IMG/VR virus record: IMGVR_UViG_3300046543_000451
Span: 1-64,000 of that record
DNA length: 64,000 bases
DNA from: a virus
Reading direction: 5' to 3' (one strand)
Shown here: positions 1 to 64,000 of the stretch, one piece after another
How the letters are laid out: every line of letters begins with the position of its first letter
Numbering within the stretch: the first letter of the stretch is position 1
The notes under the pieces: model-generated
Told to the model about the DNA's origin: nothing
The model's database searches: none
Seen by the model: the letters and a program-made list of their open reading frames with translations, nothing else
Program-made: the position numbers and the translations under genes

Positions 1-81
1 CGGGCACGCAGGATCGACCGTGCGCGCAGGCTCCCGGTCATTCGGGCGCAACTACAGGCAGAACGGGGGCGGATGCCATGA
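1..81 (+). CDS. 3' end of a small early gene (partial)
   Basis: The window opens inside a frame that ends with a TGA at 79-81 and encodes 26 C-terminal residues rich in Arg, ending ERGRMP. The stop overlaps the ATG of the next gene as ATGA, the usual junction in this operon. Its last 22 bases are repeated almost exactly at the end of the gene at 230-457. No function can be read from the fragment. Confidence 0.5.
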   Translation, partial: RARRIDRARRLPVIRAQLQAERGRMP

Positions 82-233
82 ATGACGAGACTCCCCGGAC
101 AGTCGGATATACCCGTCGCTGGGGTGATGCTGACAAGCGAGCGCGGGCGGCACAGAAGCTTTGGACCGACCGAGGCATTGCCCAGCGTGCGGCCGAGCGC
201 GGCGCGATGGTCCGGCGGGAGCGTGAGGCATGA
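78..233 (+). CDS. Small basic hypothetical protein, 51 aa
   Basis: An ATG overlaps the previous stop (ATGA) and follows a G-rich GGGGGCGG ribosome-site-like run. The product is very basic and probably helical (Arg/Ala-rich second half, no cysteines). The TGA overlaps the ATG of the next gene at 230. It resembles other small early phage proteins but no family is recognisable. Confidence 0.55.
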   Translation: MNDETPRTVGYTRRWGDADKRARAAQKLWTDRGIAQRAAERGAMVRREREA

Positions 234-457
234 CGCGCGCGTATAGCCCGCGACTCTCGACCGTCCACCTGATCGCGGACATTCTCACCCTGCGGGGAGT
301 CGCGTCCTGTCGCACCCTGCCGCCTACGCGGTCACGGCCGACCATGCTGCGGATCACGCTAGAGGGATCGTCCGGCGACGGACAGCCGATCCGCTCAGAC
401 TTCACCATCCGGGACGCGCGGGAATGGCTCGCGCATGAAAGGGGGCGGATGCCATGA
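230..457 (+). CDS. Hypothetical early protein, 75 aa
   Basis: The start overlaps the upstream stop and the stop overlaps the ATG at 454, so it is embedded in a translationally coupled run. The C-terminus reads HERGRMP, matching the tail of the partial gene at 1-81, because 22 bases at the two gene ends are 21/22 identical. No domain is recognised. Confidence 0.55.
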   Translation: MTRAYSPRLSTVHLIADILTLRGVASCRTLPPTRSRPTMLRITLEGSSGDGQPIRSDFTIRDAREWLAHERGRMP

Positions 458-645
458 AAGTACGGGTCGTCCTGAGCGTTGACGTGGACGTGGACGCATG
501 GCGGGCCGAGTACGGCGATCCGACGATTACGGCCGACGACATCCGCCGCGCGGTGCGCGATGGCACGGTCACGGCCGTGCGTGAACCCGGCGTCATCGTC
601 CCGGCTGGCATCCTGCTTGACGTGGAGGAGCTATCGGACCGTTGA
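454..645 (+). CDS. Hypothetical protein, 63 aa
   Basis: A short acidic protein with an alternating hydrophobic N-terminal strand (KVRVVLSVDVDVD) and a helical middle (ADDIRRAVRDG). This is an alpha/beta pattern like many small phage proteins. It is the last gene of the first coupled group, and a leader with a hairpin follows it. Function unknown. Confidence 0.6.
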   Translation: MKVRVVLSVDVDVDAWRAEYGDPTITADDIRRAVRDGTVTAVREPGVIVPAGILLDVEELSDR

Positions 646-709
646 CACTCGCGCTACGGTAGGAATGGCCGGAACGGTCCGGCCGACTGGTACAGACTGG
701 AGATACGAT
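646..709 (+). promoter_or_regulatory. Leader 1: hairpin plus CAGACTGGAGAT
   Basis: This 64-base gap holds TTGACA at 645-650, a perfect 6-bp inverted repeat (GGCCGG 667-672, CCGGCC 679-684), then CAGACTGGAGAT at 693-704 just before the ATG at 710. The same motif and an adjacent hairpin recur at 1389-1480 and 1952-2029, with a variant at 4214-4283. A shared promoter, operator or attenuator is inferred. No good -10 box lies 16-18 bases from TTGACA. Confidence 0.5.
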
Positions 710-952
710 ATGGCTACTGGAACGATCACCCGCGAGACAATGGCGCGGTACGCGCTACTCACGGCCGACGAGCATTACGCCATGCAGGGACGCGCCTACC
801 GTGAGGCAGCCCGCTGCTGGTCGGAGTCACGCGCCAATCTCGACCCGGACGCGCGGGAGCTACTGCGCCGGTCCGCCATCGAGGCATCCGCGTTTTACGA
901 CGAGGTTACCCTCGCCTTGCAGGCCCGCACGCGGCCGGAATTCGTCGCATGA
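710..952 (+). CDS. Hypothetical helical protein, 80 aa
   Basis: The ATG at 710 is preceded by CTGGAG at good spacing. The product (MATGTITRETMARY...) is Ala/Arg/Glu-rich and probably all helical. It ends with TGA overlapping the next ATG at 949. It heads a three-gene coupled set with two zinc-binding proteins. Function unknown. Confidence 0.65.
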   Translation: MATGTITRETMARYALLTADEHYAMQGRAYREAARCWSESRANLDPDARELLRRSAIEASAFYDEVTLALQARTRPEFVA

Positions 953-1146
953 ACGGCCGACCCGTTGCCGAGTATCCCGAAGAATGGGAACCGTTCGGAC
1001 GGCGTGACCCGCTCCGACCGGCCGACCGCACCAGCATGGCGCCGTGGTCGTGCGACCGATGCGGCGCACTGCTCCTCTCGCTGGAGGTAGGTCCGCACTA
1101 TCGCGCACGCCATCCTGAGGATGCGCCGGAGGTTACACGACGATGA
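949..1146 (+). CDS. Small C2H2-type zinc-finger protein, 65 aa
   Basis: The second half carries CDRC followed by 11 residues and HYRARH, a C-x2-C-x11-H-x4-H pattern expected to bind one zinc ion. Such single-finger proteins are common in actinophage early regions and may bind DNA, RNA or protein. Start and stop overlap the neighbouring genes by ATGA. Confidence 0.65.
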   Translation: MNGRPVAEYPEEWEPFGRRDPLRPADRTSMAPWSCDRCGALLLSLEVGPHYRARHPEDAPEVTRR

Positions 1147-1388
1147 TGCGTGCTATTGGCTCGCCCGTCTCGAACGGCGCACACTTTACGCGCGGCCACG
1201 CGGTCAACGACCGGCCGGACGCGGCCCCGTGCTGGTGCGGTCAATCGTCCTGCTACGACCACGGCGACCAGTGCGCGCGGTGTGGCTGGCGTCGTGCGCG
1301 GGCCATGCTGACGCGGGTCCGCTATGGTGCGACGACCGTCCTGCAATGCCGGGACGGCTGCGAGGGTCGGCCGTCACAATGGGACTAG
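1143..1388 (+). CDS. Cysteine-rich zinc-binding protein, 81 aa
   Basis: The sequence contains CWC, a CARC pair and a further CRDGC near the C-terminus, suggesting one or two zinc ribbons. It is coupled to the zinc-finger gene upstream by ATGA overlap. It is the last gene before the second regulatory leader. Function unknown. Confidence 0.6.
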   Translation: MMRAIGSPVSNGAHFTRGHAVNDRPDAAPCWCGQSSCYDHGDQCARCGWRRARAMLTRVRYGATTVLQCRDGCEGRPSQWD

Positions 1389-1480
1389 CCCGATCCTGAA
1401 CGCACGCTAGCCCGTCCTGACGCGGGCTAGGGCGCGAGCATGATTGCCTCGCGGTACTAGCAGACTGGAGATAGGTGGAC
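1389..1480 (+). promoter_or_regulatory. Leader 2: perfect 8-bp hairpin plus CAGACTGGAGAT
   Basis: A perfect inverted repeat, CTAGCCCG (1407-1414) and CGGGCTAG (1423-1430) with an 8-base loop, lies upstream of GGTACTAG and CAGACTGGAGAT (1461-1472). A partial direct copy of the left arm and loop begins at 1385 (CTAGCCCGATCCTGA). The ATG at 1481 is 10 bases after GGAG. The arrangement matches leaders 1 and 3. Confidence 0.5.
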
Positions 1481-1951
1481 ATGGCTACTCGATCGACGGC
1501 CGCCGAGCGTGCGGAATGGCTGGAGGATATGCGGGCACAGCTCCCGCCCGGATCGACCGTGCATACCGTCCTGCGGCATGTCTCGCGGTCCGGCATGTCT
1601 CGCGCGATCGACCTGTACGCGCTGACGTGCGAGCCTGACGGAACGGTCGGACGCTACTGGCTGTCATACCGCGCGGCCGCTGTCATGGGCTGGACGTTCT
1701 CGAATCGCTATGAAGCGCTGATCGCGTCCGGCGCGGGCATGGACATGGGATTTCACGCTGTCTACTCGCTGTCGAGCCGTCTCTACCCTGACGGGTTCGA
1801 TTGCACCGGCGAGCGCTGCCCGTCGAGCGACCATAGCAACGGGATGCCGCGCCCGCTCATCACGGCTGCCGAAGCTGCGAGCATGATCGGCAAGGCGCCC
1901 GTACCGCACCATGCGTCCGGTGGGTACGCGCTCCGTCAGGCATGGCTCTAG
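1481..1951 (+). CDS. Conserved phage hypothetical protein with HVSRSGMSR motif, 156 aa
   Basis: The N-terminal half contains VLRHVSRSGMSRAIDLY, a segment I recognise from conserved hypothetical proteins of actinophages and prophages. The rest is a mixed alpha/beta domain with two Cys near residues 108-113. ATG at 1481 is preferred over GTG at 1475 because the CTGGAG site is then 10 rather than 4 bases away. It is alone between two leaders, so it may be separately expressed. The molecular role is unknown. Confidence 0.75.
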   Translation: MATRSTAAERAEWLEDMRAQLPPGSTVHTVLRHVSRSGMSRAIDLYALTCEPDGTVGRYWLSYRAAAVMGWTFSNRYEALIASGAGMDMGFHAVYSLSSRLYPDGFDCTGERCPSSDHSNGMPRPLITAAEAASMIGKAPVPHHASGGYALRQAWL

Positions 1952-2029
1952 CCTATGACTCTAGGATCGCGCCAGAGACGCTAGAACGGCCCGAGACGGG
2001 CCGCAAGATACAGACTGGAGATTGACACC
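1952..2029 (+). promoter_or_regulatory. Leader 3: 7-bp hairpin plus CAGACTGGAGAT
   Basis: CGGCCCG (1987-1993), loop AGA and CGGGCCG (1997-2003) form a tight hairpin. It is followed by AAGATA and CAGACTGGAGAT (2011-2022), with the ATG at 2030. It shares the hairpin and ribosome-site block with leaders 1 and 2. Confidence 0.5.
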
Positions 2030-2317
2030 ATGCGACGGATTCTAGGCTGGGACGACCCGATCCCGACCACCCCGGATATCGCCTACGTCCGCGAGCCGGA
2101 CGACAACGAGCCGGACCGCATCACGGTACACGCGCAGGGGATCGCGGTCGACGTGATCGCCAACGCTGACGGTACGGTGTACGTCGAGGCATACGCGACG
2201 GCATCCGACCAGCAGGCCATCGTCGCGCACGCCAACATCGACCGCTACACCGTGCGCCATCCAAACCTGCGCCTCTACACCGTGCCGCGCGTGGCGACTG
2301 GCACGGTCACCCGATGA
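2030..2317 (+). CDS. Hypothetical beta-rich protein, 95 aa
   Basis: The gene follows leader 3 with a clear GGAG site. The product alternates charged and hydrophobic residues in the middle (ITVHAQGIAVDVIANADGT), suggesting a small beta fold. It is first in a coupled run of about nine small genes. No family recognised. Confidence 0.6.
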   Translation: MRRILGWDDPIPTTPDIAYVREPDDNEPDRITVHAQGIAVDVIANADGTVYVEAYATASDQQAIVAHANIDRYTVRHPNLRLYTVPRVATGTVTR

Positions 2318-2481
2318 TGCGCCAGCACGGGCCGGAATCCGGCCGGGTCCATCGCATCACCCGACGCTATGCCGATGCCCGCGAACGGGCCGAGCTGGCA
2401 CGCATGACCGGGGACGACTCAGGGGCCGCGATCATGGCGGCCGAGGCTCGCCGGCTGCGGCGCATTCTGGCGGAGGGCTGA
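2314..2481 (+). CDS. Small basic protein, 55 aa
   Basis: The frame starts with tandem ATG codons at 2314/2317 overlapping the upstream TGA. It encodes an Arg/Ala-rich helical peptide ending RRILAEG. The last 16 bases of the gene end (2467-2482) are identical to the end of the next gene (2681-2696). Function unknown. Confidence 0.5.
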   Translation: MMRQHGPESGRVHRITRRYADARERAELARMTGDDSGAAIMAAEARRLRRILAEG

Positions 2482-2485
2482 CGCC

Positions 2486-2695
2486 ATGCTCTATCTCGTT
2501 GTGTTCTATCACGCTGGCGATGCCCGATCCGCTGTTCGAGTCATTCGCGGGACACGGGTCGAGGCAGACTGCTCCCGCGATCGGATCGCGGCCCTGTACG
2601 ACGATCCCGCTGCCCGCGTGGTCGAGATTGCCGACAGTCACGACGATTACGACACCATCGTCGCGGATTACGACGCGATGCTGGCGGAGGGCTGA
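2486..2695 (+). CDS. Hypothetical protein, 69 aa
   Basis: An acidic alpha/beta protein starting MLYLVVFYHAGDAR and ending in the same LAEG-stop block as the gene before it. It lies four bases after the previous stop, with GGCGGAGGG as a likely ribosome site. Function unknown. Confidence 0.55.
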   Translation: MLYLVVFYHAGDARSAVRVIRGTRVEADCSRDRIAALYDDPAARVVEIADSHDDYDTIVADYDAMLAEG

Positions 2696-2698
2696 CCG

Positions 2699-2875
2699 AT
2701 GACCGAGCATCCCCGGCTGCGCGTGCGTCACGTCCTAGTCAACGACGGCGTACGCGGTCCGGGCTGGTACGTCGTGGATACGTCACGGCGTCCGGCCGTG
2801 ACCGTGCGCGGACCTGTCACGCAGGACCGTGCGCGGCAGCTTCTCGCCGTCCTGACTGGAGGGTCCGACCGATGA
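2699..2875 (+). CDS. Small basic protein, 58 aa
   Basis: The ATG at 2699 sits 3 bases after the previous stop. The TGA overlaps the next ATG. The product is Arg/Val-rich with a predicted strand-turn-strand (GWYVVDTSRRPAVTVRG) and a C-terminal helix. No recognised family. Confidence 0.5.
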   Translation: MTEHPRLRVRHVLVNDGVRGPGWYVVDTSRRPAVTVRGPVTQDRARQLLAVLTGGSDR

Positions 2876-3060
2876 CGCAGACCGACATGAAGGCTGCCGC
2901 TGCGGCCCGTCAATGCCCGCGCTGCCTCTCATGGTTCATGTCCACCGGCCAGCGTGACGCGCACCTGTGGAAGAAGCATCCGCTGACCGAGGCGGACATT
3001 CAGGCCGGGATGCCCGGTCAGGTTCGCGGCCTGTTGCCGCCGACTGGAGAGGACGACTGA
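2872..3060 (+). CDS. Single zinc-finger protein, 62 aa
   Basis: Residues about 15-36 carry CPRC, a short spacer and a His pair in HLWKKH, a C2H2-like finger. The C-terminal part is a Gly/Pro-rich tail. It is coupled to its upstream gene by ATGA. It may bind nucleic acid, but nothing shows a target. Confidence 0.6.
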   Translation: MTQTDMKAAAAARQCPRCLSWFMSTGQRDAHLWKKHPLTEADIQAGMPGQVRGLLPPTGEDD

Positions 3061-3061
3061 C

Positions 3062-3469
3062 ATGGAGGTCCGAGGATTGCCGATCGCGGGCGATGCCGCG
3101 AGTATTCACCTTGCACCCGAGGTCAACGCGGACGGGTCCGCGCGACTGGTCCGCGATCACGACGGGTCCGGCTGGCTGGGTGTCGTGTACCTCGCTGCCT
3201 ACGGGCCGCGTGGTGCCGGGATGGCTGGCTTGACGCTGACCGCATCGCAGGCCCGCGACTTGGCGGCGAAGCTGACCCGACAGGCTGACTTTGCCGAGGC
3301 ACGGTCAAAGCGCGAGCCTGCGCCGTGTCTCTGCACCGCGTGGCAGCACAACCTCTATCCCTGCTCGAACGTCGCGGCCGAGGACTTCTCGATGTGCCGC
3401 GAGTGCTGGACACCCGAGACGGGCCAATCCCTGCTCGACATGGGCCACGGCAAGCCGGTGTCGGCATGA
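3062..3469 (+). CDS. Hypothetical protein with C-terminal zinc site, 135 aa
   Basis: The N-terminal two thirds look like a small beta/alpha domain. The C-terminal third has four to five cysteines (CLC, PCSN, MCREC), likely a zinc site. CTGGAG at 3042-3047 precedes the ATG. Later small genes of this arm, such as 4870-5136, share the pattern of a beta domain followed by ARDLAAKL- or ARDFAGELL-like helices, so the two may be distant paralogs. Confidence 0.6.
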   Translation: MEVRGLPIAGDAASIHLAPEVNADGSARLVRDHDGSGWLGVVYLAAYGPRGAGMAGLTLTASQARDLAAKLTRQADFAEARSKREPAPCLCTAWQHNLYPCSNVAAEDFSMCRECWTPETGQSLLDMGHGKPVSA

Positions 3470-3684
3470 TGCCGTCCGACTGGCTCGACGGTAAGGCCGA
3501 CCGGATCGCGGCCAGCATCCGGGCGCGGGCACTGGCTGACGCTGAACGGGCCGCCCGCGCCCACCGCTGCGCGGCCTGCTGGACACCGCTCCACCCGTAC
3601 GAGGTCACGCCACCCGGCGGACCCTCCCTGACCATCACCACCTGCCCGGTCTGTGACCGCTGGCGCCCGGAGGATGACCGATGA
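3466..3684 (+). CDS. Zinc-ribbon protein, 72 aa
   Basis: A helical N-terminus is followed by CAAC and CPVC pairs about 27 residues apart, a zinc-ribbon signature. Tandem ATGs at 3466/3469 overlap the upstream stop. Role unknown. Confidence 0.6.
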   Translation: MMPSDWLDGKADRIAASIRARALADAERAARAHRCAACWTPLHPYEVTPPGGPSLTITTCPVCDRWRPEDDR

Positions 3685-3902
3685 AACTCCACCTTGTCGT
3701 CGTGATCGACTCCGAGGACGGCTCGATGAGCGTCACGACACCCAACCACGGGCCAGTCCACGACTACCTCGACGTGTTCGATCCCGAGGCCGACGAATGG
3801 CGCTCGCGGACCCGCGCCGAGGACGCCAAGCTGACGCAAGCGCAAATCGTCCTGACCGACGTGCTGCGATCGGCTGGCCTGACAACCGGAGAAGCCCGAT
3901 GA
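3681..3902 (+). CDS. Hypothetical protein, 73 aa
   Basis: An acidic protein with a hydrophobic N-terminal strand (KLHLVVVIDSEDG) and a C-terminal helix, coupled on both sides by ATGA overlaps. No family recognised. Confidence 0.55.
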   Translation: MKLHLVVVIDSEDGSMSVTTPNHGPVHDYLDVFDPEADEWRSRTRAEDAKLTQAQIVLTDVLRSAGLTTGEAR

Positions 3903-4213
3903 ACGTCAACGACCCGATCGCCCCGCGAGCACTCGCGGCGTCCCATCCCGACGCCAGTCCCTCCGAGGTGGACTGGCAGGCGTGGCAGCTCCGCTACGCC
4001 GACATGGACCGGGCTGTGGTCGCCCGGATCGGCGGGAACGAGTACCGCCGCCGAGCGTTCGCGTCGTTCGATCCGATTCGCTGCCGGTATCAGGATTGCG
4101 GCGAGGCGCACCCGCTGGCGCTGCCGGACGAGCAGGTGACGTGTCCTGTTTGCCGCGAGGATCAAGGGCTTCCGCCACTGACCCGTACCGAGGATCGTGC
4201 CACCGCTGACTGA
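3899..4213 (+). CDS. Zinc-binding hypothetical protein, 104 aa
   Basis: A helical N-terminal half with Trp and Tyr is followed by a zinc-ribbon-like C-terminal half with RCRYQDCGEAH and CPVCRED. It is the last gene before leader 4. Function unknown. Confidence 0.6.
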   Translation: MNVNDPIAPRALAASHPDASPSEVDWQAWQLRYADMDRAVVARIGGNEYRRRAFASFDPIRCRYQDCGEAHPLALPDEQVTCPVCREDQGLPPLTRTEDRATAD

Positions 4214-4283
4214 CCCGACTGTACCCTACGCTGGACGCCTTGACAGGCGTGAGAAGATAGACCTGACTGGAGGTTGGTACAAA
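4214..4283 (+). promoter_or_regulatory. Leader 4: hairpin plus CTGACTGGAGG
   Basis: ACGCCT (4235-4240), loop TGAC and AGGCGT (4245-4250) form a hairpin that overlaps a TTGACA at 4240-4245. It is followed by AGATAG and CTGACTGGAGG before the GTG at 4284. The layout is that of leaders 1-3 with a slightly different ribosome-site block. Confidence 0.45.
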
Positions 4284-4607
4284 GTGAGCACAATCCCCCG
4301 ACAGACACCGACGCACATTCCGCCGTCCGCGTACGGCCTGCCCGACAGGGTGACCGCCGCGCTGGCCGACGACGGACCGGACGGCTGGCGCATCTATCGG
4401 CTGGAGGACACTCGCGGCTACACCCATGCCCGAGACACGATCCGAGTCGGCCGCTACAACGCCGTTGATGGCCGGGTCGAACGCATGACTCGCGACGGCT
4501 GGACGCACCTGTTCGCGGTCCGCGTGGACAAGGATGGCTACGTCGATCAGGGAGAGGCCGTGCGCCGCGCCGTCGCGGTCCTGTACGGCATGGAGAAGCA
4601 CGGATGA
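4284..4607 (+). CDS. Hypothetical protein, 107 aa
   Basis: GTG at 4284 is chosen because ACTGGAGG lies 10 bases upstream and the frame before it runs through the leader hairpin. The product is an alpha/beta protein with Tyr/Arg-rich segments. Its stop overlaps the next ATG. Function unknown. Confidence 0.6.
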   Translation: MSTIPRQTPTHIPPSAYGLPDRVTAALADDGPDGWRIYRLEDTRGYTHARDTIRVGRYNAVDGRVERMTRDGWTHLFAVRVDKDGYVDQGEAVRRAVAVLYGMEKHG

Positions 4608-4873
4608 TCGAGGGCAACCGCTCGCTGGCGGTCAACTGCATCCTGTTCCTGCTGATCCTGCTCGCGGTCGTCCTGTTCGCGCCGGGTGGAGCGAAGGCCG
4701 CCGAGCCGACGACCGGACTGGTCGCACCGATCAGTACCGTCAATCCCCTGCCGCCCGCGACCGACACGGCTCCAGTCGAGCCTGTCCCCGGACCGGCCGA
4801 CTCCGTTGTCCTGTTCCTCCTCGTGACCGGCGTCGGGCTGGTCATCGTCAGCGCAAGGATGGTCCGAGAATGA
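4604..4873 (+). CDS. Small membrane protein with two hydrophobic segments, 89 aa
   Basis: An N-terminal hydrophobic segment (about residues 8-27, CILFLLILLAVVLFAPGG) is followed by a Pro/Thr-rich linker and a second hydrophobic segment (about 67-84). The first could be a signal peptide with an Ala-rich cleavage site or a membrane anchor. The 40-residue linker would then lie outside the cytoplasm. Its place in an early operon does not suggest a lysis role. Confidence 0.65.
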   Translation: MIEGNRSLAVNCILFLLILLAVVLFAPGGAKAAEPTTGLVAPISTVNPLPPATDTAPVEPVPGPADSVVLFLLVTGVGLVIVSARMVRE

Positions 4874-5136
4874 GCACGATCCCCGGCACGCTCGACAAGA
4901 TCACGCTGGAATCGTCCGGCCGTGATGTCCGGGTCCGCTTCGGCTACTACTCCATGAGTCCACGAATGGCCCGTGACTTCGCGGGCGAGCTGCTGGCTCA
5001 GGCGCAGTACGCCGAGCGCCTGCCGTCGATCCACGAGGTCCATGTCAACCTGCTCGCCTCGTGTGCCCTGTGCGTGGCCGAGGCAGGCGCACAGACCGAC
5101 CGCCTGACCTACGACGAGGGAGACACCGATGACTGA
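4870..5136 (+). CDS. Hypothetical protein, 88 aa
   Basis: The product starts with a beta-rich segment (ITLESSGRDVRVRFGYY) followed by a helix (ARDFAGELLAQAQYAERL) and a CALC pair. The pattern is like the gene at 3062-3469. ATGA overlap couples it to the membrane-protein gene. Confidence 0.6.
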   Translation: MSTIPGTLDKITLESSGRDVRVRFGYYSMSPRMARDFAGELLAQAQYAERLPSIHEVHVNLLASCALCVAEAGAQTDRLTYDEGDTDD

Positions 5137-5515
5137 CCCGCTCATCCCGACTGCCGAGGTGCTTGCCAAAGCGGCGGACATCTACGGCGACTACGCCCTG
5201 ACCGACTGGTACGAGGCGCTACTGGCCGAGCGCAAGGAGCGCCGGGACAACGTGAAGGTCGGCACGCGCGACAACGTGACGATCACGGTCGGCAAGACCT
5301 ACGACCTGACGATGTTCCAGTCGGTCCGCAAGCCGCACAGCTTCCAGCGTCAGGATCGGGAGACGGTCCTGCGCGGCTGGACGTTCTTGGGCAAGGCTGG
5401 CTATGCCACGCAGTACCTCCGAATGCAGAAGCACCCGAAGGACCGGGACTGGGGCGGCGTGGTCCGCGAGGTCCGCCAAGACCTGATCCTCGACGCGGTG
5501 GAGGTCACCGCATGA
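5129..5515 (+). CDS. Hypothetical protein, 128 aa
   Basis: A mixed alpha/beta protein with a charged helix (ALLAERKERRDNVKV) followed by a strand-rich centre. It overlaps the upstream gene by 8 bases and the downstream gene by 4. No motif is recognised. Confidence 0.65.
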   Translation: MTDPLIPTAEVLAKAADIYGDYALTDWYEALLAERKERRDNVKVGTRDNVTITVGKTYDLTMFQSVRKPHSFQRQDRETVLRGWTFLGKAGYATQYLRMQKHPKDRDWGGVVREVRQDLILDAVEVTA

Positions 5516-5772
5516 ATGGCCGTGGAGACCCGGCGCTGGTCGCTGGTGGCACACAACCTGTTGCCGGGTCTCGCGGGCCAGTCCATGCCGAGGTCAAGCG
5601 TGGCCGGGTCTACGATCAGGTGAGCCGGCGCTGGTACAAGGACGGCTACGCCCCGTTCCAGCTCCCCGAGTTCATCACCGCATGGTGCCTGCGCTGCGGC
5701 AACGAGACGCTCACGATCAGCGTGAAGGGCGCGGTCTGCGCCACCTGCTCGCCGGTCACGAGGGCGGACTGA
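5512..5772 (+). CDS. Zinc-ribbon protein, 86 aa
   Basis: The C-terminal third has CLRCGNE and CATC separated by about 16 residues, a clear zinc ribbon. The first half is basic and Gly-rich. The TGA shares one base with the next ATG. Function unknown. Confidence 0.6.
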   Translation: MNGRGDPALVAGGTQPVAGSRGPVHAEVKRGRVYDQVSRRWYKDGYAPFQLPEFITAWCLRCGNETLTISVKGAVCATCSPVTRAD

Positions 5773-5981
5773 TGCTGTGGATCGCCGTCTGCGGCTACGA
5801 GTACGACTCGCCCGACAGCCACTACCCCATCGTCGGGCCGTTCCCTGACGAGGCATCTGCTCAGGCATTCGCCGATGAGCAGAACCGGATCGAGGAGAAG
5901 CCGCTCGTATTCGACGTGTTCACCGATGACATGATGTGGCGCGTCAACTCGCTCGTGAGCCCTGACGGCTACAACCGATGA
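5772..5981 (+). CDS. Hypothetical protein, 69 aa
   Basis: The product starts MLWIAVCGYEYDSPD and ends in an acidic alpha/beta segment. The ATG shares its A with the previous TGA. No family recognised. Confidence 0.6.
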   Translation: MLWIAVCGYEYDSPDSHYPIVGPFPDEASAQAFADEQNRIEEKPLVFDVFTDDMMWRVNSLVSPDGYNR

Positions 5982-6106
5982 AGCACCACGACGAGCCAGT
6001 CCTGATGAAGTGCGGCCACCCTCGCGCGGCCCGCATGATCGAATCCACCAAGACCGGCCTGCGGACTGTTTGCTGGGCCTGCAAGATCGAGAGGGAGACA
6101 CGATGA
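5978..6106 (+). CDS. Very small zinc-binding protein, 42 aa
   Basis: This short frame, coupled on both sides by ATGA, encodes MKCGHPRAAR and CWACK, which could bind one zinc through three Cys and one His. It is too short for most gene callers but fits the spacing of the operon. Confidence 0.5.
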   Translation: MKHHDEPVLMKCGHPRAARMIESTKTGLRTVCWACKIERETR

Positions 6107-6297
6107 GGTTCGTCTTTGAGGTCGAGGTCGAGGTCGAACGCGACGAGGGCAAGTTCGCCAGTCGCGACGAGTTGGCTGAGCAGATCGAGTCGGCCCTGAC
6201 CGACGCCGACCCCGGCACGCTCGACGGCGATGCCGGTGGCAGCTACTCCACGTCATCGTGGTCAGTCGCAGAGATCGACCAGAAGGGGAAGAAGTAA
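6103..6297 (+). CDS. Acidic hypothetical protein, 64 aa
   Basis: A very acidic protein with an N-terminal strand of alternating Val/Glu (FVFEVEVEVERDEG), then a helix. It lies directly before the SSB gene, its TAA sharing one base with the SSB ATG. Function unknown. Confidence 0.6.
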   Translation: MRFVFEVEVEVERDEGKFASRDELAEQIESALTDADPGTLDGDAGGSYSTSSWSVAEIDQKGKK

Positions 6298-6602
6298 TGC
6301 CCAACATCGCAATCGTCACGGGCTTTGTTGACTCCGACGTGCGCCGGACCACGACCGGCGGCGGCAAGAAGGTCGCCGAGTTCCGGGTCAACGACGGATC
6401 GGGCTGGGTGGCCTGCAAGGCGTGGGAGGAGATGGCCGACCGGGTGCCCGAGCGCGGCGCCCACGTCATCGTGCATGGCCGGATCGCCACCCGGTCCTAC
6501 GACAAGGACGGCACCAAGGTCTACGTCACCGAGGTCATTGCCTCTGTCATCGAGCAGGTTGGTGCCCCGGCTGCCGCTGGAGCCGCGACGTTCGACGACT
6601 AG
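6297..6602 (+). CDS. ssb: Single-stranded DNA-binding protein (OB fold), 101 aa
   Basis: The protein begins MPNIAIVTGFVDSDVRR and contains VAEFRVND, WVACKAWEEMAD and a HVIVHGRIATRSYDKDG segment, the strand order of bacterial SSB OB folds. It ends in a short acidic tail, FDD. This is shorter than cellular SSBs (about 150-180 aa) but typical for phage. It would coat ssDNA during replication and recombination, and it precedes the ATPase/Mom/VWA operon by about 200 bases. Confidence 0.85.
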   Translation: MPNIAIVTGFVDSDVRRTTTGGGKKVAEFRVNDGSGWVACKAWEEMADRVPERGAHVIVHGRIATRSYDKDGTKVYVTEVIASVIEQVGAPAAAGAATFDD

Positions 6603-6631
6603 GCCAGTCCCGGTCTTTCTGGAGGTTGATC

Positions 6632-6811
6632 GTGTACCAGTATTCCGTCGCGTACTATGCCCACCCGACATCGCGCCGGGTCGTCCATCGCACCGTGGTC
6701 GCCCATGATGCCGACGATGCCCGCGAGCGGGTGAGGGCCATCGACCCGAGATTCATTGCCACCGTCAAGTCGCCGCGCCGGGGCAAGGCTGTCGTGGAGG
6801 CCGGCAAGTGA
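6632..6811 (+). CDS. Hypothetical protein, 59 aa
   Basis: GTG at 6632 has a good CTGGAGG site 8 bases upstream. The product (MYQYSVAYYAHPTSRRVVHRTVV) is basic and beta-rich, and the stop overlaps the GTG of the ATPase gene. Function unknown. Confidence 0.55.
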   Translation: MYQYSVAYYAHPTSRRVVHRTVVAHDADDARERVRAIDPRFIATVKSPRRGKAVVEAGK

Positions 6812-7977
6812 CCGCCGAGTTCTACGCTCCAGCCCCCGGCGCGGACAGCGAGTTCGACTCGTGGTTCGACAAGGCGTGGGAGTGGGTCGAGACGTCGGGC
6901 ATCGACCGGGCGACCGATCCGATCTACGCCTCGATCCGCGAGTTCCAGTCCGAGCACGGGGTCGATGAGGTCACCGCTGCCCGGAACATCCTTGCCCGGG
7001 CGTTCGTGAAGCACGCCGCCAAGACCTTCAAGATCGGCGAGGAGCCGCCGCTGTTCCCGCCGGAGTTGGTCGAGCAGGCGATGGAGCCGGGGCAGGTCCG
7101 CGAACTGCGCCTGCCGGTCGTGCCGACCGAGCCGTACTGGTACGAGAACCCCGACGAGACGGCCTTCATCGAGCACCACATCCTCGCCCGCCGGGCGCTG
7201 GGTGCGGTCATGCCCGGCGGCCTGCTCATCACCGGTCCGGCGGGATCGGGCAAGACATCGGGCGTGGCCCAGTTGATCGACCGGATGAACCGGGAGCGCG
7301 GCCTCGACCTGACGCTGCTGAAGATGGACTGCGCCACGGTCACCGATCCGCAGAAGTGGTTTGGCGCCCGCCACATCAACAAGACCGGCGACTGGTACGA
7401 GAAGTCTGCCTTCGTCGAGGCGGTGGAGACCGGCGCGGTCATCCTGCTCGACGACGTGAAGCGTCTCCACCCGACGATCCACAACCCGATTATGAACTGG
7501 CTGGCAGGCGACGAGACCGTCCTGCTGTCGGACCTGAACGTCGAGGTCAAGCGCGACCCCGCGACCGTCTTCATCGGGACGGCCAACGAGGGCGCCATGT
7601 TCGGCGGCAACCACCGCATGGACTACGCCATGGACGAGCGCTTCCCCTACCGGGTCGAGCGGTCGTTCCCCGAGAACGCCCTCGACGAGATCAGGATCAT
7701 CACGAGCTGGACCGGCTGCGACGAGGACAGCGCGGGCAAGATGGTCGCGGTCGCCCGCAAGACCCGCGACCTGCACTCGACCGGCGACCTTCGGGCACCG
7801 ATCTCCACCCGGACCCTCGTCCACGCCGGCTGGCTGGTCTACGCCGGCTACACCGTCAAGGAGGCGATGACGTTCACCGCCGTCGGCCTGTACGACGACA
7901 ACGCGGACGGCGCAGTCGGCAACGAGTCCGAGCGCGAGCGGGTGAAGCAGATCGTGGACGGAAAGTTCAAGCGATGA
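6808..7977 (+). CDS. MoxR/CobS-like AAA+ ATPase, 389 aa
   Basis: The AAA core shows Walker A GPAGSGKTS (about 143-151), Walker B VILLDDV (211-217), sensor-1 GTANEG (257-262) and a C-terminal lid with a TRTL sensor-2 region. This arrangement fits MoxR/CobS-type ATPases, which usually work with a VWA partner as chaperone-like remodelers. Such a partner lies two genes downstream. About 130 residues precede the core. No cobalamin genes are near, so a vitamin role is unlikely. GTG start overlaps the upstream stop, and the TGA overlaps the Mom-like ATG. Confidence 0.85.
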   Translation: MTAEFYAPAPGADSEFDSWFDKAWEWVETSGIDRATDPIYASIREFQSEHGVDEVTAARNILARAFVKHAAKTFKIGEEPPLFPPELVEQAMEPGQVRELRLPVVPTEPYWYENPDETAFIEHHILARRALGAVMPGGLLITGPAGSGKTSGVAQLIDRMNRERGLDLTLLKMDCATVTDPQKWFGARHINKTGDWYEKSAFVEAVETGAVILLDDVKRLHPTIHNPIMNWLAGDETVLLSDLNVEVKRDPATVFIGTANEGAMFGGNHRMDYAMDERFPYRVERSFPENALDEIRIITSWTGCDEDSAGKMVAVARKTRDLHSTGDLRAPISTRTLVHAGWLVYAGYTVKEAMTFTAVGLYDDNADGAVGNESERERVKQIVDGKFKR

Positions 7978-8600
7978 ACGGCCTCACTGTCGAGCGGATC
8001 AACTCAACCGTCGGTAAGACCTTCATCCGCGAGCATCACTACTCGCATGGCTCGCACAACGGGCCGATGTGCTGGGGCTTGCTCGATGGAGAAGCGCTGG
8101 TCGGGGTGCTGGCCTTCGCCACGCCCTGCTCGGAGAATGTCCGGCGATCCGTGTTCGGACCGGAGTACGTCAATCGCGTGACCGAACTCCATCGACTCGT
8201 GATCCTCGACGACTATGGTCGGAACACCGAGTCGTGGTTCATCGTGCGCTGCCTGCGTGACCTGAAGGCCAAGCGCCCTGACCTGTGGGCGGTGCTGTCA
8301 TTCGCCGATGCGACCGAGGGCCACGTCGGGACGATCTATCAGGCGACCAACGCCATCTACACCGGATCGAGCGGGCGTGCGACCTTCTACATGGACGCCG
8401 ACGGACGCCTTCGCCACCCGCGCCAGAACGGCGTCAACATCACCAGCGATCGAGCGGCTGAACTCGGCTGGCAGCCAGTCAAGCGCGACGGCAAGCATCG
8501 CTACTTGTTCCTCCTGCCCGACAACAAGGGCCATCGGCGTTGGTTGCTTCGTCAACTTCTTCTCCAGTCTCAGCCTTACCCCAAGGCGGTCGCGGCATGA
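7974..8600 (+). CDS. Mom-like DNA base-modification protein, 208 aa
   Basis: Motifs match the Mu Mom family (GNAT-fold enzymes that modify adenine in phage DNA against restriction): HHYSHG (21-26), ELHRLVI (71-77) and SFADATEGHVGTIYQATN (109-126). The ATG at 7974 overlaps the ATPase stop, and the TGA overlaps the VWA start, so the three genes form one coupled unit. Family membership is from motif recognition. The exact base product is unknown. Expected effect: protection of phage DNA from host endonucleases. Confidence 0.85.
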   Translation: MNGLTVERINSTVGKTFIREHHYSHGSHNGPMCWGLLDGEALVGVLAFATPCSENVRRSVFGPEYVNRVTELHRLVILDDYGRNTESWFIVRCLRDLKAKRPDLWAVLSFADATEGHVGTIYQATNAIYTGSSGRATFYMDADGRLRHPRQNGVNITSDRAAELGWQPVKRDGKHRYLFLLPDNKGHRRWLLRQLLLQSQPYPKAVAA

Positions 8601-10381
8601 TCGAGCCCATCTCCGCGTGGTCGAGCAAGAAGGCCCACAAGGCGCTGGGCGGGACGACGGACAAGGCCGCGCGGCTGGCGATTGCGCTGGGGTCTGTCCG
8701 ATCGGTGGTCCGGGTCATCGACCGGACCGTGCCGCCCCTGTCGGTGGACTGGGCCAAGGTCACCGACTTGCCCGAGGGTTCCGCCCGGTCGTCCTCGTAC
8801 ACCGACATGCGGAACGGCCACATCAGGCTCAATCCGCTCCCCATCTTGGACGGCCGGCTCGACCACGGGCGGGCGCTGGACGTCTGCATCGGCTTCGGCT
8901 GCCACGAGGCCAGCCACAGTCAGGAGTCCCGCGACCGGTACGAGTACCTGTTGAAGAAAGACGAGACGGGCAAGGAGGTCCCGGCGTTCGAGCCGATGCG
9001 GATCGCGGCCTATCTCTGGAACGTGGTCGAGGACGTGCGGATCGAGCGCGTCACGTCCGCCGACTGGCCGGGCTTCGAGCCGTACTTCGACGCCGTCCTG
9101 CTCTATATGTGGGATGAGCTGCGTCTCCACCACGACCTGCCGACGACCTACGGTCCCGACGTGGCCGGGAAGCTGAAGACGGTCTTCCTCGCCTGTCGCT
9201 ATCCCCACGAGTCCATCACCCTGCCGACCGAGATGCAGGCCGAGGTCCGCTGGTGGCGCGACTGGCAGGCCGACTACCTGTCCGACAAAGTCGACACTCC
9301 GACCACGATCCGGCGCGGCCTCGACCATCTGGCCGAGGACGAGCAGACGGCTCAGGAACTGGCCGAGATGGCGCAGGCCGAGCGGGACGAGCGAGCGGCC
9401 GGCGAGAAGATCAGGGCGCAGATCGAGCGGCTCATGCGCGAGGGCGTCGAGGGAGCCTATGGGGTCTGCATCGACCAGAACGGCGAGGTCACGCCGCTCG
9501 ATGCTGAGACGGCGTCCGAGGTCGATCGACTGGTCCGCGAGGGCCTGATCGAGCACAAGACCATCATCACGACATCCGGCGCCAGCAGCCCGACCATCCG
9601 GGTCCGCAAGCCCGAAGCGACCAGCCAGTCGGCCCGGGCGTACATCGGCAAGCCCGACCCGACCGTCCACGCCATGCGGACGGCGCTGGTCTTCCGTAAC
9701 TCCGCGCCCCAGCATGACGTGAAGCTGCTGAAGTCCGGGGCCATGGACGACGGCGAGCTGTACCGGTGGGGCATGGGCGACTTCCGGGTCTTCACCGAGC
9801 GCGTGATCGAGAGCAAGCCCGACGTGTTCATGGGCCTGCTGGTCGATCTCTCGGGCAGCATGTGGGGCCGCGGCCTGCACATCGCCCAGCAACTGGCACA
9901 GGTCTTCGTCCACGCCGTCCACGATCAGGAGGGCATCGAGACGGCGGTCTGGGGCCACACCGGGGATGACACGCCGAACGTGTCGGACGTGTACCGCATC
10001 TGGGAGCGCGGCGACCCTCTGAACCGCCTCGGCCTGATCTCGACCCTGCCCCACATGAACAACTACGACGGCGCGGCCATCTCCATCGTGGTCAAGGAGA
10101 TGCTGAAGGCCGAGCAGCCCGAGAAGGTGCTGCTGGTCCTTGCCGACGGCCTGCCCGCCGGCGCAGGCTACGGTGGTCAGCCAGCCGCCAACCACGTCCG
10201 GGCGGTGACCCGCTGGGCACTCCGTCAGGGAGTCCGGGTGATCCAGATCGCCATCGACCCCGACGGCTTGGAGATCGAGGACCAGAACGCGATGTTCGGG
10301 GCAGAGAACGTGGTGCCGTTCAAGGACGTGGCGTCCCTGCCCCGCCAGATGACTGCGATCATGGAGAGGTACTTGCGATGA
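8597..10381 (+). CDS. CobT-like VWA-domain protein, 594 aa
   Basis: A C-terminal von Willebrand A domain has the MIDAS motif DLSGSMW (417-423) and downstream LADGLP. The N-terminal 400 residues are helical and acidic, with an early CHEASHSQ segment. This resembles CobT/VWA partners of MoxR ATPases, where the metal-binding VWA presents a client to the ATPase. ATG at 8597 (ATGA overlap) is preferred over a TTG 57 bases earlier. It is the largest early protein. The link to the Mom-like enzyme is from gene order only. Confidence 0.8.
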   Translation: MIEPISAWSSKKAHKALGGTTDKAARLAIALGSVRSVVRVIDRTVPPLSVDWAKVTDLPEGSARSSSYTDMRNGHIRLNPLPILDGRLDHGRALDVCIGFGCHEASHSQESRDRYEYLLKKDETGKEVPAFEPMRIAAYLWNVVEDVRIERVTSADWPGFEPYFDAVLLYMWDELRLHHDLPTTYGPDVAGKLKTVFLACRYPHESITLPTEMQAEVRWWRDWQADYLSDKVDTPTTIRRGLDHLAEDEQTAQELAEMAQAERDERAAGEKIRAQIERLMREGVEGAYGVCIDQNGEVTPLDAETASEVDRLVREGLIEHKTIITTSGASSPTIRVRKPEATSQSARAYIGKPDPTVHAMRTALVFRNSAPQHDVKLLKSGAMDDGELYRWGMGDFRVFTERVIESKPDVFMGLLVDLSGSMWGRGLHIAQQLAQVFVHAVHDQEGIETAVWGHTGDDTPNVSDVYRIWERGDPLNRLGLISTLPHMNNYDGAAISIVVKEMLKAEQPEKVLLVLADGLPAGAGYGGQPAANHVRAVTRWALRQGVRVIQIAIDPDGLEIEDQNAMFGAENVVPFKDVASLPRQMTAIMERYLR

Positions 10382-10638
10382 AGCCCCGACTGGTGAACCT
10401 CCGGTTCGGCGACGTGATCCGGGTCGACGAGACACAGATCACGACCAAGCAGCCCGACATCCGGCGCTGGGTCATCCTCGGCAAGATGGCAGACGGCCGG
10501 TGGCTGACGGTCTACATCGAACCGGGCCTGATGCTCTCCCGGCCGGAGTCGTCGATGCTCATCCACTGGCCGCCCGACCTGTCTGGCTTCCGGTTCGCCG
10601 ACGAGGACGAGTCGGTCGTCCCGTACTGGGGACTCTAG
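10378..10638 (+). CDS. Hypothetical protein, 86 aa
   Basis: A beta-rich protein (LVNLRFGDVIRVDETQITTKQ) coupled by ATGA to the VWA gene, ending in TAG that shares a base with the next GTG. It may belong to the same operon as the ATPase/Mom/VWA set. No family recognised. Confidence 0.6.
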   Translation: MKPRLVNLRFGDVIRVDETQITTKQPDIRRWVILGKMADGRWLTVYIEPGLMLSRPESSMLIHWPPDLSGFRFADEDESVVPYWGL

Positions 10639-11042
10639 TGACGTACGCCTCCGTGATCGAGCAACTGGGGATCGAGCGCGTCTGCCTCGGTGGTTGCGGG
10701 CTCAACGACTATCGCCACCGGGGCTCGATCTTCCTGAACGTCATCCACTGGCGCGAACGACGGGTGACCCGGCGCGGCCTGCTCAGGTTCCTCCTGCTCG
10801 TGGCGAGGCGGAACCGCGAGAAGGACCCGGGCTACCTGAACGACCGGAAGTTCCGCTTCCTATATACATGGATCGACCACCGGGCGGCGGACGACATGGC
10901 GGGCCTGCTCGGGATCAGGTTCCCCGTGGCCTTCAGCCGCCGCGAGCGGGCCGGCGTGCTGTGGGACGCCATGCGCCAGAACATCCACCTCGCCAGCACC
11001 CACCCTGCGATCTACGCATGGGCATGGAGGGGAATCGCATGA
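10638..11042 (+). CDS. Basic hypothetical protein, 134 aa
   Basis: GTG at 10638 overlaps the upstream TAG. The product is basic and helical with ARRNREKDPGYLNDRKFRF in the centre and a single CLGGC pair near the N-terminus. Nothing identifies a family, though DNA binding would fit the charge. Confidence 0.6.
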   Translation: MTYASVIEQLGIERVCLGGCGLNDYRHRGSIFLNVIHWRERRVTRRGLLRFLLLVARRNREKDPGYLNDRKFRFLYTWIDHRAADDMAGLLGIRFPVAFSRRERAGVLWDAMRQNIHLASTHPAIYAWAWRGIA

Positions 11043-11308
11043 GGCAGATCGACGGCTACTACGCGCTCGGCAGCCGCCGCCCGCGCAACCGGATCAAGCG
11101 GGCTGACCTCTGGCTCGGTGACCGCCTGATGGTGAGCATGAACTACCACGACGCCCTCGGCTTCATCTGGACATGTCATCCGGGCGATGGCCCGATCAAC
11201 GCCCCTCGTGGGTCAGGTCGTGTCCGGGCGACCGGCGGCTCGCGTCCACTCTACCGTGGCCGATGGCCGGAAGAAGCCAAGTGGCTCTGGCGGCTGAGTC
11301 ATGCCTAG
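11039..11308 (+). CDS. Hypothetical basic protein, 89 aa
   Basis: Coupled by ATGA. The product is Arg- and Trp-rich (YYALGSRRPRNRIKRADLW, then WPEEAKWLWRLSHA). No recognised domain. Confidence 0.55.
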   Translation: MRQIDGYYALGSRRPRNRIKRADLWLGDRLMVSMNYHDALGFIWTCHPGDGPINAPRGSGRVRATGGSRPLYRGRWPEEAKWLWRLSHA

Positions 11309-11594
11309 TCAGACCGGCCCCGTCAGCCAGCGTGATCTCGTGCCGCTCCTGAACGGCCTGATCGACGCAGCCATGGCGAAGAACTCGACCGCCCACCGGG
11401 ACATCGCCCGCTCGAAGCTGCGCGAGTTGCTGTCCGACCCGGCGGTCAACTGGCGAACCTCATTCGTTCTCAACAATGTCGGGGCAACGAGGTCCCGCTA
11501 CGTCGCCTCGATCGGCTTCTGGGTGCCGAGCAAGTGGTTGCTCGTGGACTGGAAGCGACGACCCGGAGAGGACAAGGCCGATGCCGAAGGGTAA
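11301..11594 (+). CDS. Hypothetical protein, 97 aa
   Basis: A mainly helical N-terminal half is followed by a basic strand-rich end. It overlaps both neighbours. Function unknown. Confidence 0.6.
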   Translation: MPSQTGPVSQRDLVPLLNGLIDAAMAKNSTAHRDIARSKLRELLSDPAVNWRTSFVLNNVGATRSRYVASIGFWVPSKWLLVDWKRRPGEDKADAEG

Positions 11595-11817
11595 GGGCCC
11601 GTTCCTGAGCCATGTCGCGACCGGCCTGTTCGGCGAGGTGCTGGCCCATCCCTCGGAAGCCTACCGAGGGTTGAAGTACATGACGCTCGCCCGAGACCAT
11701 CCGGGGTATCTCCGAGCCATTGTCATCAGTGCTCCGACCAATAGGACGGCGATCGTGGACGAGGTCGGCCAAGTCACCACCATCGGCACCGACGGCTGGA
11801 TCATCGAAGATGACTGA
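11581..11817 (+). CDS. Hypothetical protein, 78 aa
   Basis: ATG at 11581 is chosen because it follows a GGAGAGGAC ribosome site. The product has a helical start and a C-terminal strand run (AIVDEVGQVTTIGTDGW). Function unknown. Confidence 0.55.
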   Translation: MPKGKGPFLSHVATGLFGEVLAHPSEAYRGLKYMTLARDHPGYLRAIVISAPTNRTAIVDEVGQVTTIGTDGWIIEDD

Positions 11818-11992
11818 CGTCTACGCCGGCGCGGTCAAGCAACTGACCGAGCGCACCTACCATGGCGCGATCAAGCGCGTCATCAGCCAGCGGCCTCTCC
11901 AGACCGAGACACTCTTGGTCTGCCCTCATCATCACCGGCTGATCCGCAAGGCCCGCGACTGCGCGGCCCGGATGTGGGCGCAACGTGACTGA
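11810..11992 (+). CDS. Small basic protein with Cys/His cluster, 60 aa
   Basis: The product contains CPHHHR and a later Cys in ARDCAARMW, which could bind a metal. It overlaps the exonuclease gene by 8 bases and would be co-translated with it. No family recognised. Confidence 0.5.
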   Translation: MTDVYAGAVKQLTERTYHGAIKRVISQRPLQTETLLVCPHHHRLIRKARDCAARMWAQRD

Positions 11993-12707
11993 GCCGGTCG
12001 AACTCATCGTCTCGGCCAGCGCGATGAAGACGTACCTTCGGTGCGGCTACCAGTACCTGCTCGACAGTGTCTGGCGAGTGCCGGGCGCCCCGAACATGGA
12101 CATGGCAATCGGGACCGCCGTCCACGCCGGGGCCGAGGCGCTGCACAAGGGCCTCCCAGACCCCCACGGAACCACGCTACGGGCGCTCGACAAGGAAATC
12201 GAGTCCATGCCCACCCCGGCCCACAAGGAGGTGCTGGAGGCGATCCACGACGCCGAGTTGATGTACCTGCTCTACCACTCCGGGCCAGCGGCCACCTTCA
12301 CCCCGGCCATGGTCGAGCGGTCGTTCGTGGCCCGCATCAACGGCCTCCTGTTCGCCGGCCAGATCGACGTGGCCGACACCGAGGACGCGGTCCGCGACAC
12401 CAAGACCACGGCCAACCTGTCGAAGTTCCGGCCCGAGCGTCACCGGGTCCAGCTCACAGGCTACCGGTTCGGTTTCAAGTCCATCACCGGGCGCTGGCCG
12501 ACGCGGCTCCTGCTCGACGTCGTGACCCGCAACCTGAAGTGGAAGACCGTCGAGGTCCAGCCCGACGAGGACGAGTTCATTGCCGCGCTGACCTTGACGC
12601 ATGTGGGAGTATTGAACGGAGACTACGAACCGACTGGAGCATCGTCCGGGGCTTGTGCCCGCTGTCCCTATTCGACTGGAGTTTGTCGATTTGTACGACT
12701 CGATTAG
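11985..12707 (+). CDS. PD-(D/E)XK exonuclease, Cas4/RecB-like, 240 aa
   Basis: Nuclease motifs are visible: GQID (D128), RDTKTT with D138-x-K140, and QLTGY (Q156, Y160), the QxxxY motif of RecB-type nucleases. Cys20 plus Cys224, Cys227 and Cys234 match the four-cysteine iron-sulfur site of Cas4/AddB-like proteins. It probably resects dsDNA ends to feed the annealing protein encoded at 13926. The 3' end overlaps the HNH gene by 17 bases but the cysteine cluster is complete. Confidence 0.8.
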   Translation: MTEPVELIVSASAMKTYLRCGYQYLLDSVWRVPGAPNMDMAIGTAVHAGAEALHKGLPDPHGTTLRALDKEIESMPTPAHKEVLEAIHDAELMYLLYHSGPAATFTPAMVERSFVARINGLLFAGQIDVADTEDAVRDTKTTANLSKFRPERHRVQLTGYRFGFKSITGRWPTRLLLDVVTRNLKWKTVEVQPDEDEFIAALTLTHVGVLNGDYEPTGASSGACARCPYSTGVCRFVRLD

Positions 12708-13203
12708 GTCCATCTCTCTATCCCGTGGTCTTGCCGCGATCGTCGATGAAGACGATTACGTGCGGCTAGCTGGCTATCGCTGGTACGCGCATCTCTCAGG
12801 GCGCAACTTCTATGCCCAGCGGCATCCACCTGCTGGCCAGCCGGGCATGATCTACATGCACCGCGAAGTCCTCCGCGTCAACCAGACGGTCGACCACATC
12901 AACGGCGACAGCCTTGACAATCGAAAGGCCAATCTTCGAGTCGCCACCAAGGCCCAGAACGCGGTCAACTCAGCGATACGGCCCCATTCCTCGCGGTTTC
13001 GGGGTGTCAACTGGTTCCGTCGTAATCGTCTTTGGGTCGCGCACATCACCGAGGACGGCCGCACGCGTCATCTCGGCAACTTCGACACGGAGGAAGACGC
13101 AGCTCGAACTTACGACTGGCACGCTCGTCGTGTCTTTGGCGAGTTCGCTCGTTTGAACTTCCCTGACGATCAACCGATTCTGCCAGCCCGGCGAGGAGGC
13201 TGA
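12691..13203 (+). CDS. HNH-AP2 homing endonuclease, 170 aa
   Basis: The centre has MHREVLRVNQTVDHINGD and LDNRKANLRVATKAQN, the HNH_3 signature. The C-terminal 60 residues (SRFRGVNW to LNFP) are an AP2 DNA-binding domain. This pairing is typical of free-standing phage homing endonucleases. TTG at 12691 has CTGGAG 10 bases upstream, while an in-frame GTG at 12655 has no ribosome site. Base composition looks less GC-rich than its neighbours, consistent with a mobile gene. It sits at the exonuclease 3' end. Confidence 0.85.
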   Translation: MYDSIRSISLSRGLAAIVDEDDYVRLAGYRWYAHLSGRNFYAQRHPPAGQPGMIYMHREVLRVNQTVDHINGDSLDNRKANLRVATKAQNAVNSAIRPHSSRFRGVNWFRRNRLWVAHITEDGRTRHLGNFDTEEDAARTYDWHARRVFGEFARLNFPDDQPILPARRGG

Positions 13204-13206
13204 CCT

Positions 13207-13479
13207 ATGCCCGACTCGACTAAGCGAATCGGCCACGACTTCATCATCCGCAACCCGGAAGCGACCGGGCACGGCGGCGAGTTGTGGATCGACGGCCAGA
13301 AGATGATCGGCGTGGTCGACGTCCGCGCAGAAATCAGCATGGACGACGTCAACCGAGTCGATGTCCGATTTCTCGCCGAGTCGATCAACAAGATCGAGCC
13401 CGACGATCCCAAGCCCATCCGAACGATCGCGGCTCGGCCTATTCGACCGGAGTATCCGAGTGACAACGCCGATGACTGA
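13207..13479 (+). CDS. Hypothetical protein, 90 aa
   Basis: An acidic beta-rich protein (GELWIDGQKMIGVVDVRAEIS) with a Pro-rich tail, 3 bases after the HNH stop. It overlaps the next gene by 20 bases. No family recognised; its place between exonuclease and annealing genes hints at a recombination role only by position. Confidence 0.6.
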   Translation: MPDSTKRIGHDFIIRNPEATGHGGELWIDGQKMIGVVDVRAEISMDDVNRVDVRFLAESINKIEPDDPKPIRTIAARPIRPEYPSDNADD

Positions 13480-13921
13480 CGAGACCCGGACCTACGAGAT
13501 CGTCTGCTCCAACGAGACCTTCCGGTTCACGGTGCCGAGCAACGCCCGGGTGACCTATGCCCCGGTCGTCAGCCCGGCCGGCGGCCGGTCGTACGGTGGC
13601 AACGCCCTGCGCTTCTGGCTCGGGGCCAAGGAGTCGGGCACCCAGCTCGCCCTGTTCAACAACGTCGTCTCGTTCCGCGACCTGTCCATGGCCCTCCAAG
13701 TCCGCGCGGTCCGCAAGTACGGCTCACAGGACTGGATCGAGGATGACGGGACATGGGTCGGCGAGAAGGCCGATCAAGTCGAGCGCGGCTGGGCCAGCGT
13801 CGATGACGCGCTGCCCATCCACATGACCGGCACGACCGAGGACCCGGACGAGGTGTTCACTGTGCCGCTCAGTAGCCCCTCACGACGCACCATCGCCGCC
13901 CGCGCCATGAAGGAGACCTAG
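13460..13921 (+). CDS. Hypothetical protein, 153 aa
   Basis: GTG at 13460 follows CCGGAG by 7 bases. An in-frame ATG lies four codons later. The protein begins with a beta-rich segment (TYEIVCSNETFRFTVPSN) and contains an aromatic, helical centre. Function unknown; it directly precedes the putative annealing protein. Confidence 0.6.
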   Translation: MTTPMTDETRTYEIVCSNETFRFTVPSNARVTYAPVVSPAGGRSYGGNALRFWLGAKESGTQLALFNNVVSFRDLSMALQVRAVRKYGSQDWIEDDGTWVGEKADQVERGWASVDDALPIHMTGTTEDPDEVFTVPLSSPSRRTIAARAMKET

Positions 13922-13925
13922 AGAT

Positions 13926-15137
13926 ATGCCGACCAAGACGCCGACCAAGAAGCCTGCCGACATCCCCATGCCGCCGGAGTGGATCGAGGGGACCGTCATC
14001 GAGCAGTTGCCCGCCGAGCCGCCGGATGAGCCTGCTGTCGTCGGCGAACTGCTCGCCCTGACCGAACCGATTGGAGATGTTCTGACCGTGGACTTGGTGA
14101 AGTCGCCCGCGCCGACCAGCAACTCGGTGATCGTCGGTCTCGGCGCACTGGCCGCCATGAGCGACGAGGAGTACGAGCAGAAGAAGGCGATCATGGCGAA
14201 GGGGATCGCCCGGGTGAAAGACATCCAGCAGTCCCTCATGGACGACAAGGAGGACTACGGTCGCGTCCCCGGCATCGCCAAGCCGTTCCTGAAGCTGCCC
14301 GGCGCCGAGAAGCTGGTCAACTTCTATGGCTATGCGATCCGTCAGGAGGTCGACCGGATCGTCCGCACTCCGGCCGACAGCAATGACGTCCCGCCACTCT
14401 CCTATCACGTCCGCTCGTATGTCCACCTCGGCTCGCTCGACGGGCCGGTCATCGCCATGGGCTACGGCGAGGCCAACTCGTACGAGGAGAAGTACAAGTA
14501 CCGCTTCGAGAAGCCGCTCTGCGAGAAGTGCGGCCACGAGATGAAGCGCGGTAAGCCGGGCGGCAACATGGCCGGGATGTGGTTCTGCCCGGGCTTCGAG
14601 GGTGGCTGCTGGGCGAAGGTCCCGATCGAGTCCATGCCGCCAATGGGCAAGGTCGAGAACACCGAGCCGTACGGTCTGGCCGAGACTCTGATCCAGATGG
14701 CTGCCAAGCGCTCGTTCGTCGCCGCCACCCGCCGGGCGACCGGGACCTCGGGACTGTTCACGCAGGACGAGGACAGCCCGTCGGTCCAGCAACAGTCATC
14801 CGACAGTGGCGAGGGCCAGTCGGGTGACTCGGTGACCGTCGAGCCCGAGTCGATCGGGATCAAGGTCGAGGTCGGGGCCAAGTCCGAGGCCGCGACACAG
14901 GTCCAGCACGACCGGCTGATGAAGGTCGCCAAGGAGAAGGGCCTCAACGGGGCCAAGATCGCGGACCTGCTCCTGCGCCTGTTCGAGATGGAGGTCGAGC
15001 CGACCGGTCAGGCAGCCGGCGCGGCAGTCCAGACCCTCAACGGCAAGCAGATGGGCCAACTCATCATGGCCGTCGAGACGGGCACCCTGCCGGACGAGCC
15101 CGACCCCGTGGCACTGGCAACGGCGCCCAACCAGTGA
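13926..15137 (+). CDS. Putative ssDNA-annealing/recombination protein with zinc ribbon, 403 aa
   Basis: The core carries MAAKRSFVAATRRATGTSG followed by LFTQD, resembling the KMAKKRA-V-A-L-ATGASD-FTQD motif I know from phage proteins encoded beside RecB-like exonucleases. A zinc ribbon (CEKCG ... CPG ... GGCW) lies at about residues 200-230. The C-terminal third is low complexity then helical. By analogy with exonuclease/annealase pairs it may bind and anneal ssDNA. The family assignment is tentative. Confidence 0.6.
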   Translation: MPTKTPTKKPADIPMPPEWIEGTVIEQLPAEPPDEPAVVGELLALTEPIGDVLTVDLVKSPAPTSNSVIVGLGALAAMSDEEYEQKKAIMAKGIARVKDIQQSLMDDKEDYGRVPGIAKPFLKLPGAEKLVNFYGYAIRQEVDRIVRTPADSNDVPPLSYHVRSYVHLGSLDGPVIAMGYGEANSYEEKYKYRFEKPLCEKCGHEMKRGKPGGNMAGMWFCPGFEGGCWAKVPIESMPPMGKVENTEPYGLAETLIQMAAKRSFVAATRRATGTSGLFTQDEDSPSVQQQSSDSGEGQSGDSVTVEPESIGIKVEVGAKSEAATQVQHDRLMKVAKEKGLNGAKIADLLLRLFEMEVEPTGQAAGAAVQTLNGKQMGQLIMAVETGTLPDEPDPVALATAPNQ

Positions 15138-15613
15138 CAGCCGAGTGGAGCGGCGTCAGGCCGATGGTGCTGTGGCGGCTTCGGCTGAACGTCGGCGGAC
15201 AGGCCGAATATCTCGGCGCCCTGCTCGACCGTGAGATCAAGACCGAGATGGCCCAACTCGAAGCGGCCCGGAAGTCCCATGCCCCGGCCCACGAGGTCGA
15301 ACAGTTGCAGGACGAGGCCGTCCACCTGATCGACATGCGTCGGGACATCACGACCGGGCTGATCGAGGATCACTTGGAGTTCATCCGGGTCCGGGTCCGC
15401 CGGGGCGGACAGGCTGACACCCTCCGCGACGTCCTGCTTGCCGAGCAGGAGACCCTACTGGAGAAGTTGGCCGACTGTCGGGCTCGCGGCCTGACCGAAG
15501 AAGACCCCGAGATCACCCAGACCCGCGAGGAGTTGTTCTGGCTGGTCAATACCTTGCGCGATGTCGGCATCGCCTTGGTCGAGCTGGCTGGGCCAAACGT
15601 GGACCAGCGATGA
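15134..15613 (+). CDS. Coiled-coil hypothetical protein, 159 aa
   Basis: GTG overlaps the upstream stop. Nearly the whole protein is charged helix with heptad-like spacing (EIKTEMAQLEAARKSHAPAH), so a coiled-coil dimer is likely. It could accompany the recombination protein before it. No family recognised. Confidence 0.6.
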   Translation: MTAEWSGVRPMVLWRLRLNVGGQAEYLGALLDREIKTEMAQLEAARKSHAPAHEVEQLQDEAVHLIDMRRDITTGLIEDHLEFIRVRVRRGGQADTLRDVLLAEQETLLEKLADCRARGLTEEDPEITQTREELFWLVNTLRDVGIALVELAGPNVDQR

Positions 15614-15783
15614 ACGACTACTTCGACCGCTGGATGGTCCTGCTGGTCGCCGTCCTCGTTCTCGTGGCGGTGCTGTATGTCGTCGGCCGGGATCGCGACT
15701 GTACGAGCAAGGGCGGCTCGATGGACTGGACTGTCGGTCGCTACGGCATCTGCCTGACGCCGGACGGTCGGGTGATCCGCTGA
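15610..15783 (+). CDS. Small single-span membrane protein, 57 aa
   Basis: Residues about 9-26 (MVLLVAVLVLVAVLYVVG) form one membrane span. The remaining C-terminal part has two Cys that could form a disulfide outside. It is coupled by ATGA on the left and shares a base with the next ATG. Function unknown. Confidence 0.55.
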   Translation: MNDYFDRWMVLLVAVLVLVAVLYVVGRDRDCTSKGGSMDWTVGRYGICLTPDGRVIR

Positions 15784-16010
15784 TGGGCCTCCAGCGCTAT
15801 TGCGACGTGTGCGGGTTGATGAACCCGACCATCGAGACGTATGGCCTACGCCGTCAACTCAAACCACCGGGCGCACCGTACTGGACGACTGAAGGGGCAG
15901 GCTCGATCGAGTTGTGCCTGCCCTGCTGGGAGAAGCTAGCGAAGCCGAAGATGCGAGCATGGAAGAAGAACACGTTTGCATGGCGCGGCAAGGCCAAGGC
16001 AACGCCGTGA
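15783..16010 (+). CDS. Zinc-ribbon protein, 75 aa
   Basis: CDVC near the N-terminus and CLPC about 35 residues later form a ribbon. The C-terminus is a Lys/Ala-rich basic tail. The TGA overlaps the next GTG. Possibly a nucleic-acid-binding accessory protein. Confidence 0.6.
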   Translation: MGLQRYCDVCGLMNPTIETYGLRRQLKPPGAPYWTTEGAGSIELCLPCWEKLAKPKMRAWKKNTFAWRGKAKATP

Positions 16011-16276
16011 ACGACGAGATCGTCGAGGACGACTCGCTCCTGTTTATGAAGCCACGCGAGGAGTACGACGCCTGCATCCTCGGCGTGGCCGAGAGGTTCG
16101 AGAAGGGCGGCCACCATTCGTTCGTCGTCTACGACCGAGCCTGCGTCATCAAGAATCTGATGGTGGACATGGACGAGGAGGACGCCGAGGAGTTCTTCGA
16201 GTTCAACATTGCCGGCGCCTATGTGGGCCCCGCCACGCCGGCTTACCTCGAACCCTTGATCGAAGACGAGCCATGA
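16007..16276 (+). CDS. Acidic hypothetical protein, 89 aa
   Basis: GTG at 16007 gives the usual GTGA overlap; ATGs at 15959 and 15980 are also in frame but sit far inside the previous gene. The product is very acidic (DMDEEDAEEFFEFN). No domain recognised. Confidence 0.55.
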   Translation: MNDEIVEDDSLLFMKPREEYDACILGVAERFEKGGHHSFVVYDRACVIKNLMVDMDEEDAEEFFEFNIAGAYVGPATPAYLEPLIEDEP

Positions 16277-16482
16277 TCGCCGAAGGCCGCTGCCCGACCT
16301 GCAACGGCGCCCTTCTCATGCTCGATCGGTTCCTCTACTGTCCCAACTCGAAGTGCGGTCCAGCCGGGAGGGTTTTCAGAAGTGATCCGACGAACGCCGT
16401 TGCGAGCCCGCCGTCTTTACCGCCCGCCCGCAAGAACCGATCAGGTGTCGCCCGAGACCGCGCAGGCGGTGTTCAAACGTGA
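16273..16482 (+). CDS. Zinc-ribbon protein overlapping the HNH gene, 69 aa
   Basis: The first 30 residues form a ribbon with CPTC and CPNSKC. The C-terminal half is Pro/Arg-rich and read from the same DNA as the start of the HNH gene (about 100 bases in another frame). The C-terminal half may be only overprinting, but the ribbon part looks genuine. Confidence 0.5.
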   Translation: MIAEGRCPTCNGALLMLDRFLYCPNSKCGPAGRVFRSDPTNAVASPPSLPPARKNRSGVARDRAGGVQT

Positions 16483-16708
16483 CGGCGGATGCTTGGCCCC
16501 GCGCCTCGGCGGGTCCGCGATGGACTGCTGGGGGAGGGACCGCATCGAGCACGTCAAGCGGGAGCCGCGCATGGGCGTCCGAGGCGACCTGCTCGGGACG
16601 CTCTGTCAAGGGCACACCGAGGATGGCACCCGCGCCGGCTATTGCTGGGCAACTGACGCCAAGAACCGGCAGGCCATGAGAGCGCACCTGCTCCCGTTCT
16701 ATGACTGA
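16382..16708 (+). CDS. HNH-family endonuclease, 108 aa
   Basis: The C-terminal half has CWGRDRIEHVKREPR then LLGTLCQGHTEDG, fitting an HNH fold with a central D-x-I-x-H catalytic segment and a later C-x2-H. Cys residues may hold a structural zinc. GTG at 16382 follows CCGGGAGGG. Small HNH proteins with similar layout occur both in packaging and in recombination. The neighbouring RusA gene favours DNA processing. The exact role is unknown. Confidence 0.65.
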   Translation: MIRRTPLRARRLYRPPARTDQVSPETAQAVFKRDGGCLAPRLGGSAMDCWGRDRIEHVKREPRMGVRGDLLGTLCQGHTEDGTRAGYCWATDAKNRQAMRAHLLPFYD

Positions 16709-17075
16709 CTGGTCATTCACCGTGCCCGGCCTTCCGCCGACGGTCAACCATGCCTACCGCATCTGGTCGGCGCCGACCGGTGGTGCCCGAATGACGAAGA
16801 CCAGCGAAGCTGCCGCCTATCAGGTGGGGGTGGCCGTGGTGGTGCGGACCGCTCGGCCGAAGGACTGGGTGCCAGCCCGCCGCATCTACATCGTCTACCG
16901 GATGTGGTTCGACACCGACCGGCGAGACGCTTCCAACGCGATCAAGCTCCTCGAAGACGGGATCGCCGTGGCCCTCGGGGTCAACGACAACACGTTCCTC
17001 CCGATTGTCGCGAGCAAAGAAGTCGACAAGGCCAACCCGCGCGTCGAGGTCACGGTCCGCAATGTCGAGCCGTAG
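16701..17075 (+). CDS. rusA: RusA-like Holliday junction resolvase, 124 aa
   Basis: The protein starts with FTVPGLPPTVNHAYR and has DTDRRDASNAIKLLEDG then LGVNDN, the Asp-rich catalytic segment of RusA resolvases (Asp residues bind magnesium). Length matches the family (about 120 aa). It would cut four-way junctions left by recombination or replication before packaging. It overlaps the HNH gene by 8 bases. Confidence 0.85.
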   Translation: MTDWSFTVPGLPPTVNHAYRIWSAPTGGARMTKTSEAAAYQVGVAVVVRTARPKDWVPARRIYIVYRMWFDTDRRDASNAIKLLEDGIAVALGVNDNTFLPIVASKEVDKANPRVEVTVRNVEP

Positions 17076-17469
17076 AGTCGCCCTCGTGGGCAACAGCACG
17101 TTCCCGTTGGATGCCTCGACCGGCGGGCAGGTCGTCAGCCTGATCCGCGAGTGGGGTGACGACGTGACGCTGCTGACCCGGAAGCGACCGCCGTTCGATG
17201 CCTTCGTGCAGAGCGTGGCGATCGTCCTGAAGCTGCGTTGCTTGACATACGACGCCGAGGGTGGTGCCAGTAATCTCGCCCGCGACTCGGCCATCGTCGA
17301 TGACTGCACCGAGCTGCACGGCTTCCTGACACTGGAGGAGTTCGAGCAAGGCGAGGACAGCGGGACCTTCTGGCTCATCTCGAAGGCCCTCGCGGCGAAC
17401 AAGCCCACGTATGCTTGGACCTGTGCCGACGGGATGCTCATCCACGTTGGATCGGAGGAGCCGGAATGA
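17062..17469 (+). CDS. Rossmann-like protein, possibly SLOG type, 135 aa
   Basis: The N-terminus (RRVALVGNSTFPLDASTGGQ) and ARDSAIVDDCTELHGFLT in the centre recall SLOG/LOG nucleotide-binding proteins, where a G-rich first loop and an R-D segment line the pocket. ATG at 17062 overlaps the RusA gene by 14 bases. SLOG proteins can sense nucleotide signals in phage-host conflict, but this assignment rests on weak motif similarity. Confidence 0.45.
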   Translation: MSSRRVALVGNSTFPLDASTGGQVVSLIREWGDDVTLLTRKRPPFDAFVQSVAIVLKLRCLTYDAEGGASNLARDSAIVDDCTELHGFLTLEEFEQGEDSGTFWLISKALAANKPTYAWTCADGMLIHVGSEEPE

Positions 17470-17735
17470 TGGCGACGCTGGCCGGGCTCAGGTTGAATAC
17501 GAAGTGGCAGTTCGGGATGATCCTGACCGCCGACTATGTGCCGGAGATGCGCCTGATGGTGCTCGGTCCGGTCGACTCTGCCTATCGGACCTCCAGAGAT
17601 CGCTGGAACGTCATGTGCCTGCGCGACGATACCGACCCTGCTGAAGCCAGCGCGTGGCTGCCCGGTGAGGTCTTCACCTTGTCACCGAGCGACGCGGGTC
17701 TTAGGATCGTGGCTTCGCCAGAGGAGACCGAGTGA
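17466..17735 (+). CDS. Hypothetical protein, 89 aa
   Basis: Tandem ATGs overlap the upstream TGA. The product is beta-rich and compact (WQFGMILTADYVPEMRLMVLG). No family recognised. Confidence 0.6.
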   Translation: MMATLAGLRLNTKWQFGMILTADYVPEMRLMVLGPVDSAYRTSRDRWNVMCLRDDTDPAEASAWLPGEVFTLSPSDAGLRIVASPEETE

Positions 17736-18253
17736 CCGACCTCGTGACCGAGACCCTGCGCCTCAACCGCGACGTCGGGCGGATCATGCGCCAAGCCTCG
17801 ATCGTGGCCGAGGCGCCGTTGCGTCTCCACAGCCGCGAGATCGACTCGGGCGGGGCACCGGAGCTGCACCCGGCCTTCCTGCGCTACCTCGGTGATCGTT
17901 CAGTCTGCAAGTGCGGCCGGCCGGCGGTCTGCGCGACGGGCTGCCGGGCGACCCGCTTCGATGAGCATCTCCCGGCCTGCGAGCCCGCCTGCCCGAAAGG
18001 CGACGTCCGCTACCACGCCAGCACCCACAAGAACCAGCCCAACCGGATGAAGCGGGCCCTCCGCGAGATCAGGCGGCTCAACCCCAAGGCGTACGACCTT
18101 GTCTACCTGATCGTCGCCCGGGGCTACTCGTGGGAGAACGCCACCGAGAAGCTGAACGCCGACCACCTGAGCCGCGGCCAGATGCCCAAGAGCGACGCCG
18201 AGTTCGCCGTCCTCTGGATCAGCGGCGCGAGCATGATGATCGGGGCGTTCTGA
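17732..18253 (+). CDS. Cys-rich protein with C-terminal helical domain, 173 aa
   Basis: Residues about 55-90 hold seven cysteines (CKC, CATGC, CEPAC), suggesting one or two zinc sites. They are followed by RMKRALREIRRLNPKAYDLV and SWENATEKLN, which could be a helix-turn-helix like that of sigma-factor region 4 or RinA-type late regulators. A transcription role would fit its place near the end of the early arm but is not shown. GTG start. Confidence 0.5.
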   Translation: MTDLVTETLRLNRDVGRIMRQASIVAEAPLRLHSREIDSGGAPELHPAFLRYLGDRSVCKCGRPAVCATGCRATRFDEHLPACEPACPKGDVRYHASTHKNQPNRMKRALREIRRLNPKAYDLVYLIVARGYSWENATEKLNADHLSRGQMPKSDAEFAVLWISGASMMIGAF

Positions 18254-18594
18254 TGGAGATCAAGGCCGACGGCTGGCACCATATCGCCGTCACCAAGGTA
18301 GGAAGCGATATCACGGTCTACGACCGCGCTCTCTCGACCGGCGAGGTCACCAAGCATTACGAGAAGGCAGTTCTCGCCGAAAGCCCTGTCGCCTACTGGC
18401 GCCTCGGAGACACGGCCCACCCCGACTGGAAGTTCGGGGACGTGGTTCAACACCCCGACATGGGACCTCCGGTCTTCATCACCGCTCAGGTTGGTGCGGT
18501 GTTCCTTGGCGTCACCCTCGACGGTGGCCTCTTGTACTCGATCCCGGTTGAGATCGCCGGGCAGTGGAAACTCGTACCCGAGCCGGACGACTGA
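18253..18594 (+). CDS. Truncated LamG/concanavalin-like fragment protein, 113 aa
   Basis: The N-terminus reads GWHHIAVTKVGSDITVY and then directly YDRALSTGEVTKHY. In LamG domains these pieces are about 60 residues apart, so the middle of the domain is missing. A second piece (SPVAYWRLGD) is the usual start of another LamG domain. The full domain occurs in the structural protein at 40646-44434. This may be a deleted remnant or a minimal carbohydrate-binding piece. The ATG shares a base with the upstream TGA. Confidence 0.6.
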   Translation: MEIKADGWHHIAVTKVGSDITVYDRALSTGEVTKHYEKAVLAESPVAYWRLGDTAHPDWKFGDVVQHPDMGPPVFITAQVGAVFLGVTLDGGLLYSIPVEIAGQWKLVPEPDD

Positions 18595-19166
18595 ATCGAA
18601 AGAGCCCCGTCACCCGCCGCATTCGGCAGGTGATCGGGGCGGTAGTCCTGACGGGGCTTCTTTCAGGCAACGTCGGGGCAGAGCCACCATCGGTGGTGGC
18701 GCCAGTCACCGGGTTCCGGCCTGTGGCGACCTACGAGGCACCCCGGCGGGCCGATACGGCGAAAGTGGACCCCACGTCCATTCCGGGTCCGCTGGCGACT
18801 CCTGAGCCTTCCCACAGACCGCGGCCCGAGGTCCACCAGATCGCTCAGGCCAAGCCAGTGAAGGTGCCGCCGGGTGGTGGAAGCAGCCGGACCGGCGGCC
18901 ATCGGATTGTAGGTGTCGCGACGTGGTTCTGTGAGCCGGGCGTCTCGGTCTGCACTCGGGGCTTCCCGGCGTCAGGAGCCTATGCCGCGGCAGGGCCAGA
19001 ACTACGGGCTGCTCTCGGTCATTGGCGCGGACGATATGTCTTCGTCAACGGGGTCCGGGTTCAGCTCACCGATTGGTGCGCCTGTTCTGGCGACCACGTC
19101 ATCGACGTGTACCACTCGACGTGGCTTCGCATCCCCCATCCGAACCACGCGGTCGTGACGTGGTGA
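18564..19166 (+). CDS. Secreted RlpA-like double-psi beta-barrel protein, 200 aa
   Basis: A basic stretch and hydrophobic segment (RRIRQVIGAVVLTGLLSG, about 18-35) form a signal peptide ending near NVGA. A Pro-rich linker follows, then a double-psi barrel (about 115-190) with GVATWFCEPGVSVC, RGRYVFVNGVRVQL and DWCACSGDHVIDV, including four Cys and the conserved Asp. RlpA-like barrels can be lytic transglycosylases or peptidoglycan-binding proteins. GTG at 18564 overlaps the previous gene by 31 bases; GTG at 18630 is an alternative that loses the basic start. Confidence 0.75.
   Translation: METRTRAGRLNRKSPVTRRIRQVIGAVVLTGLLSGNVGAEPPSVVAPVTGFRPVATYEAPRRADTAKVDPTSIPGPLATPEPSHRPRPEVHQIAQAKPVKVPPGGGSSRTGGHRIVGVATWFCEPGVSVCTRGFPASGAYAAAGPELRAALGHWRGRYVFVNGVRVQLTDWCACSGDHVIDVYHSTWLRIPHPNHAVVTW
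18598..18664 (+). terminator. Bidirectional terminator-like hairpin inside the RlpA-like 5' end
   Basis: GAAAGAGCCCCGTCA (18598-18612) pairs with TGACGGGGCTTCTTTC (18649-18664) through 15 bp with one bulged base. It has an A-rich left flank and T-rich right flank, so it could act on transcripts of either direction. The loop is 36 bases and can fold further. It begins 3 bases after the previous stop codon and covers the signal-peptide codons of the next gene. Confidence 0.5.
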
Positions 19167-19493
19167 CTACGTGTGCCAGCCGAACCATGACGCGATCCCG
19201 AAGAACGCACCAACGAGACCGGCAACAGTCGCGACACCGGTTACGAGGCGCCAACTCCCGCGCCACTCCGAGCGCCAGCCTTCGAGCGACTTGACCCTGA
19301 GTTCGAGGTCCGTGATGTCCCCGGCGTTATCACGCGACCTCTGGAGCAGATTGCGGCCGAGCGGGCTGGCCTCTGGCTCACTGATGAGCATGTCCCTGAT
19401 CTCACCGACCGTCTCCTTGATGTCGGAGAGTTCAGACTTGAACTCAGCGAAACGCTCGTCGTCGGCTCGCCGAAGCGGCGGCGCCGGCGGCAT
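19167..19493 (-). CDS. Coiled-coil protein with C-terminal membrane span, 108 aa
   Basis: Residues about 10-80 are charged helix (FAEFKSELSDIKETVGEIRD ... LELRVKSLEGW), followed by a span (TGVATVAGLVGAFFGIASW). This is like XhlA-type or other tail-anchored phage lysis accessory proteins. ATG at 19493 overlaps the Flp-like gene stop. Its own stop abuts the stop of the convergent gene with no base between. Confidence 0.6.
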   Translation of the reverse strand: MPPAPPLRRADDERFAEFKSELSDIKETVGEIRDMLISEPEASPLGRNLLQRSRDNAGDITDLELRVKSLEGWRSEWRGSWRLVTGVATVAGLVGAFFGIASWFGWHT

Positions 19494-19642
19494 CAGATCG
19501 ACTGGCCGATCTGGTTGAAGATCGAGCTGATCTGGTTCCCGAGGAACACCAAGGCCACGATCGCCACGATGGCGATCAGGACGAGGATCAGTGCATATTC
19601 GGCGAGACCCTGACCGCGGTCGCGGCGCCAGACTGGCTTCAT
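19493..19642 (-). CDS. Flp/Fap-type prepilin homolog, 49 aa
   Basis: The sequence MKPVWRRDRG then QGLAEYALILVLIAIVAIVA and a short polar end is the layout of type IVb Flp pilins. It has a basic leader, a cleavage site G/QGLAEY matching G/xxxxEY, then one hydrophobic helix. ATG at 19642 has a strong GAGGAGG 6 bases upstream. It sits one gene from a TadE-like gene and near holin-like genes. Mature pilin would be 39 residues, within the Flp size range. No tad ATPase, prepilin peptidase or secretin is seen, so it would depend on the host system or do something else. Confidence 0.75.
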   Translation of the reverse strand: MKPVWRRDRGQGLAEYALILVLIAIVAIVALVFLGNQISSIFNQIGQSI

Positions 19643-19875
19643 CTTGTCCTCCTCTGAGAACCCGCCAAGCGGGTCGAACTCCCGTCGAATGGTTCCCAGC
19701 GGCTTGCGCTTGGGCAATGGGACGAACTCCGGCCACAGCTTACGCGCGGCGTCGAGGAGTCCTTCGAGCAGGTAGCCGAGCAGGAGCTGGGCGTCCCGCC
19801 GGTTGGAGCGCAGGATCATCTCCAGCGGCAACGGGGCGAAGTTCACCCGCGCGGCCTTCCCGGTCGTGTTGTCGA
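19643..19875 (-). other. In-frame upstream extension of the Flp-like gene
   Basis: Between the TadE-like stop and the Flp-like ATG the Flp frame stays open and reads like protein: FAPLPLEMILRSNRRDAQ, LLLGYLLEGLLDAARKLW. A GTG at 19846 would give a 117-residue fusion of this helical domain to the pilin. Because the pilin ATG has its own strong ribosome site, both a long and a short product are possible. No stop codon separates them. Confidence 0.4.
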
Positions 19876-20253
19876 TCAGGAGGAGGGAGAAGCGGCCTCG
19901 CTGGGGCTTGGGGAGGCGGGCACGGATGGCCTCTCCGCCAGCTCCCGGCTCGTCATCGGCAGGCCGCCCCAGCCCGGGATCACGTGGGGCTGGTACTGGC
20001 ACGTCGCCGTCACCACCACGACGTCCTTGGTCGTCTCGGAAAGGGAAACGTCGCACCCGGGTAGCTCATGCGCCGCGAGTGCGTGCCATGAGTCGTTGTC
20101 GTGCTGCGCCGCGTACTCGGCCACGACCGCCGTGGTCCGGTCCTGCTGGGCCTTGGAGATCACGAGGAAGCCGACCTCGGTGAAGCCGAGGGCGATGAAC
20201 ATCGCCACTGGCAACATGATCGCCATCTCGACGATCGCCTGTCCGCGACTCAC
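19876..20253 (-). CDS. TadE-like pseudopilin, 125 aa
   Basis: The N-terminus RGQAIVEMAIMLPVAMFIAL followed by GFTEVGFLVISKAQQDRTT has the G/xxxxE cleavage signature, hydrophobic helix and downstream Glu of TadE/TadG minor pilins. The rest is short, with two Cys and a Ser/Pro-rich end, about as long as TadE. GTG at 20253 has GGAGG 9 bases upstream and abuts the previous stop. Its neighbour is a Flp-like prepilin, strengthening both calls. Confidence 0.75.
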   Translation of the reverse strand: MSRGQAIVEMAIMLPVAMFIALGFTEVGFLVISKAQQDRTTAVVAEYAAQHDNDSWHALAAHELPGCDVSLSETTKDVVVVTATCQYQPHVIPGWGGLPMTSRELAERPSVPASPSPSEAASPSS

Positions 20254-20499
20254 TCACCGGGCCTCCGTTCTCTCCCTGCCGGACGATGCTTGGGGGCCCG
20301 ACGTTGCAATGTCAATAAGGAATGTTCCGCATTCCGGGCATTCCTTCGGCGGTCGCGGCACGCCGAGGAACCAGAGCGACCGAGGGAGATGGAGATAGCC
20401 GACGTACTCGGCCATTGGCAGCCAGCCGACGATCCGCGAGCCGTTGAGCCTGCGGATCACCGGCGGCTTGCACTTCGGGCAGGCTAGGACGTGGACCAA
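20254..20499 (-). CDS. Zinc-ribbon protein with hydrophobic centre, 81 aa
   Basis: CPKC near the N-terminus and CPEC about 45 residues later form a ribbon around a Leu/Trp-rich middle. TTG at 20499 is the only start, overlapping the holin-like gene by 16 bases. Function unknown; part of the membrane-protein cluster. Confidence 0.5.
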   Translation of the reverse strand: MVHVLACPKCKPPVIRRLNGSRIVGWLPMAEYVGYLHLPRSLWFLGVPRPPKECPECGTFLIDIATSGPQASSGRERTEAR

Positions 20500-20732
20500 C
20501 GGAGAGCTGCACGGTACAGCGCCCCGACCACCGCCCCACCGATGGCGACGATCGCCGTCAGGAGCGCAGCCTGATCCTGCGGAACACCCGTGACCCCGAC
20601 TGCGAGCAGGGCGGGCGGGATGCCCATCAGGGCGTCAGCCACGAAGTCCTTGACGAACTTCTTGACCGTGATCGGTGAGACCCCGGTGCCATCCGTCAGG
20701 ACGTTGCCGGTGGTCTGGGCTGGACCGGACAT
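20484..20732 (-). CDS. Holin-like membrane protein, 82 aa
   Basis: Two hydrophobic segments (about 30-47 and 55-75, ALMGIPPALLAVGVTG and LLTAIVAIGGAVVGALY) are preceded by a polar N-terminus and end in a short basic tail. This is a common phage holin layout. It is next to another two-span protein and downstream of the tail genes, the usual place for lysis genes. The call rests on layout only. Confidence 0.55.
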   Translation of the reverse strand: MSGPAQTTGNVLTDGTGVSPITVKKFVKDFVADALMGIPPALLAVGVTGVPQDQAALLTAIVAIGGAVVGALYRAALRWSTS

Positions 20733-20747
20733 GCCTTCCTCCTCTGG

Positions 20748-20957
20748 TCAGCGGGGGCCGAATGTCGGACCGAACCCGCCGCCCACGAAATCGAGAATAC
20801 CCACAACGATCCCGATCGGCCATGCCCAAGTTCCGAGGAAGTCCCCGATGCTGGTGATGACCGGGACGTGGATCGCCGGGAGGACTGCCGCGAGAAGCAG
20901 GCAGATCAGGCCGGCGACGAAGCCGACCGCGATGGCGTGAATGACGCGGATCAACAT
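20748..20957 (-). CDS. Small two-span membrane protein, holin-like, 69 aa
   Basis: Two spans (IHAIAVGFVAGLICLLLAAV and FLGTWAWPIGIVVGILDFVG) fill almost the whole protein. ATG at 20957 has a GGAGAGA site upstream. Together with the neighbour at 20484-20732 it may form a holin/antiholin pair; this is inferred from position and topology. Confidence 0.55.
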   Translation of the reverse strand: MLIRVIHAIAVGFVAGLICLLLAAVLPAIHVPVITSIGDFLGTWAWPIGIVVGILDFVGGGFGPTFGPR

Positions 20958-20966
20958 GGGTCTCTC

Positions 20967-22457
20967 CTATGCGCTACTGGGCTGCGTGAGGCAGACCACG
21001 TAGAGGAACTTGGTGGAAGCGGGTGCCACGGTCATTACGAACTCGCCCGTATCCGGGTCACTTTCCGTGAAATCCGTACCGGTTGTGAGCAGGGCGGCGC
21101 CCGGAGTCCCGACCGTGCCGATGTAGACCTGAAGGGTCGTCGCGATGTACGGGAAGCGAACGAAGAAGGTCGTGGTCACGTTGTTGGTCGCCGGCGTCGG
21201 GGTCCCCTGATAGATCGCCCCGTAGGCCGCGGTGGTCGAGGAGTCGTTGACCGCGGCCGGGCTGACTTGGATCGTGTTCAGGCGGACCTGCTGCTTCAAG
21301 AGGTAGGCCCAGAGGGTGAACGGGTCCGAGGTCTGAAGGCCGAACGTCCCGTCGAACTGGACGAGGTGGGTTCCGTCGGTCTCGAAGCCATCGGGGAACG
21401 AGATGTGGAGGCTCCGCAGCGGCAGCAACTTCGACACGCTAAAGGTGTTCATGTCGATCTGCATGATGTCGCCCGCGAGAACGTGCTCTCCGTTCGGGAC
21501 ATCCTCGCTGAACCATGTAAAGGTGAACTGCCACTGCGTATAGCGGAGGCCCTTCTGCTGGCCTTCGATGTCCGCCCCGGGCGGCCCGTAGAGGATGTCG
21601 TGGGCTCGGGCATCGACTCCGTACTGGGTCTTGTAGTGCAACTCGCCGAAGTGCGTCTCGGCATATTGCCAGCGCCCATAGGTCGACTCGCTGGTGGAGT
21701 CCTGCATTCGCGCTACGACCGTGGCCCCAACCCCAGCAAACTCGGAGCCGCCCCAGATCAGCACGTCATTCTCGATGTATGAGCCGTCCTCGGTAGCCTC
21801 GACCTGCCGAAACCCGATGCTCGTCGGCGGGCTAGGCTGGTCCGAGAAACCCCATGATTTGGTGACATTCTCGAACGGCGTATAGATGATCGTCTTGTCA
21901 GGAGCGATGTACCAGACGGCACCCCCGAAGAAGGACAGGTTATTGAACGGCTCGCGAAGGGTCTTGCCCTGCTGCCAGATATCGCCCTCGGGGATCGAGG
22001 CGATGTTCTGGATGCCGGACGAATCGAAACCGCTCATGTCGGTATAGGCATCCACGATCTGACGAAGGATCGCGCCATCGGTCACGAAGGCCGTCAGGTC
22101 GATGAGCCCGAGGTAGTTGGAGGTATCGCGCAGGACCCGGCGGTCGAACAGGATGTTGTAGTCGGCGCCGCGGAGGTTCCACGCCCGGAGCGTGTAGTCG
22201 GACAGATTGGCCGTATCGGCGGCCGGCGCGAAGTGGATCATGCTGACCTGAGTCACGAAGCCGCCGAACATCAGCAGGCCGTCGATGGTCAGGCTGATCT
22301 CCTTGCCCGACGAGAACGTCTTGTTCCGTTGCGGATCGCGGATCACGACGTCGAACGAACCCGGCGCCGCGTTCATGCTAGTGTCGAAGGAGCAGCGCTC
22401 GAAGACGGCCGAGTCCGTCTCGTCCACGCCGTCGATCAAGAGGACGATGATACTCAC
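20967..22457 (-). CDS. Tail hub/baseplate protein, 496 aa
   Basis: The protein has the same layout as the N-terminal half of the gene before it (22454-25939): an N-terminal domain with injected-ligand-like strands, a shared SF/VVIRD and GFVTQV/GFVTNV region, RRVLRD/RRIVFN, and a central WGG/WGAGYG segment. This indicates duplication. Such proteins in siphoviruses follow the tape measure and form the tail tip. A short fibre-like domain (about 410-496) ends it. GTG start overlaps the upstream stop. Confidence 0.65.
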   Translation of the reverse strand: MSIIVLLIDGVDETDSAVFERCSFDTSMNAAPGSFDVVIRDPQRNKTFSSGKEISLTIDGLLMFGGFVTQVSMIHFAPAADTANLSDYTLRAWNLRGADYNILFDRRVLRDTSNYLGLIDLTAFVTDGAILRQIVDAYTDMSGFDSSGIQNIASIPEGDIWQQGKTLREPFNNLSFFGGAVWYIAPDKTIIYTPFENVTKSWGFSDQPSPPTSIGFRQVEATEDGSYIENDVLIWGGSEFAGVGATVVARMQDSTSESTYGRWQYAETHFGELHYKTQYGVDARAHDILYGPPGADIEGQQKGLRYTQWQFTFTWFSEDVPNGEHVLAGDIMQIDMNTFSVSKLLPLRSLHISFPDGFETDGTHLVQFDGTFGLQTSDPFTLWAYLLKQQVRLNTIQVSPAAVNDSSTTAAYGAIYQGTPTPATNNVTTTFFVRFPYIATTLQVYIGTVGTPGAALLTTGTDFTESDPDTGEFVMTVAPASTKFLYVVCLTQPSSA

Positions 22458-25400
22458 GCGGTGTTGCCTCCCCCGTCAAGGACGTTGCCCGCGCTCGACC
22501 AGAAGTTGCCGCCCGAGTTGTAGGTGCCCCGCGACAGCGGGCCGCAGGACCCGTGGCCGTTCGACCCCGAGACGACGCCCGAGGCGTTGTTGTTGGGCAG
22601 GTCCACGATCGCGTCGACCGTGGCGTCGCAGTTGGTCCCGTTCCAGCCGCTCATCGTGACCCCCGTGGCATCCCCCCAGATGTAGGCCCAGCGGTGGAGA
22701 TTCGAGACGGTCCAGTTGTTGGCTGTCAAGCCACTGATGTTCGGGTTGTGGAAGGTCTGGAGGCCGTTGAGGGTCCGGGCTCCGTCACCGACCACGGTCC
22801 AGTCGTTGGCCGTGAGGTTCGTACCGTGGTGGACGAGATCGGAGTTGACGTAGAGGCAATGGCTCTGGTTCTGGCTCGCGACACCGGAGCAGTTGACGAT
22901 GTTGAAGCCGTTGAGGGTCATGTGGTCGACCCAGCCGGTGAGGATCAGGCCGAACGAGCCGATGTGGTAGTTCTGGATCGTGAAACTGCCGCCGGTCCCA
23001 GCCGGATCGAAGGTGATGTAGTCCATGACGAAACCCGGCGTGCCGGGGCCCGGCAGCGCGTTGAAGTTGAACGGGCCATTCGTACCGGCGCCCAGTCCAC
23101 TCCCGTCCCAGACCACGTTGGCGCCCGAGGCTGGCCGGATCGTCAACGGCCGTGCGGCGCGGCTGACGTTCTTGATGTCGAGCTGCCAGTTGTCGTACTG
23201 GCCATCCTGCATCTCGATGATGTCGTAGGCCATGTTCCCGAACAGGGAGAGGAAGGCTGCTTCGGTGTTCGGACCGGTTCCCGGGAAGAAGGCGATGGCG
23301 CCGGTCGCGAAGACAGGCGGCAGCGGTCCGGTCGCGGTGTAGGTCGCCGAGACGGTGGTCGTGTCGGAGATCGGGGTCGCGAGCGTGACCACCCCGGTCG
23401 AGGTGTCGACGGTGTAGTCCGTGTTCTCGGCCAGTAGGGAGCCACCGACAGACAGTTTCAGGGAGCCGGTCGCGACCGTCCGGGTCAACTGCATCAGGGT
23501 GTCGCTGAGATGGCGCAGGATTTCCGTGAAGCCGCCGCCGGAGACCGGGCCCGGGGCCGTGTAGGTGCAGTTGGTCGGGCCGTTGCCGTTGAAGTCGACC
23601 CAGTCGATATTGACACGAGGCACTTCTGGCTGCGGCACGAGGCCGCCGCCGCTATTGGTGCTGATGCCGGTCGGACCCGTGATGACCACGCGGTTGATCG
23701 TCATGTCGATCGAGACGGGCGTCGTCACGTCCCAAGCATCAGGCTCGACGTCGACCCAAGCCCAACGCTTGGTGCGAACCCGGGAGTGACTCGGCTCCCA
23801 CGAGAGCTTGTAGACCATCCACTCGCCACCCGGGGAGTTGACCGGGCACGTCCCGATGTTCGAGTCGTTCTTCACCGTGGGCGACGTCGGGCCGTCCATG
23901 ATGAGCGAGAACTGCTCTCGGGCGGTGCCGGACGTCGGGGTCGGAGCGATCGGGAACTGGTACTTGATAGTGATGAACCAGTCCGAGGAGCCCATGGCCG
24001 GGCCACTGGTCAAGCGTGCGCCGAAGGACTCGGACGGGACGCCGGCCGTTCCGTAGGCGGTGTCTTCCATGACGCCGCTGCCATTGATGACGCCAAACAA
24101 CTGGGGGGTGTTGCCGGCGATCGTGTGCCACTGGAAGCCGTTGAGAGAGGTGCTTCCCCAAGCGGCGTTGCCCGGTGAGACGACGCCATTCGTCAGGGGC
24201 AGGAACCGGTCATCGAAGGTGTCGAAGACGTTGGAGAAGTCGGTGCAGACATAGGACGGCGGAACGGTGGTGTTGGGCGGGACGATGGAGCCGAGCGAGA
24301 TGCCGGGCAGGGCCGGCAGCTTCCAGCGGAACGGGTCGAAGAACGACCACGGCACGTCGATCTCGTGGGACAGCGTCAGCTCGTAGCGCGGCACGTCCGG
24401 TGCCGGGAAGGTGACCTCCATCTTGCGGATGGGAATGACGGTGTCGTAGCCGAAGACCTCGCTCGTGAAGGCAACCTTCTGGGCCGGCAGCAAGCCGTCC
24501 TCGAAGGTCACCAGCGTCACGGCGATCCGGTCGTCCTTGGCACCCCGGTGGTGCTCTGGGCTGCCGTTCAGGATGGAGTCTGCGATCCGGTTGATCGTGC
24601 TCTGCTTGTAGACCCCGAATGTCGTCTGGCCGAGCTGCCACAGGCCGTGCTCGGTCTGGCTGGTGGCATCCTGCGCCCGGGTGAAGACCGGGACGTTGCT
24701 GCCGTAGCCGGCGCCCCACGCGAGCACGTCGTTGGCGAGGTTCGTCCCGTCGAACAGGACTTCCATCTCACGGTAGCCCTTGGTCGTCACCCCATCGGGC
24801 ACGTCGGACAGGCCGAACGGTGCATCCGGGGTGTCGGCATCGACGTAGGCGAACTCCCAGTTGGGCCGGATGTAGTAGATCGAGGCGGGCAGCGCGGTGA
24901 TGCTCTGCATCGCCTGACCCCACGTATCGCTGCCTTCCCACGCCCGCGCCTGCTGGTCCTCGTTGATCCGGGCGACCGCCTCCACGCCGGTCGAGGTATC
25001 GAGTCCGTCACCGGTCAGGTCGAGCCAGCCCGCGAACAGGTCGCCGATCGCGGTGACGTCGGGGGTGAAGGGCGGGTAGAGGGGCGCCAGTACGTTCGCC
25101 GGGTCCGACTGGTTGAAGACGATCCGTCGGGCGAACAGGGTATTGAGGTCCGTCCCGACGATGTCGAAGAACCGGGTCGGCCCGAAGTCGTCCACGTTCA
25201 GCGCCGGGAAAGCGTAGACACGCTTGACGTTCGTCACGAACCCCGTCCAGACCCGACCACCGTTGATGATGAGTTCGAGGCTCTGGCCGGGGACGTAGCT
25301 CAGGACGCCAAGATCGTCACGGACCCGGATGCTGGCCTCGCCGGGTACGCCGTTGACCGCCGACATGAAGCGGGCCGTCTCGAACAAGACTGCCCCTGCC

Positions 25401-25939
25401 CCGAGGATTTCGACCACGTTGGCGCCGTCGATGAAGATGGCCGGACCGGTCGTCGTGGGCGTGCTGTGCTGGATCGCGGCATCCGTCGCGCTGACCGAGT
25501 CACTGGTCGTTCGGTGCAGGATGGCCGTGCGAGTCGCGATACCAGATGCAACGACATGGTCAGTCGTCGAGAGGACGTACCCGCGAACGACCGTGTCGCT
25601 GGTGGAGATGGCCTCGGTGGCCGAGCGGTGGAGGACAGCGGTCCGCCGTGCGACGTCGACCGCGAAGACCGTCGCCTGCGTGGCGGTCCGGCTCTGCCCG
25701 CGCGACCGGATCGCGACGTCACTGGTCGAGATGGCCTCGGTCGTGGTCCGGGCGACTTGGTTGATGACCGCGACATCAGATGTCGTGACGGTCTGGGAGA
25801 CCGTGCGATGGAGCGACGCGCTCCGGGTGGCCGACTGGGACGCGGTCAGGGAGTCAGTGGCAGTCCGGGTGACATTGTTGCCGGCGTCCTCTTGGAACGC
25901 ATCACTCTGGAAGGCGTTGGACTGGAACGCCCCAGCCAC
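22454..25939 (-). CDS. Large tail tip protein: Thr/Asp repeats, hub domain, beta-helix, 1161 aa
   Basis: Order of parts: AFQSNAFQSDAFQEDAG start; about eight 20-residue repeats (RTTTEAISTSDVAIRS type, about 22-180); a hub domain similar to the next gene product; a jelly-roll-like middle around 560-780; then a right-handed beta-helix (about 860-1130) with N-rich rungs (TANDWTVVG, TANNWTVSN). The beta-helix matches the protein at 33435-34562. It likely binds or degrades host surface sugars. It follows the tape measure directly. GTG start. Confidence 0.7.
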   Translation of the reverse strand: MAGAFQSNAFQSDAFQEDAGNNVTRTATDSLTASQSATRSASLHRTVSQTVTTSDVAVINQVARTTTEAISTSDVAIRSRGQSRTATQATVFAVDVARRTAVLHRSATEAISTSDTVVRGYVLSTTDHVVASGIATRTAILHRTTSDSVSATDAAIQHSTPTTTGPAIFIDGANVVEILGAGAVLFETARFMSAVNGVPGEASIRVRDDLGVLSYVPGQSLELIINGGRVWTGFVTNVKRVYAFPALNVDDFGPTRFFDIVGTDLNTLFARRIVFNQSDPANVLAPLYPPFTPDVTAIGDLFAGWLDLTGDGLDTSTGVEAVARINEDQQARAWEGSDTWGQAMQSITALPASIYYIRPNWEFAYVDADTPDAPFGLSDVPDGVTTKGYREMEVLFDGTNLANDVLAWGAGYGSNVPVFTRAQDATSQTEHGLWQLGQTTFGVYKQSTINRIADSILNGSPEHHRGAKDDRIAVTLVTFEDGLLPAQKVAFTSEVFGYDTVIPIRKMEVTFPAPDVPRYELTLSHEIDVPWSFFDPFRWKLPALPGISLGSIVPPNTTVPPSYVCTDFSNVFDTFDDRFLPLTNGVVSPGNAAWGSTSLNGFQWHTIAGNTPQLFGVINGSGVMEDTAYGTAGVPSESFGARLTSGPAMGSSDWFITIKYQFPIAPTPTSGTAREQFSLIMDGPTSPTVKNDSNIGTCPVNSPGGEWMVYKLSWEPSHSRVRTKRWAWVDVEPDAWDVTTPVSIDMTINRVVITGPTGISTNSGGGLVPQPEVPRVNIDWVDFNGNGPTNCTYTAPGPVSGGGFTEILRHLSDTLMQLTRTVATGSLKLSVGGSLLAENTDYTVDTSTGVVTLATPISDTTTVSATYTATGPLPPVFATGAIAFFPGTGPNTEAAFLSLFGNMAYDIIEMQDGQYDNWQLDIKNVSRAARPLTIRPASGANVVWDGSGLGAGTNGPFNFNALPGPGTPGFVMDYITFDPAGTGGSFTIQNYHIGSFGLILTGWVDHMTLNGFNIVNCSGVASQNQSHCLYVNSDLVHHGTNLTANDWTVVGDGARTLNGLQTFHNPNISGLTANNWTVSNLHRWAYIWGDATGVTMSGWNGTNCDATVDAIVDLPNNNASGVVSGSNGHGSCGPLSRGTYNSGGNFWSSAGNVLDGGGNTA

Positions 25940-28900
25940 TTAGCCGATCCCTCTGAGCCCCTTCAGCGAGGCATCGCGGCCCAGTGCCTTCGTGACGGCC
26001 TGCGTGACCTTTTCGAGACTCGCCTGCGAGTCGGTGTGAATGTCGCCGTTGAACTGGACGACCACGCTGCCGCCGCCGTTGCCGCCGAAGCCGTTGACGG
26101 CGCGCGGATTGCGGAGGATCGCGACTGTCTCGCCTTGGGCCTCACCGACGGTCATGGTCGTCTTGCCGGTGGTCGTCCCGACGAAGCCGGACGCGAAGTG
26201 CGGCGTCAGGTTGCCACTCTTGCCGTTGTCGTAGTAGGAGCCGATCGCCGCGAACTTGGCGAGTTGGCTGCTCAGACCCTTGATGACGATGCCGAACTGG
26301 GCCAGCACCTGCACCGCGACCGTCTCCAGCGCCTTGCCCGCGGCGGCTTCGAGTTGCTGGATGTCGGCGAACGCCTGACCGACCAACTTGTCCACGGCGT
26401 TCAAGTAGGTCTGGACCTTGGCGACGTTCTGCTGCTGGAGTTGCTGGAGCCGGAGGAGTTGCTGCTCGCGGGCGGCCGTGTCGATCGTGACCTGTCGGCC
26501 ACGGGTGAGCAAGGCGATCTGGCGGACGAGGTCGGCCCCTTGGCGGAGGTTGCCGATGTCGACGATCTTCACCTGATTGGAGAACTGCTGCTTCTGGATG
26601 TTCAGTTGCTTCTGGGCGTACTCGGCCTCGATCTTCGCCTCGGCGATCCGGGCCTGCCGCTCCTCCGGGGTGATGCCCGGGGCTTGGAACCCGGCGAGGG
26701 CCTGCTGGAAGTTGATCTGGCGCTGGGAGAGGTTGAACTGGAGCTGCTGGCCCTGCCGTGACAGGAGCAAGTTCTGGTGTTCGAGGATGCCCAGCTCGGA
26801 CTCGCCGGCGCCGAGGTTCTTTCCGATCAGGCCGCCGATGTCGGACAGGTTGCGCTTGGCGATCAGGAGTTGGAAGTTGTACTGGGCGACCTGATACTGG
26901 GCCTGCTCGTTGCTGATCCCGGCTTGGATGCTGGCGATCTGCTGGCCGGTCGCCTTGACCGCGTTGAGGGCGGCATCAAACGCCTGACCGGCGGCCTGAC
27001 CGAAGTTCTGGACGATGGCCGGGCGGTAGGTATTCTCGATGATGTCCTGACCCTGAGCGTAGTAGGCGTTCAGTTGCTGCTGTTCGGTCTGGGCGGCCTT
27101 CAACTGGCCGACGACCTTGCCCTGATCCGACCGGGCGATACCGGTCCCGACCGGAACGTTCGGGTTGGCAAGCGCCGCGAGGGCCGCCTGTGCGGGCAAC
27201 TGCGTCCCAATGGCGAACTGGGTCTGGCGGTTGGCCGCCGCGATCTCGCTGGGACGGACATATGCCTGCTGGGACTGGATGGCTGGGAGGTTGGCGGCAG
27301 CCTCGCGCTGGCGCTGCTGCTCTGCGAACAGGTTGGCTCGCCCCAACTGCTCGGGCGGCGTGATGCTCAGGCCGATGCCAACCTGCTCCAAGCCCTTCGT
27401 GGCATCCGTGACTGACGTGGTGAAGCCACCGGGACCGACAAGGACTTCGTTCGACTTGGCCGCGAGGTCCTTCAGTTCCTGCGGCAAGTTCGAGTTGGCG
27501 ACGCGCTGTGCCTGATCCCCAACGGCCTGCGCGAAGTGAAACGCCTCCTTGGTCGAAAGACCTTGGGCCTGCGCCCCACGCTTGGCGGCTTGGTTGTAGG
27601 TATCCTCCAACTTCGCCCGGTCATCGGCCAGTTGCGCCAAGCGGGCGGGCCGCTGGTCGTTCGGGGTCTGGAGGTTCTGCTGCTGCTGCGAGGTCAGGTA
27701 TTGACGGCCGATCGTTGGTGTCTGCGGCGTGATGAGTCGACCCGATGAGAGATCGCTGACCGCGCTCGTGATGTCGCCGAACGAACTCTTGATCGTCTCA
27801 GCCAGACCGGCTCCGCCACCGAGTTGCTGGGCGAACAGCGCACCGCCGCCAAGTCCACCGTAGCCGCCGAACAGGCCCTGTGGGGTCTGCTGGTTGGCCC
27901 CGATCGCCGCCCGGAACAAGCCACCGGTCTGACCTGCCGCCGCCGCGCCGGCCTTGACCTGTGTCGTCAGCCTCAACTGGTTGTCGATCGCCTCTGCGGC
28001 GCTGCTGGAAAGACTCGCCTGAGCATCTGCGGTCGCCAGCACGGCATTGACATTGCCGTGGGCCGCTGCTGTCTGCTGGGCCAGTGCCTGCGTGACCTTG
28101 TTGCTGACCGCTCCGAAGCCGGACGCCTTGTCAATGGCGTCGCCAATGGCCGGTGCGACAGCCGAAAGGCCGACATCAACGATCTTGATGGCAGCACCGA
28201 AGGCCAGACCGGCGGCCGTGACGGCGAGCAGGTTCCGGGCAAGGTTCAGCGGGTTCTTGCTGAACTTGTCGAGATTGGCCTGCGCCTTATCCTGTCGTTC
28301 GAGGGCAGCCGCCTCATCGGCAAGAGCCTTCTTGTAGTCGGGCCGCTGGCGGATGGCCTCAGCCTCTTTCCGTAGCGTGTCAGCCCGACGCCCGCCGACG
28401 ACATTCGCCTCGGCTTCCTTGTCGATCGCCAGCTTGTCGATGCTGGAACGGAAGGACGTCGCCGAACCAAGGTCACGACTTGATTCCGACAACTCCTTCT
28501 CCAGCCGCAGGCGCTCGCGTCCCGGGCCGATGATGAATCCGCCAGCGGTCGACGCCGCCGTGCGCTGTGTCCGGCCGGCGGTGAGGATATTGGCCTCGTT
28601 CCGGGCGGACAGGACGTCGGCGTTCCGCCGGATGGCGGCCTGCTGGATTTCCCGGTTGGCCTCCGCCCGCCGGATCGTTCGCTCCTCACGAAGCGCCTGA
28701 CTCCTGAGGCGGTTTTCCTCGTTGACACGCGCTCGGGCCACGACCTGCTCGACTCGAACCTGCTCGCGGTCGGTCAGGGGTGACGTCCGTGGGGCCGGGC
28801 GTGGACCGAGCCCCGGCAGGATGGATTGCGGCTGGTTCGGCTGGTCGTCCCGACCGGGGACATAGACCACGGCCGAGGTCTGAGCAGGGGTTCGGAAGAC

Positions 28901-29677
28901 CCGGTTGCTCCGGGTCAGCGCGTCCTGATCGAGTTGCGGCGTTGCCGGACGTCCCTCGTCTTCGGGCGCCGGTCCAGCCACTGCAACCCGCCGTCCTCGT
29001 CCACCGCCGCCGCGCCCACCACGACCGCCAGCGCCAGCAGCGGCCGGGGCAACAGGAGAGGCTGCGATCTCCTTCAGAGTGGCCGCAATGTCGTTCAGGG
29101 TCCCGAGGACGGTCTGGAGTTCGGCATTAGCCGCTTGGGCAGGGATGTGGAGTTCGAGCGGCTTCTCGCTCTGGACTCGCAGTTCGTTGATCTGCGCCGT
29201 CACCTGCTGGGTCGAGACATGGACCGGGATGTCGACTGGCTCGTCGCCCAGCGTCTTGGCGATCTGTGCTCGCATCTCGGGGCTCTTGATGTCCCCGAGT
29301 TCGATCCCCTTCGTTTGTCCGGCCCCGCCACGGAGCCCGAGGGCGCTGGCTTCCTGCTCGGCCCTTCGGAGCGCCTTGACATTGCTGGCACTGAGGGCGC
29401 CAGTCAGCTTGGCGAGTTGTGCCTCGATCGCATGGAGTTCAGGAGATGCTGCGGCTGCGGCTGGAGTTCCGACAGTCGTGGACGCCGCAACCGCCCCACC
29501 ACGCTGGGCCTGAGCAGCCGTCGGCTGCTGGACCTGTACGCCGATCGTCGCGAAGCGGGGTTCCTTGGCCCACGCCTCGATGATCCGGTCGGCCTCCTCC
29601 AGATCGCCGGGCAGGCGGGAATGGGAGGCACCGATTTGGACGCTGATGCCGCCGATATCTTCGGCTTCCATATTCAT
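25940..29677 (-). CDS. Tape measure protein, 1245 aa
   Basis: The longest coding frame in the tail module, Ala/Gln-rich and mostly helical coiled coil, with one hydrophobic stretch near residue 490 (NLLAVTAAGLAFGAAIKIVD). It lies just after the frameshifted chaperone genes, the canonical place. At about 1.5 angstrom per residue the tail would be near 185 nm, a siphovirus length. ATG at 29677 follows a near-perfect AAGGAGGTGA site and overlaps the chaperone stop. Confidence 0.9.
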   Translation of the reverse strand: MNMEAEDIGGISVQIGASHSRLPGDLEEADRIIEAWAKEPRFATIGVQVQQPTAAQAQRGGAVAASTTVGTPAAAAASPELHAIEAQLAKLTGALSASNVKALRRAEQEASALGLRGGAGQTKGIELGDIKSPEMRAQIAKTLGDEPVDIPVHVSTQQVTAQINELRVQSEKPLELHIPAQAANAELQTVLGTLNDIAATLKEIAASPVAPAAAGAGGRGGRGGGGRGRRVAVAGPAPEDEGRPATPQLDQDALTRSNRVFRTPAQTSAVVYVPGRDDQPNQPQSILPGLGPRPAPRTSPLTDREQVRVEQVVARARVNEENRLRSQALREERTIRRAEANREIQQAAIRRNADVLSARNEANILTAGRTQRTAASTAGGFIIGPGRERLRLEKELSESSRDLGSATSFRSSIDKLAIDKEAEANVVGGRRADTLRKEAEAIRQRPDYKKALADEAAALERQDKAQANLDKFSKNPLNLARNLLAVTAAGLAFGAAIKIVDVGLSAVAPAIGDAIDKASGFGAVSNKVTQALAQQTAAAHGNVNAVLATADAQASLSSSAAEAIDNQLRLTTQVKAGAAAAGQTGGLFRAAIGANQQTPQGLFGGYGGLGGGALFAQQLGGGAGLAETIKSSFGDITSAVSDLSSGRLITPQTPTIGRQYLTSQQQQNLQTPNDQRPARLAQLADDRAKLEDTYNQAAKRGAQAQGLSTKEAFHFAQAVGDQAQRVANSNLPQELKDLAAKSNEVLVGPGGFTTSVTDATKGLEQVGIGLSITPPEQLGRANLFAEQQRQREAAANLPAIQSQQAYVRPSEIAAANRQTQFAIGTQLPAQAALAALANPNVPVGTGIARSDQGKVVGQLKAAQTEQQQLNAYYAQGQDIIENTYRPAIVQNFGQAAGQAFDAALNAVKATGQQIASIQAGISNEQAQYQVAQYNFQLLIAKRNLSDIGGLIGKNLGAGESELGILEHQNLLLSRQGQQLQFNLSQRQINFQQALAGFQAPGITPEERQARIAEAKIEAEYAQKQLNIQKQQFSNQVKIVDIGNLRQGADLVRQIALLTRGRQVTIDTAAREQQLLRLQQLQQQNVAKVQTYLNAVDKLVGQAFADIQQLEAAAGKALETVAVQVLAQFGIVIKGLSSQLAKFAAIGSYYDNGKSGNLTPHFASGFVGTTTGKTTMTVGEAQGETVAILRNPRAVNGFGGNGGGSVVVQFNGDIHTDSQASLEKVTQAVTKALGRDASLKGLRGIG

Positions 29678-29991
29678 CAGTCACCTCCTTCCCGCTGCGG
29701 ATCGCCCGGCTTCCAGATCACGGACGAGCCCTTGCGCTCGCCCGTTTCCATCCCGGCGAGTCGCATGACGTCTTCGAGGGTCACCCCGTAGTCGGCCACG
29801 ATGTCGGCCCACGGGGTGTTGTTCTTGATCGCGGCCTTGACGTACGAGTCGCGCTCGGCCTTGATCGCGTCGGCGGTGAACCGTTCCATGCGCCTCAGTT
29901 CGCGCATGGGCAGGTGACCTAGATCGTCGGGGATGCGTCTCCACCATCGGGCGACGTTGGCCCGGCTGATCCAGCCGGCGGAGTAGGGTTT
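29677..29991 (-). CDS. Tail assembly chaperone T extension, made by -1 frameshift
   Basis: This open frame overlaps the 3' end of the G gene in the -1 frame and has no ribosome site of its own. It adds about 104 residues (YSAGWISRANVARWWRRIP onward) to the G product when ribosomes slip at A AAC CCT (29985-29991). The GT fusion helps the tape measure assemble in lambda-like phages. The stop overlaps the tape-measure ATG. Confidence 0.8.
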   Translation of the reverse strand, partial: KPYSAGWISRANVARWWRRIPDDLGHLPMRELRRMERFTADAIKAERDSYVKAAIKNNTPWADIVADYGVTLEDVMRLAGMETGERKGSSVIWKPGDPQREGGD

Positions 29992-30323
29992 GCGTCGTCG
30001 ATCGAGTTCAGCTTGTTGAACGCCCGGAGCATCGTCGTGTACTTCCGGCCGCCCCACTTGCCGACCCGATCGGCTCCGGTTGCCGGTTCGACAATCGACT
30101 TCGCGAGCAGGAACCGCGTGTTCAGGCGGTTGTTGGTCTTGGTGCCCTTCGAGGGGTCTTTCGGGTCAAGCGGCTCCTGTGCCGCCTCGAAGATGTCGTC
30201 ACCCTCGTCGACACTGAGTTCGCGCAGGGTCCAGAGAGTTCCCTCGTAATCGAACGTCTCGGTCGCGTAGGTCTCGCCATCGACCACGACCGTTCCCGGG
30301 CCGATCTCGCGCTTGTCTGCCAT
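29919..30323 (-). CDS. Tail assembly chaperone G, 134 aa
   Basis: An acidic protein (ETFDYEGTLWTLRELSVDEG) with a Pro/Gly-rich tail that would be replaced by T after frameshifting. Position between tail tube and tape measure, size and the overlapping frame identify it. ATG at 30323 is preceded by GAGGGAG. Confidence 0.8.
   Translation of the reverse strand: MADKREIGPGTVVVDGETYATETFDYEGTLWTLRELSVDEGDDIFEAAQEPLDPKDPSKGTKTNNRLNTRFLLAKSIVEPATGADRVGKWGGRKYTTMLRAFNKLNSIDDANPTPPAGSAGPTSPDGGDASPTI
29985..29991 (-). promoter_or_regulatory. -1 frameshift heptamer A AAC CCT
   Basis: On the coding strand the zero-frame codons GCA AAC CCT contain A-AAC-CCT, an exact X-XXY-YYZ slippery heptamer. Slipping one base back puts AAA CCC in register with the T frame. 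It lies within the 139-base G/T overlap, as in lambda-type chaperone genes. Confidence 0.8.
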
Positions 30324-30338
30324 GTCGTTCTCCCTCTG

Positions 30339-30692
30339 CTATGAACGAAGCGGGGCGGTGTCGAACGCGGAGATGTTCTCCAGTTCGAGCATCCCGTCGT
30401 CGTTGACCTTCCACTGGTCCCACTCGACGATATCGATCTGCTCCTTCCCCTTGGACGGGCTGTTGATGTAGACCCGGACGCGGCCCTTGATCGTGCCGTT
30501 CTGGCACATCTTCATCAACATCGGCTGCTGCCACGAGAACCACGCCCGGAAGCGCAGTTTCGGGCGGCCGTCGGGGTAGACCCCCGAGCGGGTGATCGTC
30601 CAGCGGGCGATGATGGCGACCTTGGCTCCCCCGAGCCCGGTGATCTCGCCATCGGGTCCCATGATCCGGCCGAAGCCGTCAGGTCCAAACAT
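30339..30692 (-). CDS. Tail protein near tube/chaperone genes, 117 aa
   Basis: A beta-rich protein (AIIARWTITRSGVYPDG, GRVRVYINSPSKG) between the tail tube and chaperone G. It has a good GAGGGAGATAG site. Position suggests a minor tail protein. No family recognised. Confidence 0.6.
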   Translation of the reverse strand: MFGPDGFGRIMGPDGEITGLGGAKVAIIARWTITRSGVYPDGRPKLRFRAWFSWQQPMLMKMCQNGTIKGRVRVYINSPSKGKEQIDIVEWDQWKVNDDGMLELENISAFDTAPLRS

Positions 30693-30713
30693 CTATCTCC
30701 CTCAAACCGAGAG

Positions 30714-30784
30714 ACCCCCTGCCACGCAGGCAATAGAAACCAGCGGGGATCGGACCGCCAGTCTACGCCTGCGTGGCAGGGGGT
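30714..30784 (-). repeat. Perfect 18-bp inverted repeat, 35-base loop
   Basis: ACCCCCTGCCACGCAGGC (30714-30731) is exactly complementary to 30767-30784. It lies between the HNH stop and the next tail gene. It could terminate HNH transcription, though there is no strong T run. It could also stabilise the tail mRNA, or be a feature of the mobile HNH cassette. Confidence 0.7.
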
Positions 30785-30791
30785 TGGGACG

Positions 30792-31301
30792 TTAGTTGGT
30801 TTCTTCGGGCAAGTGCTTCCAACGCACTCGCCGGTTGATCTGCGTCACGGTAACGCGGGATACGCCGAACGTCTCGGCCACGACGGAATGAGAGACGCCA
30901 TTCGCGCACAAGCGACGAATGGCGTAGACCTGATCGACTGTCAGGCGGGCGTTGTGGTGAGCTACGCCGGGCCGAGGATTGATGTTGGCCTTCTTGCGGC
31001 CCTTGCGATAGGCGTCCCGCATGTTGTCGCCGTGCGTGCCAGCCCAGAGATGGCTTGGGCGGACGCAGGGTGGGTTGTCGCAGGTGTGGCAAGCCTCACG
31101 GCCGTTGAGCGGTCCGTTGATCTGCTCGTACACCCAGCGGTGAACCGAGACCTGCTTGCCCCAGTTGTCGACCGTGCTTGCGTATCGGCTTGGCGATCTG
31201 GACCACGGCCATGTGATGCACTCAGGCCCTTCGCCGACCGTTCTCAGATATGCGATGAACTCCATCCGACGAGTGAGCGTCGAGATGGTCCGCTTCGGCA
31301 T
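30792..31301 (-). CDS. HNH homing endonuclease in the tail operon, 169 aa
   Basis: HRWVYEQINGPL, CHTCDNPPCVRPSHL and GTHGDNMRDA form the HNH core (His, Asn and paired Cys). A C-terminal helix-turn-helix (VSHSVVAETFGVSRVTVTQI) would bind DNA. The gene sits alone between tail tube and minor tail genes, bracketed by two inverted repeats. Its AGGAGGTAGCA ribosome site is inside a 13-bp hairpin. Free-standing homing endonuclease is the best reading. Confidence 0.85.
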   Translation of the reverse strand: MPKRTISTLTRRMEFIAYLRTVGEGPECITWPWSRSPSRYASTVDNWGKQVSVHRWVYEQINGPLNGREACHTCDNPPCVRPSHLWAGTHGDNMRDAYRKGRKKANINPRPGVAHHNARLTVDQVYAIRRLCANGVSHSVVAETFGVSRVTVTQINRRVRWKHLPEETN

Positions 31302-31303
31302 TG

Positions 31304-31355
31304 CTACCTCCTGTGACAGTCAGCCACGCTTGCGGCATCGTATCACAGGAGGTAG
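31304..31355 (-). promoter_or_regulatory. 13-bp hairpin sequestering the HNH ribosome site
   Basis: CTACCTCCTGTGA (31304-31316) and TCACAGGAGGTAG (31343-31355) are perfect complements with a 26-base loop. On the mRNA, the AGGAGGT used by the HNH ATG at 31301 is the 3' arm, so the ribosome site is base-paired in any transcript that includes the upstream arm. Similar hairpins silence T4 homing endonucleases such as I-TevI on long transcripts. Confidence 0.7.
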
Positions 31356-31369
31356 TAGCCTTGCTAGCC

Positions 31370-31801
31370 CTAGGCCGAGATGGTCCAGTTAGCGGAGGCA
31401 CGGAAGGCCCCCGTGGCCTTGCACATGTCGTTCAGGCTGATGTCGACGGTGGCGTCGAGGAAGCCCGAACCGTGCGCGACCTCGTACGGCGCACCGGCAA
31501 GGGACGAAGCGCCCTGACCGGTGTCGCTGTAGAGGTAGATGAGCTGCGCGCCGAGGGCCGCCGCCCGGACGAGGTTGTCGCCCGAGAGGTCGAGCAGGCC
31601 GGCCCATGTGCCCTGCGAGTCACGAAGGCCGGCGAACCAGCGCTTGTTCGTGTCGCTGAAGGCCGACCCGTCGAAGAAGTCGCGGGTGTTGCTGTAGGTG
31701 AACTGGGTCTTGGCTGCGACCAGCGTGCCACCGCTGCTGATCGGGCCGCCAAGGACGATGCCGCCGTTGATACCGGCAGCACGAATGTCCGTGTTCGCCA
31801 C
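31370..31801 (-). CDS. Major tail tube protein, 143 aa
   Basis: A Gly/Ala/Ser-rich beta protein (NGGIVLGGPISSGGTLVAAK, DATVDISLNDMCKATGAF) of the size and place of a siphovirus tail tube subunit, after the tail terminator-like gene. GTG start; a weak AAGGAA site upstream. The call is based on position and composition. Confidence 0.65.
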   Translation of the reverse strand: MANTDIRAAGINGGIVLGGPISSGGTLVAAKTQFTYSNTRDFFDGSAFSDTNKRWFAGLRDSQGTWAGLLDLSGDNLVRAAALGAQLIYLYSDTGQGASSLAGAPYEVAHGSGFLDATVDISLNDMCKATGAFRASANWTISA

Positions 31802-31823
31802 GAGGGCGTTCCTTTCTCGGCAA

Positions 31824-32315
31824 TCAGCCGATGGTGCTGGTCAACGTCACCGCGAGGGTCCGGTTGACCGGGTTGGATTGCGCCACTTGGACCGAATAGA
31901 TGCCCCCTTGCTGGAACACCGTGTCGGTCCCGTCCGGGGCCGCGTCTACCAGTGAGTACGTCGAGACGCGACGGCAGACGAGCGAAGTTAGCCCGCCTTC
32001 GAGGTCCAGCCTTGCATCCTGCAAGGTGGCGAACACGAGCTGGTCGAGGCTGGCTGCCTCGCCCTGTGTCTTCGAGAACACGCCGACGTCGATCCCGCTG
32101 ACGGTGACCCACCCGCTCCAGTCGTACTCGCCCGGCGAGTAGTGGAGTTGGTAGATGCCACGGGGGAAATCCGTGTCCTTCGGGGCAACACCCTCCGACC
32201 ATCCTCCCGGCAACTGGCCTTCGAGGACCAGATTGGAACGGAGGAGCCGGGTGAATGCCTGCCGGATATAGACCCACGGATCGACCAGAGCAATCGGCGC
32301 TGCAAGCGTCATCAC
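31824..32315 (-). CDS. Tail terminator-like protein, 163 aa
   Basis: A protein starting with a helix (DPWVYIRQAFTRLLRSN) followed by strand-rich segments, in the position of lambda gpU/HK97 gp10-gp11 type tail completion proteins. ATG tandem at 32315/32312 overlaps the upstream stop. Assignment is by gene order. Confidence 0.55.
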   Translation of the reverse strand: MMTLAAPIALVDPWVYIRQAFTRLLRSNLVLEGQLPGGWSEGVAPKDTDFPRGIYQLHYSPGEYDWSGWVTVSGIDVGVFSKTQGEAASLDQLVFATLQDARLDLEGGLTSLVCRRVSTYSLVDAAPDGTDTVFQQGGIYSVQVAQSNPVNRTLAVTLTSTIG

Positions 32316-33064
32316 TGGCCTCCGAGCTTCTGGCGGAGCTGCTGGGCGAGAACTCGCTTCAGCCGCGTCCGGTTGTCATGGAGCGCCGGGAGCAGGAACG
32401 GCTGAGCCGCGTTGTGCGTCGTCGGGAACTCGACGAACTTCGCGTACCGAACGCCTGCCGTGACCGTTGCCACAGCACCTTCTCCGGTCGAGATGACGCC
32501 CTCGGACTCGATGGACGCCTTCAACTTCCCGCCGATCTGGATGCGAACGCTGCCAGAGGCGAGGACTTCTCGATGGATGGCCCGGCCGGACCGGACCTCG
32601 TATGCCCCGCGTGCCGTCAGGAGCGGCCGGAGCGACGGGCTGACGTAGCCCGAGCGAACGCGACTGGCATCGACCCGCGGCCGGAAGACCCGGGAGTCGC
32701 CGCCCTGAAGTCGAACCGCTCGCTCGGTGCCGAGGTTCCGAAGCGTCCGCGACTGGGCGAGCGCATTGAGGCTGCCCCGGCGTGGCACTTCCGCCCGAGC
32801 GTAGCTGCGGAGGTAGGCCACCGAGCGCCGGCGCTGGAAGTCGTTGTAGCCCTGATACGCCTGTGCCCGCTTGATCGCGAGGTGGCGCTCCTTGGACGTC
32901 AGGGGCCGGAACTTGCGGCGGAAGCCCTTGGCCTCCTTGAAGACCTTGCGGATCGGCGCCCGGGCCCGCGCATCGGCCACGACTGCCGCGGCAACCTCCT
33001 CCAGCGCGTCCTCCTCTGCCGCCTCGACCAGTTGCAAGATGCGGGCGACATTGAGGACGCTCAT
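32312..33064 (-). CDS. HK97 gp10-like head-tail joining protein, 250 aa
   Basis: A basic Arg-rich middle (KAKGFRRK-like) and a C-terminal GVRYAKFVEFPTTHNAAQPF then LLPAL match the Y-x-x-x-x-E-F-G/P ... PF-L-PAL ending typical of HK97 gp10-family proteins. It would close the tail tube at the head. Longer than usual (about 130-150 aa), with an inserted basic region. ATG at 33064 overlaps the upstream stop. Confidence 0.7.
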   Translation of the reverse strand: MSVLNVARILQLVEAAEEDALEEVAAAVVADARARAPIRKVFKEAKGFRRKFRPLTSKERHLAIKRAQAYQGYNDFQRRRSVAYLRSYARAEVPRRGSLNALAQSRTLRNLGTERAVRLQGGDSRVFRPRVDASRVRSGYVSPSLRPLLTARGAYEVRSGRAIHREVLASGSVRIQIGGKLKASIESEGVISTGEGAVATVTAGVRYAKFVEFPTTHNAAQPFLLPALHDNRTRLKRVLAQQLRQKLGGQ

Positions 33065-33426
33065 TCGAGCAGGCGGCAGGCAAACTCCCACCACGCGGGG
33101 TACGTGTCGCTCTGGTTGCCAGCCTCGACGGTGTAGAGATCGCCGTCGATCCCGAGGTGGTCACCGCCCGCGATCACCGTTCCGATCGGTACCCGGACGT
33201 TCACCAACTGGGCGATGGCGACCGCGCCGGAGACAGCACCGAGCGTGGACGAGTCGCCGAGGATTTGCTTGACCCAGCAGATCGTATCGCCCGAGTCGGC
33301 CCAGCCGCTCTCCTGACCGTCAGGAGTCTCGGCCGTGAACCGGGTCAAGATGGTCGCGATCGTGGTCATGCCACTCTGGGCGACGGACTGGATGGCGCCC
33401 AGTTCCTCTGCGGTCAGGAGTGACAT
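33061..33426 (-). CDS. Head closure/connector protein, 121 aa
   Basis: ATG at 33426 has an AGGAGGGG site. The protein has a helical N-terminus then a small beta domain (GTVIAGGDHLGIDGDLYTVE), fitting SPP1 gp16-like head closure proteins by size and place between connector and tail joining genes. No sequence signature confirms this. Confidence 0.55.
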   Translation of the reverse strand: MSLLTAEELGAIQSVAQSGMTTIATILTRFTAETPDGQESGWADSGDTICWVKQILGDSSTLGAVSGAVAIAQLVNVRVPIGTVIAGGDHLGIDGDLYTVEAGNQSDTYPAWWEFACRLLE

Positions 33427-33434
33427 CGCCCCTC

Positions 33435-34562
33435 CTAGTTGAAGCTGTTGCCGCCGCCGTCGGTCAGCAGCGGATCGTCCCAGCGATTGGCACCCGAACC
33501 CGTCGCATGGGTATTGCGGACAATGCCTTGAATCTGGTTCAGCGGCGGGAGGGCCGGCGCTTCGATCGGGACGTTGACGTTGCTGATCGTCACGCCATCG
33601 ACGAGGAAGTCGATCCCGTCCGAGTAGGCGTAGGTAAAGCGGTTGAGATTGCTCCAAGTCCCGCCGATGACGTGGACGTTATTCGTCCCGGTCGGCGTGT
33701 CATGGGCGTAGACCTGAACCCCGTTGATGCTCTTGGTCGTCGGGCCAACGATATCGAAGTCCTGAATCGTCACACCCTGTCCACGGTGGATCATGTCTGA
33801 CTCGACGTAGACGACGTGGCTGAAGCTGCCGCCCAGACCGGTCACGTTGCGGACCTTGGCGTTCTTGAAGATGACCCCGTCGACCCAGCCGGCCATCAGG
33901 ATGCCGAACTTCGCCATGTTGTAGTTCTGGAGCGTTGACCCCGCGAAGTCGAATGTCATCTGGCCGACCTGAGCCGGGACGCCGGGGCCATCGTTGGTTC
34001 CGACATGGATCGCCCCGGTCCCGCTGCCGCCGCCATCGAAGATCACGCCGGACTGACAGCGCCAGAGCAAGGGTCGCGTCCGGGCCTGCTTCAAGTACAG
34101 CGTGGCGAAGTTGGCGAATGTGCCAGCCGCGAACTCGATCACGTCCAGCGTGTTGTCAACTGCCCAAGACTGAAGGGTGATAAGGCTCGTGGTCGGAGAA
34201 GCCACTCGAACCACTTGGTTCGGCGGCGGCGGAGTCACCACGGCCTGCACGACGATCGAGACCGGCAGGCCGGCGTTCACCCACGAACCATTGACGGACT
34301 GCTGGGCCTGAAGCGTCTGGGTCTTGGGCGTACTGCTGACCGTGATCCCAACGTTGAACGTACCATCCCGACGCGGCCGGAAGATGTTGGTCGTCGCCCC
34401 AGCCCCATCTAGCAGAAGCCGGGTCTTGTTGTTCGGAAACCCGGAGCCGGCCACCGCCACGACCGACGAGGGCGCGGCGGGATTGGGGCTCACCACGAGT
34501 TGGATGGTCACCGGAAGTCTCCCCTGTAGTAGTGCGGCGACGGTTCCGACGACTCCCAACAT
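33435..34562 (-). CDS. Beta-helix protein with Ig-like start, 375 aa
   Basis: An N-terminal IPT/Ig-like domain (VVSPNPAAPSSVVAVAGSGF ...) is followed by a pectate-lyase-like beta-helix (about 130-350). Its rungs parallel those in the tail tip protein at 22454-25939: IHVGTNDGPGVPAQVGQM, FGILMAGWVDGVIFKN and SHVVYVESDMIHRG match the other protein's FGLILTGWVDHMTLNG and SHCLYVNSDLVHHG. It is placed among connector genes, so it may decorate the neck or capsid and bind sugars. Function inferred. Confidence 0.65.
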   Translation of the reverse strand: MLGVVGTVAALLQGRLPVTIQLVVSPNPAAPSSVVAVAGSGFPNNKTRLLLDGAGATTNIFRPRRDGTFNVGITVSSTPKTQTLQAQQSVNGSWVNAGLPVSIVVQAVVTPPPPNQVVRVASPTTSLITLQSWAVDNTLDVIEFAAGTFANFATLYLKQARTRPLLWRCQSGVIFDGGGSGTGAIHVGTNDGPGVPAQVGQMTFDFAGSTLQNYNMAKFGILMAGWVDGVIFKNAKVRNVTGLGGSFSHVVYVESDMIHRGQGVTIQDFDIVGPTTKSINGVQVYAHDTPTGTNNVHVIGGTWSNLNRFTYAYSDGIDFLVDGVTISNVNVPIEAPALPPLNQIQGIVRNTHATGSGANRWDDPLLTDGGGNSFN

Positions 34563-34597
34563 GAATGTCCGCCGGCCCAGAACCCCCGGTGTGTCAC

Positions 34598-35503
34598 TCA
34601 GAACACCGATCCGAAGGTATAGGCACCATCGAGCAGGCTGGCCGCGGTCGCAGGGATGGTGGCTCCGTTCTTGGTCACCATCTGGGTCGGCTGGAGAGCC
34701 GTCAGGGCGACCTCGGCCACCTTGATCGACTGGAGCCCGGTCATGCCGCGCTGGGCCATCCGGGCTGCTCCGAGGTCGGCGGTCGCGGTGATCCCCACGG
34801 CCTGCACGACCGGGTCGGGCGCGAGGTAGGTGTAGTCGACGGCCACCTCGACGCCCGGATCGGGGGCGACGGTGAAGTTGATGACGCCGTCGTTGTAGTC
34901 GACCGTGTAGCCGCTCGCCTGCACCACGTCATCGAGGTAGACGACCGGGATGACCGTGGTGTCCCAGTTGCCGTACGAGGCGCTGAAGGACGTGGTCGTC
35001 TCGGCTTCGAGGATGTCGCCCTCGACCGGAAAGGACCAGCCGTAGTCGTAGGTCACCCGGGCGATCGGGTTGTAGAGACCAAGGCTGACCGCGAGCGGGT
35101 AGTAGGCGATGATGACCGGGTTCAGGGCCACGATCTCGATGTACTGCTCCATCGAGTTGACGTAGATGTTCGGTGGCAGAATCTGGACCAAGTACGTCAG
35201 GCCGAGGTCGAGGTGGAAGTCGGACACCGTCTTGATCGGGCCGGCGTTGAGGTAGGTCCGCCGGGCGCCCGGGCCATAGGCCAGTGGGTTGACCAGCTTC
35301 CACTGCTGTCGCTCGTCGGTCATGGTGCCGCCGAGCCAGCTCCACGGGTTGGGCTGCTTGGGCACGTTGCAGTAGCGATCGACTTCTGCCTGAGCGCGGA
35401 TCAGCGTGGACCGCAGCGTCGAGAGCGAGAAGTCGGAGGGAAGCGCCAGACCGTAGCCCTGCCGCAGGTAGCGCCTCGGCGAGAGGAGCGTCGTTCGAGC
35501 CAT
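34598..35503 (-). CDS. Head-tail adaptor-like protein, 301 aa
   Basis: ATG at 35503 with AGGAGGTCAG upstream. The N-terminus (FSLSTLRSTLIRAQAEVDRY) is helical, like gp6/gp15-type adaptors, but a long beta-rich part with SGYTVDYNDGVINFTV follows. That phrase recurs in the tail tip protein (TDYTVDTSTGVVTLAT). It follows the capsid gene after two hairpins. Assignment by position. Confidence 0.6.
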   Translation of the reverse strand: MARTTLLSPRRYLRQGYGLALPSDFSLSTLRSTLIRAQAEVDRYCNVPKQPNPWSWLGGTMTDERQQWKLVNPLAYGPGARRTYLNAGPIKTVSDFHLDLGLTYLVQILPPNIYVNSMEQYIEIVALNPVIIAYYPLAVSLGLYNPIARVTYDYGWSFPVEGDILEAETTTSFSASYGNWDTTVIPVVYLDDVVQASGYTVDYNDGVINFTVAPDPGVEVAVDYTYLAPDPVVQAVGITATADLGAARMAQRGMTGLQSIKVAEVALTALQPTQMVTKNGATIPATAASLLDGAYTFGSVF

Positions 35504-35574
35504 CTGACCTCCTCTTGACACGGCTGAGATGATGCGTATCCGACTCGCCAGCGATCGCGAGCCGGATGAGAGCG

Positions 35575-35667
35575 AGAAGCCCGGTCTCTGGGGGAGGCCG
35601 GGCTTCTTGTTTGTCCCCCGAGTTGCGGCCGGACCAGCGGCAGGAGGGAGTCCGCGCTGGTCCGGCC
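35575..35667 (-). terminator. Two tandem hairpins after the capsid gene
   Basis: In leftward order after the capsid stop come a perfect 13-bp hairpin (35627-35639 with 35655-35667, 15-base loop) and a 10-bp hairpin (35575-35584 with 35598-35607). T-rich bases flank the second mainly in the rightward sense. They could partly terminate or protect the capsid mRNA. The rest of the 204-base gap shows only an imperfect palindrome near 35540-35565. Confidence 0.55.
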
Positions 35668-35707
35668 TAACGACCGCCGGGGGGTGCGATCGTCATGTGT
35701 TCAGCGA

Positions 35708-37039
35708 CTAGCTGGTCCGCTGCTCGGCGCGGAGCTTGACGCTGTGGAGGTTGGACGACAGTTCGAGCCCGAACATGCCCCACACGATGTAGAGCCGAGT
35801 GAGCTGCCCCGAGACTCCCGGCGGAATCTCGATCACGCTCGGACCAGCCGGCCCGAGGTGAGGGATGCGGAGCTGCTGCTCGTTGATCATGTACAGGTCC
35901 GCCACGTCACGGCTGGAGTCAGTCGTGGCCGTGTAGTGACCGATGGCGTCACCGGGGATCGGGACGATCGGCATCTGCCCGACGGCGGTCATCACGGCGG
36001 GGACTTCCACGCCGGGGATGAACTCGGTCTTGTCGACCGTCCGCTGGATCGAGGTCTGCTGGTTGGAGAGCTGGGCAACCTCGTCGTACCGCGCATAGGT
36101 CACCGTCGGTCCAACACCAACCTGATTGGTGATGTTGACGATGCCCTGATTGAAGGCGTTGACGAAGTTGTTGGGGCTCGTGGTCAGGTACGGCGCGAAG
36201 TTGACCGCTGCGGTCGAGTTCGTGATCGAGTTGTTGAGCAGGTAGCGGAGACCGGTGAAGGCGTTGGCGTCATAGGCGCCGTCCTCACCCGTCGAGAGGC
36301 CACCGGAGCTGGTCGCATTCCCTTGGAAGATCGTCTTCTGGAGGTCGTGCGCCATCTGGGTCAGGCCGTTCTGGATTTCCAGTCGAGCCGAGTCCCACTG
36401 CATTCCGCCGGCCGGAACCGCGAGCTGCTGCTTGAACGACACGCCCCGGCGCTGCCCGTAGACCGCGATCGGCGTGGTCTGACGAACGTACACGCCGGTC
36501 TTGTCGACCACGGTGCCCAGCTCCGAGATGAACGACGAGGTCGTCAGGTCAGAGGCGTACGCCGTGAGCTGGTCCCAAGCGTGGACGAGGCCGTTGGCAG
36601 GCACCTTCTGGATGCGCTGCCAAGCCGGGAAGATCGAGACGAACATCGACACGAGGAACGGTTCGAGGTCCTGACGGATCAGGGCTGAACCACCCGCGGT
36701 GTCGAGGGCCTTCTGCACGTAGGCAGGCGCCGAGGCGTTGCCTTCCTGCATCTGGGCCCACTGCCATGCCTGAAGCGGCACGCCGCTACCGGCTCCGGCG
36801 TCGATCTGCTTCTGGAGCAGAAAACCCTTCTCCTCCCACGACAGCGGGTTCAGCTTGCGCTGGAGCAACATGCTGTCGGTCTTGGAGAGGAAGTCGAACT
36901 GCCGGCCATACGGCTGCGCGAGGTCGTCGCCGACGCTGCGAGCCGAGGTCGGCGGCGCGACCTCCGTGTCGTTGCCCTTCTTGATCTCCGGCCCGATCTC
37001 GTCGAGCAGAGCGTTGAGGGCCTTGAGGTCGAGTGTCAT
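35708..37039 (-). CDS. Major capsid protein, HK97-like, 443 aa
   Basis: The protein has a helical N-terminal region, an E-loop-like segment and a C-terminal beta-rich domain ending IYIVWGMFGLELSSN-like strands. It follows the protease/scaffold gene with an ATGA overlap, the typical HK97 order. Length suits a capsid protein with a delta domain removed by the protease. It is the only frame of its size in this position. Confidence 0.8.
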   Translation of the reverse strand: MTLDLKALNALLDEIGPEIKKGNDTEVAPPTSARSVGDDLAQPYGRQFDFLSKTDSMLLQRKLNPLSWEEKGFLLQKQIDAGAGSGVPLQAWQWAQMQEGNASAPAYVQKALDTAGGSALIRQDLEPFLVSMFVSIFPAWQRIQKVPANGLVHAWDQLTAYASDLTTSSFISELGTVVDKTGVYVRQTTPIAVYGQRRGVSFKQQLAVPAGGMQWDSARLEIQNGLTQMAHDLQKTIFQGNATSSGGLSTGEDGAYDANAFTGLRYLLNNSITNSTAAVNFAPYLTTSPNNFVNAFNQGIVNITNQVGVGPTVTYARYDEVAQLSNQQTSIQRTVDKTEFIPGVEVPAVMTAVGQMPIVPIPGDAIGHYTATTDSSRDVADLYMINEQQLRIPHLGPAGPSVIEIPPGVSGQLTRLYIVWGMFGLELSSNLHSVKLRAEQRTS

Positions 37040-38472
37040 CGGTTGTCTCCTGCGGACTTGGTCAGGAACTCCTTGACCTCCGGGGCAAGGAAGTCCGGCA
37101 GCTTCTTGTTCAGGTCCGCCACGTCGGCAACGGCCTTCGGCCGGAGCGGCATCGCGAGGACCTTCTCGATCAGCTTCTTCGCTTCCTCGTTCTCGTCGGC
37201 CAGTTGGTCTCGCTCGGCCTTCAGCGTCACGATCTCGTCATCACGGTCACTGACCGCCTTGACGAGTTCCCTGACGTGTCCGGCGAGTTCGACCACATCG
37301 GTCGCGGCGAACGTAAACGCCTTCTCCTCGGTGGGAGGGTCGGTCGTCTCGTCCTCGCCTTCCTCGGCGGCCGGTGTCTCAGGGGTCTCCTCCGGGGTCT
37401 CCTCGACCTCGGCGGATTCCTGAACGTCCGCATCGACGGCTGGGGTCTCGTCCTCGGTCTTGATCTCCAAGCCGAGGTCTTCGAGTGACTTGGTGTTGTT
37501 CTGGGTGTGCATGGAACCTCCGCAATCGCAGGTCGCGCAATCGCAATCGGACTGATGGCCGCAGCTATCGCAGAGGCCCTGTGTCTGAAGGGCAGAACCA
37601 CCCTCGGTGTCGAGCGCCCACGTGAGCAGATCGTCGTCGCTCATGGACGCCGCCTTCTTGTCGCCGTGATCGCCGATCCCCATCCGCCGGGCGGCGGCCA
37701 GAATCTTGTCCCGACCGCACTGGTCGTTGGACGGATCGGCAATCCGGCTGAGAGCGGCCCGGACGTGGGCCTTGTCGTTGATCGGGTACTTGCGCTTCTC
37801 TGGGCAGGCGAACTGGTCGGCGTCGAGATCACTTCGGGCGCCGGCGTCAAGCGTGCCCTTCTCGACCTCGTCCTCCTCGTCGTCCCAGACGCTGTCCTCG
37901 ATCTCGTCGAGCTGGTTGGCCGCCTTAGCCGCCTTGTACGTCCACGACCGCTGGTTCATCGGGATGCCGACCAGCGACCCCTCCTTGCCGGAGAGGTGGT
38001 AGATGTCGATCCCGCCGGCCTTGTTGCGCTTGTGCTCGCGGACGCGGGCCCCGATCGAGGCACCGAAGGTGACGAAGCCACCGTCGATCGAGTCGGCCAG
38101 TTGCACCATCCGCGGGTTGGGCGTGTTGACCACGCCCGCGACGTGGAGGTCGTAGACCGGGAAGCCGGTCTTCGGATCGACCATCCCGGCCTGCCTGATG
38201 TCGGCATAGTCCGACCGACCGAAGACGTTGTCGACCTTGTGCTCGTGGTCGGTAAAGATGTTCAGGCCACCGGCGAAGTCTCGACGCAAGTCTTCGAGCG
38301 CCGACATCTTGATCTCGTCATTGCCCTCGTCCACGACGGTCGACGACATGACCACCTTGAAACGACGCCTGCCGTCTTCGCCCGGTGGCTCGATCGAGAT
38401 GGCCTTGGTGACGAACCGGAACTCCCCCGGTGCGAGGGGCGGCATCTTCTTGGCCGCCAGTGGTGCAGTCAT
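37036..38472 (-). CDS. Prohead protease fused to Cys-rich segment and scaffold, 478 aa
   Basis: Residues 1-190 are a prohead protease-like domain (FRFVTKAISIEPPG, FTDHEHKVDNVFG with a likely catalytic His, GGFVTFGASIGARV with the Ser). A small domain near 221-265 (CPEKRKYPINDKAHVRAALS) follows. Then comes a cluster of nine Cys (about 298-320, CDSCGHQSDCDCATCDCGG), an acidic Pro/Glu linker and a C-terminal coiled coil (about 395-478) that probably acts as scaffold. The zinc-like Cys cluster is unusual for this family. Confidence 0.75.
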   Translation of the reverse strand: MTAPLAAKKMPPLAPGEFRFVTKAISIEPPGEDGRRRFKVVMSSTVVDEGNDEIKMSALEDLRRDFAGGLNIFTDHEHKVDNVFGRSDYADIRQAGMVDPKTGFPVYDLHVAGVVNTPNPRMVQLADSIDGGFVTFGASIGARVREHKRNKAGGIDIYHLSGKEGSLVGIPMNQRSWTYKAAKAANQLDEIEDSVWDDEEDEVEKGTLDAGARSDLDADQFACPEKRKYPINDKAHVRAALSRIADPSNDQCGRDKILAAARRMGIGDHGDKKAASMSDDDLLTWALDTEGGSALQTQGLCDSCGHQSDCDCATCDCGGSMHTQNNTKSLEDLGLEIKTEDETPAVDADVQESAEVEETPEETPETPAAEEGEDETTDPPTEEKAFTFAATDVVELAGHVRELVKAVSDRDDEIVTLKAERDQLADENEEAKKLIEKVLAMPLRPKAVADVADLNKKLPDFLAPEVKEFLTKSAGDNR

Positions 38473-38504
38473 GGCTCCTCCTTGGCGGATGCCGCTCAGT
38501 GAAA

Positions 38505-38525
38505 GACCCCGGCGAGACCGGGGTC
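38505..38525 (-). terminator. Terminator-like hairpin between glycosyltransferase and protease
   Basis: GACCCCGG (38505-38512), 5-base loop and CCGGGGTC (38518-38525) form a perfect 8-bp stem. On the minus strand it directly follows the glycosyltransferase stop region, but in leftward transcription the base after the stem is TTTC. It would separate the glycan genes from the protease-capsid unit if active. Confidence 0.5.
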
Positions 38526-38530
38526 ATGGG

Positions 38531-39751
38531 CTAGACCGCGACGGGCTCGGCCGGCGGCGCTTGCTGCTGAATGGACTCGGTGGCAATCCGGTCGAAGCCG
38601 GCTGCGGTGTAGTCCCACGAGAACCTCTGGGCCTGTGCGACGGCAGCCTTGGCGAGTTTCCGCCTGACACCGCCGGCGAGGTAGAGGTGCTCGATCTCGC
38701 GGGTGAACGCTTCGATGTCGGGCAGGCACTGGTCCTGACCCATCGGGACGCTGATCCGACCCTTCGGCGGGATCAGGACTCCACCGGGCCCGACGACTTC
38801 GGTCAGGGCGGAGCAGTCCTGCGCGATGACCGGCGTACCGCAGGCCATGGCTTGTAGCGGGCCGAGACCGAAGCCTTCGCCCCAGCTCGTGCTGATGTAC
38901 AGGTCGGCCGCCGCGTACAGGACCGCCATGGTCTGGTCGGACCAGCCGCTGAAGCCCGTCATGTTCGGCGGGAAGTTGACCCGGTCGCGGATGTCCTCGT
39001 CGTTGAACATCACACCCCGAAGGTCGTAGCCATCGTAGGAGTCGACGAGGCAGTGGAAGTGGACGTCGATGTCGGGGTACTTCTGGAGCAGCGGCCTGAG
39101 CGCCTTCCACGACGCCGGGTAGTCCTTGCGCGCAGAGTTCTTGTCGACCCGCAGGATCAGGAACCGATCGGGGTCGTAGCCGAGCATCCGCTTGGCCTCG
39201 GCCTTGTCCATCGGCTTGTAGAGGTCCGTGTCGACGCCGTGCCAGAGAACCTCTGCCTCGGGCAATGCTGTGTCCCGGCCGAACTTCGTCATCGCGATCC
39301 GGGTGACCCGCTGGCTCAGGATGTCCCACGAGCGGGGCGAGTCGTAGCCGTCGACCGGCAGGTAGGCGAGGATCGGCGGCTTGTAGGTCACGTCACCGAT
39401 CTCGGCGCCAGCCCACAGGACATGCTGCGCGTCGTACTTGTTGTCGAGCAGGAAGCGCATGACCACCTGCGGATCGTTGATGAAGACCACGACGTCGGGC
39501 ACGACCTTGCCGAGCATTTCGACGAGCCGACTGAAGCCGTAGACGTCCTTCTGCTCGATCTGGTTGGCCGGGTAGAGCTTCATCTTCGTCGGCCAGTAGT
39601 CGCCCCGGTAGTTGGCCGCCAGACAATGGACATCCCAGCCCATGTCGACCAGCCGGTCGCCGATGTTCTGGGCCACCTGCCCGAACCCGGACGGCACTCC
39701 CGCGTCACTGACGAGCAGCATTCTCCTGCTCGGTGCCACTGCGATCCCCAT
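38531..39751 (-). CDS. GT4-family glycosyltransferase, 406 aa
   Basis: A GT-B fold: N-terminal Rossmann half starting RRMLLVSDAGVPSGFGQV, and a C-terminal half with STSWGEGFGLGPLQAMACG, the E-x7-E donor-site motif of GT4 enzymes. It transfers a sugar from a nucleotide donor to an unknown acceptor in the cytoplasm. It is next to the capsid protease, so virion or host-glycan modification is possible. ATG at 39751. Confidence 0.8.
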   Translation of the reverse strand: MGIAVAPSRRMLLVSDAGVPSGFGQVAQNIGDRLVDMGWDVHCLAANYRGDYWPTKMKLYPANQIEQKDVYGFSRLVEMLGKVVPDVVVFINDPQVVMRFLLDNKYDAQHVLWAGAEIGDVTYKPPILAYLPVDGYDSPRSWDILSQRVTRIAMTKFGRDTALPEAEVLWHGVDTDLYKPMDKAEAKRMLGYDPDRFLILRVDKNSARKDYPASWKALRPLLQKYPDIDVHFHCLVDSYDGYDLRGVMFNDEDIRDRVNFPPNMTGFSGWSDQTMAVLYAAADLYISTSWGEGFGLGPLQAMACGTPVIAQDCSALTEVVGPGGVLIPPKGRISVPMGQDQCLPDIEAFTREIEHLYLAGGVRRKLAKAAVAQAQRFSWDYTAAGFDRIATESIQQQAPPAEPVAV

Positions 39752-39765
39752 CGCGTCTCTCCCTC

Positions 39766-40335
39766 TCAGAACAGGTTGTTCCAGCTCGATCCGTTCCAGC
39801 AGCGTGGCTTGTGGAGCGTGGTGTCGTAGTACATCTCGCCCTCGATCTCCACCCCCGAGTGCGGAGCGGCACTGTACTTCGGCAGCATTCCGAGAGATGG
39901 GATCGCCACCCCGCCGTCCACCCCCTCGGTGAACTCGAAGCGCCCGTTCTCCGACTGCTCGCGGAAGTTGACGTTGTAGCCGTCCGGCCCGCCACCCGTG
40001 TAGACCTGAATGGTCCCGGGGCTGGCGCTGGCGCTCTGCTGCACTACCCGAAGTTCGAGATTGGCTGGGCCAATGGACATGATGACGCCCGTCGCAGTCA
40101 TGTCCCCGTGACCCGTTCCACCGAAGATATAGACCGAGTCATCCTGAATGAGTTGGAAGCCGCCCTGCCCGTTGTTCCATCCGTTGTCCGAGTAGAGATC
40201 AAGTTCCGTGCTCGTCGTCGGCTGGATGTGGTCGACGACCATGTCGTCATTCCAGTCCACCGGGCGGACCAGCGTCGTGTCACCGCCGTCGGCGATGGCG
40301 CTGTGCTTGCTGTGGCTAATCCCGCTCGCGGTCAT
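39766..40335 (-). CDS. Structural/tail-fibre-like protein, 189 aa
   Basis: A Gly/Ser/Thr-rich beta protein whose end (YYDTTLHKPRCWNGSSWNNLF) is the tip motif found at the C-termini of many phage fibre and appendage proteins. Coupled by ATGA to the small Ig-like protein before it. Likely a surface appendage. Confidence 0.65.
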   Translation of the reverse strand: MTASGISHSKHSAIADGGDTTLVRPVDWNDDMVVDHIQPTTSTELDLYSDNGWNNGQGGFQLIQDDSVYIFGGTGHGDMTATGVIMSIGPANLELRVVQQSASASPGTIQVYTGGGPDGYNVNFREQSENGRFEFTEGVDGGVAIPSLGMLPKYSAAPHSGVEIEGEMYYDTTLHKPRCWNGSSWNNLF

Positions 40336-40646
40336 TCGCTCTCGACCAAGATCGTGTTCTCCGGGTCACTGTGCTGCGTGCTGCCGTCCGACCAGTTGAC
40401 CCGCCAGCGCATGACGTAGTTGCCGGGATCGAGCAGTTGGCCCGGCGACCAGTCGTAGCGGACCGCCCCAAGCGCCGGCGTGACGATGTTGGCCAAGCTG
40501 TTGACTGAGAGGCGTCGGTCGATCGCCGGGCGCATCTCGAAGTAGACGCTGGTCGCGCCGGTCAGGTTGAGGACGACCCCGTTGACGGCCAGCGTGCCGA
40601 AGATGGACGGCTGGTCATCGGATGCGACGAAGGTCAAGTCGGCCAT
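40332..40646 (-). CDS. BppU-N-like beta-sandwich protein, 104 aa
   Basis: The sequence (FGTLAVNGVVLNLTGATSVY, LDPGNYVMRWRVNWSDG) resembles the N-terminal domain of BppU baseplate upper proteins: a small beta sandwich that recurs as a phage adhesion module. It sits between the giant repeat protein and a fibre-tip protein. Confidence 0.65.
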   Translation of the reverse strand: MADLTFVASDDQPSIFGTLAVNGVVLNLTGATSVYFEMRPAIDRRLSVNSLANIVTPALGAVRYDWSPGQLLDPGNYVMRWRVNWSDGSTQHSDPENTILVESE

Positions 40647-43600
40647 CAGGTCACCTCACTCGTGATCTTAGCCGCCGTGACGGTCGAGGTTGCGGTGCCC
40701 GCGCTCACCGTGGACGTGACCCTCGCCGCCGTCACCGTCGAGCCGGCTGTTCGGGCAGAGACGGTCGAGCCAGCGGTGTCTGCGCTGATGGTCGAGGTGA
40801 TCCGTCCGCGCTTCGAGAGGTGGAGACGCGCGTGATCGGCAGCCGTGAACGCCTGCGCGATGATCCGGTAGCCGACGAACTGGCGACTGACGGACTGGCT
40901 CGCCCCGACGGAGTCGGCAGCGAACCGGGCGATGGTGTGGCCTTCGACCTCGGCCGAGTCGGTCGCGGTGACGTTGTCGGCAGTGGTCCGAGAAGCCGAG
41001 AGCTGGCGACTGACCGCGTCGCTGGTGGTGAGGCTCTCGGCAGCGCTCCGGTGAGCGGACAGGCTCCGAGTCGTGGTGTCTGCTGTCGAGATGGACTCAG
41101 AGGTCGTGAACGAGGACTGGACCACGACAACGGTCGCGACGTCGCTCGTCGTCGGGTGGTCGCTTGTCGAACGGGCTTCGTCCAGATGCCGGCTGACCGT
41201 GTCGCTCGTTGCGATGGCTTCGCTGGCCGAGCGGATGATGACCCGGCTCGCAGTCGCGACATCCGACGTCGTGATGGCTTCGGCAGCGGTCCGGTGGAAC
41301 GACCCAGTCCGGGTTGCCGTGTCGGCAGTCGTCGGATGGTCGGTCGTGGTCGGAGTGGCGCCCTTGGTCTGGGTCGCGACATCCGACGTGACCGGGTGAT
41401 CCGTCGTCGTCCGAAGCCCGACGAACGTGCGTGTCGTCGTCTCGGAGATCGTCGGGGTTTCGGTCGCGGTTCGGACGGATGTCTTGACGACGGTCGCGAC
41501 GTCGCTGGTATGCGGAGCGTCCGTGGCGTCCCGGCTGAACGTGCCAGACCGGGTGACGACATCAGCGGTGTGAGGAGCATCAGTCGTCGTGCGCGGGAAC
41601 GTCCCGGTCCGAGTCGCCACGTCCGCCGTGGTCGGAGCCTCGGTCGTGGCACGGTGGAATGAGCCCGTCCGGGTAACCACGTCGCTGGTATGCGGTGCGT
41701 CTGACGTCGAGCGCAGGGCGCCCGAGGTCGCCGCGTCGGTGGTGTTGATCGCCTCGGTCGCGGTCCGACTGAAGGTCCCGGACCGAGTCGCGACATCGGA
41801 GGTATGCGGCGCGTCCGTGGTCGTGCGGACGACACTCCGCACCTGAGTCGCGACATCGGCCGTGCTGATGGCCTCGGTCGTGGATCGGGAGAAGGTCCCG
41901 GTCCGCGTCGCGACGTCGGCCGTCGTTGGGACATCCGTGGTGGTCTTGTGGAAGGAGCCCGTTCGAGTGGCGACATCACTGGTGGTCGGGCTGTCGGTGG
42001 TCGTACGAGTAGCGGACTTCAGGACGGTCGCGACGTCCGACGTCGTAGGAGCGTCCGTGGCGGCCCGCGTGAAGGTCCCGGTCCGGGTTGCCGCATCCGA
42101 CGTTGCCGGGGCATCAGTGGTCGTCTTGTGCAGGTCTGCGGTCCGCGTTGCCACGTCCGCGGTCGAGATCGCCTCGGTGGTGGCCCGCGACAGGGTGACG
42201 GTTCGCGTCGCCACGTCGCTGGTGGTCGGGGCGTCGGTCGTGGTCTTGTGGAAGCTGCCGGTACGAGTCGCGACGTCAGATGTCGTCGGCGCATCTGTCG
42301 TGGCGCGAGTGAAAGTCCCGCTTCGCGTCGCGACATCCGCAGTCGTCGGCGCGTCAGTGGTCGTGCGAACCGATGACTTGACAACGGTTGCCACGTCCGC
42401 CGTGTGGGGAGCATCCGTCGTCGCACGAGTGAACGTGGCCGTCCGCGTAGCAACATCGGCGGTCGTCGGGGCGTCGCTGGTCGAGCGACTGGCCGACTTG
42501 ATGACGGTCGCGACATCTGCCGTCGCCGGAGCCTCAGTCGTCGCCCGGGTGAAGCTGGCGGTCCGCGTCGCGACATCGGCAGTCGAGATCGCTTCGGTTG
42601 TCGAACGAAGGAACGTCCGTGAGGCAACTGCCACGTCAGCAGTCGAGATGGCTTCCGTGGTCGCTCGGCTGAACGTCCCGTTCCGGGTGGCGACGTCAGC
42701 GGTTGTCGGCGCGTCGGTGACGGTGCGGGGCTCGGTCTGCGACTGCGACGCGAGGTCGGTGATGATGAGGGCTTCGGTCGTCGTCCGAGACGTCGAGATC
42801 GTCCGGGTCGCAACATCCGCGAACGTGGGACTGTCGGTCGTCGTTCGAGCAGAGACCTTGACGACGGTCGCGACGTCCGCAGTGTGAGGAGCGTCAGTCG
42901 TGGCGCGGCTGAAGGTTCCCGTGCGCGTGGCGACGTCGGCCGTGGTCGGCGCATCCGTGGTCGTGGCATGGAAGCTGCCGGTACGAGTCGCAACGTCGGC
43001 GGTGGTCGGCGAGTCGGTCGTCGTGCGTGTCGCAGACTTGACGACCGTTGCGACATCGGAAGTGTGGGGAGCGTCCGTGTCGGTCCGGCTGAACGAACCC
43101 GTCCGCGTCGCCACGTCTGCCGTGGTCGGGCTATCAGTCGCAGTCCGTGTCTTGACGGTGATCTGGACCGCGACATCGGCGGTCGTGATCGCTTCGCTGG
43201 TCGACCGGACGAAGGTGGCATTCCGCGTCGCGACGTCAGCAGTTGTCGGGGAATCCGTATCGGTCCGGTTGAAGGACCCGTTGCGTGTCGCAACGTCGGC
43301 GGTCGTGGGCGCTTCAGTCGCCGTGCGGAACGCAGACTTCAGGACGGTGGCAACGTCCGCCGTCGTCGGCGCGTCGGTCGTGGTGGCGTGGAACGAACCA
43401 GTGCGCGTCGCCACGTCGGCGGTGTGGGGCGCATCCGTGGTCGTCCGGCTGGTCGAGAAGTTCCGGGTAGCGACGTCGGCAGTGGTAGGAGCATCGGTCG
43501 TGGCCCGGTTGAACGACCCTGTCCGGGTCGCAGCATCAACGGGCGAGAAGGCCGGCGACTCAGATGTCGTCTTGTGGAAGCTGCCGGTTCGGGTTGCGAC

Positions 43601-44434
43601 GTCCGCAGTGGTTGGGGCGTCCGTCGTGGTTGCGTGGAAGGAGCCTGTCCGGGTCGCAACGTCCGCCGTGGTCGGAGCATCGGTCGTCGAGGCGGTCTTC
43701 GTGCCGCCGCCGGCCGCATTGAAGTGGGCCTGAATCTGGGTCAGCGTCAGCGCCGTGCCGTAGTAGGCGACACGACCCAGTGACCCACCGTACGGAGTCG
43801 AGCCATCCCGGTCTGCCGCGATGCCCAGCTCGTCGAAGTTGGCGGCCATCGTGGCGTTCGTGACCGCGCCCGTGCGGTCGACGCCGTCGATGACGATCAG
43901 GGTTGAAGTCGCACCGTTCTTGGCGATCGCGACGTGGTGCCAGTTCCCCGTGGACGGCACTGTGGTCGACGTGGAGATCGTGCTGACGTTCGACTTGTTG
44001 AGCCGGACGTTGCCAGCGGCCGTGAACTCGACGTAGACGTTGTTGGTGCCACGACTGAAGACCGTCTGGGCTGCTGCTGCCCCACCCGGCTTGGCCCAGA
44101 ACTCGACCGTGAACGTGTCGTAGTTCGTGAAGGTGAATCTGCCCTGCGTGACGTGGGCGTATTCACTGACCCCATCGAACTGGACCGCAGTGGCGAGGTC
44201 TCCGCTGATCCCGGTGGAAACACCGAACGTCGGTCCGTTCAGGTAGTCGGCGTCTGGTCCGCCGAAGTAGTTACCAGCGGTCAGGCCACCGGCTTCGGAC
44301 AGAATCCAGTAGGCCAGCGGGTTGTCGAGAAGGACGGCCGAGTCGTAGGCGTGATACCACGTATCACGGGCGGTATGGGCGTTGAGGCGGCGCCGTTGCG
44401 GGTTCGGGACTTGCCGGAACAGGCCGCGAGCCAT
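40646..44434 (-). CDS. Giant LamG plus 20-residue repeat adhesin, 1262 aa
   Basis: The N-terminal 240 residues are a LamG/concanavalin-like domain (NPLAYWILSE, FTVEFWAKPGG, GNWHHVAIAKN, GRVAYYGTALTLTQI) expected to bind sugars. About 47 imperfect 20-residue repeats with consensus TTTDAPTTADVATRTGSF(H/S)(R/K) follow, then a short Thr/Val/Ala end. There are no Cys or collagen repeats. The regular spacing suggests a long fibrous stalk. Repeats of the same type occur in the proteins at 22454-25939 and 45273-46550. Role as an appendage is inferred. Confidence 0.75.
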   Translation of the reverse strand: MARGLFRQVPNPQRRRLNAHTARDTWYHAYDSAVLLDNPLAYWILSEAGGLTAGNYFGGPDADYLNGPTFGVSTGISGDLATAVQFDGVSEYAHVTQGRFTFTNYDTFTVEFWAKPGGAAAAQTVFSRGTNNVYVEFTAAGNVRLNKSNVSTISTSTTVPSTGNWHHVAIAKNGATSTLIVIDGVDRTGAVTNATMAANFDELGIAADRDGSTPYGGSLGRVAYYGTALTLTQIQAHFNAAGGGTKTASTTDAPTTADVATRTGSFHATTTDAPTTADVATRTGSFHKTTSESPAFSPVDAATRTGSFNRATTDAPTTADVATRNFSTSRTTTDAPHTADVATRTGSFHATTTDAPTTADVATVLKSAFRTATEAPTTADVATRNGSFNRTDTDSPTTADVATRNATFVRSTSEAITTADVAVQITVKTRTATDSPTTADVATRTGSFSRTDTDAPHTSDVATVVKSATRTTTDSPTTADVATRTGSFHATTTDAPTTADVATRTGTFSRATTDAPHTADVATVVKVSARTTTDSPTFADVATRTISTSRTTTEALIITDLASQSQTEPRTVTDAPTTADVATRNGTFSRATTEAISTADVAVASRTFLRSTTEAISTADVATRTASFTRATTEAPATADVATVIKSASRSTSDAPTTADVATRTATFTRATTDAPHTADVATVVKSSVRTTTDAPTTADVATRSGTFTRATTDAPTTSDVATRTGSFHKTTTDAPTTSDVATRTVTLSRATTEAISTADVATRTADLHKTTTDAPATSDAATRTGTFTRAATDAPTTSDVATVLKSATRTTTDSPTTSDVATRTGSFHKTTTDVPTTADVATRTGTFSRSTTEAISTADVATQVRSVVRTTTDAPHTSDVATRSGTFSRTATEAINTTDAATSGALRSTSDAPHTSDVVTRTGSFHRATTEAPTTADVATRTGTFPRTTTDAPHTADVVTRSGTFSRDATDAPHTSDVATVVKTSVRTATETPTISETTTRTFVGLRTTTDHPVTSDVATQTKGATPTTTDHPTTADTATRTGSFHRTAAEAITTSDVATASRVIIRSASEAIATSDTVSRHLDEARSTSDHPTTSDVATVVVVQSSFTTSESISTADTTTRSLSAHRSAAESLTTSDAVSRQLSASRTTADNVTATDSAEVEGHTIARFAADSVGASQSVSRQFVGYRIIAQAFTAADHARLHLSKRGRITSTISADTAGSTVSARTAGSTVTAARVTSTVSAGTATSTVTAAKITSEVT
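40830..43700 (-). repeat. Coding minisatellite, about 47 units of 60 bp
   Basis: Seen on the plus strand as recurring GTCGCGACGTC- and GTGGTCGTG-like blocks about every 60 bases. The units encode the TTTDAPTTADVATR repeats and vary more toward the C-terminal end, with units such as STSDHPTTSDVA and SAAESLTTSDAV. Slippage or unequal recombination could change the repeat number. Confidence 0.85.
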
Positions 44435-44435
44435 A

Positions 44436-44768
44436 TCAGCTCAGTCGAGCGAGGACATTCTCCGGGGTGATCCCAACGGCCGGGTAGTTCGGATCGTCGG
44501 TCACGATCTCCCAGCGCTCCTCGGTCGTCTTCCCGACCGCGATGTGCTCCTCGTCGTAGACGCGCTCGACGTGATCGAACCGGTGGATGGTGCCAGTCAC
44601 CCTGACGATCACCGGGTCGCCAGCCTTGACCGGCACCGGGTAGTCCTCGCGATTGGACTGGCTCACGCGCTCGTGGACCTCGGCGTAGTAGCCGTGGGCC
44701 AGCTCGAACGTACCTGTATCGCCATCGCTGATCTTCGTGCCGTCGCGGGCCTTGAAGGAAGTCGCCAT
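44436..44768 (-). CDS. Hypothetical structural protein, 110 aa
   Basis: A small beta-rich protein with DPVIVRVTGTIHRFDHVER and an acidic end. The stop is 2 bases before the giant repeat gene. Coupled to the protein at 44768-45262 with one base shared. Function unknown; likely part of the appendage set. Confidence 0.6.
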   Translation of the reverse strand: MATSFKARDGTKISDGDTGTFELAHGYYAEVHERVSQSNREDYPVPVKAGDPVIVRVTGTIHRFDHVERVYDEEHIAVGKTTEERWEIVTDDPNYPAVGITPENVLARLS

Positions 44769-45262
44769 CAGTTGACCTCCTCGAACTCCAGCGTGGCGTT
44801 CCAGCCGGTCAGCGTGGTCGGCGTTCCCTGAAGCTGGAGGACGAAGGAAAGGTCCAGCCCGATCAGGGGGCGGTCCTCCGGCAGAAAAATCTTCTCCCAG
44901 CCGTTGAGGTTGTTGAAGCCCTCGATGCCCATCACCGTCAGGGTGCCGGCGCCGTTGGCACTAGAGTCGGTTCCGCAGGTGGCTGCTGCGTTCGTCGTAC
45001 CGCCGGCAATGCCCGACGCCACGGCGTTGAGGACGACCGGAGCAGGCGTGGTGCTGGTCATCGTCCCGAAAGCCGACGCCTTCATGCCCCAGCGGACGGA
45101 GAGCTGTTGGCTCGTCGAGGTGCCGTTCTGGCCGCACGTCATTCGCAGGATGCGAAGGATCGACGCCCGGCTCGTGGCGGCGGTCGCGGCCCGGATGATA
45201 ATCATCTCGGAGTCCGCGATCACTGTCTGGTTCGCCATGGTGACCGTGTACAGACTGGACAT
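44768..45262 (-). CDS. Beta-rich structural protein, 164 aa
   Basis: A Thr/Ser/Gly-rich protein without charge clusters, ending GWNATLEFEEVN, like phage head or appendage decoration proteins. ATG at 45262 has GAGGAGG 5 bases upstream. No family recognised. Confidence 0.6.
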   Translation of the reverse strand: MSSLYTVTMANQTVIADSEMIIIRAATAATSRASILRILRMTCGQNGTSTSQQLSVRWGMKASAFGTMTSTTPAPVVLNAVASGIAGGTTNAAATCGTDSSANGAGTLTVMGIEGFNNLNGWEKIFLPEDRPLIGLDLSFVLQLQGTPTTLTGWNATLEFEEVN

Positions 45263-45272
45263 CGCGCCTCCT

Positions 45273-46550
45273 CTACTGGGCCAGCAGGGCTGGGCTCATG
45301 CGCCGGCTGGGGATGAAGCTGTTGGGCGACACGACGACTTGGTCCGCGACATCGGCAAACGTCGGCGCGTCAGTTGACGTTGCGTGGAACGAACCGATCC
45401 GGGTGACGACGTCGGCCGTCGTTGGAGCGTCAGTCGTCGTACCGGTCTTCACGGCGGCGGGCGTCCATGCGACCACCATGCCCATGAAGTCGACACAGGC
45501 GAGACGGGACTCACTGACCCGGGAGGCGCGGATCGTCGGACTGGTTCCGAAGTTGCCCGACGTCGGCAGTGATGCCGTCGTGAGCGTGCCGAACGTCGTC
45601 ACCCACAAACCGGTCTCGGCGCCATGCGCCCCGGCGTCACCGCCAACAGTGATCGAAGCCCCAGCCACAGTCGGGTTCGTCAGGGCGCCGACGTTCTGCA
45701 TCGTCTTCGTACCGGTCGCGATGTCCTCGCCTTGACGAACAAGCGACTGGACCGCGATGAGGGTATCCCCCGACCCGACCCCCAGCGTCGTATACGTCGC
45801 GAGGTTGGCGATGTAGTTGTCGGTCGCGCTGGCCGTGAAGTGCATCCCCTTCTTGGCGTTCGCCGCCTCGTTGGCCGAGGCAACACCAGCCGGAGGAACA
45901 TTCGAGACGCACTGCCAGATGTTGGTCGTCACGCCGTTGTTGTCGGTGACCCCGGTGACCGTGTTGTCGCTGATCGGCAGGGCCGTGTTGACCTTGGACG
46001 GGGCGAGGAAGCCCGCGCTATCAATGATGATGTCGTCGATATAGATGTCGGCCGCCGACGCTGCGGAGTCGTTGAACCCGATGTTGACGTTCAGCGTGCT
46101 CGTGATGGTTTGCGTCGCGTTGACCGCGGAGGCACCGTTGATCTGGAGCCAGTCCACGTTCGTCCCCGTGGTCGGTGGCCGGAGACCGATCCAGTACCAC
46201 TGGCCTGTCGAGAGCGCGGACGAGTTCGAGCCGATCTGAGTCGAGGCACCATCGAACACACCCAGCGTGCCCGTGCTGTTCAGTTTCAGCGTATACGTCG
46301 TGCCGCCGGCGCCGACGATGATCCGTGTCAGCGACGGCAGCGTCGCGATGTACAAGCCGAAGTGCAGCCAGTTGCCAGCCGCCCAGTTCGTGTAGGTGAA
46401 CGACCCGAACGCACCGCTCGCCGGGTTGCACCGCACCGATCGCGTGCCGGTCCGAGCTTGGACCGTGCTGAACGCGGTATTGCTACCGAGGGAAATACTT
46501 TCTGTTGAGGCATCGGCGGACTCGAATCCCGACATCGAGGTTACGGCCAT
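45273..46550 (-). CDS. LamG-like surface protein with repeat tail, 425 aa
   Basis: The N-terminal 180 residues are a LamG-like sandwich (FGLYIATLPSLTRIIVGAG, GQWYWIGLRPPT, DIYIDDIIID). A second beta domain follows. The C-terminus carries two copies of the TTTDAPTTADVVTR repeat used in the giant adhesin and ends in a basic-hydrophobic tail. Likely a surface-exposed structural protein. Confidence 0.65.
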   Translation of the reverse strand: MAVTSMSGFESADASTESISLGSNTAFSTVQARTGTRSVRCNPASGAFGSFTYTNWAAGNWLHFGLYIATLPSLTRIIVGAGGTTYTLKLNSTGTLGVFDGASTQIGSNSSALSTGQWYWIGLRPPTTGTNVDWLQINGASAVNATQTITSTLNVNIGFNDSAASAADIYIDDIIIDSAGFLAPSKVNTALPISDNTVTGVTDNNGVTTNIWQCVSNVPPAGVASANEAANAKKGMHFTASATDNYIANLATYTTLGVGSGDTLIAVQSLVRQGEDIATGTKTMQNVGALTNPTVAGASITVGGDAGAHGAETGLWVTTFGTLTTASLPTSGNFGTSPTIRASRVSESRLACVDFMGMVVAWTPAAVKTGTTTDAPTTADVVTRIGSFHATSTDAPTFADVADQVVVSPNSFIPSRRMSPALLAQ

Positions 46551-46559
46551 CTCAGCGGC

Positions 46560-47066
46560 TCACCGGTAGAGGCTCGCCAGTTCGTCGAAGTCGTCCTGCG
46601 TCGGGTGCGGCCCGTACCACGCGGGCGCCATGCAGGAAGGCGCGGAGGGGACGTCCGTCCGGTGATCGGGCATCCCCAAGGCGTGTCCGATCTCCTGACA
46701 GATGACGATCTGCGGCACGTTGCAGAGGTCGTTGACCGTGATCGCGGCCGACTTCAAGTGTCCGTTGGAGAGACTCACCGTCGTCCAACCGCACGGAGCG
46801 GTCAGGGACGCGATGTTCGAGATGGTCACCTTGATCCGGCCGCTGCCGCCGACCACCACGTCAGCGGTGCCCGACGCCGACCAGTCGGCCGCGGACACTG
46901 CGACCAGCGCGGGCCATGAGCCCCTAGTGTGATCGACGACCGCGAGGGTGAACGGATTGTTGGTCGCCCACTGGATGCCGCTGTCAGACCACGTCCCAGC
47001 GGCGTGGACTGTCCCAGTGAAGACGAGGGCAAGGGCAACCGCGATCCACAGGGCAAGACGCTTCAC
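46560..47066 (-). CDS. Secreted zincin-like protease with QExxH motif, 168 aa
   Basis: A signal peptide (KRLALWIAVALALVFTGTVH, about 2-21) precedes a metzincin-like domain. The zinc motif reads QEIGHALGMPDH (124-135), with Gln in place of the first His, followed by SCM (144-146) as a Met-turn-like segment. His128 and His135 remain. Gln variants exist in matrixin-like proteins, so some activity is possible. GTG at 47066 overlaps the glycosyltransferase stop. Secretion suggests action on the envelope. Confidence 0.7.
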   Translation of the reverse strand: MKRLALWIAVALALVFTGTVHAAGTWSDSGIQWATNNPFTLAVVDHTRGSWPALVAVSAADWSASGTADVVVGGSGRIKVTISNIASLTAPCGWTTVSLSNGHLKSAAITVNDLCNVPQIVICQEIGHALGMPDHRTDVPSAPSCMAPAWYGPHPTQDDFDELASLYR

Positions 47067-48112
47067 GACATCCCCTCCCTGAACACCGCAGCCCACTCTC
47101 CCGCGCGCTTGGCTGGATCGTACTCGGCGTCGAGACGCTCCTGAGCCGCTGCGACGAAGTCGGCCCGCATCCCCGGATTCCTTGCGAGCAGGGCGACCGA
47201 GCCGACCCACTCGGAGTGGCCGCGGGCGAGGAAGCCGTCCTTGCCGCTCCTGATGACGGAGTACGGGCTGTCGCCCATCATCCGCTGGGCCACGACCGGG
47301 ATGCCGGCGGCGGAGTAGTCGAGCCAGTGCAGCTCGCTCTTGAAGACATCGAAGTTGTCGCCCGACAAGGGTGCCAGCCCCACCACCGCGCGGGTGCTCA
47401 CCAGTGCCCGGGCGAAGTTCCGCAAGTCGTGGTCGTACGGGACGATCCGGCTGAACTCGCGGGGGATGGTCTGGCCGACGCCCTCGTCTCCCATCCAGAT
47501 CACTGGTAGCCGGGCCGCCGTGACCGCAGCGTGGGCATAGCCACCCTGATGACTGCCCCGGGCGTCATAAGCCCCGAAGTAGTCCGTCAGGCGCGCCCGG
47601 CTACCGTAGAAAATGGCCGTCGGAGCCACGTCCTGTCGAAAGTCCGTGGACGACGGCTGGTAGAGGTTCCTGTCGATCGCGTTCCGCACGACGATCGGCG
47701 GCCTGCGCGAGTAGACGGCGTACTGCTTGGCGAGAGCCGGCGTCGACACCGCGACCACGTCAGCTTCGCGGGCCATCTGCTCGACCTGTGCGACGTGCTT
47801 CAGGATCAGGTCGCGGTGGGGAATCTTCTTGTTCGGGCTGATGTCCCAGTCGTCGGTGTCGTAGACCCGGGCCTTGCCCCGGAGACCGGCTTCACGCCAA
47901 GCCTCCGGGGTGGTCGGGTCCTGATACCAGCGCCGGAAGACGACGACATCAGCCCAGTCGAGAGGCCGCCAGTCCTCCGCCGCCCGGGGGAAATCCGGGT
48001 AGCGGAGGTAGGCAGCTTCCACCCCGTACAGCGGCCAGTGGTCGCGAAACTGCTGGCCGCGGTAGTACGGGATCGGGGTCCACTCTTCGTGGCCCCAGTA
48101 GAGGACCTTCAG
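47063..48112 (-). CDS. Glycosyltransferase (GT4-like), likely CTG start, 349 aa
   Basis: The C-terminal half has GIPVVAQRMMGDSPYSVI and ALVSTRAVVGLAPLSGDNFD, as in GT-B transferases. An in-frame GTG at 48022 would cut off KVLYWGHEEWTPIPYYRG, which looks like the real first beta strand. The only upstream start is CTG at 48112, 4 bases after the previous stop, with an in-frame TGA beyond it. So the full enzyme probably starts at CTG. Confidence 0.65.
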   Translation of the reverse strand: MKVLYWGHEEWTPIPYYRGQQFRDHWPLYGVEAAYLRYPDFPRAAEDWRPLDWADVVVFRRWYQDPTTPEAWREAGLRGKARVYDTDDWDISPNKKIPHRDLILKHVAQVEQMAREADVVAVSTPALAKQYAVYSRRPPIVVRNAIDRNLYQPSSTDFRQDVAPTAIFYGSRARLTDYFGAYDARGSHQGGYAHAAVTAARLPVIWMGDEGVGQTIPREFSRIVPYDHDLRNFARALVSTRAVVGLAPLSGDNFDVFKSELHWLDYSAAGIPVVAQRMMGDSPYSVIRSGKDGFLARGHSEWVGSVALLARNPGMRADFVAAAQERLDAEYDPAKRAGEWAAVFREGMS

Positions 48113-48116
48113 GGGA

Positions 48117-48974
48117 CTAGCCCGAGAGGGTGATGGTGTCGGTCACGGTCAACGTGTCGCCGTTGACCACCGTCGCATCCGCGTTGAGGACTGATTCGAA
48201 CATCATCACCCCGACGCTCGTCAGGGTGCTGGTGCTGAACAGGCCCATCTTGTGCAGCGCGGTGATCGTGCCCGACGGGCTCCACTGCTTCTGGAGCGTC
48301 ATCGTGGCGTTGCCGTACGTGTGGGCGTACGTCGCGAGCGACCGGGTGACCGAGTTGGCGTTGTTCTCGCTTGCGAGCGCCGTGTCGGTCGCGTTGGCCG
48401 CCGCAGCATCCGTGGTGAGCGCCATGAAGCGCGGGCTCGGCGGTCCGCCTGCGCCGAGGATGAACGAACTGGTCGACGAAGGCGTGGTGCCCGTGCCGTC
48501 AGCCGCCGTCCACCACTGGTCGATGGTGATGACGTTGGTCGTGTTGCTGCCAACGTTGGCGTAGACCGGCGCGGTCGCCGTGTTGGTGATCGGCGCGTAG
48601 ACCCGGAGGCCGAGCAGGCCGAGCTGGGGCGTGCCTTGGTTGGATGCCGTCCAGACCGAGCCCGTGCCGGTGATGCTGGTCGCGGTGGCAGCCGTCGCCG
48701 GGGTGCCCTGACCGCCTGCCGGAATCTTCGCCCCGAGGGCGTCCGACCAGAGGTCGCGGCCGATGTTGGTCAGCAGGTTGTAGCTGATCCCGAGGTCCTC
48801 GATCTCGCCATCCTTGTGGATGATGATCGCGCTGACCTCGTTGCGGCCGAGGTGGAAGGAGTCCAGCGTCCGGCCCTGTCGCATCAGGCGGATAAGGGCG
48901 CCGTCCGGCTCGGCTTCGGTGTGGATGAAGGGATGCACATCGGGAATGATGTGGTCCCCAACGAGCTTGCTCAT
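48117..48974 (-). CDS. Structural protein, possible fibre or decoration, 285 aa
   Basis: An alpha/beta N-terminus (IRLMRQGRTLDSFHLGRNEV) is followed by a long Thr/Ser/Ala-rich beta region without charge, ending TLTVTDTITLSG. The composition resembles phage appendage proteins. It is coupled by ATGA to the zinc-ribbon gene upstream. Confidence 0.6.
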   Translation of the reverse strand: MSKLVGDHIIPDVHPFIHTEAEPDGALIRLMRQGRTLDSFHLGRNEVSAIIIHKDGEIEDLGISYNLLTNIGRDLWSDALGAKIPAGGQGTPATAATATSITGTGSVWTASNQGTPQLGLLGLRVYAPITNTATAPVYANVGSNTTNVITIDQWWTAADGTGTTPSSTSSFILGAGGPPSPRFMALTTDAAAANATDTALASENNANSVTRSLATYAHTYGNATMTLQKQWSPSGTITALHKMGLFSTSTLTSVGVMMFESVLNADATVVNGDTLTVTDTITLSG

Positions 48975-49324
48975 GCCTGATCCTCTCCGCCGATGGTCTC
49001 ATCAGCACTGCGGTCGATGCTCATCGGCTCGCGATCGGCGGCCGACAAGGTGGGCGTGTGGGCGACGATTCGCATCGTCTCCGGGTCAATCCCGTAGTCC
49101 GACTCGATCTTGGCTCGGTCCTTGTCACTGAGAGCAGCGAGGACGATCCAGTTCTCGGGCTGGAGGATGCGGGCGCCCGTCTCCTCGTCGAAGGTCACGC
49201 CCTTGCCGCAGATGCGGCAGGCGGTCGGGACTTCCAGTTCGCCGGCTGCGTCAGGTCCCTCGAAGCTGTTGCAGTTGGCGCACTGGAAGGCGTACTCGAT
49301 CTTCCCGTCATTGGGATTCGCCAT
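48971..49324 (-). CDS. Zinc-ribbon protein in the structural module, 117 aa
   Basis: CANC and CRIC about 20 residues apart form a ribbon in the first half. The rest is acidic and helical. ATG at 49324 has AGGAGA upstream and is preferred over a longer frame. Role unknown. Confidence 0.6.
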   Translation of the reverse strand: MANPNDGKIEYAFQCANCNSFEGPDAAGELEVPTACRICGKGVTFDEETGARILQPENWIVLAALSDKDRAKIESDYGIDPETMRIVAHTPTLSAADREPMSIDRSADETIGGEDQA

Positions 49325-49392
49325 GGCGGTTCTCCTGATTGGTCTGGGTGCCTTGAAGCGACGCTCGGGGTGACGACGGGCCACCATAGGCG

Positions 49393-49716
49393 TCAGGCCA
49401 CTACGACCGAGGCCGTCGCGACCGAGGAGTCGTCACTCGTCTTGTAGATGCCGACGGTCCACGTCCCGGCCGACGGGAAGATCAAGTTGTCCCACTCGGC
49501 AATCTGGGCGGCACTGGTCGACAGGACCGGACCCTTCAGATCGTTCGAGCCCGACTTGGACGCCTTGAAGTAGTACGTCACTTGCGGAGAGGCCGGATAG
49601 TTGGCCGTGCTGTATCCGGTGGCCGTGTTGCTGGCGACGGCCGAGCAGGTGACCCGGGTAACCGTCTTGACCGCAGTGATGCTGCCCGATGCGGGCGTGA
49701 TGGCGACTGCCGCCAT
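49393..49716 (-). CDS. Ig-like decoration protein, 107 aa
   Basis: A Thr/Ser/Ala-rich beta sandwich (TRVTCSAVASNTATGYSTAN, GTWTVGIYKTSDDSSVATAS) of the size of phage Ig-like capsid or tail decorations. ATG at 49716 has AGGAGGA upstream. It is between glycosyltransferase genes, so it could be a glycosylated surface protein. Confidence 0.6.
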   Translation of the reverse strand: MAAVAITPASGSITAVKTVTRVTCSAVASNTATGYSTANYPASPQVTYYFKASKSGSNDLKGPVLSTSAAQIAEWDNLIFPSAGTWTVGIYKTSDDSSVATASVVVA

Positions 49717-49730
49717 GGTTCAGTCCTCCT

Positions 49731-50435
49731 TCAGCCCCTTCGGGGCCATGCTTGATTGCGGAGGCGCTCGATGTCGAGACGCCAGTCGCCTTGATGACCG
49801 CCCTTGTCGAACGGTGTCTGGAATGTCTCGCCACCGGCCTTGGGTCCGCCCCACTTCTGGGCGTAGTAGGCATCGTTGGCGCCGTGGGTCGCGCCGTTGG
49901 CAGCGCGCAGGACCGGATCGGACATGATGGTCGCCGATCCGACGTGCTTGCCGGTGAAGCCGGTCTCGACCGTGACGACTCCGGCAAGTTGCATCCGGCG
50001 GTGCCAGTCGAGGTCTTCGTCGTAGGCCGGGTGGATGTTCTCGTCCGCCCAGCCCGCGGCCTGAAGCGTCGGGCGGGTGATCGCGAACGACGCCATCCCA
50101 AACATGAAGTAGACCGCCCCGGCCCGGGGATCGACCGCCTCCTCCAGCCGGCCGAGGTCCCCGGGCCCGAACTCGATGTCGTGGTTGACGATCAGCCACC
50201 ACGGGGCCTGCGGGGTGACCTTGATCCCGAGGTTCCAGCTCGCCGCGACGCCGAGGTTGTGGCCGGGCCGGATGACTCGATCGAGGACCATGTCGTGGCC
50301 CATGTCCCAGTCGACCGTCACGTCGCCGTTGTCGATCACGACGATCGTGTCGATCGGGTGGTCGATGGACCGAAGCATCCGGTCGAGCAGTTCCGGCTGG
50401 GTCAGGATCGGGACGATCAGCGCCGGGATGCTCAC
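49731..50435 (-). CDS. GT2-family glycosyltransferase, 234 aa
   Basis: A GT-A fold start (ALIVPILTQPELLDRMLRSI, DTIVVIDNGD), GHNLGVAASWNLGI, and WWLIVNHDIEF with the HDIEF acting like a DxD metal site. YDEDLDWHRRMQLAG holds the catalytic ED. It transfers one sugar to an unknown acceptor. GTG start overlaps the upstream stop. Confidence 0.8.
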   Translation of the reverse strand: MSIPALIVPILTQPELLDRMLRSIDHPIDTIVVIDNGDVTVDWDMGHDMVLDRVIRPGHNLGVAASWNLGIKVTPQAPWWLIVNHDIEFGPGDLGRLEEAVDPRAGAVYFMFGMASFAITRPTLQAAGWADENIHPAYDEDLDWHRRMQLAGVVTVETGFTGKHVGSATIMSDPVLRAANGATHGANDAYYAQKWGGPKAGGETFQTPFDKGGHQGDWRLDIERLRNQAWPRRG

Positions 50436-51067
50436 GGCGGCCAGTTCCGCCAGTATTTATGCACGAGGACCGGCTCGAAGTGGAACTTCACGCCGTCGGC
50501 GTACATCCGGTTCCACATGTCCGCGTCGCCCGCGTAGCCGCGATCCCAGCAGTCGAGAGCGAAGCGGTAGCCGAGGCTCCGTCGCCAGAGGTTCGCGCCG
50601 TTCGCGAGTTGGCCGTCGCCCGGCGGCCACGCGCCGTAGTTCTGCTGGGTGTAGACGCCGTCCTTGATCGTGGTGCTGATGCCGTAGACGTGGTCGGCGC
50701 CTGACTTATCGGCGGCTTCGAGCAGGAAGCGATGGTGGTTCGACATGAACTCGTCGTCGTCGCCGAGGACCGCGATCCACTCACCCTGCGCCCGGTCGAG
50801 CCCGAAGTTGATGGCCTCCAGACCGTACAGGCCCCAAGCCGTGTCGTGATCCTCGGGGTACGGGTAGTGCGGCAGGTTCCAGAACCAGAGATTGTCGTGC
50901 TGCTTCATCAGCTCGCGGACGCCGGCCTCGGTCTCGCGATCCGTGCCGTCGCCGACGACGAGGACTTCCTGATCCTGCTCGGTCTGGCCGAAGACGCTCG
51001 GCAATGCCCGTTTGAGCAAGAGGTCCGCCCGGTTGTAGGTCGGGATGATGACGCTGATGAGGGTCAC
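50432..51067 (-). CDS. GT2-family glycosyltransferase, 211 aa
   Basis: The N-terminus LISVIIPTYNRADLLLKRAL and GEWIAVLGDDDEF with a DDD metal-binding motif identify a GT2 enzyme. The later DCWDRGYAGDADMWNRM is the acceptor-side region. GTG at 51067 overlaps the acyltransferase stop, so these two are coupled. Confidence 0.85.
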   Translation of the reverse strand: MTLISVIIPTYNRADLLLKRALPSVFGQTEQDQEVLVVGDGTDRETEAGVRELMKQHDNLWFWNLPHYPYPEDHDTAWGLYGLEAINFGLDRAQGEWIAVLGDDDEFMSNHHRFLLEAADKSGADHVYGISTTIKDGVYTQQNYGAWPPGDGQLANGANLWRRSLGYRFALDCWDRGYAGDADMWNRMYADGVKFHFEPVLVHKYWRNWPP

Positions 51068-51744
51068 GCTGCGCCTGCTGCTGCCGCCACGATCCGCTGG
51101 TGGAGGGCTTCGATCCGGGGGTGGGACTCGGGCGGATAGCCGTCCCGGTAGTAGGCCGTCCACGGGTACTGGATCGAGAGCCAGCGGAGATCGGTCACCG
51201 GCTTCAGGTTGCCGCCGACGAGCGCCATGCCCGGCGGGACGTTCTTGGTGATCGTCGTGTTGGCTCCCACGAACGAGCCGTAGCCGACGATCACGCCGGC
51301 GACGACCACGCAGCCGATCGCGAGCACCGCGCCCTCCCCGATGACCGCCTCTTGGTTGACGTTGCTCGGTGGCAGCTTGTTGTCGGTGATGTAGCAGTTG
51401 GCGTAGACCCGGGCGAAGTCCGAGATCATGCCCTTGGTCATCTCGACCCGGCCGTGGATGCGGACGTAGTCACCGACGATGCCGCCGCCTTCGAGCGAGC
51501 TGCCCGTCCCGATCCGTAGGTTCCGGCCGATCACGTTCCCCGCCCGGATGAGAACGTGATGGCCGGTTTCGAGGTCCGGACCGATCGTCGAACCGCCCTC
51601 GATGATCGAGTGGCTGCGGATGATCGACTTGCCGTTGACGACCAGCGGCCCATGCTCGGAGCCGATGATGCAGAACGGCTCGACCTCGACATCCGGTCCG
51701 AGGTGGACGTTGCGGTGGATGATGGCCGTCGGGTGAATGCTCAT
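51064..51744 (-). CDS. Hexapeptide-repeat (LpxA-like) acyltransferase, 226 aa
   Basis: Many imperfect hexapeptides ([LIV]-G-x4), such as IGPDLE, IGRNLR, IGTGSS, VGDYVR, IGEGAV, IGCVVV, VGYGSF, build a left-handed beta-helix. It resembles LpxA-type and sugar O/N-acyltransferases, with HPTAIIHRNVHLG at the start. It probably acetylates a sugar or sugar nucleotide. It sits between glycosyltransferases. Confidence 0.8.
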   Translation of the reverse strand: MSIHPTAIIHRNVHLGPDVEVEPFCIIGSEHGPLVVNGKSIIRSHSIIEGGSTIGPDLETGHHVLIRAGNVIGRNLRIGTGSSLEGGGIVGDYVRIHGRVEMTKGMISDFARVYANCYITDNKLPPSNVNQEAVIGEGAVLAIGCVVVAGVIVGYGSFVGANTTITKNVPPGMALVGGNLKPVTDLRWLSIQYPWTAYYRDGYPPESHPRIEALHQRIVAAAAGAA

Positions 51745-52013
51745 CGCATCATCAACTGCTGCCCGAAGTCGCGCGGGTGGTCGTCTGTGCCGTGGAGGAA
51801 TGCGAGACGCTCGGGAGACTCATCCACGACGACTCGCTTGTAGAGCAGCCAGACGTAGGTCGCGTAGTCCTTGGGCATCCCGTGACGGTCGAGGTTCAGT
51901 CGCGGCTCTCCGGTCGGGGCCGATCCGAAGCCCGACACGCCAGAGTAGACCGCGTAGAGCCGCGCCAACTGGTCGGAGACCCCAACAGGAAGGGGCGGCG
52001 GGATGTAGCCCAT
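51741..52013 (-). CDS. Hypothetical protein, 90 aa
   Basis: ATG at 52013 gives a product with Pro-rich start (MGYIPPPLPVGVSDQLARLY) and helical end. It is coupled by ATGA to the acyltransferase gene. A longer frame to 52178 would overprint the next gene and has no ribosome site. Function unknown. Confidence 0.55.
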   Translation of the reverse strand: MGYIPPPLPVGVSDQLARLYAVYSGVSGFGSAPTGEPRLNLDRHGMPKDYATYVWLLYKRVVVDESPERLAFLHGTDDHPRDFGQQLMMR

Positions 52014-52020
52014 CAGTGGA

Positions 52021-52236
52021 TCACGGCTTATGCCAGCCCGTTCGCTGCCACCAAGTCTCGGGGATGTCGTCGTAGAAGGAGTTGATGAGCCGCGCTGGAT
52101 GAAGTTGGCATCCGTAGAAGGGCGACTCGCGCCCTGTTCGGTTTTCGTACCAACGGGCGATTCGGTTGATTGGACCACCGAGCACGCCGCACAGCTTGAT
52201 GCCAGCGTTCCACAAGAGGAACCGGAACGCCCTCAT
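52021..52236 (-). CDS. Small hypothetical protein, 71 aa
   Basis: A basic protein with an amphipathic start (MRAFRFLLWNAGIKLCGVLG) that may lie on a membrane. ATG overlaps the SGNH stop. No family recognised. Confidence 0.5.
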   Translation of the reverse strand: MRAFRFLLWNAGIKLCGVLGGPINRIARWYENRTGRESPFYGCQLHPARLINSFYDDIPETWWQRTGWHKP

Positions 52237-52784
52237 CCGCGAGCCGCGGCGTCGAGCGCCTTCTGGACGGTCTCGGCGTAGACCTCGTGGCCGCGCTCCG
52301 AGAGGTGCAGGCCGTCCGCCAGCAGGAACCCGTCGCCCGCGCCGAACGCCGCTCGGACGTCGATGAGGCGGACGCTCTCGTCATCGGCCACGCGGCGGAC
52401 GATCTGGTCATAGTGGGCCACGTCCTCGGCGAACCCGGCGTTGCGGAACGTCGGTGTCAGCGAGCACAGCATCGGCTCGGCCTTGAACGTCCGAGACCGG
52501 TCGACCATCTCGATCAGGTTGACCTTGAAGGCCGCCGGGCTGACCCGGTGGAGGCCCCGGTCGGTCTTCCAGCGGTTGGCATCGTTGTGGCCGAACTGGA
52601 TGATGACGATCGAGGGTTCCTGCTCCTGAACGTCCTTCGGGAAGCGCTCCAGCCCAAGCCGGGTCGTGTCGCCGGGAACGCCACGAGACAGAACGCGCTT
52701 GGACTGGAGCAGGAACGGCCACGCCTTGGCGCTGTCAGCGAGGAGCTGGCCGTAGGTGATCGAGTCGCCGATGCAGACGATCAT
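52233..52784 (-). CDS. SGNH/GDSL hydrolase, 183 aa
   Basis: All four blocks are visible: GDSITYG (Ser8), a Gly in SRGVPGD, GHND (65-68, Asn67) and DGLHLS (Asp157, His160). This gives a complete catalytic set for an esterase or deacetylase. No signal peptide is seen, so it may act inside the cell or on the virion, for example on acetylated sugars made by the neighbouring acyltransferase. Confidence 0.85.
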   Translation of the reverse strand: MIVCIGDSITYGQLLADSAKAWPFLLQSKRVLSRGVPGDTTRLGLERFPKDVQEQEPSIVIIQFGHNDANRWKTDRGLHRVSPAAFKVNLIEMVDRSRTFKAEPMLCSLTPTFRNAGFAEDVAHYDQIVRRVADDESVRLIDVRAAFGAGDGFLLADGLHLSERGHEVYAETVQKALDAAARG

Positions 52785-53560
52785 GCCATCACGAAGTCGT
52801 AGCTGTAAGTCGGCCGGGGAAGGTCGGGCCGGTCATCCTCCTGACCGGTCTTCTCGACGATCTCGATCCGGTCGTTGAGGAACGCCCGGCTGGCCTTGAT
52901 CTGGGCCTCGGTTCGGAACAGCGTCCGATGCTCGATCTCGTAGTCCCTATTCATGTCCTGACCCTCGATGAGCCGCATCGAGCCGTCGCCGCCCCAGAGC
53001 CAGACGGAGTGGCCGTCCTTGACCGCCGCGTACCACCAATGGCGCTTCTCGACGCGCATCCCGGGGAGTGCCCGCCAGAGGTGAGGAATGAACACGCGCT
53101 CAACCGCCTGTTCGACGTGCCACTGGCCGACGGCGCTGCGATCGAGTGGCCGGCGCGGATTGAGCGGAGTCACGTAGGGGACATTGATGACGTCGCCGCG
53201 GTGCTGGCTCAGGAAGTTGCGGATGATCTCGCGGTCGGCCGTGATGACGTGGTCCGCGTCCACAGTGGCGATCCAGTCGCTGTCCGCCGATGCGATGGCG
53301 AGCAGGGCGGAGCGCTTGGCGACTTGCCCGGCCCACAGGAAGTCCGGCTGGACGATGCGGCACTCGATGTTGACCGCCGCGGCTGCCTCACGAATGGCGG
53401 CAATCTGCTCCTTCGGGCTATGCGGCGTGGCGCCGGGATAGCGGACGTAGGCGCCGTCGAGGAAGACCACTCGGTCGGCGATCTGGCCGAGGCCGCGAAC
53501 ACAGGCGTCGAGGTCCTCGGGACGCTCGTTCCACGCGCACAGGGCCCCCGTGACGATCAC
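52781..53560 (-). CDS. Glycosyltransferase GT2-like, 259 aa
   Basis: IVTGALCAWNERPEDLDACV opens a GT-A-like domain, and DWIATVDADHVITADREII contains the DAD metal motif. VYHPHLWRAL-like and RHWWYAAVKDG segments follow. GTG at 53560 overlaps the small gene stop. The donor and acceptor cannot be read from sequence. Confidence 0.75.
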   Translation of the reverse strand: MIVTGALCAWNERPEDLDACVRGLGQIADRVVFLDGAYVRYPGATPHSPKEQIAAIREAAAAVNIECRIVQPDFLWAGQVAKRSALLAIASADSDWIATVDADHVITADREIIRNFLSQHRGDVINVPYVTPLNPRRPLDRSAVGQWHVEQAVERVFIPHLWRALPGMRVEKRHWWYAAVKDGHSVWLWGGDGSMRLIEGQDMNRDYEIEHRTLFRTEAQIKASRAFLNDRIEIVEKTGQEDDRPDLPRPTYSYDFVMA

Positions 53561-53775
53561 TGCTTGAAGATCATGTCGCCGATCGGCTCCGGCAGGACCT
53601 CGATCGTCGTCTCGGGAACGTACTGCGACGCGGGCACAGAGCCGTCCGCGTTGGCCTTCGGCTGAACGATCAGCGTTCGCTGCGGCTGGGACTCCCACTC
53701 CACGATCCCGACGATCCTCCCGACGAGGCCGGTGCGGATATCGCGGACCGTCATGCCGAACAACTGGTCCTTCAT
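53557..53775 (-). CDS. Small hypothetical protein, 72 aa
   Basis: A beta-rich protein (MKDQLFGMTVRDIRTGLVG) with Pro/Glu-rich end. ATG at 53775 overlaps the amidotransferase stop; the stop overlaps the glycosyltransferase GTG. KOW/Tudor-like barrel is possible but not shown. Confidence 0.55.
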   Translation of the reverse strand: MKDQLFGMTVRDIRTGLVGRIVGIVEWESQPQRTLIVQPKANADGSVPASQYVPETTIEVLPEPIGDMIFKQ

Positions 53776-54647
53776 GCGTCGAGGAGGTCGTACCACGGGG
53801 CTCGGCTGAACGGCTTGGCTGGATCAGGCACGTAGCCGATCCGGGCCTCGATGAACGACCGGACTGGCTCGACCTGAGCCCACTTCCAGAGCGGGATCGG
53901 GAAACCGCGCTTGTCCTTCCGGTCGATGATCGCGTCGGGCACGATGCCCCGGACCAGTTCGCGCAGGTGGCGCTTGCCGACGCGCTCGTGGATCGGCAGG
54001 CTCAGGCCGTACTCGACGATGCGCTGGTCGGTGAACGGGGCCCGGGCCTTGATGTCGAAGGCCCCCAGCATCCGGTCATCAACCGCGAGGAGGTCGGGAA
54101 GCATCGCGAAGTCATAGTTGAGGGCTTCGCGCAGGGTGGTCGGATACCCGTCCGGCAGGGTGTAGTCCTCGTAGCCGACCGGCGGCTCCTCGCCGGCGAC
54201 GATCATCTGGCGGGCGTAGCCGCCGAACAGCTCGTCGCTGCCCTCGCCGGAGATCGCCATCGTGATCCCCTGCGAGGCAAGGTACTTGGCGACCATCCAC
54301 TGGCCGAAGGCGCCCATGCCCGGCCGCAGCCCCTTCAGGTGCGGCTTCATGGCGTCGAAGTTCTCGACGAAGTCCTCGGGCACGATCCCGATCTCGTAGT
54401 GGTCGTGGTGCCGGGCGAGGTCGGCGTACTCGCGCTCGTCGAAGCCCGGCTCGTCGTAGTAGGCCGTGAACGTCGGCAGGCCCGGACGGATGTGGTCGGC
54501 GACGCAGGCGACGGTCGAGGAGTCCAGCCCGCCGGAGAGGACGATCCCGACCTTGTCGTCATCAGCGTGCGCTTCGTCGAGGATCACGTCGATCGCCGAG
54601 CCGATCAAGTCAACAAGGTCGGTTGTGCCCAGAGTCGCCAGTGCCAT
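53772..54647 (-). CDS. Asparagine-synthetase-like ATP-pyrophosphatase domain, 291 aa
   Basis: The PP-loop SGGLDSS (38-44) and GEGSDELFGG (134-143) are those of the AsnB synthetase domain. FDIKARAPFTDQRIVEYG and DRKDKRGFPIPL match its C-terminal part. The N-terminal class-II glutaminase domain is absent, so ammonia must come free or from a partner. Similar enzymes in O-antigen clusters amidate uronic-acid sugars. ATG at 54647 overlaps the epimerase stop. Confidence 0.85.
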   Translation of the reverse strand: MALATLGTTDLVDLIGSAIDVILDEAHADDDKVGIVLSGGLDSSTVACVADHIRPGLPTFTAYYDEPGFDEREYADLARHHDHYEIGIVPEDFVENFDAMKPHLKGLRPGMGAFGQWMVAKYLASQGITMAISGEGSDELFGGYARQMIVAGEEPPVGYEDYTLPDGYPTTLREALNYDFAMLPDLLAVDDRMLGAFDIKARAPFTDQRIVEYGLSLPIHERVGKRHLRELVRGIVPDAIIDRKDKRGFPIPLWKWAQVEPVRSFIEARIGYVPDPAKPFSRAPWYDLLDA

Positions 54648-55546
54648 CACTTCACTCCCGCAAGATGGGTGTACGTAGTCTCGACGCCGTTGGCCTTGTA
54701 CCATTCGACGGCCTGACGGATGCCCGAGACGAGCGGGGTCCGGGCTGACCAACCGAACTCCGCCAGCGTCTCGGACGGATCGAGCAGAATGGTCTCGGCG
54801 TCGTCGGGTCCACGCGAGAGGCGGGTCGGGAGCGAAGGCTGGACGCCCACGGCCCCCACCATCTCGTTGTAGATGTCCTCGATGGCGACATCGCCGCCAG
54901 AGGCAACGTGGTAGACGCCACGCCCCTGCGTCGCGGCCTTGACGGCGACATCGACGAGGTCGTCGATGTAGACGAAGTCCCGGCGGGAGTCGACGACCGT
55001 GCAGGGCTCGCCCTCCGACAACCGCTTGAAGAAAGTCGGGACCGGGCCGGACAGGTTCCGGGGACCGTAGATGTTGGCGAGCCGGAGGCTGACGTAGTCC
55101 ACGCCGGAGTCCCGGATGTAACTCTCGCCGGCCGTCTTGCTGACGGCGTAAGACCCGGTCGGCCGGAGAGGGGCTTCCAAGCCGACCGGGCTGTCAGGGT
55201 TCAGGCCGTAGCAGAGGCTGGTCTGGAAGTAGACGATCTTGGCGCCAGTCCGTTGTGCTTCCCGCACAACATTGATCGTCCCGAGGACGTTGGTCGAGGC
55301 GTCCCGCTCCCACTCGGCGCGGTCCTTGTACGAGGCCGCGCAGTGGTAGATGACATCGAACTCCTTGGACCCGATCGCGTTCGCCAGACCGGTCCGGATG
55401 TCTCCCTCGTAATAGTCGATCGAGGTGTTCCCGATCCGACCGGTCGAGAGGTTGTCAATCCCATCGACCTCGTGGCCCTGCTCTTGCAAGGAGTCCGCAA
55501 TCGTGCTTCCGATGAAGCCAGCGATCCCGGTGATGAACACACGCAA
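54647..55546 (-). CDS. NAD-dependent sugar epimerase/dehydratase (extended SDR), 299 aa
   Basis: The NAD motif GIAGFIG (7-13), an Asp after strand 2 (D31), TSLCYG with Ser110 and YAVSK (Tyr133, Lys137) show an active extended SDR. It resembles nucleotide-sugar 4-epimerases. It likely makes the sugar donor used by the neighbouring transferases. TTG at 55546 has GGGAGA 8 bases upstream; GTG two codons later is an alternative. Confidence 0.85.
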   Translation of the reverse strand: MRVFITGIAGFIGSTIADSLQEQGHEVDGIDNLSTGRIGNTSIDYYEGDIRTGLANAIGSKEFDVIYHCAASYKDRAEWERDASTNVLGTINVVREAQRTGAKIVYFQTSLCYGLNPDSPVGLEAPLRPTGSYAVSKTAGESYIRDSGVDYVSLRLANIYGPRNLSGPVPTFFKRLSEGEPCTVVDSRRDFVYIDDLVDVAVKAATQGRGVYHVASGGDVAIEDIYNEMVGAVGVQPSLPTRLSRGPDDAETILLDPSETLAEFGWSARTPLVSGIRQAVEWYKANGVETTYTHLAGVK

Positions 55547-55559
55547 GGTGCGTCTCCCT

Positions 55560-56015
55560 CTACGCCTCGGCCCAGCCGAATGTCAGTGCCTGCGGGCTGA
55601 TCGCCCCCGATGGCGCCCCCAGCGCCACGACCTCTTGGAGCACGAGGTATCGCGTGTGCTCCCCGACCCCATCCATGACCCCCGTGTCAAAGATGAACTT
55701 ACGCCCTGCCGTCAAGTCCATGGTAGCGACTGTCGAGACCGTGTTCTTGGGCGTTGCGCCGGTATCGGTCACGCCGAACTTGATGGTGACGCCGGTCGGC
55801 AGGCTGCCGGTGCAGATGACGTAGAAGTTCGTCGCCCCGTGGGTCGGAGCCGAGTCGCACCGGAGCGCCACCCAGCGCTCGTAGCTGACACTGCCCGGCA
55901 GGACGTTGCCGCCCGAGACCGCGTCGGCATCGGTCAGGGAGGCGGACGACTGGCCCGTGTGCTCGGTCCCGGCGTTCGTCCCGGTGAAGACGCTCATCGA
56001 GATGGTCGCGGTCAC
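55560..56015 (-). CDS. Beta-rich structural/decoration protein, 151 aa
   Basis: A Thr/Gly/Ala-rich protein with alternating strands (TGVTIKFGVTDTGATPKNTV) and no catalytic motif, coupled to the portal by ATGA overlap. Its tail resembles other structural proteins of the module. Likely a head or appendage protein. Confidence 0.6.
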   Translation of the reverse strand: MTATISMSVFTGTNAGTEHTGQSSASLTDADAVSGGNVLPGSVSYERWVALRCDSAPTHGATNFYVICTGSLPTGVTIKFGVTDTGATPKNTVSTVATMDLTAGRKFIFDTGVMDGVGEHTRYLVLQEVVALGAPSGAISPQALTFGWAEA

Positions 56016-57550
56016 TTCGGAGGTGCCTTCTTGGCCGGAGCCGGGGCTACGGGCTTCGGCTGGGCGGCGGCAACTTCCTTGGCGTTCTGGGCCGCCGCGT
56101 CGGCGTTGTCCGCGTCGATCTGGCCCTGATTCTCCGCCACGTCCTTCTGGGCGTCGGCCGCGATCTGGGCGAGCTGCTCCTCACCGAGATACTTGTTGGT
56201 GGTGATGTCGAGCATGCCCTTGGGGGTGTTCGTCAGGAGGTGGTTGAAGACGTTGTCCTCGTCCTGCGGATCGCCGATCGGCGCCCGGCCGTCCGTCCGG
56301 CGGGCCTCGTTGACCGACTTGGTCGGGACGCCCGGCATGGCGACCTTGTTGATGTTGGCCTTCGCCAGCGTCTCGTCGAGGGTCAGGTCGGCGAACTTGA
56401 AGGCGAGGTTGGCGTCCTTGCCACCGAACGACTTGTCCCAGACGATCTCCCGGGTCATGTAGTTCTGGAACAGGCTCATCAGGGGCCGCAGGCCACGGTC
56501 CTCGGTGTTGCTGGTCTGGGTCTCGGCCGTGCTCCGGTTGACGTCGAACGTGATCGCGAGGTCCATCGGGCTCAGTCCGAGCACGGTGGCGATGCAGCGG
56601 ATCAGGTAGTCCTGCCACTCGCGGAACTGCATGTCCCGGTTGCTGCCGCGGAAGGGCATCCACGACGGACCCTTGTAGCCACCGATGATCGCCATCGCGC
56701 CCTGCCCGAAGATTTCGGACTGGAACTTGGACTGGGCCTTCTGGACGTCCTCGGGGCTGGCTGACTCGCCGATGTTGAGCACGCCGTCCGGGGCCGCGCC
56801 CATGACCTGCCGGCGGTTGTACTCGTTGCCCTGAAGCTCGCTCTCGATGATCGAGCGGAGAATCTGCATCGGGGAGAGTCCGACAGCACTGTTGGCGCGC
56901 TGGTTGGCGATCATGTAGACCATGTCGTCGTTCCGAAAGGTCGCACGCACCGTGCCGTCGGGAATGAAGTAGTAGCGAGGCTTCTCGGGATCGGAACCAT
57001 CCCAGCGCTCGTCTACCGCGATCCAGTCCCCGCGACTGGGCCAGAGTTCAGCGATCGTCCCATCCGGGTAGCGGACCTTCTCGATCGGGGCGCCGTCGAG
57101 GGTCAACAGCTCGTCGATCACGGTGGCCGCGAACGACTGGAACGAGTCGAGCTTGGCGGAAGGCTGGTTGAACAGTTCGAGCAGGCGCTTCCGGTTCGTG
57201 GCCGAGAAGCGCTTGGTGTTGTCGAAGGGGACGATGTCCCAGTCCGCGCTCGACACTTGGTTCTTGCGGATGTTGATGCCGGCGAAGACCCACGGGGTCT
57301 GGGCATAGGCCCGGTAGGTGTCCGAGCCACTCGGCATCCGCAGCGCCGTGTTCTGGGTGACCATCGTGAACGCGCCGACCGTCGTGTCGCCGAGGACGTT
57401 GCCGGTGATGTACGGCAGGCCGGCGGGGCTCGTTCGGGGGCGGAGGGCCTTCAAGACCTGCTGCATGAACGTCGGCTTGATCTCGGGCACGACGACAGGC
57501 ACGAGGGCCCGCGGCGACGGGCGCTGGTCGGGATGAAGGTCCTGCATCAT
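56012..57550 (-). CDS. Portal protein, HK97/phi29-like fold, 512 aa
   Basis: GLSPMQILRSIIESELQGNEYNRR-like stem helix, RGSNRDMQFREWQDYLIRCI and VLGLSPMDLAIT are typical HK97-type portal segments. The C-terminus is Ala/Gln/Lys-rich and disordered. It directly follows the large terminase with an ATGA overlap. It forms the dodecameric DNA channel. Confidence 0.9.
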   Translation of the reverse strand: MMQDLHPDQRPSPRALVPVVVPEIKPTFMQQVLKALRPRTSPAGLPYITGNVLGDTTVGAFTMVTQNTALRMPSGSDTYRAYAQTPWVFAGINIRKNQVSSADWDIVPFDNTKRFSATNRKRLLELFNQPSAKLDSFQSFAATVIDELLTLDGAPIEKVRYPDGTIAELWPSRGDWIAVDERWDGSDPEKPRYYFIPDGTVRATFRNDDMVYMIANQRANSAVGLSPMQILRSIIESELQGNEYNRRQVMGAAPDGVLNIGESASPEDVQKAQSKFQSEIFGQGAMAIIGGYKGPSWMPFRGSNRDMQFREWQDYLIRCIATVLGLSPMDLAITFDVNRSTAETQTSNTEDRGLRPLMSLFQNYMTREIVWDKSFGGKDANLAFKFADLTLDETLAKANINKVAMPGVPTKSVNEARRTDGRAPIGDPQDEDNVFNHLLTNTPKGMLDITTNKYLGEEQLAQIAADAQKDVAENQGQIDADNADAAAQNAKEVAAAQPKPVAPAPAKKAPPK

Positions 57551-59121
57551 CGGTTGAAGCGACCGAAGATCGCGTTGTTGATGAAGGCCGACTCGTTCCG
57601 GCGGTTGGCAAGGGTCACGGCTTCCTCCTTGCTGTACCGCTCGACCTCGATGCCTTCGAGCATCTTGGCGAGGTAGGCCGGGACGTACTCGGTCCCCGTG
57701 TTGAAGCGGAGGTACTCGCCGGGGCTCGTCTGAGCGTCTACGACGCCCTGTGACGGCCCGGAAACCGCGGCGAAGGACCCGGACACCGCTCGGATGTCCA
57801 TCGCCAGTCCAAGGGCGTCGATCTGGTCGTCGTGGCCCTTCGGGAAGTTGAGCATCTCGGCTTCGAGTTCGCCGCCCTTCAGCGAACGATGGTGATGGAC
57901 CCGGTGGGACTCGTAGCGGGCAGCCACCGACCGGGCCCGGGTCCGCTTGTCGATGTCGGTCTTGCGGCCGACCACCGGAAGCGTCGTCTCGTTGAGGAGG
58001 TCCTGTACCAAGGTGCTCTGGTGCTGGTTGGTCTCGATGATGATCTTGCTGATCCCGGGGAAGGCCGCAGCCCCGTCCTTGACGAACTGGCGATGGCCCG
58101 ACTCGGTCTTGACCCGGTAGGTTCCGAGGACCCAGTGCTCATGGAACTCGTCCTCCGCCACCACGACCCGGGCCGTCCAGTCGGCCCGCTCCCGTTCGCT
58201 GGACGCGAGGTCGACGCCCATGGTGAGGATGAAGCGCCGGTCTCGGGGCAGCTCGTCGAAGTAGTCGAACCAGTCCTTGCGGAAGATCAGGCCCTCGCGC
58301 TGACCCGAGATGTCGTTGAGGTACGAGCAGGCGAAGTTGTCCCAGCCGACGTCATCACGCTCGGCGTACAGCCGCTCCAAGGGCCAGACGTCCGGCCAGT
58401 AGCTCACGTCGTTGCCGTCGTCGTCGAGCGTGATGGCCGGGATGACGAGGTGCGGCCAGTGGTTGGTCTCGATCAGGCGCTCGTACAGGTCGCCCTCGAC
58501 CCAGCGCGTCCCGACGACGATGATCGAGGCGCCCTCGGCCGCCTGCGCCGGCTTCATCGTCTTCCAGAACCAGTCCTCGGTCTTCTCCCGGCGGTCGATG
58601 TTGTAGGTGTTCTCGGCGTCGAGGATGTCGTCGCAGAAGATGAGGTCGAAGCGCTTGGACACCGCCGACGAGTTGTTGACCCCGCCGGTCACCATCGTCC
58701 GGTCCTTCGACGTCGTCCAGCGGCTGCCCTTGCGGAGCCACTCGGCGTCCGACCACTTGGACTCGCCGCGGAGGTTGCCGAAGACGTCGCGGAACGCCTC
58801 GGACTCCGACAGGGTCCAGCGGATGGCGTTCGACATCGCCTCGGCCTTCTTGTCCTTCTGGCTGAACAGGCCGATGCGGATGTCCGCGTTCTTGGCGACC
58901 TGATGGGCCAGCCAGCCGGTCGTCAGGCTGGTGGTCTTGGTCGAGCCGCGGGGCGCCAGCACGACGCCGTTCTCGCGCTTGGCGATGCGCTCCTCGACGA
59001 ACTCGACCATCTGCCGGATGTGGGGCGCCGGCTTGTAGCCGAAGACGTACTCCTGAAAGGCGTAGTAGTCAGTCCTCGCCAACTGCTTCAGGAGGTTCCG
59101 ACGGAGCATCTCCCTGTCCAT
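57547..59121 (-). CDS. terL: Terminase large subunit, 524 aa
   Basis: ATPase motifs: Walker A APRGSTKTT (55-63), Walker B FDLIFCDD (158-165). Nuclease motifs: MGVDLASSE (about 305) and GHDDQIDALG near 448. This is a full-length packaging motor plus nuclease. It overlaps terS by 53 bases; an internal ATG four codons later is possible. The order terS-terL-portal is complete. Confidence 0.95.
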   Translation of the reverse strand: MDREMLRRNLLKQLARTDYYAFQEYVFGYKPAPHIRQMVEFVEERIAKRENGVVLAPRGSTKTTSLTTGWLAHQVAKNADIRIGLFSQKDKKAEAMSNAIRWTLSESEAFRDVFGNLRGESKWSDAEWLRKGSRWTTSKDRTMVTGGVNNSSAVSKRFDLIFCDDILDAENTYNIDRREKTEDWFWKTMKPAQAAEGASIIVVGTRWVEGDLYERLIETNHWPHLVIPAITLDDDGNDVSYWPDVWPLERLYAERDDVGWDNFACSYLNDISGQREGLIFRKDWFDYFDELPRDRRFILTMGVDLASSERERADWTARVVVAEDEFHEHWVLGTYRVKTESGHRQFVKDGAAAFPGISKIIIETNQHQSTLVQDLLNETTLPVVGRKTDIDKRTRARSVAARYESHRVHHHRSLKGGELEAEMLNFPKGHDDQIDALGLAMDIRAVSGSFAAVSGPSQGVVDAQTSPGEYLRFNTGTEYVPAYLAKMLEGIEVERYSKEEAVTLANRRNESAFINNAIFGRFNR

Positions 59122-59611
59122 CGGCTGGGTCTACCTCGCCACTTTCGAGCATGGCGAGCCCGCGCCGGATCGCGTCGATCGACATCGGCGTGTCTTCATT
59201 GAGCAGGCCCTCCTCGCCGGGCTGGCGCTCGGCGGCGGCGTCCGCGGTGAAGGTGCGGACCATCCCGGCGATCCCGAGCATATCGCGGGTCGAGACCTTG
59301 ATCTCGCCGGACTTCAGCGCCTTCTCGTACTGGGCGAGGTATTCCAGCCCGACCGACATGATCCGCTCGCGGGTCGCGATCTGGAACTTGGTCAGCTCGT
59401 CGAGCATGGCCTCGGTCGTCTTGATGCCGAGGGTCTCGCGGAACGTCCGGCGCTGGCCGGTCCAGTCCTCGCGGGCTCCTCGATCAGTGAGGAGCGACCG
59501 GGACATCCCGTACTTGTCGGCCAGATCGGTGTACGAGATCGGCGGCGAGCCGGCGTCGTAGATGTACTCGCGCTTGATGATCTCGTAGTCGTACTTCCGG
59601 TTTCGGGTCAT
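59069..59611 (-). CDS. terS: Terminase small subunit, 180 aa
   Basis: A basic start with a helix-turn-helix (SYTDLADKYGMSRSLLTDRG) expected to bind DNA, a helical centre for oligomerisation and an acidic Pro-rich end for binding TerL. Directly upstream lies a dense GTGACAGT repeat cluster that could be its recognition site. ATG at 59611 with AAGGAAAG upstream. Confidence 0.85.
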   Translation of the reverse strand: MTRNRKYDYEIIKREYIYDAGSPPISYTDLADKYGMSRSLLTDRGAREDWTGQRRTFRETLGIKTTEAMLDELTKFQIATRERIMSVGLEYLAQYEKALKSGEIKVSTRDMLGIAGMVRTFTADAAAERQPGEEGLLNEDTPMSIDAIRRGLAMLESGEVDPADGQGDAPSEPPEAVGED

Positions 59612-59624
59612 CGTTCTTTCCTTG

Positions 59625-59747
59625 GTGACACTGCGGCGGGGACATCAGAGTGACAGTGGACACCACCCCCTTTAGGGGGTGTCACTGTGTCACTGTCCCC
59701 GGGTGACAGTATTAGTGACACTGTCACTGACTGTCACCAAGTGTCAT
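59625..59747. repeat. Cluster of GTGACAGT/ACTGTCAC repeats, possible pac/cos or origin
   Basis: In about 120 bases, eight or nine copies of GTGACA(C/G)T or its complement occur in both directions: 59625-59633, 59650-59658, tandem GTCACTGT at 59681-59696, 59702-59710, and a perfect AGTGACA-C-TGTCACT palindrome at 59714-59728. A CACCCCC/GGGGGTG hairpin (59664-59681) lies inside. The right end overlaps the last codons of the ATPase gene. Iterons beside terS suggest a packaging site; an operator or origin is also possible. Confidence 0.6.
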
Positions 59748-61127
59748 TGGGAGCCTCTCCCATTTGCTCGAAGGAAGCCGGTTGAACATCCTGCCCGAGT
59801 AGCGGTACAGAACCCGTTTCACGCTCGGAACGGAGTAGAGAACGATCTTCGACAACTCCTCGACGGTCAGGTTGGAGCCGTCCAGAGCGTCATAGATCAA
59901 CTCCCGAAGACGGACCGGCTCGGCACGCTCGGTGACACTGTCCTCGACTGTCTCTACGACCTCGTCCCGGTGGAACGTGATGTGCTCGTAGATGCCGCTC
60001 TCGGGGGCCGGCGGGTCGTAGCTGATCTTCACCGCCTGCGGCTCGACCTTGCCGAGCAGGGCATCGGGCTTGGTGTTCTTCATCACGATGACCCGCTCGC
60101 CGATCCCCTCGGACTGGGCGTACAGGCTGTACGAGCCGCGGGCGTTGTCGCGCTTGCGGACGGCTCCGAACTCGCGCTCGGCACCGCCCTTGATGTTCGC
60201 GCCGGTCACGTGGTCGATGAGGATGTTGGTCGTCCCGAACGAGCGGAGGATTTCGTACAGCTCGTCGACCGGGGCGTTGATGTTGTCGCCGTGGTCACGA
60301 GTCGCTCGGCCGACGGGGCTCACGACCACCAGTTCGATCGCGTTGGCGGCGACGTAGTTGCCGATCTCGTCCGCCACGTCATACAGGGGCCGGGCCATCC
60401 GCTTGTAGTGGTACGCCGCCGCCAGATCGACGCGGTAGGCGTTGCGGATCGCGTAGAGCCGGACCTGCTCCTCCTCCTTGCCCTCGTCCCAGTCGAGGAC
60501 CAGCGAGCAGTACGGTCGCGACGGCATCCAGCCCGGGACGATCTCGTGACCCGAGCAGGCCGCCACGATCAAGCCGTCGACCAGCGTCGTCTTGCCGGCG
60601 CTGCCCGGGCCGAAGATCGACATCGTCCGGCCCTCGCGGATGCGGCCGTTGAACACGAACGGAGGCTGCTGCTCCACGCGCTGGAAGGACATGGTCGAGA
60701 AGGTTCCGTTGTTGGCTCCGGCGTTGGCCTGCTTCGCCCGACCGATCAGGTAGACGATCCGGCGGGCCCAGTCCAGCTTCGCCCCGCCGAGCGTTTCGGT
60801 CAGGCGGGAGACGCAGGTGTTGAAGTTGGTGCCGCCGTTGGCTCCGACCGAGTGACTGAAGACCAGCCAGTCGAGGTCGCCGAAAGCGTTGACGTGGTTC
60901 GGGGCGTAGACCGTCAGGAGGGCAGCCGGGTCCTTGGCCCCGAAGTCGAGCCGCGATAGGACGAGGTGCCACGACTTGTCCGGCGCTTCGAGGCCCCATG
61001 ATCGGAAGCCGACCTTCAGGAACTCGCAGTCGGTCAGGGCATCGCCGGGGGGCGGCGTCCATGAGCCGTTCTGGAGGGCTACGGCGAGGTCGGATCGGAC
61101 GGCAAGCAGGTCTTCGGCGATGGTCAT
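59724..61127 (-). CDS. RepA-like hexameric ATPase/helicase, 467 aa
   Basis: Walker A GPGSAGKTT (173-181) and SLVLDWDEG (about 208-216) mark a RecA-like AAA_25/RepA fold. IELVVVSPVGRAT and NILIDHVTGANIKGG supply further ATPase strands. A 160-residue N-terminal domain and a C-terminal winged-helix-like end (SNLTVEELSKIVLYSVPSVK) flank it. It is coupled to the primase-polymerase and likely forms its helicase partner. Confidence 0.8.
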   Translation of the reverse strand: MTIAEDLLAVRSDLAVALQNGSWTPPPGDALTDCEFLKVGFRSWGLEAPDKSWHLVLSRLDFGAKDPAALLTVYAPNHVNAFGDLDWLVFSHSVGANGGTNFNTCVSRLTETLGGAKLDWARRIVYLIGRAKQANAGANNGTFSTMSFQRVEQQPPFVFNGRIREGRTMSIFGPGSAGKTTLVDGLIVAACSGHEIVPGWMPSRPYCSLVLDWDEGKEEEQVRLYAIRNAYRVDLAAAYHYKRMARPLYDVADEIGNYVAANAIELVVVSPVGRATRDHGDNINAPVDELYEILRSFGTTNILIDHVTGANIKGGAEREFGAVRKRDNARGSYSLYAQSEGIGERVIVMKNTKPDALLGKVEPQAVKISYDPPAPESGIYEHITFHRDEVVETVEDSVTERAEPVRLRELIYDALDGSNLTVEELSKIVLYSVPSVKRVLYRYSGRMFNRLPSSKWERLPMTLGDSQ

Positions 61128-61906
61128 GCCGCGACGCTTTCGGCGTCGAGGGCGGACTCGATCGTCTGGTGGACCTCGTGACGCTCCAGACCGGACTCGA
61201 TCCCGGCAGTCGTCAGGACCCGGCGGGCTGATGCAGCCGGGACGCCCTCCTCGACCGCCCGGCGCATGGCCCAGTAGAGGTAGTTGTTGCGGCTGCCCTC
61301 GCCGGCGCTGATGACCGAGCCCGCCAGACGGCCGAGGACGGCCACCACGTCGTCAGGGGTCGCCAAGCGCGTCGGCAGGGTCTTGCGGAGCGTGGCGGGC
61401 CGTTCTAGGAGCCCACGGAGCCAATCCGGGGCCTCCGGCAACTCCAGCCGGTCCGGCAGGTAGCTCCAGCGGTACATCTGATCGGTGAAGGACGGGCAGA
61501 CGAGGATGAAGCCGCCGCGGGACTTCAGCTCCCCGATGTGCTTCCCGTCGAGGTACAGGTAGCGCGTCCCGTCGACCCCGGTCGGCTTGGTCAGGATGTG
61601 CCAGCCGCCGCGGCCGGTCGAGGCCAGCGGAGCCTCGGTGACCGCCGTGTGCTCCTCGGCGTACTTCGCGAAGTCCTCGACGTGGTCGACCTCGATGTCC
61701 CATGCGTCGAACGACTCGCCGCAGACAAGGCCCATGTTCCGCTCGGGATCGCCGAAGTACTGCTCGATCATCGAGGAGTCGGTCGTGGCGTCTTTCTGCC
61801 AGCCGGCGAACATCGGTCGCTTCTCACCGGCCCAGACGGGGAATGATCTCCAGCCTGCGCGAGCGTAGAACTGAGCCCATGCGATAGAAGGGTTGGGCTG
61901 CTGCAT
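61124..61906 (-). CDS. Primase-polymerase (AEP superfamily), 260 aa
   Basis: YARAGWRSFPVWAGEKRP opens a PrimPol-type domain. FDAWDIEVDHV holds the DxE/DxD metal site, TGRGGWHILTKP the His motif, and ELKSRGGFILVCPS the final core strand. ATG at 61906 is chosen because GAGGG lies 9 bases upstream. A longer frame to TTG 62032 reads low-complexity sequence over a hairpin leader. It makes primers and may extend them. Confidence 0.85.
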   Translation of the reverse strand: MQQPNPSIAWAQFYARAGWRSFPVWAGEKRPMFAGWQKDATTDSSMIEQYFGDPERNMGLVCGESFDAWDIEVDHVEDFAKYAEEHTAVTEAPLASTGRGGWHILTKPTGVDGTRYLYLDGKHIGELKSRGGFILVCPSFTDQMYRWSYLPDRLELPEAPDWLRGLLERPATLRKTLPTRLATPDDVVAVLGRLAGSVISAGEGSRNNYLYWAMRRAVEEGVPAASARRVLTTAGIESGLERHEVHQTIESALDAESVAA

Positions 61907-62035
61907 GACGGGACCCTCGGTGACAGGTTGAGGGCGAGTTGGGGGATCAAGGGTCACCGCCTCGATCCCCCGCCCTCGCGTAGGCGGCCCGACCGTCGCC
62001 GGGGTGACGCTTACGTTACAACCGGATGTCAACGA
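61907..62035 (-). promoter_or_regulatory. Leader of the primase gene with TTGACA and large hairpin
   Basis: On the minus strand TTGACA lies at 62027-62032, 4 bases after the upstream stop. A bulged hairpin then spans 61930-61977: GGGGGATC/GATCCCCC (61941-61948 with 64-71) and GAGGGC/GCCCTC outside it. No convincing -10 box is at 17 bases. A regulated leader is inferred. Confidence 0.4.
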
Positions 62036-62344
62036 TCATTGCGGCAGCAACGGCATCGGCTCGTGGACCGAGGGATGCTCGGAGTGCCACGCGAGGGCGG
62101 CGTCAATCCGAGCATCGGACTCGTCACGCATGATCTTCGCCCGCCGGGCCTCGATGGCGGCGAGGTGAACCGAGTTCAGGTGCTGGCCGCAATAACCCTT
62201 GCCGTCGACCGTGCCGATCCCCCAGTGGTCACACTGGCGGTTCTCGTCGAGCATGGACGAGCACTGGCCGATCGCGACTCGGCGGGCCTTCTCGCAGGCG
62301 GCCTTGGACGTGAACTCGCAGACGCTGTGGCCCTTGTGCGCCAC
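62036..62344 (-). CDS. Cysteine/histidine-rich zinc-binding protein, 102 aa
   Basis: Six Cys and several His (HSVCEFTSKAACEKARR, GQCSSM, RQCDHWG, GYCGQH) can bind two zinc ions, with a helical C-terminus. This C-x-x-H-like pattern is common in small phage zinc proteins. GTG start shares a base with the upstream TAG. Role unknown. Confidence 0.6.
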   Translation of the reverse strand: MAHKGHSVCEFTSKAACEKARRVAIGQCSSMLDENRQCDHWGIGTVDGKGYCGQHLNSVHLAAIEARRAKIMRDESDARIDAALAWHSEHPSVHEPMPLLPQ

Positions 62345-62766
62345 TAGACCTCGATCCGCCCCTCGCGGATGCCGCGGATGAACTCGTCCACGAAGAACTG
62401 GTCCATGTCGAGGTGCTCGGCGAAATCCCGGCCTGCCTTGGGCGCCGTTGGACCACCGGAGCCGTAGGCGAACAGGCCGCTAGCCGCATGACCGAAGTAC
62501 ATCGTGCCGGGCACTCCGGGCTTCGCGACGTGGAGGGTGGTGCTCGTGGTACTCAGCGTGTAGCCGCTCACGGTGCCCGAGAAGACGTCTGAGGCACCGT
62601 CCGAGATGGTCAGCGTCTCGCCGAGGAGCCCGGAGTGGACGCCGGGGATCGTGATGGTCGCGTCACCTGATCCGCCAAGACCGTAGTTGATGCTGAAGTC
62701 ATCAGGCGGGATGGCCGTCATCGACCCGGCGGTGATCTTGAAGTCCTTGGCCGTGATCTTCTTCAT
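62344..62766 (-). CDS. Beta-rich protein with shared C-terminal tag, 140 aa
   Basis: The first 110 residues look like an Ig/jelly-roll domain (DATITIPGVHSGLLGETLTI). The last 23 residues (HLDMDQFFVDEFIRGIREGR and IEV) match the end of the next upstream gene (62763-63080). Placed next to replication genes, it may be an assembly or regulatory protein. Function unknown. Confidence 0.6.
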   Translation of the reverse strand: MKKITAKDFKITAGSMTAIPPDDFSINYGLGGSGDATITIPGVHSGLLGETLTISDGASDVFSGTVSGYTLSTTSTTLHVAKPGVPGTMYFGHAASGLFAYGSGGPTAPKAGRDFAEHLDMDQFFVDEFIRGIREGRIEV

Positions 62767-63080
62767 ACCTCGATCCGGCCTTCCCGCATCCCCCGGACGA
62801 AGTCGTCGATGAAGAACCGGTCGAGATCGAAGTCGTCGGTCGGCACGACCTTCACACGGCCGCTGAACGAGCCAGTGACGGCTCCTGCCACCCTCATCGT
62901 CCCGGCCGTTCCAGTCGGGGGATCGGTGTACTCGTAGGTGAACGTGACCGTGTCGCCGTTCATCACCGTGATGGGGTCCGAGAAGACGATCTCGGTCGTC
63001 GCGGTCCCGGTCAAGCCGGTGAGGCTCCAGTCGATCTTGTCGCTGACGTCCTTGCCATCGACGTAGGTCTTCAGGCTCAT
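62763..63080 (-). CDS. Beta-rich protein with shared C-terminal tag, 105 aa
   Basis: ATG at 63080. A small beta sandwich (TEIVFSDPITVMNGDTVTFT) precedes the tag DFDLDRFFIDDFVRGMREGR and IEV, which is paralogous to that of the adjacent gene at 62344-62766. Tandem duplication with conserved ends is evident. Function unknown. Confidence 0.6.
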   Translation of the reverse strand: MSLKTYVDGKDVSDKIDWSLTGLTGTATTEIVFSDPITVMNGDTVTFTYEYTDPPTGTAGTMRVAGAVTGSFSGRVKVVPTDDFDLDRFFIDDFVRGMREGRIEV

Positions 63081-63280
63081 CCGACTTTCCTCACGACGAA
63101 GGTGGGCGAGACGTACTCGTGGGGGTTCTTGCGGTTCGGAGCCGGGCGGTAGGTGCCGTATTCCTCGTCGAAGGCGCATTCCGGGCAATACAGCGTCCCG
63201 CGGAAGACCTCTGGCCGGTGGGTCTCGCGGCCACAGCGGCACTTGAAGGGTCGTTCGCCGCGGATTTCGGGGTGGCTCAC
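63077..63280 (-). CDS. Zinc-ribbon protein, 67 aa
   Basis: CRCGRE and CPEC form a ribbon in the first half. GTG at 63280 has CTGGAG 9 bases upstream, but this site is part of a hairpin (63287-63343). The longer frame to 63319 would overprint that hairpin. Function unknown. Confidence 0.6.
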   Translation of the reverse strand: MSHPEIRGERPFKCRCGRETHRPEVFRGTLYCPECAFDEEYGTYRPAPNRKNPHEYVSPTFVVRKVG

Positions 63281-63286
63281 GCCGGG

Positions 63287-63343
63287 ATACTCCAGTAAGC
63301 CTTCGCGACACGAAGGCAAGCAGACCCGCTCGCTGGGGAGTAT
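63287..63343 (-). promoter_or_regulatory. Nested hairpin covering the ribosome site of 63077-63280
   Basis: An outer stem ATACTCC (63287-63293)/GGAGTAT (63337-63343) encloses a 7-bp stem GCCTTCG/CGAAGGC (63299-63305, 63311-63317). On the mRNA the CTGGAG ribosome site lies in the outer stem and would be masked. This resembles the HNH ribosome-site hairpin. Confidence 0.5.
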
Positions 63344-63353
63344 CGCATGGATG

Positions 63354-63644
63354 TCAAGTTCGCTCCCTCACCTTGTCGATGAACGATTGCAGGACGTCGT
63401 CAGGACGGGTGTAGGTGAAGGTCGGGGACCACTCTGGAATCAGGCAAGCCTCGCCAACCTCGTCGAAGGCCGAGGACGTGACCTTCATCACGACACTAGC
63501 AAAGCGGTCCCGATCCATCTGGATGTCGACCACCTCGGCGTCCTCGGGCCAGTCCGACGTGAGCGCCGACATCGGGTGACCCGCGAACATGCGCGATAGC
63601 AATGAGGGATGCAGGCGCACGATCACGATCCGGTTCTCGTTCAT
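63354..63644 (-). CDS. Hypothetical protein, 96 aa
   Basis: An alpha/beta protein (MNENRIVIVRLHPSLLSRMF) with an acidic centre. ATG overlaps the upstream stop. No family recognised. Confidence 0.6.
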   Translation of the reverse strand: MNENRIVIVRLHPSLLSRMFAGHPMSALTSDWPEDAEVVDIQMDRDRFASVVMKVTSSAFDEVGEACLIPEWSPTFTYTRPDDVLQSFIDKVRERT

Positions 63645-63907
63645 CTCAGGACGATGATCGCGGTGTTCCGGTCGAGGTCGAAGTCGACGGTCGAGACGAG
63701 GCCGCGGGTGTCCTTGTCGACGGTGACGGACTCGCCCTGCTGGGGCAGCCGCCAGCCCGCCGGCCAGTTGACCTCCTGTTCGATGCCCGGATCGTTCCAG
63801 ACCTGCTTGAAGCTGATGATGACCTTGGTGGCCGTGCGGAGCGGAACGTACTGCTCTCGTTCGAGCAGGAGCGAACCGGTCTCGGTCGCCGGTCGGCCCT
63901 TAGCCAT
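63641..63907 (-). CDS. Hypothetical protein, 88 aa
   Basis: ATG at 63907 overlaps the stop of the partial gene. The product is beta-rich with GRPATETGSLLLEREQYV at the start. A longer frame to 63958 overprints the upstream gene. Function unknown. Confidence 0.6.
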   Translation of the reverse strand: MAKGRPATETGSLLLEREQYVPLRTATKVIISFKQVWNDPGIEQEVNWPAGWRLPQQGESVTVDKDTRGLVSTVDFDLDRNTAIIVLR

Positions 63908-64000
63908 CGACCGTCTCGGTGTCGCCGGTCGTGTCGTCGAGCGGAGCATCCGTGACATCGGCCGCGAACTCGGGGGTGCCGTCGTTCGACAGCGATCCGG
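63900..64000 (-). CDS. 3' end of a further gene (partial)
   Basis: A frame entering from the right edge ends at TAA (63900-63902) with the acidic end DTTGDTETVDG. It overlaps the next ATG by 8 bases. The start and function lie outside the window. Confidence 0.5.
   Translation of the reverse strand, partial: GSLSNDGTPEFAADVTDAPLDDTTGDTETVDG

Follow-up and report, generated by a model that had tools for sequence, protein, structure and literature searches.

A sugar-gene cassette of variable content at a fixed site in the head module of an uncultured phage lineage

The sugar genes and their setting

The window, which here means the whole 64-kb stretch of DNA analysed, is part of an IMG/VR virus record of 69,375 bases. 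Its minus strand carries a run of virion genes, in which terminase, portal and h151 are followed by the sugar cassette, an Ig-like protein, beta-rich and fibre proteins and the glycosyltransferase GT4e, and then by a capsid protease, a putative capsid protein, a connector and tail genes (Table 1). From the epimerase to GT2c, most genes share 4 bp with the next one or abut it. Sites resembling promoters or terminators are not commoner in the window than in shuffled sequence, and together with the overlaps this would fit a single transcription unit.

Table 1 Features of the virion gene run, in the order of the minus strand
Feature	Position	Strand	Basis
Terminase large subunit (backbone anchor)	57547..59121	-	tblastn to annotated phage TerL genes
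Portal protein (backbone anchor, query for relatives)	56012..57550	-	tblastn to annotated portal genes
h151, conserved small beta-sandwich protein, left cassette border	55560..56015	-	model pLDDT 89.5
SDR nucleotide-sugar epimerase/dehydratase	54647..55546	-	PF01370 8.9e-42
AsnB-type ATP-dependent amide synthetase domain	53772..54647	-	PF00733 2.6e-49; SGGLDSS motif
72-aa ORF, no assigned family	53557..53775	-	coding score, 4-bp overlaps with neighbours
GTa, GT-A type glycosyltransferase	52781..53560	-	phrog_7009 8.6e-20; no Pfam match
GDSL/SGNH hydrolase (esterase or deacetylase)	52233..52784	-	PF13472 5e-27
Hexapeptide (left-handed beta-helix) sugar acyltransferase	51064..51744	-	PF00132 1.8e-16
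GT2b, GT2 glycosyltransferase	50432..51067	-	PF00535 6.2e-19
GT2c, GT2 glycosyltransferase	49731..50435	-	PF00535 5.8e-5; phrog_29879 1.3e-32
Ig-like protein, right cassette border	49393..49716	-	model pLDDT 92.9, Ig-type sandwich
285-aa beta-rich protein	48117..48974	-	41% identical in L016, 63% in L066
GTd, GT4-like glycosyltransferase	47063..48022	-	PF13524 4.6e-6; phrog_7162 2.7e-19
Exported metzincin-like protein (putative)	46560..47066	-	sequence motif and hydrophobic N-terminus only
Fibre-like protein, two C-terminal Thr-rich repeats	45273..46550	-	phrog_2448 3.8e-7; sequence
Fibre, LamG-like with Thr-rich repeat, 1262 aa	40646..44434	-	sequence, tandem repeats
p104, end of fibre module	40332..40646	-	conserved before GT4e in relatives
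GT4e, core GT4 glycosyltransferase	38531..39721	-	phrog_2170 1.5e-37
Capsid maturation protease (putative, DUF6582 region)	37036..38472	-	PF20223 1.2e-7, gene order
Putative major capsid protein	35708..37039	-	follows protease; same order in 10 relatives

The epimerase, the AsnB-like enzyme, three GT-A/GT2 transferases, the GT4-like transferase, the acyltransferase and the SGNH enzyme named in a preliminary description of this DNA are all present on the minus strand where it placed them, with family support. Its transferase list was right in its entries but missed GT4e, which lies outside the range it covered. Catalytic motifs are intact in the cassette enzymes (GxxGxxG/YxxxK, SGGLDSS, GDS/GxND/DxxH, DDD and DAD).

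Two further assignments stood only in part. The AsnB-like enzyme has the synthetase domain but lacks the N-terminal glutaminase (GATase II) domain, as the protein begins ~37 residues before SGGLDSS and its TIGR01536 match starts at profile position 249; the AsnB-type domain would thus need free ammonia or a partner. The 'secreted protease' does have a hydrophobic N-terminus, but its protease activity is uncertain because its metzincin-like motif, QEIGHALGMPDH, has Gln in place of the first His of HExxHxxGxxH/D, and the protein has no family match and no PDB match at E 1.

The best PDB match of the acyltransferase is QdtC (3fs8, 5.1e-28), an amino-sugar N-acetyltransferase. The epimerase is nearest to Bordetella WbmH (2q1w, 1.9e-78) and then WbmG (2pzk, 7.3e-63), both SDR enzymes from the synthesis of a diacetamido-uronic acid O antigen (PMC2279256). 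The enzyme set suggests that the cassette product may be an amidated, N-acylated sugar. The Bordetella wbm locus, however, is a bacterial LPS polymer pathway, whereas the phage cassette is without polymer assembly genes.

Fold searches gave no convincing match for h151, and only generic Ig-type sandwiches for the Ig-like protein. Neither predicted structure matches a named phage decoration protein, so neither is identified as one. The capsid maturation role of the protein encoded after GT4e is proposed from its position.

Site and content across the lineage

Searched with the portal alignment, IMG/VR yielded 410 relatives. No portal relative was found among 84,980 prokaryote genomes in GTDB, and cultured phages have only remote portal homologues; the lineage is therefore uncultured, and no host can be named for it here. 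There was also no DNA-level match in cultured phages, and the putative major capsid protein as query gave no match in IMG/VR or in cultured phages.

Portal and h151 alignments then served to collect more loci. A codon model was used for gene calling in these loci, profiles built for this analysis for assignment to families, and Pfam and PHROGs for naming representative cassette proteins; several cassette ORFs received no name. This gave 61 intervals that are complete from h151 to the Ig-like protein and non-redundant at 95% DNA identity. Portal or h151 was the query for 60 of these loci and GT2c only for L088, so the set was not chosen for sugar genes. Relatives without h151 and without the cassette also occur (L028, L056 and L066) and count against the two-tier reading given below.

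The borders are conserved. h151 directly follows the portal gene in 154 of 163 loci, and the Ig-like protein is the right border in 61/61 intervals. Between them, at least one glycosyltransferase is found in 59 intervals and at least one gene of a sugar-related family in 60, the exception being L047/L216, whose interval of 200 bp holds a sole 59-aa ORF. Thus the presence of a sugar cassette inside the morphogenesis run, as first described from the window alone, is coherent and lineage-wide when loci are compared across relatives, and no chance insertion.

The content changes while the site is kept, as two close relatives (L004 and L002) already showed. There are 42 different gene contents among the 61 intervals, whose length ranges from 200 to 8,967 bp with a median of 3,335 bp; in the same loci the median gap is 212 bp between terminase and portal and 10 bp between portal and h151. 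SDR enzymes occur in 22/61 intervals and methyltransferases, with a rhamnosyl O-methyltransferase family among them, in 26/61. DegT aminotransferases and hexapeptide acyltransferases are also present, and homing-endonuclease-like genes are found in 11/61.

In L004, with a portal 70% identical to that of the window, two other genes precede GT2b, GT2c (the last gene before the Ig-like protein, 67% identical to its window counterpart) and the Ig-like protein. GT2b also has a relative at the same place in L002, whose cassette combines it with a different transferase and a methyltransferase-like gene. Content similarity (mean Jaccard) stays at 0.16-0.27 up to ~80% portal identity, then becomes 0.43, and reaches 0.74 above 90%. 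L179, L182 and L183 have different terminal transferases on portals 97-98% identical. L088 has the seven genes of the window on a portal just 54% identical, and L015 has a six-gene block (epimerase-AsnB-GTa-SGNH-acyltransferase-GT2b) in common with the window at 59-71% identity, so that the order of this six- to seven-gene block is kept in three phages. On a maximum-likelihood portal tree, the terminal transferase type requires at least 22 changes.

Most cassette families and GT4e are under purifying selection. Median dN/dS is 0.12-0.24 for most of these families, and 0.09 for GT4e, close to the 0.18 of the portal; it is looser, 0.51, for family C3 (12 close pairs).

GT4e behaves differently from the cassette. 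It is present in 10/10 long relatives with 43-60% identity, and in all 11 genomes, the window included, it follows the fibre module and immediately precedes the protease-capsid pair. (In L284 and L292 it was missed by the gene caller and was placed in the p104-protease gap by a separate homology search.) The preliminary description had pointed to relatives devoid of any sugar gene, with identical structural proteins and unmodified virions, as evidence against its reading. One relative without the cassette, L216, was found, yet it still has the core GT4, and it shares related but not identical structural proteins with the window. No GT2 or epimerase match was found anywhere in the 59,858 bases of its record, G001. 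The retention of GT4e where the cassette is absent supports a core-plus-cassette design.

Candidate targets of the sugar enzymes

Hydropathy identified a membrane-like segment in just 12 of the 296 cassette genes, one of them a 51-aa ORF with two such segments, and no multi-span protein of flippase size or GtrA-like protein among the 296. Neither did hydropathy of these genes together with family scans of representatives reveal Wzx/Wzy, an ABC exporter or a priming transferase. In 11 records, which may be fragments, no tyrosine integrase (PF00589; only this integrase type was searched) and no thymidylate-synthase-family base hydroxymethylase (PF00303) was found. Tet_JBP (PF12851) was also not found in these possibly fragmentary records, a weak result as the control was silent too.

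Cassette proteins that are nearly all soluble, their position, and the lack of recognisable export or polymer machinery, tyrosine integrase and thymidylate-synthase-family base hydroxymethylase together favour direct modification of virion proteins in the cytoplasm. Late expression and virion use, as originally proposed from position, would be consistent with the solubility of the proteins and the absence of assembly machinery.

We consider that the phage probably glycosylates its own virion proteins in a two-tier manner, with core GT4e and an exchangeable cassette. GT4e, whose place after the fibre module and before the capsid protease is fixed, would attach the first sugar to a virion protein. 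The cassette between h151 and the Ig-like protein would edit host nucleotide sugars, and extend or cap the first sugar. In the window, the SDR enzyme may epimerise the sugar, the AsnB-type domain amidate a carboxyl group with ammonia, the hexapeptide enzyme attach an N- or O-acyl group and the SGNH esterase trim the product, after which soluble GT2 enzymes would transfer the edited sugar. The cassette would be exchanged by recombination, giving close relatives particles with different glycans.

The Thr-rich repeats had been suggested as the modified residues, which the comparison does not support, as a Thr-rich fibre and the cassette do not go together across relatives. The cassette-less L216 has a fibre with 19% Thr, and the fibre of L088 is collagen-like, although its seven-gene cassette is the same as in the window. 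The repeat was therefore rejected as an obligatory acceptor.

The original alternative that the phage rebuilds host surface sugars has become less likely with no flippase, polymerase, priming transferase or tyrosine integrase recognised. Cassette enzymes acting on host surface glycans rather than on the virion could serve receptor masking, superinfection exclusion or easier release; they do resemble O-antigen and exopolysaccharide enzymes, and the envelope could be a target of the SGNH esterase and of the exported protease-like protein. Such remodelling is nevertheless unlikely in our judgement, since the hydropathy and family results leave it without membrane machinery, the site is fixed within morphogenesis genes, and the core GT4 is beside the capsid gene. 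Lasting serotype conversion is also unlikely, as no tyrosine integrase was found in the 11 possibly fragmentary records.

The high turnover, the homing-endonuclease-like genes and the fact that L216 manages without a cassette could reflect a tolerated insertion hotspot that gathers sugar genes of host origin and little benefit (morons). We give this reading little credence: the accumulated genes are almost all sugar-related, most families are under purifying selection, block order is conserved in three phages, and a glycosyltransferase is nearly always present. Glycosylation of phage DNA by the transferases seems very improbable indeed. The window phage has a Mom-type DNA modification gene, but Mom makes a non-sugar adenine modification, and the gene is in 1/11 genomes. 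Some phage glycosyltransferases do hypermodify DNA (Pyle et al. 2024, as cited by PMC12619734); here, however, no thymidylate-synthase-family base hydroxymethylase was found in the 11 possibly fragmentary records, and the cassette sits in the head module, apart from replication genes.

Known systems and meaning

Virion glycosylation by phage-encoded glycosyltransferases has a counterpart in mycobacteriophages, Che8 and relatives, for which PMC11256854 and PMC12619734, citing Freeman et al. 2023, describe glycans on capsid and tail-tube subunits. There the virion glycan has been demonstrated, whereas in the window lineage it is predicted. In the Che8-like phage Maravista the glycosyltransferase genes are near the 3' end of the genome, whereas in the window phage they are in the head module, linked to virion structural genes in the orders portal-h151-cassette-Ig and p104-GT4e-protease-capsid. 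Such linkage is a supporting, not a universal, feature of phage virion glycosylation.

The cultured Pontimonas phage phiPsal1 and Synechococcus phage S-CBS4 have a GT4-GT2-methyltransferase trio in the head module, in which homologues of GT4e (24-26%) and GT2c (29-35%) lie beside a methyltransferase and adjoin capsid or portal genes. Unlike the window cassette, the trio is a single small set with no annotated epimerase, AsnB or acyltransferase. Temperate phages with gtrABC serotype conversion also bear glycosyltransferases, but neither a membrane flippase-like protein nor a tyrosine integrase was found in the window lineage, and its site is in the head module. Our literature search found no description of phage glycan loci in head modules. 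Virion glycosylation as such is already known, but a lineage-wide, fixed-site exchangeable cassette combined with a core transferase is undescribed as far as our searches reached.

We suggest tentatively that this large tailed-phage lineage, with >400 contigs by portal, could carry a phage counterpart of the bacterial serotype locus. Besides conserved borders and a core transferase, it would have cassettes that are exchanged between phages and draw on epimerases, aminotransferases, methyltransferases, acyltransferases, AsnB and glycosyltransferases, with an own virion glycan type for each phage and a diversifying pressure behind it.

Virion glycosylation has been shown in just a few cultured phages. 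If our reading is true, it would be the rule in a widespread uncultured lineage, encoded by a serotype-like locus. phiPsal1 and S-CBS4 offer a cultured system for testing virion glycans, and particle recognition in nature, by hosts, surfaces or grazers, would become testable across cassette types on near-identical backbones, as those of L179, L182 and L183.

Relatives lacking the cassette and a contig with two sets

Three relatives with portals at 47-52% identity (L028, L056 and L066) lack both h151, the small beta-sandwich protein at the left border of the sugar cassette, and any cassette at the portal site; other small genes and fibre-like genes directly occupy the place instead. Two further loci, L192 and L194, lie on one contig (IMGVR_UViG_3300028802_000007; 130,935 bases), where two terminase-portal-h151 sets stand ~75 kb apart with different neighbours, so this may be an assembly chimera or a pair of related phages linked together.

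Additional genes in the cassettes and the window

An ORF labeled by eye as sulfotransferase-looking (L053:6794-7294) had no match in PHROGs; its family, C43, occurs in 6/61 h151-Ig intervals. The window also encodes a Mom-family DNA modification gene, and none was found when Mom was looked for in ten long relatives.

Genes of the Mom region and homing-endonuclease-like ORFs
Feature	Location	Strand	Remarks
Mom-family DNA modification gene	window 7974-8600	+	PF25680, E 4.5e-35
MoxR/CbbQ-type AAA protein	window 6808-7977		adjoins Mom-family gene
CobT VWA-type protein	window 8597-10381		adjoins Mom-family gene
Homing-endonuclease-like ORF	L022:11833-12582		h151-Ig interval; named by look of sequence
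Homing-endonuclease-like ORF	L025:11959-12414		h151-Ig interval; named by look of sequence

Apparent mobility of the cassette and the fibre module

Thr-rich repeats resembling TTDAPTTADVATR occur in similar copies in three virion-type proteins of the window (22454-25939, 40646-44434 and 45273-46550), one of them encoded far away from the other two. L088, which also carries the window's sugar cassette, encodes a fibre protein with a collagen-like Gly-Ala/Pro-Thr repeat (11525-13942).

Homing-endonuclease-like ORFs, so named by the look of their sequences, were seen within the cassette or at its edge in 11 loci, and they may drive cassette exchange. The fibre module, too, appears mobile between phages, because the 164-aa fibre-neighbour protein (window 44768-45262) is 84% identical to its L086 counterpart (18413-18907), although the two portals are only 47% identical.
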